A DNA stretch of 36,375 bases from Pseudomonadota bacterium (GTDB lineage: Bacteria > Pseudomonadota > Gammaproteobacteria > UBA5335): the NCBI GenBank assembly GCA_034189865.1, contig JAXHTV010000026.1, positions 1 to 36,375 on the forward strand. The letters are read 5' to 3'. The position numbers and the translations under genes were made by a program. Below, in pieces: positions 1 through 36,375 of the stretch. The notes under the pieces were generated by a model. It had not been told where the DNA came from, did no database searches, and saw only the letters and a list, made by a program, of their open reading frames with translations. How positions within the stretch are numbered: the stretch's first letter is position 1; the number at the start of each line of letters is the position of its first letter.

Positions 1-482
1 GAACAAGACTGGCAATCATGGTTTGAAAAAATACCTGGGTTCTTGGAAGTGAATTTGTGAGAGTTCTTGACGAACGACACATAGATACTCAGCACATTTC
101 AGACTTCCTCATGCAAGCATACGATGGATTTTTAGATGTCGTCGAAATTAAACGGCCAGAAGGAGATTTACTTTTCTGGGCTCAAAGTCGAGATCACGGA
201 AACCTCGTACCATCATCGGATCTGACTAAAGCAATAACTCAGGCATCCAGATATATATTTGAAGTGGAGCGTGAATCGAACAGTGTCAAATTCTTAGAAC
301 GAGTCGGTGGAGTGAAAACCGTGAAACCGAGAGGAATTCTGATATTTGGTCGCTCTTCTAGATGGGGCAACGATGAGCACGAAGCCTATAGGATATTGAA
401 TTCTAGTTATCACAATTTGTCGATTATGACTTACGATCAAGTCTTGGAACGAGCGAAACGGATGGTCGGACATGGCCGCTAA
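1..482 (+). pseudogene. Shedu (SduA) anti-phage nuclease, DUF4263 domain; 5' end outside window, frame broken at a poly-A run
   Basis: This is the C-terminal part of a Shedu-type defence protein, a PD-(D/E)XK-like nuclease family that restricts phage. The frame from about base 27 reads W-V-L-G, then L-D-x-x-x-I-D-T, then the catalytic-type LDVVEIKRP block (D..E.K). It ends with the family's closing pattern RGILIFGR ... LNSS ... IMTYDQVLERAK. The frame starting at base 1 reads EQDWQSWFEK, which is the expected segment just before this, but it hits TGA at 58-60. The two pieces join smoothly if the A6 tract at 26-31 were A7, so a one-base loss in the tract splits the gene. A GTG at 57 could start the readable part alone (141 residues) but would lack the first conserved block. 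The stop codon lies inside an attC-like site, which suggests the gene is or was an integron cassette. Family assignment is strong. Whether the break is real decay, phase switching or a sequence error is open. Confidence 0.75.
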
Positions 483-552
483 CAAGCGCATGCAGACGGA
501 CTTGCAAAACCGCTGCGCGCTTTTGCATGCCGCTGATGCGCAAGCATAACGG
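477..552 (+). other. attC-like integron recombination site with damaged R' end
   Basis: The site overlaps the TAA stop of the Shedu gene, as cassette attC sites often do. The left arm 486-509 pairs with the right arm 521-541 around an 11-base loop (510-520). The arm pairing leaves unpaired bases at 492, 496 and 500 on one side only, the typical attC extrahelical-base pattern. The 5' box reads CGCTAAC, close to RYYYAAC. The 3' box should be GTTRRRY but reads ATAACGG, which is also the first few bases of the dispersed repeat. The site therefore looks truncated at its R' box by that repeat. Confidence 0.65.
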
Positions 553-719
553 GTCAGGTCTTGTCATTCGCCTTTTCCCATATCCTAACTCCACCTTATG
601 GTTAAGCCACTGGGTGAACGAGAAGCGAGAAGCGAGAAATAAGACTCGACCCTATTACTTCCTTTGGGAGCTTACGGAACCATCTTCAATCAATGGCGGG
701 TAGACATGGCTGTCTCGCC
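551..719 (+). repeat. Dispersed repeat copy 1 (GGGTCAGGTCTT-ended unit plus hairpin)
   Basis: A unit of about 100 bp runs from GGGTCAGGTCTT (551-562) to AAGACTCGACCC (641-652), which are imperfect inverted ends. A hairpin follows at 695-719, with outer stem GGCG/CGCC, inner stem AGACA/TGTCT and a TGGC loop, preceded by GTAG-type sequence. The unit includes a reading start resembling MVKP, where related copies read MARP. MARP is the usual start of REP-associated tyrosine transposases, so the element may be a remnant or non-autonomous derivative of that group. That link is an inference. No protein gene is seen in 483-827. Confidence 0.6.
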
Positions 720-827
720 GGCTGTTTCCATTAAACCCCCAAACACAGTCGACACCTGCCGAGGATGCCACGGCCAACCAAGAGCGGGCCGGTTGCTTGA
801 GCGTCGGGCCGCTTACGATACAATCGC

Positions 828-1445
828 GTGATGGGTGGGTGTTGCGAAGATCATTGTGCCATTGAGCAGCTGCGTGAGCGGCAGCGGGGCACGTTGCAAG
901 CCGTGTTGGTGATCAATGCGGTGATGTTTCTTGTGATTGTCGCGGCCGGATTGTACGGAAGATCCACTGCACTGTTTGCCGACAGCCTGGACAATCTGGG
1001 AGATGCGCTGACTTACGGCCTGAGTCTTTATGTGGTCTCGATGGGGACGGCTGCCAAGGCCAAGGTCGCGATGTTTAAAGGCCTGCTTATTTTCTCGGCC
1101 GCGGCGCTGGTTGCCGGACAAATCGTCTACAAGTTGTTTGTTCCCAGCGTTCCGGTGTTTGAAGTCATGGGGATATTCAGCTTGGTGGGTTTGGCGGCCA
1201 ATGGCACTTGCCTGGCACTGCTCTGGCGGCATCGACATGAGGACGTGAACATGTCGTCCGTCTGGGAGTGTTCCCGGAACGATATCGCCTCCAACCTGTC
1301 TGTTCTGCTTGCGGCCGGCGGGGTATGGCTGTTTGCCTCTGGTTGGCCGGATATGGTGATTGCCACGGCGTTGTTGTTGTTTCTTTTGCGTTCATCGGTG
1401 CGCGTGATTTCCTCGGCCAGGTTGGAGCTTGCAGGTGCCAGTTAA
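828..1445 (+). CDS. Minimal CDF-type cation efflux protein
   Basis: This is a predicted inner-membrane divalent metal exporter of the cation diffusion facilitator family, which exchanges Zn/Co/Cd-type ions against protons. The 205-residue protein has six hydrophobic segments. It carries ADSLDNLGDALTY in the second segment, with the two aspartates of the metal site. SRNDIASN near residue 150 supplies a further aspartate. The protein stops straight after the last membrane segment and lacks the usual cytoplasmic C-terminal dimer domain, so it belongs to the short CDF forms. The N-terminus has a Cys/His cluster (GGCCEDHC) that could bind metal. Start is GTG 828 or ATG 831, with no clear ribosome site. 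It stands alone on the plus strand between repeats. The family call is good; the metal is unknown. Confidence 0.8.
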   Translation: MMGGCCEDHCAIEQLRERQRGTLQAVLVINAVMFLVIVAAGLYGRSTALFADSLDNLGDALTYGLSLYVVSMGTAAKAKVAMFKGLLIFSAAALVAGQIVYKLFVPSVPVFEVMGIFSLVGLAANGTCLALLWRHRHEDVNMSSVWECSRNDIASNLSVLLAAGGVWLFASGWPDMVIATALLLFLLRSSVRVISSARLELAGAS

Positions 1446-1487
1446 CCTTCGCACCCGGGGGGAGGGGCCACACGGCACTAGCCGATC

Positions 1488-2021
1488 ATGATCCTGATAC
1501 GGGAAGCTACGCACCTTGATCTTGGCGATATTCGCGCGACCCACTTATGCGCTTTTCCGGAAGGCGAAGGGGAAATGGTCGCGGCGCTGGCCGTTAACTT
1601 GGTGGGTGAGCAGACGAACCCGAAAACCCTCTCTTTGGTGGCGGAGGCGGACGGCGAAGTCATTGGCCACATCGCCTTTAGCCCTGTCACAGTGGAAAAC
1701 AACACGCGTTGTAAGGGCTATATCCTGGCGCCGCTTGGCGTTAAGCCCCAACACCAAAAGCGCCGGGTTGGGTCGCGGCTGATCAAAAGCGGCATGGACC
1801 AGTTAACAAAGATGGGCGTAAACATCCTTTTTGTTTACGGCGATCCGAGTTACTACGGCAAGTTCGGGTTCCATGCCGACACCGCGTCAAACTATTCCCC
1901 ACCCTATGCGCTTCAGTATCCGTTCGGGTGGCAGGCCATTGTTCTTAACAAAGGCGCTGTTACCGGATCGGCCGCAAAGATATCGTGTGTCGATCCGCTG
2001 AACCATGCCGAGTTATGGTAG
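1488..2021 (+). CDS. GNAT family N-acetyltransferase (YhbS-like)
   Basis: This is a predicted cytoplasmic acetyl-CoA-dependent acyltransferase of 177 residues, matching a single GNAT domain. It begins IREATHLDLGDI, the typical first strand and helix. The acetyl-CoA loop region reads LGVKPQHQKRRVGSRLI (Q-x-x-x-x-G-x-G variant). The segment FVYGDPSYYGKFGF is characteristic of the YhbS-type subgroup. The substrate cannot be told from sequence. The ATG at 1488 lies 42 bases after the CDF gene, and a purine-rich stretch near 1459-1466 is too far away to be a good ribosome site. The two genes could share a transcript. Confidence 0.85.
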   Translation: MILIREATHLDLGDIRATHLCAFPEGEGEMVAALAVNLVGEQTNPKTLSLVAEADGEVIGHIAFSPVTVENNTRCKGYILAPLGVKPQHQKRRVGSRLIKSGMDQLTKMGVNILFVYGDPSYYGKFGFHADTASNYSPPYALQYPFGWQAIVLNKGAVTGSAAKISCVDPLNHAELW

Positions 2022-2270
2022 CCCCGCGCCCGAACGCATGAAAACGTGGACTACGCCCGATTATCAACAAGTCATCATTGATCAATGATCTGAACCCGAC
2101 GTTGTGCTGTAGTTAAAGCGACGGGTTAGCCGGTTGCTCCGGGCGGTATCGACACCATATCGGTTTTTGAGTGCGGGCCGGAGGATTCTGCCGAAATCCG
2201 CATTGAAGGCAACGACTGGATCAAGCACCCTGGGGGACCTTCTCCATGCGAGGCTACGCGCAGCATACCG
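2022..2270. other. Gene-free stretch with a 16-bp perfect palindrome
   Basis: No convincing gene is present. A perfect palindrome, ATCATTGATCAATGAT, lies at 2074-2089. A looser AACCCG/CGGGTT pair lies at about 2093-2127. The stretch runs into dispersed repeat copy 2. Confidence 0.5.
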
Positions 2271-2365
2271 GGGGCAGGGCTTGTCGTTTGGCTTGCCCAA
2301 CATCCTAACCTCACCGGATGGCTAGGCCACCGGGTGAATGAGAAGCGAGAAACAAGACTGGTCTC
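2271..2365 (+). repeat. Dispersed repeat copy 2 (diverged ends)
   Basis: The central part, from CTTGCCCAACATCCTAACC through GGATGGCTAGGCCACC to GGGTGAATGAGAAGC, is nearly identical to copy 3 and similar to copy 1. The outer ends have drifted (GGGGCAGGGCTT at left, AAGACTGGTCTC at right), and the downstream hairpin seen with copies 1 and 3 is missing. TATTACGT (2366-2373) and ACGTAATA (2405-2412) form an inverted pair between the repeat and the next gene. Confidence 0.65.
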
Positions 2366-2416
2366 TATTACGTTGGCTTTCTCAATGAATAATCTTGTCC
2401 AAGGACGTAATAAGTA

Positions 2417-2848
2417 ATGACTGTTTTGGTGTTTTACCGGGCATATGGGCAATTATTGGTGAAGGAACCCTCTGGTTCATATTTTGTTCCGGCTACAAGT
2501 GGCAGAGGTAGTTGCACAAATAGACGGTCATGTGAGTCGGCTAGGGACATGGGCCCAATACCGGCTGGAAGGTATTATTTGTATAAGTCAGAGATCAATG
2601 ATCCAAATTTTCTTTGGGACGCTATTCGAAATATTACAATCGGAGACTGGGGCGACTGGCGAGTGCCCTTGCATTCAGGAAATAGTACGCTCACCTATGG
2701 TCGTGATGGGTTCTTTCTGCATGGTGGGATGTTTGAAGGTTCTGCTGGCTGTATTGATATTGGTGGCGGTTGGTTCGGAGATACAAATACCAATAGGGTA
2801 TTGAAAAGCATTAGAACATCTGAGGTAAGTGAACTATGGGTGGCGTAA
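2417..2848 (+). CDS. Tlde1-like (DUF2778) L,D-transpeptidase, probable peptidoglycan-targeting toxin
   Basis: This 143-residue protein fits the DUF2778/Tlde1 family, in which type VI secretion effectors cut or exchange peptidoglycan cross-link residues in the periplasm of rival cells. Visible signs are MGPIPAGRYYL (the conserved G-P-x-P-x-G-x-Y block at 45-55) and the catalytic pair His102 (LHGG) and Cys112 (GSAGCIDI). There is no signal peptide, as expected for an injected effector. The ATG at 2417 follows a weak GGA ribosome site. The next gene overlaps its stop codon and encodes a small membrane protein, which fits an immunity role. No VgrG, PAAR or other secretion gene is nearby, so this would be an orphan effector. 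The gene and its followers are AT-rich relative to the surroundings, suggesting transfer. The family is fairly clear; the toxin role is inferred. Confidence 0.75.
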   Translation: MTVLVFYRAYGQLLVKEPSGSYFVPATSGRGSCTNRRSCESARDMGPIPAGRYYLYKSEINDPNFLWDAIRNITIGDWGDWRVPLHSGNSTLTYGRDGFFLHGGMFEGSAGCIDIGGGWFGDTNTNRVLKSIRTSEVSELWVA

Positions 2849-3183
2849 TGCTAGGCCTGCTTGTTGTCGTTCTTGATTTTGTTTCAGGTCATTTTGTGAT
2901 TGCTCCTATTTTGCCGCTTCTTACCGCATTTTTTGGTGGTCTATTTCTATTAAACAAATACCCAAAAAAGCTGATGTTCTTGTTGCAGTTCGTCTTTATT
3001 TTTCTCGGATATGGCTTGGTCAGCTTTTTCACTGGAAGTGATGCTTTTTACCATGATTTTCCAAATACAATATTTCCCGTATTGCTTGTTATTTTATTAA
3101 AGTCTTTATTCTACGCCGCAGTACTATGTTTGTCCTTAGTGGTAAGTATTGAGTATACAAAGCTAAGAAGGCATTCAAGCTGA
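2848..3183 (+). CDS. Small membrane protein, candidate immunity protein for the Tlde1-like toxin
   Basis: This 111-residue protein consists almost entirely of hydrophobic segments. About four spans can be seen, separated by NKYPKK and a short loop GSDAFYHDFPN. I recognise no named family. The preferred start is the ATG in the TAATG that overlaps the toxin gene's stop, which implies translational coupling; an upstream in-frame ATG at 2836 would add four residues. The tight coupling to a peptidoglycan enzyme without a signal peptide suggests protection of the producer from the toxin, but nothing in the sequence itself proves this. It could also be an unrelated small membrane protein. Confidence 0.6.
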   Translation: MLGLLVVVLDFVSGHFVIAPILPLLTAFFGGLFLLNKYPKKLMFLLQFVFIFLGYGLVSFFTGSDAFYHDFPNTIFPVLLVILLKSLFYAAVLCLSLVVSIEYTKLRRHSS

Positions 3184-3210
3184 CCGCGTTACACGGGGCC
3201 GCTTAGTTTT

Positions 3211-3699
3211 ATGTTACATGCTATGAGATCCATCCTGCTAAACATTTTGATCCTGATAGTGATGCCTGCTTATGCCGGTATAGACCTTGTTAAAGTTGAT
3301 AAATCCGAGAGAAAAATGTACCTCTTGTCTGATGGTGAGGTGATTAAACAATATCGTGTTGCGTTAGGTGCCAATCCAAAAGGGCACAAGCGGCAGGAGG
3401 GTGATGAAAAAACACCTGAAGGCGAGTACATCCTCGATCATGTAAAGGAAGATTCTTCCTTTCATAGGGCTATGCATATTAGCTATCCGAATAGCGCTGA
3501 CATCGCTAATGCAGATAAGCAGGGAGTTCATCCTGGTGGTTTCATCATGGTTCATGGACAACGCAATTGGCTAGGGTGGTTAGCCTTCATAGCGCAGCGT
3601 TTTAATTGGACAAACGGATGTATCGCGCTGACTAACTCCGAGATGGACGAATTTTTGCGGTTGGTCAGCGTGGGCACGAAAATTCAAATCGAGTGGTAA
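3211..3699 (+). CDS. Exported YkuD-type L,D-transpeptidase
   Basis: This is a periplasmic L,D-transpeptidase of 162 residues, the class that makes 3-3 peptidoglycan cross-links or anchors proteins to the wall through a cysteine thioester. It has an N-terminal signal peptide ending near PAYAG. The YkuD core begins VDKSERKMYLLSDGE. Catalytic residues are His115 (MVHGQ) and Cys137 (NGCIALTNSEMDEF), the standard H...S/T-x-G-C pattern. A second ATG at 3223 is an equally good start. It sits 27 bases after the small membrane protein and shares its low GC content. It differs from the Tlde1-like enzyme in being exported. Its role could be remodelling of the producer's wall or modification that resists the neighbouring toxin; the latter is speculation. 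Confidence 0.85.
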   Translation: MLHAMRSILLNILILIVMPAYAGIDLVKVDKSERKMYLLSDGEVIKQYRVALGANPKGHKRQEGDEKTPEGEYILDHVKEDSSFHRAMHISYPNSADIANADKQGVHPGGFIMVHGQRNWLGWLAFIAQRFNWTNGCIALTNSEMDEFLRLVSVGTKIQIEW

Positions 3700-3874
3700 G
3701 CATGATCCTCCAGACTATGAAGCCATGGCAAAGGCAATGGCCGTGGTTCCGGGTATCACAAGACGGCGTGTGGTAGATGTTGCGGATAGAACTTCTCTTG
3801 CTGTAGGAAGTTACGAGGAAAAACAATTTTGGCGCGCCATTTCTGCCGATTGCAGTATTCAGGAAGGAATTGAC

Positions 3875-4366
3875 GTGAAAAAAGCGCTTGTAGGTATCAT
3901 GATTGCTGCGTTTTGTTCATCTTGTTTGGCTGGCGATAATGATGTTTTGGCTATCGCGAAATCGAACTATAATCAGAGCATTAGTGATCTCGATATCGTT
4001 GAAGCAAAATGCAAAGAAAGCGAAGTTGTTCTGGGTGAAAATACATTTTCAAATGTACCCGCAAACAACGAAGAACTAAGAGCAGCTCTAATCTACTTCA
4101 ATTATAAAGCAAAGACAGCCTGTGCCGAGGCTGCGGTGAAAAACTATCTGATGTCTTCCGCAATTCTGTACTCGCTCGATATTACACAAAAAGAACACAT
4201 TCTAATTGCCAATGCTCTGATAGTTGAAAGTAACGTTCAGTTATTAAAGTACAAACAATCCTATGACGCGTTGCCCGACGCGCTACGTCGCGCATTCAAT
4301 AAGATCAAGGCGCTCAATAGGCCGTTTGATCTTGTAGGGACACTCAATAACATCGGTGCCAATTAG
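3875..4366 (+). CDS. Small exported helical protein of unknown function
   Basis: This 163-residue protein matches no family I know. It begins with KKALVGIMIAAFCSSCLAG, a clear export signal, possibly lipoprotein-like at the second cysteine although the lipobox is poor. The remainder is mostly helical, with two further cysteines (AKCKES and KTACAE) that could form a disulphide. GTG 3875 is chosen because AGGAAGG lies just upstream and the signal peptide starts there. The open frame extends back to 3725, but that extension is not protein-like. It follows the YkuD gene by about 175 bases and has the same AT-rich composition, so it may belong to the same cargo. Confidence 0.6.
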   Translation: MKKALVGIMIAAFCSSCLAGDNDVLAIAKSNYNQSISDLDIVEAKCKESEVVLGENTFSNVPANNEELRAALIYFNYKAKTACAEAAVKNYLMSSAILYSLDITQKEHILIANALIVESNVQLLKYKQSYDALPDALRRAFNKIKALNRPFDLVGTLNNIGAN

Positions 4367-4379
4367 GTGCTAAGGTAAG

Positions 4380-4543
4380 CGCCCCCGAAAAGTAAACAGC
4401 TCATTAGTAGAGACCTTTGGCCTGATGAGCCGAGGAGGCACGGATGCGAAAGTCAAGATTCGCCGAGACGCAGATTGCCTCGATCCTGAAAGAAGCCGAC
4501 GCCGGTCTGGCCGTCAACGAGGTGCGCCGTAAGCGCGGTATCA
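4380..4543 (+). mobile_element. Truncated IS3-family insertion sequence: left end and start of orfA
   Basis: From ATG 4444, preceded by GAGGAGG, the frame reads MRKSRFAETQIASILKE and then VNEVRRKRGI. This is the N-terminal helix-turn-helix of IS3-family (IS407-like) OrfA transposases. After 33 codons (4444-4542) the similarity stops, and repeat copy 3 begins a few bases later. The upstream CGCCCCCGAAAAGT near 4379-4392 resembles an IS3-type terminal repeat. The rest of the transposase is absent, so the element is inactive. The left boundary is approximate. Confidence 0.7.
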
Positions 4544-4554
4544 GGTCGTATAAC

Positions 4555-4722
4555 GGGGTCAGGTCTTGTCATTTGGCTTGCCCAACATCCTAACCTCACC
4601 GGATGGCTAGGCCACCGGGTGAATGAGAAGCAAGAGATACGACTCGACCCGATCACTCCCTTTGGGGGGTACTGATCCACTTTTGCTGCCGGTCAATGGC
4701 TGGTAGAAACGAATGTTTCGCC
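4555..4722 (+). repeat. Dispersed repeat copy 3 (GGGTCAGGTCTT-ended unit plus hairpin)
   Basis: The unit runs from GGGGTCAGGTCTTG (4555) to GACTCGACCC (4641-4650). Its centre is almost identical to copy 2. As in copy 1, a hairpin of the same 25-base length follows at about the same distance (4698-4722). Here the inner stem is GAAAC/GTTTC with a GAAT loop and the outer stem is GGC/GCC. The hairpin is kept although the paired bases differ from copy 1. The unit abuts the truncated IS3 end. I see no gene in 4543-4855. Confidence 0.65.
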
Positions 4723-4855
4723 GGCCGCCACCACCGCGCCGCGTATCAAGTCGCTCAACACAGAGCATGCCCGCTGAGGTCTTGGAAGGCCACGACGGGC
4801 GTCGCTGGTTAGATCGGCGTTATATTGTCTTGAATTCTATTGAAGGATTTATCGC

Positions 4856-5653
4856 ATGTGGTTGCGCGCGAGCTGTGAAATGACGTTCGATATCACGGTG
4901 CCAACACCTTTTATTCTAATGCTGCGATTGCGTAGTGGGGCTCAGCAATGGGTGGCCAGTGAAGAATACAGACTCAGGCCGAGTGTCCCTGTCTACGAGT
5001 TTACTGATAGCTACGGCAATCTTTGTCAGCGGCTGATCGCTCCTCCTGGTGCTTTCGCAATATATACCTCTGCAGATGTCATGACTGCGGATCAGGTGGA
5101 TCGGTCACCAGGAGCACCCTTTGTCGACATCGAGTACCTACCCGATGGTGTGCTCAGTTACCTGTTACCCAGTCGATATTGTGAATCGGACCGCTTTGGC
5201 CAGATGGCCACTTCGATCACAGCCGGTCAACAGTTGGGCTATGACCAGGTCAAGGCAATCGAGTCCTGGCTACGAGCGACCATTCGTTATGAACCCGGTA
5301 GCAGTGACATACTCGTGTCCGCGGTGGAAGTAAATTCCCGGCAGTGGGGTGTGTGCCGTGATCTTTCACACCTGGGAATTGCTTTATGTCGTAGCCTCAG
5401 TATCCCGTCGCGATTGGTTGTGGGTTATCTACATGGGCTCGAGCCTATGGATCTGCATGCCTGGTTTGAGGCCTACATTGCTGGACGTTGGTATACCTTC
5501 GATGCGACACAGGCTGAGCTAACGGGTGGGTACGTGGCAATCGGTTATGGTCGTGATGCTGCTGATGTCGCCATCTACAACCAATTTGGCCCCGCAGTGT
5601 ATCCGATTACGCAGGACATTCGAGTTCAGCTTATTGAGGAGAAAAACCTCTAA
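4856..5653 (+). CDS. Transglutaminase-like cysteine protease family protein
   Basis: This 265-residue protein has the two-part layout of bacterial transglutaminase-like proteins: an N-terminal beta-sandwich (about 1-115) and a papain-like core. The catalytic triad can be read as Cys in [18 protein letters not shown], His in [10 protein letters not shown] and Asp in TFDATQ, in the standard order and spacing. Members cleave or cross-link peptides, and the natural substrate of this subgroup is usually unknown. There is no signal peptide, so it is probably cytoplasmic. The ATG at 4856 has AAGGA nine bases upstream. It stands alone, followed by a hairpin (TTCGGTG 5733-5739 with CACCGAA 5752-5758) that might weakly terminate transcription. 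Confidence 0.85.
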
Positions 5654-5757
5654 TCGTAACGATTCCCGGATGGAAAAATTCAACAATGCCTCTCACATTG
5701 TCGCGGCACTGCTACGCAAGTGAACTCAGGCGTTCGGTGTTACGGAGACATCACCGA

Positions 5758-6021
5758 ATGATCAAAAAAGAGGCAAAAGGAATTGGCGCCTTAGTTGTTA
5801 TTGCCGTGGCCGTGTATCGGTTTTTCTGGCTGTATGAGTAAATCGGTGCCGTCGGTCTGGGTTTTTGCGCTATTGGGGTTATTGCGGCGTTCGTGTTTTG
5901 GCATAACCACAAAGAATTCGAAAAATTGGTTCTCCACGTGCTTCATAATCGGATACCGCCGGACGAAGCACGACGCATCAAGCAGAGAATAGAGCAAGGA
6001 TGTGGGGCGATTCAGTTCGAA
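5758..6021 (+). pseudogene. Small membrane protein gene interrupted by an in-frame TAA
   Basis: From ATG 5758 the frame reads MIKKEAKGIGALVVIAVAVY and reaches TAA at 5839-5841. The same frame continues as protein-like sequence: a second hydrophobic segment (GLGFCAIGVIAAFVFW), then a charged stretch (HNHKEFEKLVLHVLHNR, DEARRIKQRIEQG) up to about 6021. There it runs into the 3' end of the opposite-strand regulator gene. A two-span membrane protein with a cytoplasmic tail, broken by one nonsense change, is the simplest reading. The family is not recognised, and the true 3' end is unclear. Confidence 0.45.
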
Positions 6022-7959
6022 TCACCCACCAATAGACTTCACCTTGATTCCCGCTCGATCAATCCTCATTCGCTTAATCTTCGATGCCAGGGTTGTCGGA
6101 CGCATTTGCAACAGGGCGGCGGCACCGTCTTTGCCAAATACTTTGCCACCAGTCTGTTTCAACGCAGATACGATATTTTCCCGTTCTTCTTTCTGCAGTT
6201 CCTGCCGGGTTTTGACATCCGCCGGTTCGATGACACGTTCTTCCATGATCGTTTCGTTAACATCGAATGCATGACGCGGCAATTGGAATACCATGCGGCC
6301 GTTGCGCGAGAGGATCACCGCGCTTTCAATCACATTCTGTAGTTCCCGAATATTGCCCGGCCAGTGATACTGGTTGAGGCGTTCCATGTCCGCTCGACTC
6401 AAACGCACTGAAGGTTTGTTGAGTTTCTGTCGCGACAACTGTAGAAAATGATTCGCCAGCAAGGGGATGTCTTCACGGCGTTCGCGCAGGGCGACGGATT
6501 CAATGGGGAACACGTTGAGGCGAAAATACAGGTCCTGCCGAAAGCTCTGGTTTCTAACTTCATCGAGCAGATTTCGATTGGTCGCGGCGATGATGCGTAC
6601 ATCCACTTTGCGGGTCTGGTTGTCGCCGACGCGTTCGAACTGGCCCTCCTGCAAAACACGGAGCAATTTGCCCTGAAGTTCGAGTGGGATCTCGCCCACT
6701 TCGTCTAGGAACAGGGTGCCGCCATCGGCGAGGTCAAAGCGGCCGGTGCGATCGCTCACGGCCCCGGTGAAGGCGCCTTTGATGTGACCGAAGAACTCGC
6801 TTTCGAAAAGTTCACGGGGAATCGCCGCGCAGTTGACGCGAATCAGCGGGCGTTCATGACGCTCGCTGCTTTCGTGAATGGCGCGGGCGATAAGTTCCTT
6901 GCCGGTGCCCGATTCGCCGGTGATCAATACATTGGCATCCGTCGGCGCCACCAGTTCGATCTGGTTGATGATATGTTGGATCGCCTTGCTCTTGCCGACG
7001 ATTTCCTTGTAATTGTGCTCGGCACGGATTTCTTCCAGCAGGTAGGCGTTTTCCATTTCCAGGCGACGCTTAAGTTCTTCCACTTCGTGCAGCGCTGCAT
7101 GCAGTTTCTTTTCCGCCTGCTTGCGTTCGCTAACATCGCGGAACACCACGACTGCGCCAACCAGTCGACCACGATCGCGAATCGGCGTACTGGTGTACTC
7201 CACTTCGATAGGCACGCCGTTCTTTCGCCAGAACACTTCGTCGTCTACCCGGTGGATGGCGCCGTCGTGAAACGCCGCGTAGATGAGACACTCGTGCGAG
7301 TGATAATCGGAACCGTCGCGGTGATGATAATGAATCATGCCGTGCGCATCTTTGCCCACCAGTTCATCCGCGGACCAGCCCAGCATGCGTTCTGCCGCCG
7401 GGTTGACGAACGTGGTCTTGCCGTCTGCGTTCACGCCATAGATGCCTTCGCCTACGGCGCTGAGCAGCAACTGGTTTTCCCGTTCGATGTCCTGAAAAAT
7501 GCGTTCGATGCGTTTCCATTCGACGATACCCCGGCGCACGTATTCGCTGGCGGCGGCGGCTTCCTGCAACTGCTGGATGTTTTGTTTGTCACGCAATTGC
7601 ATGATGATCAGCGCTGTACCGTGGTGCTGGTGCCGTGCGGCGCTGACTTCCACGCCCACTGTGCGTCCATCGCGATGACCGCATAGCAGTTCATTGGTCC
7701 AGCCATGCCCCCGGGCCAATACCGATTCGGTAAAGGTGATCAGCGCCGGTAGTACGAAATGAAATATCGACGTGACCTTGCTGGCGCACAATTCCGCGTG
7801 GCTGAAACCCAATAGCTCACTGGCGGCGGCATTGGCATCGACGATGCAATTTTCCAACGGATCGATCAGTACAAACGCCTCCCGTACGCTGGCCAATAAC
7901 GAATCCTGCAGTACGCCGGCGGTCGCGGACACCTGCTCGGAAGTCCCGGTTTGCAGCAT
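6022..7959 (-). CDS. Sigma-54-dependent activator, PAS-PAS-AAA+-Fis type, probable regulator of the cyanate operon
   Basis: This transcription activator works with sigma-54 RNA polymerase. Counting from ATG 7959 (645 residues), a first PAS domain spans about 15-120 and a second about 160-280. A coiled coil (KKLHAALHEVEELKRRLEMEN) follows. The AAA+ domain has Walker A GESGTGKE (348-355), the sigma-54 contact loop GAFTGA (395-400) and Walker B LFLDE (416-420). A Fis-type helix-turn-helix occupies the last 45 or so residues (TGGKVFGKDGAAALLQMRPTTL). PAS domains suggest sensing of a small ligand or redox state. ATG 7959 is preferred because AGAGGTGA lies just upstream; ATG 7989 would add ten residues. 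It is transcribed away from the cyanate genes, and the gap holds three palindromes and a -24/-12 promoter, so control of cynABDS is the natural inference. Confidence 0.9.
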   Translation of the reverse strand: MLQTGTSEQVSATAGVLQDSLLASVREAFVLIDPLENCIVDANAAASELLGFSHAELCASKVTSIFHFVLPALITFTESVLARGHGWTNELLCGHRDGRTVGVEVSAARHQHHGTALIIMQLRDKQNIQQLQEAAAASEYVRRGIVEWKRIERIFQDIERENQLLLSAVGEGIYGVNADGKTTFVNPAAERMLGWSADELVGKDAHGMIHYHHRDGSDYHSHECLIYAAFHDGAIHRVDDEVFWRKNGVPIEVEYTSTPIRDRGRLVGAVVVFRDVSERKQAEKKLHAALHEVEELKRRLEMENAYLLEEIRAEHNYKEIVGKSKAIQHIINQIELVAPTDANVLITGESGTGKELIARAIHESSERHERPLIRVNCAAIPRELFESEFFGHIKGAFTGAVSDRTGRFDLADGGTLFLDEVGEIPLELQGKLLRVLQEGQFERVGDNQTRKVDVRIIAATNRNLLDEVRNQSFRQDLYFRLNVFPIESVALRERREDIPLLANHFLQLSRQKLNKPSVRLSRADMERLNQYHWPGNIRELQNVIESAVILSRNGRMVFQLPRHAFDVNETIMEERVIEPADVKTRQELQKEERENIVSALKQTGGKVFGKDGAAALLQMRPTTLASKIKRMRIDRAGIKVKSIGG

Positions 7960-8023
7960 GCATTCACCTCTAGAACCAAAGTTCGACATTCACTTTGTGA
8001 TCATTTCGCAAGGCTCGTGCCAC

Positions 8024-8079
8024 ATTACGATAATTCGTAATTCTCATTACGAGTTATCGTAATCTACGAAATTGCGTAG
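8024..8079. promoter_or_regulatory. Three palindromic activator sites (TACG-N6-CGTA)
   Basis: Three copies of TACG-N6-CGTA occur at 8026-8039, 8048-8061 and 8065-8078. The first two sit in 18-base arms, ATTACGATAATTCGTAAT and ATTACGAGTTATCGTAAT, which are inverted copies of each other with one mismatch across a TCTC spacer. They lie about 75-130 bases upstream of the -24 element. This is the expected enhancer position for the Fis-type activator encoded next door. Confidence 0.75.
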
Positions 8080-8151
8080 CTGCATCCCGCCATCAAAATA
8101 ACTTCAAAACGTCCCATTAAAACAATAGTTTAACTCCGTTCCGGGCAAACT

Positions 8152-8168
8152 TGGTATAGGCCTTGCTA
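8152..8168 (+). promoter_or_regulatory. Sigma-54 (-24/-12) promoter of the cyanate operon
   Basis: The sequence TGGTATAGGCCTTGCTA matches the sigma-54 form TGG-N9-TGC, with the correct distance between the GG and GC pairs. Transcription would begin about 12 bases after the GC, near 8178, leaving a leader of about 145 bases before cynA. The divergent sigma-54 activator gene supports the call. Confidence 0.75.
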
Positions 8169-8322
8169 CGACGGGTTATAACGACGTATCGACAACCCGC
8201 CGCCTGGTGACAGGACTGGATACGAAGCGTTAACGGTCAGGTGCTGATGCCTCGGAATGGCGCAGTGGCACCCGTTGAGTGCGAAACACTTTTTTTCACG
8301 TCAATTCCACGAGGACCTGGTA

Positions 8323-9738
8323 ATGAGCAACAAGAGCCTAGACGATCCTTTTAACCCGGATAGCGACCTGCGCCATGGCGTCGGTTGCGGCTGTCAACAG
8401 TGTGCGTCGAATCAACCCACCTCGATGAAATCCGAAGCCGCTGCAGCGACCGAGTCTGAGGAACGCCACGGGGAAATGACGACGGACGACATCATGGATC
8501 GCGCCGTGGAAAGCGCGCTGGTGCGTGGCATCTTCGGCCACAATGAAGTATCGCGACGCAACTTCATGAAGCTGGTCGGCGGCGGTTTAGCGGCTTCCGT
8601 ACTGGGCAGTATCCTGCCGCTGAATGATGTTAAAGCGGCAGTGAAAGACAAGCTCGGCAAGCCGGAAAAATCCAAACTCAAGGTCGGCTTCGTGCCCATC
8701 ACCTGTGCGACACCGATCATCATGGCCCACCCCATGGGTTTCTACAGTAAGTACGGTCTGGATGTAGACGTCATCAAGACTGCCGGCTGGGCGGTGTCCC
8801 GCGACAAGTCCATCAACAAGGAATACGACGCGGCGCACATGCTGACACCGATGCCGTTGGCTATGTCCATGGGCGCCGGCTCCACCGCGATGCCGTTCAT
8901 CATGCCGGCGGTTGAGAATATCAACGGCCAGGCCATTACCCTGCACAACAAGCACAAGGACAAGCGCGATCCCAAGCAATGGAAAGGCTTCAAGTTCGGT
9001 GTGCCGTTCGAATATTCCATGCATAACTTTTTGTTGCGCTACTACGTGGCGGAGCACGGACTCGATCCCGACCAAGACATCCAGATCCGTGTCGTACCGC
9101 CACCGGAAATGGTCGCCAACCTGCGCGCCGGGAACCTCGACGGTTACCTGTCACCGGATCCGTTCAACCAGCGTGCAGTGTGGGAAAAGATCGGCTTTAT
9201 TCACATGCTCACCAAGGAAATTTGGGACGGGCATCCCTGCTGTGCCTTCGCCACCAGTGCCGAGTTCGCTCAGCAAATGCCGAATGCCTACGGGGCGCTT
9301 TTCAAGTCCATCGTCGATGCCACGCATTTTTCATCGAAGCAGGATAATCGCAAGGATATCGCCAAAGCGATTGCACCGAAGAACTACCTCAACCAACCGG
9401 TACCGGTACTGGAACAGGTGCTCACCGGCCGGTACGCGGACGGTCTCGGCAATGTGATGAACGTGCCCGATCGCATCGACTTCGATCCCTTCCCGTGGCA
9501 CTCCATGGCGGTGTGGATTCTCACGCAGATGAAACGCTGGGGATACATCAAGGGCGATGTCGACTACCAGGCGATTGCCGAGGAAGTCTACCTGGCGGCC
9601 GACTGCGGCAAGCTGATGAAAGAACTGGGTTACGAGCCGCCGAAAACCACCTATGAGAATTACACCATCATGGGCAAGGAGTTCGACTACACCCAGCCTG
9701 AACAGTATGCCAAGAGCTTTGCCATTACGAGGGCATAA
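8323..9738 (+). CDS. cynA: Tat-exported cyanate/nitrate-type ABC transporter substrate-binding protein
   Basis: This is the periplasmic binding protein of a CmpA/NrtA-family importer, here most likely for cyanate because cyanase closes the operon. ATG 8323 (471 residues) has GAGG upstream; an upstream ATG at 8257 lacks support. The N-terminus is unusual: about 75 residues with a cysteine cluster (GVGCGCQQCASN, 19-30) precede the Tat signal SRRNFMK (77-83) and its hydrophobic core. The binding domain follows, with the family-typical KVGFVPITCATPIIMA start, the GVPFEYSMHNFLLRYY stretch and SPDPFNQRAVW. The gene is followed two bases later by the permease gene. Tat export implies folding or cofactor loading before export. 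Nitrate, nitrite or bicarbonate are alternative ligands that sequence alone cannot exclude. Confidence 0.88.
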   Translation: MSNKSLDDPFNPDSDLRHGVGCGCQQCASNQPTSMKSEAAAATESEERHGEMTTDDIMDRAVESALVRGIFGHNEVSRRNFMKLVGGGLAASVLGSILPLNDVKAAVKDKLGKPEKSKLKVGFVPITCATPIIMAHPMGFYSKYGLDVDVIKTAGWAVSRDKSINKEYDAAHMLTPMPLAMSMGAGSTAMPFIMPAVENINGQAITLHNKHKDKRDPKQWKGFKFGVPFEYSMHNFLLRYYVAEHGLDPDQDIQIRVVPPPEMVANLRAGNLDGYLSPDPFNQRAVWEKIGFIHMLTKEIWDGHPCCAFATSAEFAQQMPNAYGALFKSIVDATHFSSKQDNRKDIAKAIAPKNYLNQPVPVLEQVLTGRYADGLGNVMNVPDRIDFDPFPWHSMAVWILTQMKRWGYIKGDVDYQAIAEEVYLAADCGKLMKELGYEPPKTTYENYTIMGKEFDYTQPEQYAKSFAITRA

Positions 9739-9740
9739 CT

Positions 9741-10568
9741 GTGCAGAACCTTCGCCTACGTGCGGCGATCCTGTCGCTGCTATTTCTCACCGTTTTTCTT
9801 GGTACCTGGGAGCTGGTCAACCAACCGCCGGAAACCAAGGAAGCGTTGACGGAATACGAGATGCTCATGGGGGGCAGCGCGCCGCACGCGCGCGTGCCCA
9901 ACCCGTCCGAAATCGGCGCACTGGCCATCGAGGAGCTCAGCGATCCGTTCTATGACAAGGGGCCAAACGACAAGGGTATCGGCCTGCAATTGCTGTATTC
10001 GTTGAAGCGCGTGATGTCCGGCTACGCGTTGGCGGCCCTGGTGGCGATTCCGGTGGGTTTTCTAATCGGCATGTCGCCGTTGATGCAAAAGGCGTTGGAC
10101 CCGTTTATTCAGATACTCAAACCCATTTCGCCACTGGCATGGATGCCGCTGGCTTTATTCATCCTCAAGGATTCGGAAGTGTCTTCCGTGTTCGTGATTT
10201 TTATCTGTTCCATCTGGCCCATGCTGATCAATACCGCCTTCGGTGTCAGCTCGGTGAAAAAAGATTACATCAATGTGGCACGCACCCATGAACTGAGTCG
10301 CTTGCGTACCGCCTTTCTGGTGATTCTGCCGGCGGCGGCGCCCACCATTCTCACCGGTATGCGTATTTCCATCGGCATCGCTTGGCTGGTGATCGTCGCC
10401 GCGGAAATGCTGGTGGGCGGCACCGGTGTTGGTTACTACGTGTGGAACGAGTGGAACAACCTGGACCTGACCAGTGTGGTGTTCTCCATCCTGATGATCG
10501 GCGTGGTGGGCATGATGCTCGACCTGATCCTCGCCCATGCCACCAAACTCGTGCAGTACGTGGAATAA
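9741..10568 (+). CDS. cynB: Cyanate/nitrate ABC transporter permease (NrtB/SsuC-type)
   Basis: This is the inner-membrane permease of the importer, 275 residues, with about six spans after an N-terminal anchor and a periplasmic stretch (30-80). The ABC permease coupling loop is readable near residues 170-200 (NVARTHELSRLRTAFLVILPAAAP), giving the EAA-like helix that docks on the ATPase. Further family features are PISPLAWMPLALF and GTGVGYYVWNEWNNLDL. The start is a GTG two bases after the cynA stop and the gene ends three bases before cynD, so translation is probably coupled. The name follows the cyanase-linked cynABD arrangement; by sequence alone it is simply the NitT/TauT permease family. 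Confidence 0.88.
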   Translation: MQNLRLRAAILSLLFLTVFLGTWELVNQPPETKEALTEYEMLMGGSAPHARVPNPSEIGALAIEELSDPFYDKGPNDKGIGLQLLYSLKRVMSGYALAALVAIPVGFLIGMSPLMQKALDPFIQILKPISPLAWMPLALFILKDSEVSSVFVIFICSIWPMLINTAFGVSSVKKDYINVARTHELSRLRTAFLVILPAAAPTILTGMRISIGIAWLVIVAAEMLVGGTGVGYYVWNEWNNLDLTSVVFSILMIGVVGMMLDLILAHATKLVQYVE

Positions 10569-10571
10569 CTT

Positions 10572-11519
10572 ATGAGCACATATTTTCTCAATGCACAGGG
10601 ACTCACCAAATCGTTTCCCGCACCGCGGGGCGCCGAGCCGTTGACGGTGTTCGACAACATCAACTTCGGCGTCGACAAGGGTGAATTCGTCTGCATCATC
10701 GGTCACTCCGGTTGCGGAAAATCCACCATTCTCAACATCCTCGCCGGTCTCGATCAGGCCAGTAGCGGTGTGGTGTTAATGGAAAACAAAGAAGTCGCCG
10801 GGCCCAGCCTGGACCGCGGCGTGGTGTTCCAGAACTACAGTCTGCTGCCGTGGATATCCACGCTGAAGAACATCACCTTCGCGGTGAAATCGCGCTTTCC
10901 GAAATTCAGCAAGCAGCAGGTGCTCGACCACAGCATGAAGTACATCGAAATGGTGGGGCTGAAAGGTGCCGAACAGCGCAAACCGTCCCAGTTGTCAGGT
11001 GGCATGCGCCAGCGTGTGAGCATCGCCCGTGCCTTCGCGATCGAACCGAAACTGTTGCTACTGGATGAGCCTTTCGGCGCACTGGACGCATTGACGCGCG
11101 GCATGATCCAGGATGAGCTGGTGAATATTTGCGGCCAGACGACGCAGACCGTGTTCATGATTACCCACGATGTGGACGAAGCCATCCTGCTGGCCGATCG
11201 CATCCTGCTGATGACCAATGGTCCGCATGCCCAGATTGCCGAGTCGGTACTGATCGACATCCCCAAGCCGCGCAATCGTACCGACATCATTCATCACAAG
11301 AACTATTACCCGATCCGCAATCATATCGTCGACTTTCTGGTGAAACGTTCGAAAGAGCTGTCACACCCGGAACAACGTGAAAAGCGGGTCACCCGGACCG
11401 ACAGCGGTTTGCGATATCCGCCGGAAGTGAATCCGGCCACCGGATCGGTACAGGAAGTTTCCCTTCCGCATGTGGACGAGCAGGCGGAAATTGAGACAAA
11501 CGTCGTCAACTTGCAGTAA
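10572..11519 (+). CDS. cynD: Cyanate/nitrate ABC transporter ATPase (NrtD-type)
   Basis: This is the ATP-hydrolysing subunit of the importer, 315 residues. Walker A is GHSGCGKST (44-52), the Q-loop lies in [11 protein letters not shown], the signature is LSGGMRQRV, Walker B is [12 protein letters not shown] and the switch histidine is in MITHDVDEA. The C-terminus is about 50 residues longer than a minimal SsuB/NrtD ATPase (from about 265), is charged and low in complexity, and has no recognised domain. The gene begins three bases after the permease stop and is followed 33 bases later by cynS, which has its own AGGAG ribosome site. Confidence 0.9.
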
Positions 11520-11552
11520 GCCTGACCAAGTTCAGCCATACAGGAGATCATT

Positions 11553-12050
11553 ATGAGCGCTACAGCCGAAACCCTGACCACCATGCCCAACAGCATGACC
11601 AGCTCTTTGATGAGCAAACAGGAAATGACCGAGGCAATCATTACAGCGAAAATCGAAAAAGGTCTAACTTGGCAGGCGATCGCGGATGTTCTGGATGTGG
11701 GCGTTGTCTGGGTAACCTCTGCCTGCTTCGGCAAGAACAGCATGCCAAAACCGCTGGCGGACAAACTATGCGCTACCCTTGGGCTGTCCGCCGAAGTAAA
11801 CACCGCACTGCAGGCGTTTCCCAACAAGGTCTGGGAAAAAGAAGTACCGCAGGACCCGGTTATTTATCGTCTCTACGAAGTTGTCGGTGTTTACGGCGAA
11901 ACCATCAAGGAAGTGATCCATGAAAAATTCGGTGACGGCATCATGAGCGCCATCGATTTTTCAATGCACATCGACAAAGAAGAAAACCCTGCCGGCGACC
12001 GTGTCGTGATCACCATGAACGGTAAATTCCTACCATACAAAACCTGGTAA
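11553..12050 (+). CDS. cynS: Cyanase (cyanate hydratase/lyase)
   Basis: Cyanase converts cyanate plus bicarbonate to ammonia and carbon dioxide through carbamate, acting as a cytoplasmic decamer. The 165-residue protein matches the family length. The N-terminal helical DNA-binding-like domain (about 20-85) is followed by the active-site domain. The catalytic trio corresponding to Arg96, Glu99 and Ser122 of the E. coli enzyme is present as Arg106 and Glu109 (IYRLYE) and Ser132 (MSAIDF). The ending GKFLPYKTW matches the family's typical C-terminus. CAGGAGATC supplies a good ribosome site before ATG 11553. As the last gene of the transporter operon it defines the locus as cyanate assimilation. 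Confidence 0.97.
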   Translation: MSATAETLTTMPNSMTSSLMSKQEMTEAIITAKIEKGLTWQAIADVLDVGVVWVTSACFGKNSMPKPLADKLCATLGLSAEVNTALQAFPNKVWEKEVPQDPVIYRLYEVVGVYGETIKEVIHEKFGDGIMSAIDFSMHIDKEENPAGDRVVITMNGKFLPYKTW

Positions 12051-12067
12051 ACAACGCTCACCGTCAA

Positions 12068-12100
12068 ACAAAGCCGGCGTATGACTGCCGGCTTTGTTTC
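12068..12100 (+). terminator. Rho-independent terminator after cynS
   Basis: A perfect 11-bp stem (ACAAAGCCGGC with GCCGGCTTTGT) closes on the loop GTATGACT and is followed by a short T-rich run. It lies 18 bases after the cynS stop and ends the cyanate operon. Confidence 0.9.
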
Positions 12101-12429
12101 TGATTTCCCTCCAAATTATGCCTGGTGACAAGCAGGAAGACAGCCGGCTGGCGGCTCAAAACTGTTCATTGATTGTCGTGCCAGAATCTTTCGCGCGTGT
12201 TCTCTGGCGCTACTGACCACTGGGGGTTGTGTGCGGTTCTCCCGGATGATCTGCTCCATCGGCTCTTGTCTGGCTCGCATCCCACGGATTTCGCCGGCCC
12301 CGTTGCGCTTCAGCAGCAACCCGCCCCGGTAGTGTGTATGCTTCCGGACGCGCCGCATCGTCGATGCGGATGACTTCGCTCCATCGCTACTTGTTATCCT
12401 TAAAGAATCATTCTCGGTAGGGAAATGAA
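12101..12429. other. Intergenic stretch without a supported gene
   Basis: The minus strand has an 80-codon open frame (12116-12358), basic and without recognisable motifs or a good ribosome site; I do not call it. The last 15 bases hold GGTAGGGA, the ribosome site of the next gene. Confidence 0.5.
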
Positions 12430-13011
12430 ATGATGATGCACAACGCGCGACGTGTTTTGGGTTTTGCGATGGCGTTCGCCGCTATCGCTTTCGGTCCGCT
12501 CGTGTACGCAGAACAACAGTTCGAGCCCGCGGTTTGGGTGGAGCGGGGCGAGAGCACGCTGGCTCCGTTCAAAAAGCGGCTCATGGGTGCGCTGATCAAG
12601 GGGCTGGAAGACGGGCCTGAAGCGGCGGTGGAAGTCTGTCAACTGGTGGCGCCGGAGATCGCAGCGGAGCTGAGTACGGCCGGTGTGGAACTCGGCCGCA
12701 CGAGTCATAAGCTCCGCAATCCACGCAACGCGCCGCAGGCATGGGTGCAGCCGTTGTTGGATGACTATGTGGCAACGCCCGGTAAAACCGAGCCGGAAGT
12801 TGTTCGATTGGATAGCGGTGCGGTCGGCTACGTTGAGCCGATCTTCGTCCAACCCATGTGCCTGGCTTGCCACGGCCGTGCGCTATCTCCTGGCGTGGCC
12901 GCCCGAATCGATGGGCATTATCCGCAAGATCAGGCCCGGGGTTTCGAAGTGGGTGACTTTCGTGGGTTGTTCTGGGTGGAGTTCACCGAACCGGCGGTGG
13001 AAAGGCCCTAG
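12430..13011 (+). CDS. Exported Tll0287-like (DUF3365) haem-binding protein
   Basis: This 193-residue protein has a signal peptide ending at VYA-EQQ and one c-type haem motif, CLACHG, at about 144-149. The rest of the Tll0287-like fold is present: CQLVAPEIAAELS, RTSHKLRNPRNAPQAW, and the closing GDFRGLFWVEF. Family members are periplasmic single-haem proteins, often the sensor part of larger regulators, and probably bind ligands or take part in redox sensing. Three ATG codons in a row (12430, 12433, 12436) could start it. It stands alone, downstream of the cyanate operon terminator. Confidence 0.85.
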   Translation: MMMHNARRVLGFAMAFAAIAFGPLVYAEQQFEPAVWVERGESTLAPFKKRLMGALIKGLEDGPEAAVEVCQLVAPEIAAELSTAGVELGRTSHKLRNPRNAPQAWVQPLLDDYVATPGKTEPEVVRLDSGAVGYVEPIFVQPMCLACHGRALSPGVAARIDGHYPQDQARGFEVGDFRGLFWVEFTEPAVERP

Positions 13012-13117
13012 CCCTCGCCGTATAGACACCGCGTAATGCGGGTTCATGCTTACCCGTTCCCTTGTTTCTCCTCGGCACGGGCACCCATCGCGGTAACGCT
13101 CGGACGGTTTCGGCGGC

Positions 13118-13945
13118 CTAAAACCAGCGTGTTGCCGTCTCCGGCGCGAGGGTGGGTGTGGGTTGCATCTCGGATAGATCCGCAACGCATTGCGTGCGAA
13201 GGCCGCTGGCTTTTAGCGTGCCGATCTCCAACCTTCCACTGCGGGTCGCGGTCAGCAAACGGCCATCGCTGGACCAGTCTGCCCATTGCACGTCGTCCAG
13301 GGGGAGTAGGTCGTCGTTAATCTCCAGCCAGTAGGCGACTCGCAGCCCGTCCACCGCTTGCTCAAGCCCGAACTCGCCGCCTGCAAAGCCCCGGCTTTCG
13401 ACGCATAGCCAGCCATCGTCTTTGGGGTTGGGTTTTCGCAGGCGGGCGTTTCGCCGCTCGTCCCAGAAATCTTTGTGGTGGCGCGATGGACAATCGGGGG
13501 TTTCTTCCCAACCCCGGCGGCGCTCGTTGGCGAACTGAACGACGGGAATGGGGAGGAGCGTGTAAGGGATGGGAAGCTTAATCATCTCCGCTGTGTCATC
13601 GGTGTGATCGGAAGAAAAGTAGTATCCCCGCGTCCACGTGCCACAGGTGCCGAAGGCGTGCAGGGCGCTAAGCCAGGGAAGCTTGGAGACAGCGACGTAA
13701 CTCTCGCCATGTACCCAACGGGCGCTGGGTTGGTAGGCGAAATAGCTCAGCCACCGACCGTCCGGTGAAAGGTCGGATCGGCGGGGGAAAATCCGGCCCT
13801 TGAGCCAGGCCCCGGCCTGGTATCCCTTGGCCAGATCCCAACGGCCCACATGACACCAATCGCTGGGTCCGCGACGAAACACCGCAACGATCGGTGCTTC
13901 GATAGCCGGTAGGCAATAGATGCGCGGTGGAACGGGGGCTTTCAT
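13118..13945 (-). CDS. Conserved protein of unknown function with WD-like repeats
   Basis: I recall this 275-residue type as a widespread unnamed bacterial protein. It starts with CLPAIEAPIVAVFRRGPS, then WCHVGRWDLAKG, then GAWLKGRIFPRRSDLSPDGRWLSYFA, and has a late repeat with DDVQWADWSSDGRLLTATRSGRLEIG. The two S(P/S)DGR(W/L)L blocks resemble beta-propeller blades, so a propeller-like or TolB-like fold is likely. There is no signal peptide. ATG 13945 is chosen because the open frame upstream of it (to 14236) is not protein-like and overlaps the divergent thioredoxin gene. The function is unknown. Confidence 0.7.
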   Translation of the reverse strand: MKAPVPPRIYCLPAIEAPIVAVFRRGPSDWCHVGRWDLAKGYQAGAWLKGRIFPRRSDLSPDGRWLSYFAYQPSARWVHGESYVAVSKLPWLSALHAFGTCGTWTRGYYFSSDHTDDTAEMIKLPIPYTLLPIPVVQFANERRRGWEETPDCPSRHHKDFWDERRNARLRKPNPKDDGWLCVESRGFAGGEFGLEQAVDGLRVAYWLEINDDLLPLDDVQWADWSSDGRLLTATRSGRLEIGTLKASGLRTQCVADLSEMQPTPTLAPETATRWF

Positions 13946-14117
13946 GGTTTTTCTTTTTCCCAAACGGCTCGGTTGGTGCGGGCGGTTCATCGCAACGCAA
14001 TGGAATATCGCGCAATCGGTCTCCTCTATTGAGCGGCCCGAGAAACCTCTGCTTGACGAGTGATTTCCTCCGGCCGCTCGGTACTGACAAGTACACCGAC
14101 GGCCGGAGGGCAAACTC

Positions 14118-14519
14118 ATGAAACAACTTACGATCCTACTGCTGCTCATTTTCGGGCTGGGTGGGCCAGCTTTCGCGCTGGAGAAAATCCCATTCAGCCA
14201 TGAACGATTCGCCGAGCTGCAAGCCCAGGGCGCCATTGTGCTCGTCGATGTCTATGCCGATTGGTGTTCCACCTGCGCCAAACAGCAAAGTGCGTTGGAT
14301 GCTTGGCGAAAAGCGAATCCCGACAAGACCCTGCATGTCTTGGAGATCGATTTCGACCAGGACAAAGCGTTGGTTCGTCATTTCCGGGCGCCTCGTCAGT
14401 CGACATTGCTGCTTTACCGGGGTGAGGAGCAGTTCTGGTACAGCGTTGCCGAAAGCCGACCCGAGGTGATCGCTACGGAGTTAGACAAAGCCTTCAACTT
14501 CGAGGCAAAAAAACGGTGA
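14118..14519 (+). CDS. Exported thioredoxin-fold protein
   Basis: This 133-residue protein has a signal peptide ending near PAFA-LEK and a thioredoxin domain. The active site is WCSTC (YADWCSTCAKQQ), and the cis-proline loop is replaced by RAPRQSTLLLYR. It resembles the C-terminal thioredoxin domain of DsbD and would pass electrons to periplasmic disulphides or act on cytochrome or metal-site maturation. ATG 14118 has GGAGG eight bases upstream. Its stop overlaps the start of the CcdA-like gene (GTGA), so the two are translationally coupled. With the partner carrying a stop mutation, the electron supply may be lost. Confidence 0.88.
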   Translation: MKQLTILLLLIFGLGGPAFALEKIPFSHERFAELQAQGAIVLVDVYADWCSTCAKQQSALDAWRKANPDKTLHVLEIDFDQDKALVRHFRAPRQSTLLLYRGEEQFWYSVAESRPEVIATELDKAFNFEAKKR

Positions 14520-15226
14520 CGCTGGAGTTTGCGTCCCTCCCCTTGGCGGCGCTAGCGGGCGCACTGAGTATTCTCTCTCCGTGTGTCTGGCCGTTGGTGC
14601 CAGTGGTTATGGCCTCGGCGGTCACCAGCGGCCGCGCTGGCCCTTGGTTTCTTGCGCTGGGGTTGAGCGGATCTTTTGCGGTGGCCGGTACGTTTCTCAC
14701 CTTGGTTCTGATCAATCTGGGCTTGAATCCCGACGCGTTTCGCTCGGTGGCTGCGCTAATGTTGTTGGTGGTCGGCGTGACGCTGCTCAGCAAACGGCTG
14801 GGCGACTGGGTCAGTGCGAAGCTTTCTCGCTTGACCAGCCGATTTTAGAGTGATGCACGGGAACAGCCCTCTGCGCTGGGGCAGATGGGCATTGGGGCGT
14901 TGCTCGGCTTGGTGTGGCTGCCTTGTGTTGGCCCCACATTGGGCGCGGCGATTGCGTTGGCATCTCTAGGGCAGGATATGCTCATGGCCTTTATTGTGAT
15001 GTTCGTATTTGGTCTAGGTGCATCGGCCGTGTTGCTTTTCGCTGGTCTGGTTTCTACCCGGGCGCTTCACGCTTGGCGGCCCGGTTTGTCGATGGGCGCT
15101 ACCCGCGGGAAACAAGCGCTGGGATGGCTGCTGGTTCTGCTGGGTTTTGTGGTGCTGTGGGGGTTAGATAAAACCTTGGAGGCCTTCGCGCTGGGCGTGC
15201 TTCCGGACTGGGCCACGGGAATCTAG
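14516..15226 (+). pseudogene. CcdA/DsbD-type membrane electron carrier with an in-frame amber stop
   Basis: This would be the inner-membrane protein that carries reducing power from cytoplasmic thioredoxin to the periplasmic partner encoded just upstream. The frame gives SILSPCVWPLVPVV (first redox cysteine, Cys-Val-Trp-Pro) and, in the second half, WLPCVGPTLGAAI (second redox cysteine). The halves lie in the same frame and are separated only by TAG at 14846-14848, between LTSRF and SDAREQPSALGQ. A CAG-to-TAG change (Gln) is the simplest cause. Repaired, the protein would be 236 residues with six spans, normal for CcdA. The second half could not function alone. It is called a pseudogene, though suppression or a sequence error is possible. 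Confidence 0.75.
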
Positions 15227-15248
15227 CGGAGGCCTTGTTGGCGGACGG

Positions 15249-15281
15249 CCGGGCAGACGCGGGGGGACCTTGTCTGCCCGG
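15249..15281. terminator. Bidirectional terminator-like hairpin between convergent genes
   Basis: CCGGGCAGAC (15249-15258) pairs perfectly with GTCTGCCCGG (15272-15281) across a 13-base loop. It lies 23 bases after the ccdA-like stop and 30 bases before the 3' end of the opposing doxX gene. No long T-run follows, so it may need Rho or act only as a 3' stabiliser. Confidence 0.6.
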
Positions 15282-15310
15282 TTGGCTCCACGGATGAATG
15301 GCAGCGGGCG

Positions 15311-15751
15311 TTACGCAACCGTGAACGCGGATTCGTTCGCGGTTCGACGGCCGGCCCGTAAGGCAAATACTCCGTCACCGACCAGCGCATGAGCCAGGGA
15401 TGCCACGATGAGAAATGCCGGGTACTCCCATCCACCGCCGGTGCTGGTGTGTACCCATCCGTTATTGAGATGGGTGAACATCGCGACGGCCATAATCGGT
15501 ATTAGCGAAAGCGAAAAGTATCGGCCGTAGAATCCCGTCAGAATCGCCAATCCGCCAACGAGCTCCAACAGGAATACGGGCCAAGCCATATAGGATGGCA
15601 ACCCCTGGCTGTTTAACCAAGCGGCAAATCCGGGTAGGGTGAAAACAAACCACTTCAATCCCGCATGGGCAAGCCACATGGAACCCAATGCGATTCGGAT
15701 TGCCAAAGCCCCATAGGGCGCCAGTGCCACGTCGATTCCGCGGTTGTTCAT
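15311..15751 (-). CDS. DoxX family membrane protein
   Basis: This 146-residue, four-span inner-membrane protein belongs to the DoxX family, with RIALGSMWLAHAGLKWF in the first segment and LELVGGLAILTGFYGRYFSL in the next. DoxX-type proteins are linked to quinone-dependent sulphur-compound oxidation and redox stress, but most members are uncharacterised. ATG 15751 is chosen because GGAGGG lies nine bases upstream; a GTG at 15757 that overlaps the rhodanese stop is too close to it. The tight link to a rhodanese supports a role with reactive sulphur species. Confidence 0.85.
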   Translation of the reverse strand: MNNRGIDVALAPYGALAIRIALGSMWLAHAGLKWFVFTLPGFAAWLNSQGLPSYMAWPVFLLELVGGLAILTGFYGRYFSLSLIPIMAVAMFTHLNNGWVHTSTGGGWEYPAFLIVASLAHALVGDGVFALRAGRRTANESAFTVA

Positions 15752-15753
15752 GG

Positions 15754-16083
15754 TCACACGCCCTCCAGAGGTAGGCCCGCTGCTTTCCAGTCGGCTTTAC
15801 CCTCGACATACTCCCAAACTTGCCGATAACCCATGATCTCAAGCGCTTGAGCGGCAATACGGGAGTTCTGGCAATCCGTGCTGGCGCAATAAACAACCAC
15901 GGGTTTGTTTTTGTCCGGCAGGTATTCGGGTGCGAGTCGATGGATCTGGTCATGCGGGATATTGATCGCACCCGGTAGGTGCTCGGCTTCGTAGTAACGC
16001 GCAGGTAAAGCCTCGACCAAAACCATCGGTTCTCCGGCATCAAGTTTGGACTTTAATGTATTAAGTTCAATCGGTTGGATCAT
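15754..16083 (-). CDS. Rhodanese-like sulphurtransferase
   Basis: This is a single-domain rhodanese of 109 residues, cytoplasmic, transferring sulphane sulphur through a catalytic cysteine. The key pieces are VLVEALPARYYEAEHLPGAINIP and the active-site loop VVYCASTDCQNS, where the first Cys is the expected nucleophile and a second Cys lies five residues on. The ATG has GGAG twelve bases upstream. It is the first gene of the rhodanese-doxX operon and is divergent from a MarR regulator, whose likely operators lie in the 100-base gap. Confidence 0.9.
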   Translation of the reverse strand: MIQPIELNTLKSKLDAGEPMVLVEALPARYYEAEHLPGAINIPHDQIHRLAPEYLPDKNKPVVVYCASTDCQNSRIAAQALEIMGYRQVWEYVEGKADWKAAGLPLEGV

Positions 16084-16108
16084 GGTCTATTCTCCGGTCA
16101 GGTGTATT

Positions 16109-16122
16109 GTTGCTAATGCAAC
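16109..16122. promoter_or_regulatory. MarR-type operator 1
   Basis: GTTGCTAATGCAAC is a perfect palindrome with 5-bp arms, 26 bases upstream of the rhodanese start. It closely matches operator 2 in the same divergent gap. Confidence 0.7.
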
Positions 16123-16145
16123 TAAATGCATCTTAAGTGGGTAAT

Positions 16146-16159
16146 GTTGCGATTACAAC
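16146..16159. promoter_or_regulatory. MarR-type operator 2
   Basis: GTTGCGATTACAAC repeats the form of operator 1 (GTTG-N6-CAAC) 37 bases away, 25 bases upstream of the MarR start. A second overlapping palindrome, GTAAT/ATTAC (16141-16156), is present. Binding here could repress both directions. Confidence 0.65.
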
Positions 16160-16183
16160 TATTTTTTTTTAAGCTTTTTAACG

Positions 16184-16621
16184 ATGAGCAATAAACCAAA
16201 AGAACAGACCATTGAAGTCTGGGCCCGCTTGATTCGGGCGCAAATAACGCTATTGGATAAGGTGCACGACGGCTTGAAGCAAGCAGGTCTACCGGTGTTG
16301 GCGTGGTATGACGTACTTCTCGAGCTGCATCGCGTGGGCGAGGCGGGGCTTCGTCAATTTGAGATCGTCGATAAACTGCTGCTACCGAAACACAACCTTT
16401 CCCGACTATTGGATCGATTGGAGAACGAGTCTTTGGTGTCTCGTCGACGGAGTGACTTGGATGGACGAGGTCAGGTTGTTCACATCACTGACCACGGAAC
16501 CGAACTATTGCGGAAAATGTGGCCGGTGTATGGCCGGGTGATTCGTAAAGAATTCGAGGCCAAACTCACGTCGGAAGAAATTTCCGCCTTGGGCAAGATC
16601 CTGAGTAAACTATTGGTTTGA
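16184..16621 (+). CDS. MarR family transcriptional regulator
   Basis: This is a winged-helix repressor of 145 residues, probably a dimer. The DNA-binding part reads LRQFEIVDKLLLPKHNLSRLLDRLENESLVSRRR, followed by the wing DLDGRGQVVHITDHG. Both flanks are helical dimerisation segments. There is no cysteine in the protein, so direct thiol sensing of the OhrR or BigR type is unlikely. It is divergent from rhodanese-doxX with two matching palindromes between them, and upstream of a LysE-type exporter gene, so it probably controls these genes and itself. Confidence 0.9.
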   Translation: MSNKPKEQTIEVWARLIRAQITLLDKVHDGLKQAGLPVLAWYDVLLELHRVGEAGLRQFEIVDKLLLPKHNLSRLLDRLENESLVSRRRSDLDGRGQVVHITDHGTELLRKMWPVYGRVIRKEFEAKLTSEEISALGKILSKLLV

Positions 16622-16674
16622 TTTCAGGGGCTTCGGTCCCATCCATTGATCGGTACACAAGCTTCCCGACCGCG

Positions 16675-17298
16675 ATGAACACACAGTTGAGTTTCAGCGC
16701 GGGCATGGCGCTGTTTGGCGCAATGTTCGTTTTGGCCGCCATACCCAGCGTGAGTGTGCTGGCCGTCTCGGCCCGATCCGCCGCCTCGGGGTTTACCCAT
16801 GGTGCGTTGACCACCCTGGGTATTGTGGTTGGCGATATCGTGTTTATTCTGATTGCCATTTTCGGCTTGTCATTACTGGCCGATCGAATGGGGCAATTCT
16901 TTGTTCTGGTGAAATATCTCGGCGGTGCCTACCTGGTTTGGCTGGGACTGACGTTGTTGCGGTCGAAAGCAGCCGATGCGGTGGTGGAAGGGACCGTCCA
17001 AGCGTCCTTGTCGTCCAGCTTTCTATCCGGCCTTTTTATCACCCTGGGGGATCAAAAGGCCGTTCTGTTCTACTTCGGTTTTTTCCCGGCGTTTATCGAT
17101 CTTTCGGCCGTGACGGTTCTCGATGCCGCCATCGTCATGATCATCGCGAGTGTCGCGATCGGTGTGGTGAAGCTCGCCTACGCGCTCGTTGCAGATCGCT
17201 CCGGTGTGTTACTGGCCGGCGGGGGAAGTCGGCGTATCAAAATGGCCGCTGGCGTTATGATGATGGCCGTGGGCGTTGTTTTGATTCTGCGTGCTTGA
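16675..17298 (+). CDS. LysE/RhtB family exporter
   Basis: This 207-residue inner-membrane protein has six hydrophobic spans and the LysE family pattern: IPSVSVLAVSARSAASGFTHGALTTLGIVVGD near the start and YLGGAYLVWLGLTLLRS in the middle. Members export amino acids or similar small metabolites. ATG 16675 fits the family N-terminus, while a longer open frame reaching back to the marR stop adds non-hydrophobic residues. It follows marR by 53 bases and may be part of the same regulated unit. The substrate is unknown. Confidence 0.85.
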   Translation: MNTQLSFSAGMALFGAMFVLAAIPSVSVLAVSARSAASGFTHGALTTLGIVVGDIVFILIAIFGLSLLADRMGQFFVLVKYLGGAYLVWLGLTLLRSKAADAVVEGTVQASLSSSFLSGLFITLGDQKAVLFYFGFFPAFIDLSAVTVLDAAIVMIIASVAIGVVKLAYALVADRSGVLLAGGGSRRIKMAAGVMMMAVGVVLILRA

Positions 17299-17306
17299 CG
17301 TACCGG

Positions 17307-17565
17307 GTGCATTCCTATGCCGTCGTGGAAATGCAATACACACTGCCCACCGATACATACGGCGAGGGTTCGGTTTCCATCGCCAATCAAAGAAACGCCG
17401 TGTCTCTATACGCGCGGTGCGCATCACCTGGAGGAATTCAAGGCCGCGTATCCGGTCTACAAGACGGGCACGGGATGTATTAATCTCCGGGAGAAAGTCG
17501 ATACTCCGCTTGAGGCGATCGCGGCGGTGATTCGACACGCCATGAAATACCCCACGGGCCATTAG
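17307..17565 (+). pseudogene. DUF1801-family small protein gene with a frameshift
   Basis: Two frames carry the two halves of a DUF1801 (YdhG-like) domain. One reads VVEMQYTLPTDTYGEGSV and SIANQRNAVSLY (GTG 17307 or ATG 17331 to about 17413). The other reads RGAHHLEEFKAAYPVYKTGT, GCINLREKVDTPLEAI and VIRHAMKYP (to 17565). They join near 17411-17418 if one base is removed from the GCGCGG tract. The function of the family is poorly known; members are small cytoplasmic proteins. The domain also lacks much of its usual N-terminal part. It may be a decayed gene or a sequence error. Confidence 0.6.
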
Positions 17566-17637
17566 GTCAGGTTAGACAGACCCGTCGCGGGTGTCGGGCG
17601 TGGCCCCTGGCGATTCTGCCTTTTGGAGACGAGTCAA

Positions 17638-18015
17638 ATGTCGATGAGCATTCGCAAAGGGCGGTGCCATTGTGGCGCGGTTGAGTTTGAAGTCGTGATT
17701 CCGGGCGATTTCGGTGAACTGCGCCGGTGCAACTGTTCTTTGTGTCGCAAAAGAGGGGTGGTGATGGCCAGTGTGCCGCTGGAACACTTCCGGGTGACGC
17801 AGGGCGCGGATCAGTTGACCTTGTATCAGTGGAACACCCGCGTAGCGGAACACTATTTTTGCAAGACATGCGGTATATACACGCATCACAAGAGACGCAG
17901 CGTACCAACCGAGTTCGCTTATAACGTGGCCTGTATGGACGGCGTCGGCATGATTGACGAGTCAAAAATCGTCATCCTCGATGGCCAGGCGAGTCCACGG
18001 GTGGACTCGCGGTGA
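17638..18015 (+). CDS. Gfa-like zinc protein (glutathione-dependent formaldehyde-activating family)
   Basis: This 125-residue Mss4-like-fold protein has the family zinc ligands: CHCG (near residue 10), CNCSLCRKRG (33-42) and CKTCG (about 79-83). Some members assist glutathione-dependent formaldehyde oxidation, while most small members have no known reaction. ATG 17638 is chosen; an in-frame TTG at 17623 is less likely. A perfect 22-base palindrome (17989-18010) spans the end of the coding region, just before the stop. Confidence 0.85.
   Translation: MSMSIRKGRCHCGAVEFEVVIPGDFGELRRCNCSLCRKRGVVMASVPLEHFRVTQGADQLTLYQWNTRVAEHYFCKTCGIYTHHKRRSVPTEFAYNVACMDGVGMIDESKIVILDGQASPRVDSR
17989..18010. repeat. 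Perfect 22-base palindrome at the end of the gfa-like gene
   Basis: GCGAGTCCAC and GTGGACTCGC are separated by only GG, encoding the last residues before the stop. It could act as a transcript-end hairpin; a TTTTT run follows about 24 bases later. Confidence 0.6.
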
Positions 18016-18066
18016 GTTACGCCGATACCGTGTTTTTCCCAATTGTGGCAGCCGGGCGGTTGGGCC

Positions 18067-18534
18067 ATGAATGTCGTTGACGCAACCGAAAAAGACCTGC
18101 CTCGCGTGCGCGCACTGTTTCGCGAGTATCAGCGATCGCTGGACGTGGATTTGTGTTTTCAGGGTTTCGAGCAGGAGTTGGCGTCGTTGCCCGGCGCTTA
18201 CGCGCCGCCACGGGGGTTCATTCTGCTCGCAGTGAATGACGGGGATGCCGTGGGTTGTGTCGGCGTGCGTCCCCTAACCACCGACGAAGCCGAGCTTAAG
18301 CGTCTATATGTCCAGCCGCAGTCTCGAGGCCAGCGGGTCGGGAAGACCCTGTTCCTCGCGGCGATGTCGAAAGCCGAAGCTTTAGGGTATGGCTGGATTG
18401 TGCTGGACACGCTGACCTCGATGCACGAGGCCCGGTCGCTTTACCTCGGCTACGGCTTTGAACGTATACCCACCTACGATCCGAACCCGGAAGAGTCCGT
18501 GGAATACTACCGCTATCAGTTTGTCTCATCGTAG
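18067..18534 (+). CDS. GNAT family N-acetyltransferase
   Basis: This is a predicted cytoplasmic acetyl-CoA-dependent acyltransferase of 155 residues. The signature region is AELKRLYVQPQSRGQRVGKTLF (Q-x-x-x-R-G-x-R-V-G, the acetyl-CoA pyrophosphate loop). The last conserved block is EARSLYLGYGFERIPTY. The N-terminal VDATEKDLPRVRALFREYQR is typical of small GNATs. ATG 18067 is the likely start. It follows the gfa-like gene by 51 bases, across the palindrome. The substrate is unknown. Confidence 0.87.
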   Translation: MNVVDATEKDLPRVRALFREYQRSLDVDLCFQGFEQELASLPGAYAPPRGFILLAVNDGDAVGCVGVRPLTTDEAELKRLYVQPQSRGQRVGKTLFLAAMSKAEALGYGWIVLDTLTSMHEARSLYLGYGFERIPTYDPNPEESVEYYRYQFVSS

Positions 18535-18587
18535 CGACCGTTCGAGTTGTGGCGCGCTGCTCCGCACGGTTTTGTTGTGCGACGGAG

Positions 18588-18619
18588 TTGGCTGGGATGA
18601 GCGTGCCCACCCCAGCCAA
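18588..18619. terminator. Terminator-like hairpin between convergent genes
   Basis: TTGGCTGGG (18588-18596) pairs with CCCAGCCAA (18611-18619), followed by TTTG. It lies between the GNAT gene (+) and the large secreted-protein gene (-), where both transcripts end. Confidence 0.65.
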
Positions 18620-18657
18620 TTTGTGGCGAATTTTCGATTTACACGTCCAGAACGGCA

Positions 18658-20160
18658 TTAATCGGCCTTGGCGAGTTGGGACGAATAATCTCTTGCTTCC
18701 CATCTGGGCGGCGAAAGGCTTTCCTCCCCGAAGCGCTTGGGGCCGGCCGCACCCACGGTATCGGGAAACCACAGGCTGGCCGTTAGCGAGATATCGAGCT
18801 TGCCCACCGGAAATCCTCGCGCATCCACGCCAATTCGAGGGGCGGCGCCCGGGAAATCTTCCCACTCGGTGGTGGCTTTTGGATCGTCTTGGTAGAGCAG
18901 GCGCAAGTCTTCGGGCCAACCGGGTGGGATGTCGAAGCGCGCGAAAATATCCCAACCCAACTGGCTATCCATCCACAGCCAATTCTTCTCGTGAGATATG
19001 GTCGCGGTCCGCTCCAGTTCGCTCATTTCACCATCGACAATGGCGTAGCCGTCCGGGTTTCGACTGCCTGCGGCATTGACGTGTCCACCCTGAATATCGT
19101 TGAAATCGAGCGCCAGAACGAATCGCGGTTCGTTCAGTACGCGCGTCAGTATCTCCCCGCCCGGTATGTGAATGGATACCGGCAGAACGAGGCCTTGGTC
19201 GTAGATCGTGACCTGGGTCAGAATATTAAACACGGGAATACCGGCGGCGATGATGCGCATCTTAAGTAACCCAGTGGCTCGCACGGGGCCATCGTTCACG
19301 AAGATCAATTCGGGCCGGATATTGTTCAGGGTGTTGAAACGCAGTTTGGGCCACCGGGTAAAGACGCCCGTTTCCAGCTCGCCATAGATGGCATCCAGAA
19401 CCCGCTTGTCCTGACGAGGCCCCACTTTGGCGCGAAAATCCTGGAAGTCGAGGAAATTCGAGGGGTCGGTTCGAAACCAGTAGTAGGTATTGTCGGAGAT
19501 GCCCGTCTCGGCATCGAACGAGACGTAGTCCGCCGAATTTCGCCGCTCATCACCCTCTACCAGATAGGCGTAACGCGCCTTGCCCTGGTGCTCGAATACC
19601 AGCTCCCGGAGGATTTCACCCTGAACTTCGCCGTGTCGTCCGGCATCGTAGGGCTCGTAACCGGTATCGCGATACATGAATACCAGCTCATCGTCCTCAT
19701 CGATTTGCTCATACGTTCCAGCCAAGTCGTTCGGGGAGACATCCGGCAGCCAAACCCAGCCTTTGTGATCCAGTTCGTCGATTTGAAACGGAATCGGCAT
19801 CATGCGTTCACCGCGGACCACCATGACGGACACTTCGTTTACCTGCCGCCCGATCAAGTCCGGCACGTCTTCGCCCTTGACGACCACGGGGTGTAAGTAG
19901 GCGTAGTGGCTCAGGTCCAGCCGTTCGATTGCCTTCGCGAGTTGCTCGGGGGTCAAGGCCCGCAGTAGCGGGATGTTGTTGACCAAATAGGTCGGGTCAT
20001 CGCGGAATGCCGCGACTGCTAGGTCGAGTGTTGCTTGATCGACGTTCCCGTAGCTCGGCGTATTTGCGTTGAGCGAAATCGGTCCAGTGAGTGTGATCAG
20101 CGCCACGCCGCAACTGGCTGTCCAACATCGTCGACGCCACCGTCGTATCTGTGATCCCAT
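18658..20160 (-). CDS. Large secreted protein of unknown function
   Basis: This 500-residue protein has a signal peptide (residues 1-32, ending near SLNANT) and a beta-rich, acidic mature part. Readable features are MPIPFQIDELDHKGWVWLP (110-140), an EQIDEDDELVFMYRDTG stretch like those in extracellular binding modules, and repeated aromatic/beta segments to the end. No catalytic motif and no membrane anchor were seen. GGAGGAG stands eight bases before ATG 20160, so the start is firm. The downstream neighbour is convergent, and the upstream gene on the same strand (STAS-like) is 218 bases away, so it is probably its own transcription unit. The family is not recognised. Confidence 0.75.
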   Translation of the reverse strand: MGSQIRRWRRRCWTASCGVALITLTGPISLNANTPSYGNVDQATLDLAVAAFRDDPTYLVNNIPLLRALTPEQLAKAIERLDLSHYAYLHPVVVKGEDVPDLIGRQVNEVSVMVVRGERMMPIPFQIDELDHKGWVWLPDVSPNDLAGTYEQIDEDDELVFMYRDTGYEPYDAGRHGEVQGEILRELVFEHQGKARYAYLVEGDERRNSADYVSFDAETGISDNTYYWFRTDPSNFLDFQDFRAKVGPRQDKRVLDAIYGELETGVFTRWPKLRFNTLNNIRPELIFVNDGPVRATGLLKMRIIAAGIPVFNILTQVTIYDQGLVLPVSIHIPGGEILTRVLNEPRFVLALDFNDIQGGHVNAAGSRNPDGYAIVDGEMSELERTATISHEKNWLWMDSQLGWDIFARFDIPPGWPEDLRLLYQDDPKATTEWEDFPGAAPRIGVDARGFPVGKLDISLTASLWFPDTVGAAGPKRFGEESLSPPRWEARDYSSQLAKAD

Positions 20161-20215
20161 CTTTCTCTCCTCCGTAAGATATTTCCTTATTGCGCCCTTT
20201 CCTCGGGCTGGCCGT

Positions 20216-20240
20216 ATGCGTGGATGGCTCCATCACGCAT
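20216..20240. promoter_or_regulatory. Palindromic hairpin upstream of the secreted-protein gene
   Basis: ATGCGTGGATGG and CCATCACGCAT form an inverted pair with one bulged base and a two-base loop, 56 bases upstream of the minus-strand start at 20160. It could be an operator or the 3' hairpin of the preceding STAS-like gene. Confidence 0.45.
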
Positions 20241-20378
20241 CTTCGAGAAGCATAGGCCACAATTGGCACAATGCCCGCGTGTTATCCGGGAATTTTCACT
20301 TACGATTCAGGGAGTTTTATACGAAGGTGGGAAGCGTGATCGCGCTGCGTCTAGACACTCAAAGGTGTGGGGCTCGGC

Positions 20379-20762
20379 TTATTCTTCCAGCCAAACGACA
20401 GCGGCCTCAAGGTCGGTAAACAGGCGGACGTTATAGCCGGCGTTTCGCATCACCGTTTCGGGAAAGTCGTGGGAATGATCGTCCGGGGAAACGAGCACCG
20501 CAGAGCGGACGTCCCGCTGGAGCCGCATATCGGGCATATCTTCGTAGGCATAGTCGTAGTTGTCGAAGGTGGATTCAATATTGGGAGCGCGACGGAGATC
20601 GAATAGAAAGCGTTTGATGTTCTTTTCCCGGCTCAGTCGATCCACGTCCAGCGAGTAGTCTCGAGCGATTTCCTTGGTGATCGGAACATCGACCCGGCAG
20701 ATGATATAGTTCCCGTTGCCCGAGATTGATATGTCGTAGTTTGTTGAGCACCTTAGCGCCAC
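20379..20762 (-). CDS. STAS/SpoIIAA-like domain protein
   Basis: This 127-residue cytoplasmic protein has the layout of small SpoIIAA/STAS-like proteins: alternating strands and helices with RFLFDLRRAPNI in the middle, RSAVLVSPDDHSHDFPETV, and the closing GYNVRLFTDLEAAVVWLEE. Members bind partners or lipids and often regulate, but the exact role is unknown. The start is GTG 20762, with GGAAGAG four to five bases upstream. A palindrome (20824-20844) lies in the gap to the divergent esterase gene. Confidence 0.75.
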   Translation of the reverse strand: MALRCSTNYDISISGNGNYIICRVDVPITKEIARDYSLDVDRLSREKNIKRFLFDLRRAPNIESTFDNYDYAYEDMPDMRLQRDVRSAVLVSPDDHSHDFPETVMRNAGYNVRLFTDLEAAVVWLEE

Positions 20763-20823
20763 TAAACTCTTCCTTTCGAATCACTTATTGTCGAACGACA
20801 CGGCCGGGGTTGGGCAATCGGCG

Positions 20824-20844
20824 CTATGTTTGGAAACAACATAG
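20824..20844. promoter_or_regulatory. Palindrome between divergent STAS-like and esterase genes
   Basis: CTATGTT and AACATAG (7-bp arms) flank a seven-base spacer in the 150-base divergent gap. Its form and position suit an operator for an unknown dimeric regulator. Confidence 0.45.
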
Positions 20845-20914
20845 AACATTGATGAACTGACGATTGGGCGAACTCCCGACGTGAGGTCCCGTTACCGAAA
20901 ACCGGGGTAGTGTT

Positions 20915-21916
20915 ATGTCTCGCAAGTGTCGTTGTTTTCAGGTTCCGCTTGTTTTTGTTGGACTGATGTTCTTACTAGCGTGTTCCGCGATAAGTTCTGC
21001 CGGACATTATGACACCTCACGGGGGATTTTTTCACGGGGCGAGCAACGTTTTACGATCTCGGTGGACGGAATAGACCGAGAATACGTGGTCCATATTCCC
21101 CCCGCTTACATACCGGAACGACAGTGGCCATTGGTGATGATGTTTCACGGCGGCGGTGGCCGGGCGAAGACCGATATACGCCACAGCGGTTGGCCCGAAA
21201 AAGCCGATGAAGCTGGTTTTATAGTCGTTTTCCCGGAAGGTACCGGCCCCCGTCCTTCGCGTCCCGGACGTTTTCTGACCAACCCTCAAACGTGGAACGA
21301 CGGATCCAGTCGGCCGACTGTGGGTGCGGCTGAACGGAATGTTTCGGATGTTCAGTTCGTTGTCGCGATGTTGCAAGAACTGAAATCGCAGTTCAGCGTC
21401 GACGAGCGTCGAGTTTACGCCACCGGGTTCTCCAATGGGGCTTCCATGTCGTTTCGCTTGGCACGAGAGCGCTCCATGGATTTTGCCGCCATTGCCCCGG
21501 TTGCCGGAACCGACTGGCTGGTGGATGTTACGCCGTCCCGCTCGGTTCCTGTTTTGTACATCACCGGTACGGCTGATCCACTGAACCCACTGGAAGGTGG
21601 CGAGGTATTCATCGGGTCGGGGTCTTACGGCGTCAAACCGGCCATTGAAGCGATGATGGATCAGTGGGTTCAAATTCATGGCTGCGGGGACGAGCCCACG
21701 GAAGAATACGACCACGAGGGGAGCCGTCGCCTGACCTACGGATGTTCCGGCAATCCCAATGCGGTTGGTTTGTATTTGTTGGAGGGACATGGCCACCACT
21801 GGCCGGGAAGTCGCACGCTTCTTCCCCGGCGGCTAGCGGGCGACAACACCACCAGCGTCGAGGCAGCAGAGGTAATCTGGGAATTTTTTGAGACGCAGAG
21901 CTTGCCGGCGGAGTGA
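20915..21916 (+). CDS. Exported alpha/beta hydrolase of the PHB-depolymerase/feruloyl-esterase (LpqC) family
   Basis: This 333-residue secreted esterase is probably a lipoprotein: the signal sequence ends LMFLLACS, giving a lipobox cysteine near residue 23. The catalytic triad reads Ser in GFSNGASMS, Asp in TGTADPLNP and His in GHGHHWPG. The oxyanion loop is MMFHGGGG. The family hydrolyses short polyester or aromatic ester bonds outside the cytoplasm. ATG 20915 has GGGG upstream. The gene is single and divergent from the STAS-like gene. The exact substrate (polyhydroxyalkanoate, feruloyl or acetyl ester) cannot be told. Confidence 0.87.
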   Translation: MSRKCRCFQVPLVFVGLMFLLACSAISSAGHYDTSRGIFSRGEQRFTISVDGIDREYVVHIPPAYIPERQWPLVMMFHGGGGRAKTDIRHSGWPEKADEAGFIVVFPEGTGPRPSRPGRFLTNPQTWNDGSSRPTVGAAERNVSDVQFVVAMLQELKSQFSVDERRVYATGFSNGASMSFRLARERSMDFAAIAPVAGTDWLVDVTPSRSVPVLYITGTADPLNPLEGGEVFIGSGSYGVKPAIEAMMDQWVQIHGCGDEPTEEYDHEGSRRLTYGCSGNPNAVGLYLLEGHGHHWPGSRTLLPRRLAGDNTTSVEAAEVIWEFFETQSLPAE

Positions 21917-22150
21917 CCGCCAACAATGCTAAAAATGCCTCCGCGCCGGGCCCCACACGATCGGAATGGCCGGCCGAGGTGAAAGCCATGGGCACCATGT
22001 CTATTCGACAGATTTAATATAAATTTCAATCAAATAAGAATGTTATCTCGATAAATTCTAATTTCTGCGTCTGCCGCGATGGGTGGTGATTCAGACCGCT
22101 GTGCCTTGGAGCTGAAGACGGCTCACCGGGCTATCCCCAGGCGGCCGCGA

Positions 22151-23380
22151 TCATAGGTCGGTCCCGGGCGATGGTGAGGTGGTGGAGCTGAACAAGCTCA
22201 GTGGTAACGTCGCATGGCCAAACATCCAGTAGTCGGCGGCCCCTGAGCTTTTGAGTTCGACCGCTGCCAGATGGACGCAATTGGTTACCCGGCCGGGTGG
22301 CGGGTCGTCTCCCACACCCATATTGGTGTGACCGAATCCAGCTGGATGAAAATCGTAACGGTCCTTGAACCAGACATCGACGGTGCCGCCTGCTCGGTCG
22401 ACTTGGTAGTCCACCCGGTCGATTCCGCCGAATGCGAGCAGGAAATTCTCGTCGCTGTAGTTGTATTGGTGAATGAAAACCTGTCCCCGATCGGCGACAC
22501 CGATCGCCCCGGCGACCACACCGCGGGCGCCGGCATCGGTATTCATGAGATCGTCCAGATTCGAGTGTTCGACGTAATCCGCTCCTCCGCCCGACAGATA
22601 ATGGTCCAAATGCGCAATCGCCAGGGGTTTGCCGGACATCTCGATGCTTCTGGCAGCGGCGAGTACGTTGGCGGGAGACATCACCGCGCAGGCACATTCC
22701 GATTTTCCACGCTCGGTGGTGCCCACGGGGATCGGTACCTGTGGCAGGGGGGCGGGGGGTGTTACTGTGGTGGTCTCGCGCGCGCAGACCACCGCGGCAT
22801 TGGCTTGAACCGCGGCCCAATTTCCCTGCGCCGGATGATTGTGAGCCGGTCGGCCGGGTACGTAGGGATCCGGTGGCGGGGCGGGATTGGGAACCCGGTT
22901 GATACGTTCTCCGTGAGCGGCTTGCTGCACGACGTGGGTGAGTTCGTGGGCCAATAGGTGCCGGCCGGATCCGGAGCCGGCGTCAAACTCCCCGCGGCCG
23001 AAATAGATATCCGTGCCGTGGGTAAACGCCCGTGCATGCAGGGCATGGTTCATCGCTTCCGCGCGCCGGTCGGTATGAATGCGGACGTTGCCGAAGTCAG
23101 CACCCATGGCCAGGCTCATCTCGTCGCGCGCTTTCGCTGGCAGAGGCTTGCCGGTGCCTTGGGTGCGGCGGATCTGAGCCTCGAGGTTCGGGCTGACTTC
23201 GGAGGTGTGAGATGCGTTGTGGCCGAGGGCGGTTTGATCGGGGGCGTTTTTATCAGCCGACTCAAGAATGGAATTAACTTGGCGGCGCTGCTCAACGCCC
23301 GGCAGACGGGTTGCCGCCCCGGGATTCGGGGTTCGGGTGTGCGCCAATTTGGGTCGGTGGACAAAGGCGTGAGTGCTCAC
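22151..23380 (-). CDS. DUF4157 (eCIS core domain) protein with toxin-like C-terminus
   Basis: This 409-residue protein has the arrangement of cargo proteins marked for extracellular contractile injection systems. The N-terminus (STHAFVHRPK) is basic and low in complexity. The DUF4157 domain at about 78-154 contains MGADFGNVRIHTDRRAEAM, GTDIYFGRGEFD and the metalloprotease-like HELTHVVQQ (145-153). A proline-rich linker (about 163-220) follows. The C-terminal 180 residues match no family I can name; they contain AHLDHYLSGGGADYVEHSN and KDRYDFHPAGFGH (339-351), the latter reminiscent of the D-x-Y-D-F motif of colicin M-type lipid II hydrolases. The start is GTG 23380 with AAGGGG upstream; a longer frame to 23428 is less like the family. 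No injection-system gene is nearby. The C-terminal function is open. Confidence 0.8.
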   Translation of the reverse strand: MSTHAFVHRPKLAHTRTPNPGAATRLPGVEQRRQVNSILESADKNAPDQTALGHNASHTSEVSPNLEAQIRRTQGTGKPLPAKARDEMSLAMGADFGNVRIHTDRRAEAMNHALHARAFTHGTDIYFGRGEFDAGSGSGRHLLAHELTHVVQQAAHGERINRVPNPAPPPDPYVPGRPAHNHPAQGNWAAVQANAAVVCARETTTVTPPAPLPQVPIPVGTTERGKSECACAVMSPANVLAAARSIEMSGKPLAIAHLDHYLSGGGADYVEHSNLDDLMNTDAGARGVVAGAIGVADRGQVFIHQYNYSDENFLLAFGGIDRVDYQVDRAGGTVDVWFKDRYDFHPAGFGHTNMGVGDDPPPGRVTNCVHLAAVELKSSGAADYWMFGHATLPLSLFSSTTSPSPGTDL

Positions 23381-23693
23381 CGTAAATTTGCCCCTTGCTC
23401 GATCGGAATGTGACCGTAATTGCTGCATTGTAGGTGTTCATTTGCAGGCCGAAAAGATGTTCCAAAAAACGGTTTTTTCTCGTGGGCTTTCCCCTGCGTG
23501 TTGGGTGCTCCCGGATAGAAGAAATTTGTGTGTGACGGCGGTGGGTTATCAACGTCCGGCCGATGGTGTTAGTCGGATGACATTGCCGTTGACATCGGCG
23601 GATTTAGGCTGACAATACCGCCCCACGGGTCAGATGCTAACGTTCGGCTTTTTCCCGGCGTTGATACTGTTAGCCACTTTCGGTGCGTGAAAA
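23381..23693. other. Divergent promoter region, no gene seen
   Basis: This gap separates the minus-strand DUF4157 gene from the plus-strand channel gene. It should hold both promoters, but I see no strong -35/-10 pair or palindrome I would defend. Confidence 0.4.
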
Positions 23694-26600
23694 ATGGGAC
23701 ATACAGTTTATCGTCCAGCCTGGCTGATCCTGTGTGCGGTATTGCTTTGTGCCGCAGGAATGGGCCTGGCGACAGCGCGAGATGACAATACCAACGCGCG
23801 TAGAGTGTCACTCGCCGAGGCACGCGCTCAAGTTGTTCGCGAGCAGGAGGAGCTTGCGCGACGGATTACCTCGCTGGAAGCGATCAACTCGCCGACAGAG
23901 GATCAAAAGACTGACCTGTCGTGGCTGCTGTTGGCTCGAGATTACATTCAAAAGAGCGTGACGTCCGTCGACCGCACGCTGGATTTCCTTCAAACCATCC
24001 AGGCGGCACCCACACAGCTACGCGCCATCGAAACTGCGCTGGCAGCACCTATCCCCGAAGACGCCGTCGATTTCGATTCCACATCGCCTTTGGATCGCGT
24101 GGCGTCCGAATTGGAGACGCGGCGTGAAAAGCTGGAAGCTGCACGGCGGACACGCGCTGAGTTAGAGGCCGAGACGACCCGGCGTTATGATCGGCAAAAC
24201 AAGATTTCGGACGAGGTCGCCACGGCCCGTCGCCGGCTTGATGAGATCAACGACATGTTGCCGGTAGCGGCCGAAATTTCGGGTCAAATGCGAACCGATG
24301 CTCGCACTTGGGCGTTGTGGGCAGAGCAGCTTTATCTCCGACACTTTTTGGATGAGTTGGATCAAGAGTCCAAAAGCTACGATGTCCGGCGCGAGCTGTT
24401 GCGTTCCAGGCGGCAGTTGGCCGAGCGAGAGTTGCTGATTGCGGATCAGCGATTCAAACACATGGAGCAACTGGCGAATCGTTTGCGGACGGAGGCTGGC
24501 CTTGAGGTCATGCAGGCGGCTGGTGCGGCCAGCGAGGCGGCCGCCAATGCCCACCCGTTGGTCCGCGAGATCCTGTTTGAGAACCAGCAATTGGCCACGG
24601 AAATGGCTGATGTGCTGGCCATCAGTGCCCAGCGCAGCTTGGATAAACAGTCGCTCGATGCGCGGCTGAACGCGGTACAGCGCAACTTCGAGAGTACCAA
24701 GGAAAAGGTGGCCCAGATCGGGTTGACCGATGCGATCGGCCTGAAGCTCCGAAATGACCTGAACCAACTCCCCGATCTTCGTCGTTTCACTGTTCAACTC
24801 AAGCACAGTCGGGAAGAAATCAATCGGGTTCAGCTCCGACGCATGGAATTGGAAGACCGCTTGTTGGGGCTGGTGGATTTGAAGCGTGTCGCGCGGGACC
24901 GGGTTGAGAACGCCGGCGAGCGGATTCCCGATGACCAGAGGGAGCAGCTGATTGCCAGCGTCTACGAGACTCTCACTGAGCAGAAAGAGCGCTATCTCAA
25001 CGAGTTGATTCGGGCATACGATATTCTGTTTGAAAAATATCTGTATCCCATGATGGAAGCGGAGCGTCGCTTCGTTGAGGTGGTGGAGCAGTACAAAGCA
25101 TTTATTGATTCACGCGTTTTATGGATTCAAAGCGCACCCCCATTGTCGCTCCAAGACTTTGGCCGTGGAAATCGAGGCTTGTCCTGGCTAGCCGAGGGAT
25201 CGTCTTGGCAACGCGTGTTCGACGGCGTGCAATCCGATGTTCAGCAACAACCCGTGACAGTGATCGCGCCGTTCGTGTTGGTGTTGATGTTGTTCGCGGG
25301 TCGCGGAAGATTTAGAAAAACTCTGGTGCAACTCGGTGATGCCAAAACGAAGGCGGACGAGGGGAGAATTGTCGATACCCTGCGCGCGTTGGCCGTGACC
25401 GTTTTCCTGGCCGCTCCGTGGCCTGTCCTGATCTATGTGGTGGCCTGGCATATCAAAGAGGCGGGTGAGGATCCGATCTTTGCCGGGGCGCTTTCGTCGG
25501 GCCTAACGGCGGTCGCAGAGCTACTGTTCGCCGGCCTTTTGTTACGTCGGTTGGGTGAGCGGCACGGCGTGGGCGAAGGCCATTTTCAATGGCGTCGCAG
25601 CAGCTTGGATTTGGTGAGAAAGCAGCTCATTCGGTTTCTTCCATTCGCGTTGCCTTTGGTATTCGTCGTCGCAGTGGTGTTGGAACAACCGACCCAGTCT
25701 TACCGGGATTCTTTGGGTCGTTACGCATTCGTCTTGTTGATGATCGGCGTTGCCGGTTTGGTCTTTCGCCTTTTGCATCCGCGACGCGGATTGCCGCGGT
25801 ATTATCTTGAAACGCATGCCGGCAGCTGGGTGGATCGCCTCAGTAGCATTTGGTTTCTTGGTGTTTTGCTCGTTCCGGCTGGTTTGGCGTTTGCGTCGGC
25901 CGGGGGGTATGCGTACACGGCGGTGCAACTTGCCTTGTATTGGAAGGCGACGTTTTGGCTGCTTTTAGCCGTGTCCATTGGTCGGGCGATGCTGCTTCGT
26001 TGGTTGAATATCGAAGAGCGAAAACTGGCCGTGGAACAGTGGCGTAAACGCATGCAGTCGGAAGAGGGCGGAAGCATCATCGCTCCCGGCGACGCCGAAC
26101 GGCACGGCACCGCAGAGCCGGAGCTCAACCTTACCCACGTCAGTACGCAGACGGTCAGGCTGCTCAACAGCGTAGTGCTTTTGACGATTGCAGTGGGCGT
26201 CGTTTTTATCTGGTCAGAGGTGTTTCCGGCTTTCAAGTTACTGAACGACGTCGTGTTGTGGAGTTCCAGTTTTGTCATCTCGCAGGACGGCACGGATGTC
26301 ACGAGTTACGTACCTATCACGCTAGCGAGCGTGCTAACCGCGCTGCTCATTTTGGGCATGACGGTTTTTATCAGTCGGAATATTCCCGGTTTGCTGGAAA
26401 TCGCCATTTTGCAGCGGTTACCGTTTACTCCCAGTGCCCGCTATGCCGTGACGACCATTGTCCGCTATGTGCTGGTGATTGTGGGTTTGGCACTGGCTTT
26501 TGGCGCCATTGGTATCGGCTGGTCCAAGTTACATTGGCTGATTGCCGCCATCACCGTGGGCCTGGGCTTTGGTTTGCAGGAAATTTTCGCCAACTTCGTC

Positions 26601-27134
26601 TCCGGCATCATCATTCTCTTCGAGCAGCCCGTGCGTGTGGGTGACGCGGTGACCGTTGGCAACATCAGCGGGAAAATCGCGCGAATTCAAATGCGTGCCA
26701 CTACTATCACCGATTGGGACCGCAAAGAGCTGATCATTCCCAATAAGGAGTTCGTGACCGGACAAATTGTCAATTGGTCGCTGTCCGACACGATTTTGCG
26801 GATTGTGATTTCGGTTGGCATCGCCTACGGATCTGATACACAAAAGGCAAACGATATCCTGCTCGATGTGGCAAAGACGAATTCGAATGTGTTGCAAGAA
26901 CCGCCGCCCTCGGCCTTTTTTGCCCGCTTCGGCGAGAGTTCGCTGGATTTTGAACTGCGAGTTTTCATTCCCACTCCCGATGTGTTGCTGGACACGCGAC
27001 ATCAACTGCTGATGGAAATCGACCGGAAATTCCGTGAGGCGAAGATCGAAATCGCTTTCCCGCAGCGGGATATTCATATCCGACATATACCCAAAGGAGC
27101 GGGCGGTGATGTCGTTCTCGATTCCCCATCGTGA
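23694..27134 (+). CDS. Giant MscS-family mechanosensitive channel (MscK/KefA type)
   Basis: This inner-membrane channel opens on membrane tension to release solutes during osmotic downshock. The 1146 residues match the length of the large MscK/MscM proteins. A signal peptide (1-28) precedes a long periplasmic coiled-coil region (about 35-480). About eight membrane spans begin near residue 520. The MscS core follows, with a pore helix around 945-985 (ITVGLGFGLQEIFANFVSGIIILFEQP), then the beta domain with GDAVTVGNISGKIARIQMRATTI and IIPNKEFVTGQIVNWS, and the C-terminal alpha/beta domain. Which E. coli paralogue it matches best cannot be settled. It appears to be a single-gene unit. Confidence 0.92.
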   Translation: MGHTVYRPAWLILCAVLLCAAGMGLATARDDNTNARRVSLAEARAQVVREQEELARRITSLEAINSPTEDQKTDLSWLLLARDYIQKSVTSVDRTLDFLQTIQAAPTQLRAIETALAAPIPEDAVDFDSTSPLDRVASELETRREKLEAARRTRAELEAETTRRYDRQNKISDEVATARRRLDEINDMLPVAAEISGQMRTDARTWALWAEQLYLRHFLDELDQESKSYDVRRELLRSRRQLAERELLIADQRFKHMEQLANRLRTEAGLEVMQAAGAASEAAANAHPLVREILFENQQLATEMADVLAISAQRSLDKQSLDARLNAVQRNFESTKEKVAQIGLTDAIGLKLRNDLNQLPDLRRFTVQLKHSREEINRVQLRRMELEDRLLGLVDLKRVARDRVENAGERIPDDQREQLIASVYETLTEQKERYLNELIRAYDILFEKYLYPMMEAERRFVEVVEQYKAFIDSRVLWIQSAPPLSLQDFGRGNRGLSWLAEGSSWQRVFDGVQSDVQQQPVTVIAPFVLVLMLFAGRGRFRKTLVQLGDAKTKADEGRIVDTLRALAVTVFLAAPWPVLIYVVAWHIKEAGEDPIFAGALSSGLTAVAELLFAGLLLRRLGERHGVGEGHFQWRRSSLDLVRKQLIRFLPFALPLVFVVAVVLEQPTQSYRDSLGRYAFVLLMIGVAGLVFRLLHPRRGLPRYYLETHAGSWVDRLSSIWFLGVLLVPAGLAFASAGGYAYTAVQLALYWKATFWLLLAVSIGRAMLLRWLNIEERKLAVEQWRKRMQSEEGGSIIAPGDAERHGTAEPELNLTHVSTQTVRLLNSVVLLTIAVGVVFIWSEVFPAFKLLNDVVLWSSSFVISQDGTDVTSYVPITLASVLTALLILGMTVFISRNIPGLLEIAILQRLPFTPSARYAVTTIVRYVLVIVGLALAFGAIGIGWSKLHWLIAAITVGLGFGLQEIFANFVSGIIILFEQPVRVGDAVTVGNISGKIARIQMRATTITDWDRKELIIPNKEFVTGQIVNWSLSDTILRIVISVGIAYGSDTQKANDILLDVAKTNSNVLQEPPPSAFFARFGESSLDFELRVFIPTPDVLLDTRHQLLMEIDRKFREAKIEIAFPQRDIHIRHIPKGAGGDVVLDSPS

Positions 27135-27562
27135 GTGCGCTCGGTTGCCGCGACGTCGCGCTTGTGCGTATGCAACCACTCGCTGCGGTGAAGTATGTGG
27201 GAAAGCCGTAAATTAGGCGCTTTCGAAGGTCGGGGGCGCCTGCGTACGCGTTTTTTCGGTCGGGATTAATCGGCATTGATGCGAAAATTCATTCTGGTTT
27301 GCGATCTCGCATCCGCATGCTCTCCGACGCCCGGACCGGCAAGTGTCACCCACACTACAGCGGGGTTTTGATTTCTCGCTGAGGCATAGTGATAATCCGG
27401 TTGCAACTAACCCGTAACTTTTCCTTGATTCCAGTTTCCGGAATTGCGTTTTTCCTATCGTTTCCGCATTCGAAGTGCTGGGTTTGAGCAACGGATGTTT
27501 ATTGCTAGCTGCTCTAGGATTGGGCTGGTTCCACTTAACAATAAAGATATTTGGGGTGCGCT
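27135..27562. other. Intergenic stretch, nothing supported
   Basis: A weak hairpin (GAAAGC 27201-27206 with GCTTTC 27219-27224) may end the channel transcript. Otherwise I see no gene, RNA or repeat here. Confidence 0.4.
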
Positions 27563-30193
27563 GTGGAATTGCTGGTGGTCTTGTTTGTACTAACGAGCGT
27601 CGCGGCAGCCGCGGGTGCCGTGAGCGGAGTTCTTTCCATCTTTCGACTAAGAACTCTCAATAACCGGCTGCAACGGATTGAGCGTGAGCTAGCCGAGTTT
27701 TCCCGCCCTGTCACGCCGGCGACACCCACCGAGTTGACAAGCGCCCGGGCTCAGGGCGACAGGTCTGAAGACACGAGAACGTCTCCACCGGTAGGGCAGG
27801 AGGTACCGACTTTTGTCTCTCGGTCGGTTCTGCCCACGGAGGAGGTTGGCACGGCCGACACCGAGGCGACAATACCCGTTACGGCGAGTGTCGACACCGT
27901 TGTGCATCTGCAAACTCGCTGGATGATCTGGTTGGGTGGGCTATGCGTCGCTCTTGCGGGGGTATTCCTTGCCCGATACTCGATCGAAATGGGGCTAATA
28001 GGGCCGAAGGCCCGCCTAAGCCTTGGTGTACTGATGGGGTTCGCGTTGTATGTCGGCGCCGAATGGCTTCGGCGTAAAACCGAAGAGTCCCACCCTGCGT
28101 TTGCAGCCATGGCCGGCGGTGGCAGTATCACTCTATTCGCAGTCTTACTGGCGGCATTGCACCTGTACGCATTTCTCAGCCCCGCCGTCACCTTCGGGTT
28201 GCTGGCCCTGGTGGCCCTGGCGACGATGAGTCTGGCTCACATTTACGGTGCGGTATTGGCGGTCATCGGCATTCTAGGCGCTTACGTGGTACCGCTCCTG
28301 GTAGCCGGCGATGTGGACCACATCAATTTTTCTCTGGGTTACAGCCTGGTAATCAGCGCGAGTGCATTATTGCTAATGCGCTCCGTGTATCGGCCTTGGC
28401 TTTGGTGGGGATTTCTGGCGGGTGCTCTCGGTTGGTGGGCGATTTCGATGGCTACCGACATGGCTGATGGCGTTCGCGTTTGGTATCTCGCGGGGCTCGG
28501 CTACTTGGTGCTGGCTCTACCAACCTTTGACTGGAGTTTATCGCGATCGGAGACGGTTACTGTGAACCGATACCTTGAGTTGCTTCGAAATATCGTACGC
28601 GAGCCGGCCAAGAACCATCTCCCCCTGTGCTTTCTCTTGCTGATATCGGCCCAGGCGGTGTCCGTGATCGTAGAGCGGAATTTGGATGGAGCAATCGTGC
28701 ACTATAGTCCGCTGCTGCTACTCCTACTGCACTCAGGTCGGCGCCGTGAATCCCTGAGTGCCATGCCCTGGCTATTGGTTGTGCTGCAAATCATCGCCAT
28801 CGTTTTGGCCCAGGTGGTGGTGGTGGATGGAAGGTTTCTGCTTGTGCAACTCCAGCAAGCTGATGCCAAGCACCTGTTCGAGTACGCGGCTGCGACGAGT
28901 ATGATTTTGGCGTTTTTCTCCCTGAGAAACGCTACGCAATGTCGATTCGCCGCGCTGTGGAATTCCCTTTTGACCGTGGGCCCCCTGTTGCTGGTGGCAA
29001 TGGTTTACGCTTTAACTGAGCGATTTTCCGTCGATTGGCGGTGGGGGATTACTACCGGCATCCTGGGTGTGGCGTACGTCGGTATAGCAGCAGGGGCGCG
29101 CAAAAAGCGTTCAGTGGAGTCCTTGGTGGTATGGCTTTTCTTCGGCGGTCACTTCGCGTTGTCTTTGGCGGCAATGATGGTGAGCCGGAATGCCAGCCTC
29201 ACGCTAGTGTTCGCAGTGCAGATGATCTCCGTCAGCTGGATCATCACGCGGTTTCGCTTACCCGAGCTTGGCTGGGTGTTGAAAATTCTGGTGGCGTTGG
29301 TTGTTTTCCGCCTTTCCTTCAACCCGTGGATTATCGGCTACCCAACGGACGTGCACTGGTCGCTGTGGACTTTCGGCGGGGCAACATTGTGTTGCCTGGC
29401 CGCTGCTCGGCTGCTGAGGGTATACCCCCACTTGTCGAAGTGGACCGAGGCCGCTGCAATGCACCTGCTGGTGTTGACCTTGTGGTCGGAAACTCGCTAC
29501 TGGCTTTACGACGGTGCTGTGTTTACACCTCGGTTCACGGCTCTCGAGGCGGGCCTTTACATGGTTATGTTCGGCGCGGTGGGACTCGCTTACTATCGGC
29601 GCAGCTTAGTTAGTCAACATCTGCAAGGCTTCTGCCAATTATTCTCGCGGGTGCTAATTTCGCTCGCCTTACTTAATTACGTAATCATTTTGGGGGCCAC
29701 TGTCCTCAACCTGGAATGGGTATGGGGAGAGGTTAGCCGGACCCCCGTCGCCAATTTAATCCTGCTGCTATTCGGTATGCCGTTGTTTCTTGGCGGCATG
29801 ACCGCGTTAGTTTATCAGCCGCGATTTTATCGGGCGGCGCTGGTCTTCAGCGGTGTTGCCGCTTTCGTCTTTATCTCTCTGGAGATTCGGCACCTGTGGC
29901 AGGGAAGTATTCGCATGGATAGTCCGGCGGGTGATGGCGAGCTGTACACCTATTCGGCGGTATGGTTGTGCATGGCCGTAGCTACCATACTCGGTGGCGC
30001 TTGGTATTTCGGGCACGGTTGTTACCGGGCCGGCATGGTCCTACTGGTATTGGTGATCGCGAAAATATTCCTTGTGGACATGTCGGACTTGCAAGGGCTT
30101 CTCAGAGTGGCGTCGTTCTTGGGATTGGGTCTGGGCCTGCTGGGCATTTCATATCTCTATCAACAAATACGACGCATGCAGGCACGAGAATGA
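27563..30193 (+). CDS. DUF2339 multi-span membrane protein
   Basis: This 876-residue inner-membrane protein belongs to the DUF2339 family. It starts with one hydrophobic segment and a short coiled coil (FRLRTLNNRLQRIERELAEF). A Thr/Pro/Glu-rich linker of about 60 residues follows, then over twenty membrane spans from about residue 115 to the end. Diagnostic pieces are WMIWLGGLCVALAGVFLARYS, GLIGPKARLSLGVLMGFAL, and AGGGSITLFAVLLAALHLY. The function of the family is unknown; some members are linked to envelope or polysaccharide modification. The start is GTG 27563, with GGGG seven bases upstream; an in-frame TTG at 27551 is also possible. Confidence 0.88.
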   Translation: MELLVVLFVLTSVAAAAGAVSGVLSIFRLRTLNNRLQRIERELAEFSRPVTPATPTELTSARAQGDRSEDTRTSPPVGQEVPTFVSRSVLPTEEVGTADTEATIPVTASVDTVVHLQTRWMIWLGGLCVALAGVFLARYSIEMGLIGPKARLSLGVLMGFALYVGAEWLRRKTEESHPAFAAMAGGGSITLFAVLLAALHLYAFLSPAVTFGLLALVALATMSLAHIYGAVLAVIGILGAYVVPLLVAGDVDHINFSLGYSLVISASALLLMRSVYRPWLWWGFLAGALGWWAISMATDMADGVRVWYLAGLGYLVLALPTFDWSLSRSETVTVNRYLELLRNIVREPAKNHLPLCFLLLISAQAVSVIVERNLDGAIVHYSPLLLLLLHSGRRRESLSAMPWLLVVLQIIAIVLAQVVVVDGRFLLVQLQQADAKHLFEYAAATSMILAFFSLRNATQCRFAALWNSLLTVGPLLLVAMVYALTERFSVDWRWGITTGILGVAYVGIAAGARKKRSVESLVVWLFFGGHFALSLAAMMVSRNASLTLVFAVQMISVSWIITRFRLPELGWVLKILVALVVFRLSFNPWIIGYPTDVHWSLWTFGGATLCCLAAARLLRVYPHLSKWTEAAAMHLLVLTLWSETRYWLYDGAVFTPRFTALEAGLYMVMFGAVGLAYYRRSLVSQHLQGFCQLFSRVLISLALLNYVIILGATVLNLEWVWGEVSRTPVANLILLLFGMPLFLGGMTALVYQPRFYRAALVFSGVAAFVFISLEIRHLWQGSIRMDSPAGDGELYTYSAVWLCMAVATILGGAWYFGHGCYRAGMVLLVLVIAKIFLVDMSDLQGLLRVASFLGLGLGLLGISYLYQQIRRMQARE

Positions 30194-30593
30194 CTCCTCT
30201 GATCCCTATCGAAGTTCGGTAGTCGGCGCTATCGACTGGCGGTCCCCGGACATCTGGATGATTCCACAACGCGACCGGTACACCATTGCGCAAACCCCGC
30301 TTAGTGCCAACTATTGAGTGAAAAGCGGCGTGAGTCGGCAACGGAGAAAGGAATTGAGGGTGGATTTCGAATGATCGACCACGGCAAGATGGCGTACCGA
30401 CAAAGCCGGGGATTGTCGCATGAGGAAATATACAGCGGTTATTGTTGCTGCACGTCGCCTCGTCGTGGGACGGATGGGATTCCGGCGGGGGTGACTTGGT
30501 TGGGGAAAATTGTGCATTCGTCGGGCCCCGCTTTACCTTTGCTCATCTCGTGCCGATATCACTCTCGTTAAGGTTCACTTCCAGGAGCCCACT
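30194..30593. other. Intergenic stretch, no supported gene
   Basis: Short open frames here lack known motifs. The last 15 bases carry CCAGGAGCC, the ribosome site of the next gene. Confidence 0.4.
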
Positions 30594-31247
30594 GTGCGTC
30601 GCTTGCTGATCGTGTTCAGTCTGTTCTTTGCGCTTCAGGCCAATGCGCAACTCGTGATCCAGGATTTCCCGCTGCTTACGCAGGCTCCTGGCCAGTGTCT
30701 GGCTACCAGCGCTTTCTTGATCCAGAGCCATTTTGCTAGCGTGCCCGGCGCACCGACCGTCCTGTACGTCGATGGCGACATGCAGATATCACGCGATGAC
30801 GTCGAGCAGTGGACCGACGGGCTGGCACTGCCACATCGCCCGTCGCTGCGGACCCTGGCCGAGCGGCTGAAGACGTTACGCGTGCCGGACGGTCATCAGG
30901 CGTTTGACCTCGCCCTGATGTCTAAGGCGGTGAGTGGGCGTTCTTGGAAGAGCGTACGACAGCGTCGAAGCCGCCTCACCGCGATCGATGAGTACCTTGA
31001 TCAGGGCCGACCGGTGGTGATTCATTTGGATAGGCCGTGGCGAGTCGCCGGACACTACATCACTTTAATCGGCTATGAGGACCTGCCGGATGGGCGCGTC
31101 TATCACTACGCCGATACCTCAGACGCGGGTGCCGGTATCAAAACGACCCCCGCATCTGATTTGAGCGCGACGCACTACTGGTATCGTGGTAGCAGCGGCC
31201 TGCCGGCCCGCTGGAACGGGCGCTATCTGGCCGTCTGGGCACGCTAG
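30594..31247 (+). CDS. Exported papain-like C39-type cysteine peptidase
   Basis: This 217-residue protein has a signal peptide (RRLLIVFSLFFALQANA, cleavage before QLVIQ). Its peptidase C39-like fold has the nucleophile in QAPGQCLATSAFLIQSHF (Gln and Cys of the active site), His in AGHYITLIGYED and Asp in YHYADTSDAG. Relatives cut Gly-Gly leader peptides or act as general secreted peptidases; without an ABC transporter attached, the latter is likelier. GTG 30594 with AGGAG nine bases upstream is chosen, since the longer frame from 30510 would bury the signal peptide. Its stop lies two bases from the stop of the opposing Ntn-hydrolase gene, so the two transcripts run into each other. Confidence 0.8.
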   Translation: MRRLLIVFSLFFALQANAQLVIQDFPLLTQAPGQCLATSAFLIQSHFASVPGAPTVLYVDGDMQISRDDVEQWTDGLALPHRPSLRTLAERLKTLRVPDGHQAFDLALMSKAVSGRSWKSVRQRRSRLTAIDEYLDQGRPVVIHLDRPWRVAGHYITLIGYEDLPDGRVYHYADTSDAGAGIKTTPASDLSATHYWYRGSSGLPARWNGRYLAVWAR

Positions 31248-31248
31248 G

Positions 31249-32733
31249 TCAGGATCGCCGCTCGGCTAACTTGATGGCAATGATCCGCCGGAGGGCGGCG
31301 CGCTCCAGTGGCAATTGCTGGGGCAGATAGCGGGCATTGACCTCGATTGCGATTCGCAGCGCCTCGTATACATCTTCCCGCTCGGCGACTACGCCGGCCA
31401 GCCACCGGCTGTTGACGTAGGCAACCCGGCCAGCGAAGTAGAACGCCGCCGCAGAGGCACCAACGGCCGTCGCAACCGGCCCGAAATTACTCAGGGGCAG
31501 CGGGTCGATGGCGTAGCGCTGGAACGCATAGTCAGCGCCGGCCTCGGCGATTGCGGCGAGTGCGGCGGCGTCCAACTCGCCGGTCGCTTGCAGTTCAAGT
31601 GCCGCTTGTCTCACTTCGCTCGATAGAAGTTCCTCGATGGGTGCCGCGAGCGCTCGCACCCGTTCCATGGCCGGCCGATTGATGTGCGTATCCATCAGCG
31701 GGTTTGGCATCAGACCGTTTATTCCGCCGTTATTGTCATAGGCACCGAATTCCTTGAAGACAATGGCGAGGTTAAGCGGTGAAGCTCCGCCGCGGCGCAT
31801 TTTCATTTTTTCCGGTATCTGTCTTGCCGCCGGGAAAACCGGCGCATACACGCCCATCGAGGGTTCCCCGAGATTTGCCCACATAATCGTCAGCCGCGGA
31901 TCTTCGCCCGGGGCAACACCCTCGATGACTACACTGGCGGTCGTCTGGGCGCGACTGATGCAAAGGTTGGTTGGGAAACGCTCGGGTGGCGAAAGCCGGT
32001 CGTAGTCGCAAACGTCCTTGGTGACGATTTGCATCACGTTCAGTGGTGTAAGCGCACTCACCTGTCCGAGCACAGTCAGCAGAGCCGTCGCCCGGCGGCG
32101 TCGCTCCACGCCAGGATTGTCGATATAACGATTGAAGTTCGTGTGGTTCGCGAAGCCGCCCGGTGCCGCCTCCGCATCGTGAACGGTGTAGCGGACGGGC
32201 TCGCCGATGCCGCTTTGCGCTTCGATCATGATCGCGCCACCGTGGGCGTCCATGGCGACGAAGTTCGAACTGATGACGTCGATCGACTCAGCCGGGTCGT
32301 TCCAGCGTGCGAGCAGTTCCTCGAAGCAGGTGACGCTCATACACTCGATCAGCGCACGCTTCATCAGTGCGACGTCCTGGTTAACAAACTCTTCCACGGT
32401 GGTGTCTGCGTACACGCTTGCGTTCAATACCGCAAAGCCGGCTTCATTTACACCGCCTGAGCAAACGCGGGTTTGCGTCGGAAAAAAGATCTCTTCCAGG
32501 CAGACGTGACCGCCGATCTCCTCCCGCTCGCCGGGATACCATTCCAGACCTTGGAAAAAGCTGTTGGAATCGTCCCGATTCTTCCAAAGGATCGGGCGGC
32601 CGTCGGTCGCGCTAATGCCGCTGATGACGGCGACATCGCATGCAGCAGCGGGTAGCGCGGCCAGGAGTATCACGAGCGGTAGTGTGAGCCAACGGCCCTT
32701 TGCACTCTGCCGCGCCGCAATAGATCGAGTCAT
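31249..32733 (-). CDS. Exported Ntn-hydrolase with signal-peptidase-exposed N-terminal Cys (choloylglycine/C45-type)
   Basis: This 494-residue protein belongs to the N-terminal nucleophile hydrolases that cleave amide bonds (penicillin V or bile-salt hydrolase and acyltransferase relatives). The signal peptide ends LPAAA and the next residue, Cys32, begins the pattern CDVAVISGISATDGRPILWK, then NRDDS. This is the usual start of mature Ntn enzymes (Cys, then D-G, then N-R-D). Cleavage by signal peptidase would therefore free the catalytic cysteine without self-processing. Later motifs are GGVNEAGFAVLNAS and GFANHTNF. The last 120 residues are helical and not recognised. ATG 32733 is preferred because ACGAGG lies nine bases upstream; ATG 32742 abuts it. 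It is the last gene of the four-gene operon. Confidence 0.8.
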   Translation of the reverse strand: MTRSIAARQSAKGRWLTLPLVILLAALPAAACDVAVISGISATDGRPILWKNRDDSNSFFQGLEWYPGEREEIGGHVCLEEIFFPTQTRVCSGGVNEAGFAVLNASVYADTTVEEFVNQDVALMKRALIECMSVTCFEELLARWNDPAESIDVISSNFVAMDAHGGAIMIEAQSGIGEPVRYTVHDAEAAPGGFANHTNFNRYIDNPGVERRRRATALLTVLGQVSALTPLNVMQIVTKDVCDYDRLSPPERFPTNLCISRAQTTASVVIEGVAPGEDPRLTIMWANLGEPSMGVYAPVFPAARQIPEKMKMRRGGASPLNLAIVFKEFGAYDNNGGINGLMPNPLMDTHINRPAMERVRALAAPIEELLSSEVRQAALELQATGELDAAALAAIAEAGADYAFQRYAIDPLPLSNFGPVATAVGASAAAFYFAGRVAYVNSRWLAGVVAEREDVYEALRIAIEVNARYLPQQLPLERAALRRIIAIKLAERRS

Positions 32734-32747
32734 CGTGTACATCCTCG

Positions 32748-33665
32748 TCAAGTCGTTGCCGTCGGCCGCAGGATCGGCACGCGTTTCGCCAGGGGCCACA
32801 GCCCAAAGGGTAGGCGCCCGATGATGATCGTCGCGCTGTAGCAGACGCTGAAAGCCAGCAGTGCTGCCGATTCGCCATAGGGCGCGAACAGCAGCAGCAT
32901 GCCCGCTTGCAGTGTGCCCAGTCCGGCAGCCGTGATGGGCAGATTGATGATGATAAACAGTAAGGGCACGAGGCACAGCAAATCGGCCAGCGGCACCCGC
33001 AGCCCGAATGTGGGCATAGCCAGATAAAAGAACAGTACGAAGGTCGAAAAATAGATCGCACGGTCGCCAATGGTCGAAATCCACATGCGTGCGTCCGCGA
33101 TGGCGAATGGTTCCAGCAGTCGACGGAGACCGCCTGCAATACCCAGTCGCGCCAGGATTCGCACCACGGGGACGCACGTCAGTGCGCCGATGATGATCCC
33201 GCCGGCAGTCAACAGCGCGTAGCCGCGGGCGGTGCCTTGCACAAACACCGCGCCAGCAGTAGCAAGGATGCCAAGCGCTAACAACTCGGCCAACATAAAA
33301 AAGAGTAACAGGCCGGCAGCTCGTGGCGCGGGTACGCCGCGGCGATTACGCAAGTATAGGCCGATAGCGCCGACGCCCAACCCATAGTTGATGATCATCA
33401 GCAGATAGGTATAGCCCCGTACCGCAAGTAATTCCGGATAGGGCGCGTGAACCTCGAAGCGCCGAAACAGCCGCTGGAGATTGTGGGTTTCCAGCAGGTA
33501 CCACAGCATGAGAAATCCAGCCGCGAGTGGGATGTAGTAGATGAGTCGCGCTTGCTGGAGTGCTTTCGCGACCTCTGCTGGGTCGATGGCGGCCACAAGG
33601 GCGGCGACAATCAGACTGCCGACCAGCCAAGGCGCCACGCGAGCCAGGATAGACCGCAGCTTCAT
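32748..33665 (-). CDS. LPG-synthase/AglD-type multi-span membrane protein
   Basis: This 305-residue protein has about eight membrane spans and fits the 'lysylphosphatidylglycerol synthase transmembrane region' (UPF0104/AglD) family. Family features are SLIVAALVAAIDPAEVAKALQQA at the start, NLQRLFRRFE, and the late LLFIIINLPITAAGLGTLQAG block. Relatives flip lipids or move sugar or aminoacyl lipids across the membrane; some are halves of lysyl-PG synthases. The ATG overlaps the ligase stop (ATGA), so translation is coupled. An open frame extending upstream to 33989 lies within the ligase gene and is not protein-like. Here it may carry or flip the product of the neighbouring ligase and transferase; that is inference. 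Confidence 0.8.
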   Translation of the reverse strand: MKLRSILARVAPWLVGSLIVAALVAAIDPAEVAKALQQARLIYYIPLAAGFLMLWYLLETHNLQRLFRRFEVHAPYPELLAVRGYTYLLMIINYGLGVGAIGLYLRNRRGVPAPRAAGLLLFFMLAELLALGILATAGAVFVQGTARGYALLTAGGIIIGALTCVPVVRILARLGIAGGLRRLLEPFAIADARMWISTIGDRAIYFSTFVLFFYLAMPTFGLRVPLADLLCLVPLLFIIINLPITAAGLGTLQAGMLLLFAPYGESAALLAFSVCYSATIIIGRLPFGLWPLAKRVPILRPTATT

Positions 33666-34969
33666 GCGGCGCGCGGAGAAGGGCGTATCAGCGATTCGAT
33701 CGCCTTGCGTTTGATGCTCGCCGGTCCGGAAATCTGCTCGACCAGTGCCAGCTCGATCGACACCGGTTCGGAGATGACGTGCTCCAGCGCGGCCACCAGC
33801 GCGGCGCCTCGAGCGGCGTCGTAGCGGGGGCCTGGTACCAGGTCCACGCGTGCCTGTCCGAGCGCCGTCTGGACGAAGTGGAATTCGTCGATGAGTCCGG
33901 GATCGCTTTTGATGAACATCGTAAAGGTGTTCAGCAGCTTCAGGGGCGATAAGCGCGTGTCGTCGCTCAAGACGTAGGCGTCGTCGCACCGCCCTTCAAA
34001 GCTCTCCAGCAGGGGCAGACCGCGGCCGCAGGGGCAGCGGGCGTCGGTCGCCGCACGGCGACCGAAATCGCCGATGCGATAGCGGATGAAAGGCATCGCC
34101 GGACTGCGCAGGGTCGTTAGCACGATCTCACCGATTTCGCCCGGTGCAGCGGGTAGCCCGTGCTCGTCCAACACTTCCACCCACACATTGTCGGTGAACA
34201 GGTGGTAGTTTCCCTCGCGACATTGGGATGCCACCATCCACGTCTCTTCGGTGGAGTACTCGTCGTAGACCGGGCAACCGAAGCGCTCCGCGATGTAGGC
34301 ACGCTCAGCCGGCGTGGACAGCTCGGAGTTTACCGAGATGAACTTGAGCGGCATCCGCGCCAGATCGGACGGCGTGATCAGTCGCGCCAACTCGAGGATG
34401 ATCGAGGCGTAACCGATCAGCACATTCGGCCGAAACGCCACCAGCCTGCGAAGCTGCTCCTCAGCCGCCATGATGGAGGGGATATGCAACATCGGACTGA
34501 AACGGCCGAGGTCGGGAAGCGGGATCGGGGAGTACTTGATATACGCGCCGCGATACCAGGGTTTCAGGCCCGCCATGGTGTATACGCGCAGGCTGGTCGC
34601 GAGATAGAACGCATACGTTTCCGGCGAAAAAGCGAAGCGAGTGGCTTTACCGGTTGAGCCAGTCGTTGCCGATTCAACGCAGTCTTCTAGCCGGACGCCA
34701 TCGGCCACCAATCCGTCGGGGTAGTTGCTTTGCACATCGGCTTTGGTCAGAAAGGGCAGACGGTTCAGATCCGCCAGTCCGCGAAAGTTTTCGAGGTCGA
34801 TGTCGCTTTCGGCGAATCGCGTTCGATAAAACGGTACCTGCAAGCCGGCTTCTTTGACCACGCGCCGCAGCTGCGCGTCGACCCACGCTTTCTGCCGTTC
34901 AGGTGCCCACCGGGCTTGGCGATGCGTCTCCACCGCGGCACGCCCCAGGGCGATCGGAGAAATCGTCAC
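33662..34969 (-). CDS. PaaK/CapK-like adenylate-forming ligase
   Basis: This 435-residue enzyme belongs to the phenylacetate-CoA-ligase-like (PaaK/CapK) group, which activates a carboxylic acid with ATP. Motifs include TTGSTGKATRFAFSPE (the P-loop-like AMP motif), SVNSELSTPAERAYIAERFG and YDEYSTEE, and PFIRYRIGDFGRRA with CPCGRGLPLLESFEGR. The C-terminal Lys-containing domain ends near SIKRKAIESLIRP. The acid substrate is unknown. The start is probably GTG 34969, one base after the upstream stop; an in-frame TTG at 34996 would overlap the previous gene. It lies between a GNAT-like gene and the AglD-type gene. In CapK-like relatives the context is often polysaccharide or lipid conjugate synthesis. 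Confidence 0.82.
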   Translation of the reverse strand: MTISPIALGRAAVETHRQARWAPERQKAWVDAQLRRVVKEAGLQVPFYRTRFAESDIDLENFRGLADLNRLPFLTKADVQSNYPDGLVADGVRLEDCVESATTGSTGKATRFAFSPETYAFYLATSLRVYTMAGLKPWYRGAYIKYSPIPLPDLGRFSPMLHIPSIMAAEEQLRRLVAFRPNVLIGYASIILELARLITPSDLARMPLKFISVNSELSTPAERAYIAERFGCPVYDEYSTEETWMVASQCREGNYHLFTDNVWVEVLDEHGLPAAPGEIGEIVLTTLRSPAMPFIRYRIGDFGRRAATDARCPCGRGLPLLESFEGRCDDAYVLSDDTRLSPLKLLNTFTMFIKSDPGLIDEFHFVQTALGQARVDLVPGPRYDAARGAALVAALEHVISEPVSIELALVEQISGPASIKRKAIESLIRPSPRAA

Positions 34970-34970
34970 G

Positions 34971-35798
34971 TCAGATTCCCGTGCGACCAGGCGCAAGGTC
35001 GATTCGCGTGATCTGTTCGGCGTCGCACCACTGGCGGAGCATCATCTTGGCGAAAGCCGCGACCGTTTCGACTTTGACATCGCAAACGAACAGGAGGCTG
35101 TCCCCGCGGGTGTTGTAGTCGAAATTCGGCGGAAGCAGCGCATCGACGGCGGGAAACTCTTCCCGGCCGCGCGGTTGTTTGGTGCAACCGGGGAAAGCAC
35201 CTTCGACGAACCACGGCACATCCTGATCGAGCGGTCGATAGCCGAAACGCTCCAGGTAATCGCGTGCCACCGGCTCGAGCGCGTCGTGTGCGTCGAAACT
35301 CGTTGGCGCGAGGGCAGCGCGATAGCGCCACAGCATATCCATCAGAACCGGGCTGCAGGTTAGAACGACGCCATATGCGTGGGACAGACCATTGCGTCCG
35401 AGAAAAGCCACCAGTCCTTGGATTGCGAGCCAACCCGTTTTTGAGGAAAGACCCGCGCGGCGATGATCCGGGTGCACCATGGCTTCTTCGCCGACGACGA
35501 CGGCTCGGTCACCTTCTTGCCAGACCGTTAGCGCAATAAAGGCTGCCGTGGCGCCATCCCTTTCGTGAACCGCGTACAGCAGGAAGCTGCAGTTCGCAAT
35601 GTACTGCGCGAAATTGGCTTGAGGGTTCCAAGACGCCGCTTCCATGTGTTCACAACACCGCACGACGGGGTGCGACGTGGGATCATCTACGTGTGCGAGA
35701 TCAAGAGCGTAGTAGGAATAACCGTCGGCGCTCAGGAGACATTGCGAGTCGCTGCGGTTGGCCGAGGCGGAAGCCACTGGTTCCAGATCGATAGACAT
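34971..35798 (-). CDS. GNAT-fold acyltransferase, first gene of the four-gene operon
   Basis: This 275-residue protein is longer than a simple GNAT but has its core. EGDRAVVVGEEAMVHPDHRRAGLSSK (about 93-120) is the acetyl-CoA loop in a variant form, with strands and helices on each side. The last 90 residues (from about 185) add a beta-rich domain not seen in small GNATs. It may be an N-acyltransferase that uses the acyl group activated by the downstream ligase. ATG 35798 has AAGGAG seven bases upstream; a GTG at 35801 is the alternative. The next gene starts one base after its stop. Confidence 0.7.
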   Translation of the reverse strand: MSIDLEPVASASANRSDSQCLLSADGYSYYALDLAHVDDPTSHPVVRCCEHMEAASWNPQANFAQYIANCSFLLYAVHERDGATAAFIALTVWQEGDRAVVVGEEAMVHPDHRRAGLSSKTGWLAIQGLVAFLGRNGLSHAYGVVLTCSPVLMDMLWRYRAALAPTSFDAHDALEPVARDYLERFGYRPLDQDVPWFVEGAFPGCTKQPRGREEFPAVDALLPPNFDYNTRGDSLLFVCDVKVETVAAFAKMMLRQWCDAEQITRIDLAPGRTGI

Positions 35799-35801
35799 CA
35801 C

Positions 35802-36375
35802 CGCTCCTTAGTTCCTGAATACCGATTGCTACAAGCAAGGCGTACTTTGCCAAGCAAGTTTTGCCGCGTCATTACAGTGCGGGCAACGGCTCGTTTTGGC
35901 AGCTTGGGTTTCGCTACCGTGCATCCGGCGCTTGGAGAAGGGTTGAGATGATAAAATTACTGTATTGCCAAGTCCAGAGTTCTTGGATCCTCGGTAACCC
36001 TCCGGCGCTGTTTCGGCCGCGCGAATTTTCCTCCTAACCGACTCACTCGCAGTTTCTTCATCTCGCCGCGCGTTTATTGAGGCAAGGGTTGGCCACCCCT
36101 GTTGGGGGCGTCATTCGACTCGCCTGGGCCGATTTGACTTCAAGCATTTACGAGGTGTGGCGCGGCAAATCATCGTTGACCGGCGCGAACGACCATCGGA
36201 AAGGGCCGTCACCTACCGTGCTGCCGATTCCCATGCAGGTCAGCCGGGACATGTCCCGGCAGTTCGCGAATCGTGGCATTGCTCTTAAGAACGGATCGTG
36301 ATAGATGTGGCGCCGGCTGTGGGTATTTCGCACGCTAAACCCCGGGGACAGTCGCTTTGCGCCCCAGCGAACGAT
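35802..36375. other. Upstream region of the four-gene operon; paired direct repeats, no supported gene
   Basis: CAAGCAAG occurs twice (35832-35839 and 35851-35858), 19 bases apart, about 35-60 bases upstream of the operon start. The spacing of nearly two helix turns suits a regulator site. The rest (35,900-36,375) has a plus-strand open frame of 74 codons from a TTG at 36077 with no recognisable motif, which I do not call. Confidence 0.4.

Follow-up and report, generated by a model that had tools for sequence, protein, structure and literature searches.

A tightly packed operon of four genes, which is real, under selection and rare, encodes a putative GNAT-fold acyltransferase, a PaaK/CapK-type adenylate-forming ligase, a multi-pass membrane protein and a predicted exported Cys-Ntn hydrolase. 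The four enzymes may constitute a 'cap, carry, uncap' cassette, in which an amine is acylated inside the cell, carried across the inner membrane and deacylated in the periplasm; the probability of this reading is put at about 0.4. The operon lies in the window, that is, the whole stretch of DNA that was analysed, which is a single 36,375-base contig of a 2.9-Mb genome (72 contigs, 99.4% complete). The genes are four intact open reading frames in series on the minus strand, running from 35798 to 31249 in the order GNAT, ligase, membrane protein and hydrolase:

34971..35798, minus strand: putative GNAT-fold acyltransferase of 275 aa, in which RRAGLS resembles a CoA loop (by eye) and about 100 residues extend the C-terminus
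33662..34969, minus strand: PaaK/CapK-type adenylate-forming ligase, 435 aa, with a GTG start and a 1-nt gap after the GNAT stop
32748..33665, minus strand: PF03706 (LPG_synthase_TM) multi-pass membrane protein, 305 aa, with an ATGA overlap with the ligase
31249..32742, minus strand: predicted exported AAT/C45-related Cys-Ntn hydrolase, 497 aa, with an ATG at 32742 or 32733
30510..31247, plus strand: C39-like cysteine peptidase, predicted to be exported, converging on the operon end

The four gene calls and the tight arrangement described in the first-pass annotation were confirmed. The junctions are +1, -4 and +5 nt, read 5' to 3' along the genes. The secreted cysteine peptidase gene that had been reported to converge on the end of the operon was also found. 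Its product is C39-like (PF13529, 7e-6) and, like the hydrolase, carries one N-terminal hydrophobic stretch, and the gene ends at 31247, one base short of the operon end. The G+C content is 0.60-0.615 over the operon (31000-36000) compared with 0.46-0.60 in the remainder of the window. Pattern scans for promoters and terminators performed no better than on shuffled sequence.

The order of the four genes, whose conservation had been proposed as a check on the original reading, is kept in one relative belonging to another genus of the family (contig JAASSS010000128.1, locus L003). A second contig (L002, genome G004) is contained in this one. In JAASSS010000128.1 the GNAT and ligase genes are 1 nt apart and each of the next two junctions is a 4-nt overlap; the C39 gene, represented by its 3' end, converges on the operon there as well. 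The amino-acid identity between the two genera is 67% for the GNAT, 79% for the ligase, 78% for the membrane protein and 79% for the hydrolase. The corresponding dN/dS ratios (NG86) are 0.13, 0.13, 0.13 and 0.10; dS exceeds 1 and is therefore near saturation. All four genes are under purifying selection. Because the order and the junctions recur in a second genus and each of the four genes has a dN much lower than its dS, the operon is not a chance arrangement.

In genome G004, the edge of another contig (G004:C88; L070, positions 2-190) carries a fragment that corresponds to the N-terminal portion of the C39 protein. Beyond it, the genes are unlike those of the window and read from sequence as replicative-helicase-like and ribosomal-protein-L9-like. 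If both C39 fragments are parts of a single gene, the context of the five genes differs between the two genomes, as would be expected of a module; the two contigs are separated by a gap, and this is a hint only.

The linkage of the four genes was seen in two genomes of one family only. At the thresholds used, neither the four other genomes in the family nor three from its sister family carry the GNAT, ligase, membrane protein or C39 genes, and no similar operon turned up among the other order-level genomes or in class and phylum samples of 239-398 genomes, which overlap in part. The GNAT is absent from 239 phylum genomes and, apart from one short chance-like match, from 369 class genomes; that match (genome G198) falls inside a gene which reads as TolB-like and was rejected. 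No hydrolase homologue was found in 369 genomes of the class or in 398 of the phylum. Across 84,980 species genomes, a pattern scan, which as a method detects close relatives only, returned just JAASSS010000128.1. There were no homologues on viral contigs and no GNAT homologues on plasmids, and PADLOC matched no known defence system. The first-pass annotation knew of no described system with this exact set of genes, and literature searches likewise found no paper describing the combination.

The assignments of the second and third gene products are firm at the level of sequence. The ligase matches NF045666 (the DVU_1553 family) at 2.6e-42 and TIGR02155 (PaaK) at 1.4e-26, both below the curated equivalog cut-offs, and solved PaaK enzymes in the PDB (4r1l at 5e-31). 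By eye, it has the ATP loop TTGSTGKAT, RYRIGDFG and a C-terminal KRKAI, all of which are kept in both homologues, and it is predicted with confidence to be of the PaaK/CapK type. The membrane protein matches PF03706 over positions 1-296 of the 302-position profile (53.3 bits, gathering cut-off 33.4; 3.8e-14), which firmly indicates an MprF/AglD-type protein. The PF03706 family includes the flippase domain of MprF, and its members act on lipid substrates.

Distant kin of the ligase occur in 14 other genomes among the 398 of the phylum sample (best E 2e-33 to 1e-46). Their neighbours, judged by eye, form mostly exopolysaccharide-like clusters with glycosyltransferase-like and asparagine-synthase-like genes. 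This setting, and the lipid substrates of PF03706 proteins, would suit the acyl editing of a surface glycan or its lipid carrier, whereby the CapK-type ligase and the GNAT acylate a sugar or a lipid-linked amino group, the membrane protein flips the product and the hydrolase trims it outside. However, no glycosyltransferase or polymerase was recognised beside the operon, the similarity to the CapK-like proteins is distant, and no GNAT or hydrolase homologues were found near the distant ligase kin in the exopolysaccharide-like clusters. Glycan editing is regarded as unlikely.

The first gene product is probably a divergent GNAT extended at its C-terminus, an assignment that is weak by sequence. 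Its match to PF00583 (0.012, and 0.0042 for the copy in the relative) is below the Pfam cut-off in both cases, and a PDB sequence search gave chance matches only. When a low-confidence model of the protein (pLDDT 57) was compared to the PDB with Foldseek, nearly all of the top 50 matches were GNAT-type acetyltransferases, none of them at E <= 0.001. The joining of an acyl group to an amine is known from N-acyl amino acid synthases of the FeeM/TyzA type, whose clusters have other partners, namely the ThiF-like TyzB and the nitroreductase-type TyzC in M. tuberculosis (PMC10404671). The GNAT matched no FeeM/NAS N-acyl amino acid synthase model in Pfam or NCBIfam, libraries which may not cover every such synthase.

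A canonical MprF (LPG synthase) was considered as well and is disfavoured because its synthase domain, LPG_synthase_C (PF09924), is absent from the whole genome and unmatched by the GNAT. A related explanation is the modification and turnover of a lipid headgroup in a manner analogous to LpiA-AcvB, in which an aminolipid headgroup would be acylated by the ligase and the GNAT, the lipid flipped by the membrane protein, and the added group removed by the exported hydrolase so as to set its level. A flippase half of the MprF type next to a GNAT-type enzyme would resemble a split MprF. The synthase domain of LpiA is aminoacyl-tRNA dependent. Operons that combine synthesis with hydrolysis do exist: in lpiA-acvB, which acts on lysyl-phosphatidylglycerol, an MprF homologue and a periplasmic hydrolase that undoes the modification are encoded together (PMC13197417). 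The operon described here resembles lpiA-acvB in pairing the gene of an MprF-type membrane protein with that of an exported hydrolase. It differs in that lpiA-acvB has no ligase and AcvB is a serine alpha/beta hydrolase rather than an Ntn enzyme (PMC13197417). With the missing PF09924 domain also against it, headgroup turnover appears quite improbable.

The fourth gene product was more difficult to place. Its score against PF03417 is below the Pfam cut-off (14.6 of the 23.2 bits needed, 0.026), it has no match in NCBIfam, a PDB sequence search gave chance matches only, and an AlphaFold model built from two sequences reached a pLDDT of 33. Profile comparison was more informative. A profile of three hydrolase homologues aligned with AAT proteins from the class at 8.7e-7 and 91% probability in hhalign, and a profile of two homologues matched the AAT set (A6) at 2.9e-5; there was no match to the secreted choloylglycine-like set (A5). 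The nucleophile Cys, D57, G-x-N-E-x-G and TN are in register with the AAT proteins, as is R264 by eye, and K54, D57, N99, N107, N202 and R264 are invariant across the three homologues. Cys35 follows directly after A-A-A in the hydrolase and after A-L-A in the relative, in keeping with the A-x-A signal-peptidase motif. This is likely to be a signal-peptidase I site, at which cleavage would expose the nucleophile without a propeptide. These features support the assignment of the fourth gene product as a predicted exported Cys-Ntn hydrolase of the AAT/C45 type.

The connection to C45 comes only through a homologue encoded on a Parabacteroides plasmid, which is 30% identical to the hydrolase (2e-17) and matches the NF040521 C45 proenzyme model at 8.6e-10 (38.5 of 85 bits). 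The two proteins have in common C35, DGRP, WK-x-RD, N99-E, N107, TNF and R264. The plasmid is from Parabacteroides distasonis (L063, 4926-6134); its C45-like hydrolase is annotated as hypothetical and was the sole plasmid match to the operon hydrolase.

Cotranscription need not imply a common pathway, and the hydrolase could act on its own to scavenge or quench foreign amides of the penicillin, N-acyl homoserine lactone or peptide type. Exported AAT/choloylglycine-type enzymes do occur elsewhere in the class with no homologues of the other operon genes nearby, and the Parabacteroides homologue adjoins unrelated genes. On the other hand, two genera that are 67-79% identical in these proteins share the order and junctions of all four genes, so the set has been held by selection or has moved as a unit. 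An independent hydrolase is rather unlikely. In penicillin biosynthesis, a phenylacetyl-CoA ligase is found with the acyl-CoA:6-APA acyltransferase, and the operon similarly pairs an acid-activating ligase with an AAT-superfamily enzyme. Since the AAT relative is exported here, acyl-CoA is an unlikely substrate, and a hydrolytic role is the more likely one.

In the cap, carry, uncap cassette, the PaaK-type ligase would use ATP to activate a carboxylic acid, the product probably being a CoA thioester. Transfer of the acyl group onto an amine by the GNAT would give an amphipathic or membrane-bound N-acyl conjugate, which the MprF/AglD-type protein would carry across to the outer leaflet of the inner membrane. 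In the periplasm, the exported hydrolase, its nucleophile freed by cleavage before Cys35, would then cut the amide and so release the amine product or limit the build-up of the conjugate. Every reaction, the reaction order and the substrates are deduced from the genes, their layout and conservation, family resemblances and catalytic residues. The path of activation, transfer, crossing and cleavage put forward in the first-pass annotation is allowed at each step by the family assignments, the steps themselves being drawn from distant resemblance. The prodrug or acyl-conjugate cycle suggested there fits the parts, but so do other schemes, among them acyl editing of a surface glycan or a lipid headgroup.

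The cassette is favoured by the tight co-directional packing, by near-identical junctions in two genera, by dN/dS values of about 0.10-0.13 and, through analogy, by the precedents of PvdQ and lpiA-acvB (PMC6206403, PMC13197417). In pyoverdine maturation, an acyl cap is added in the cytoplasm and, after export, removed by the periplasmic Ntn hydrolase PvdQ (PMC6206403). The proposed scheme would follow the same sequence as PvdL, PvdE and PvdQ, in that the cap is added inside, the product exported and the cap removed by an exported Ntn hydrolase. Pyoverdine, however, depends on acylation by an NRPS and on an ABC exporter, whereas the operon has a stand-alone ligase with a GNAT and a PF03706 protein. 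In addition, PvdQ is autoproteolytic and heterodimeric, whereas the operon hydrolase is probably of the AAT/C45 type with its Cys directly behind the signal peptide. Against the cassette stand its occurrence in two genomes of one family only, the weak GNAT match and the low confidence of the hydrolase model. To our knowledge, moreover, a flippase role has not been shown for all PF03706 proteins.

If the parts act in series, they would reproduce, in minimal form and without an NRPS, the acyl-cap-and-remove logic of siderophores and peptide prodrugs, with a lipid-flippase-type protein in place of an ABC exporter. Such a system would be small enough for rebuilding in a laboratory host and is a possible source of a new conjugate. 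The logic of capping and uncapping is already known, and the parts come from known superfamilies. A bolder proposal, considered doubtful, is that acylation, flipping and Cys-Ntn deacylation form a new stand-alone pathway whose product, an exported metabolite or lipid with an N-acyl cap, would belong to a new class; the converging exported C39 peptidase could then be a fifth component.

Several other genes were recognised in the window, largely by reading of the sequence. A cyanate-type unit at 6022-12050 comprises a sigma-54-type regulator (6022-7989, minus strand), a nitrate/cyanate-like ABC transporter (8257-11519) and a cyanase-like gene (11553-12050). In the region 23694-30193, a large gene for an MscK/MscS-like mechanosensitive channel precedes one for a DUF2339 membrane protein (PF10101, 1.4e-118). 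DUF4157-type proteins often accompany contractile injection systems, and a 425-aa open reading frame with an HELTHVVQQ motif at 22151-23428 (minus strand) resembles proteins of this type.
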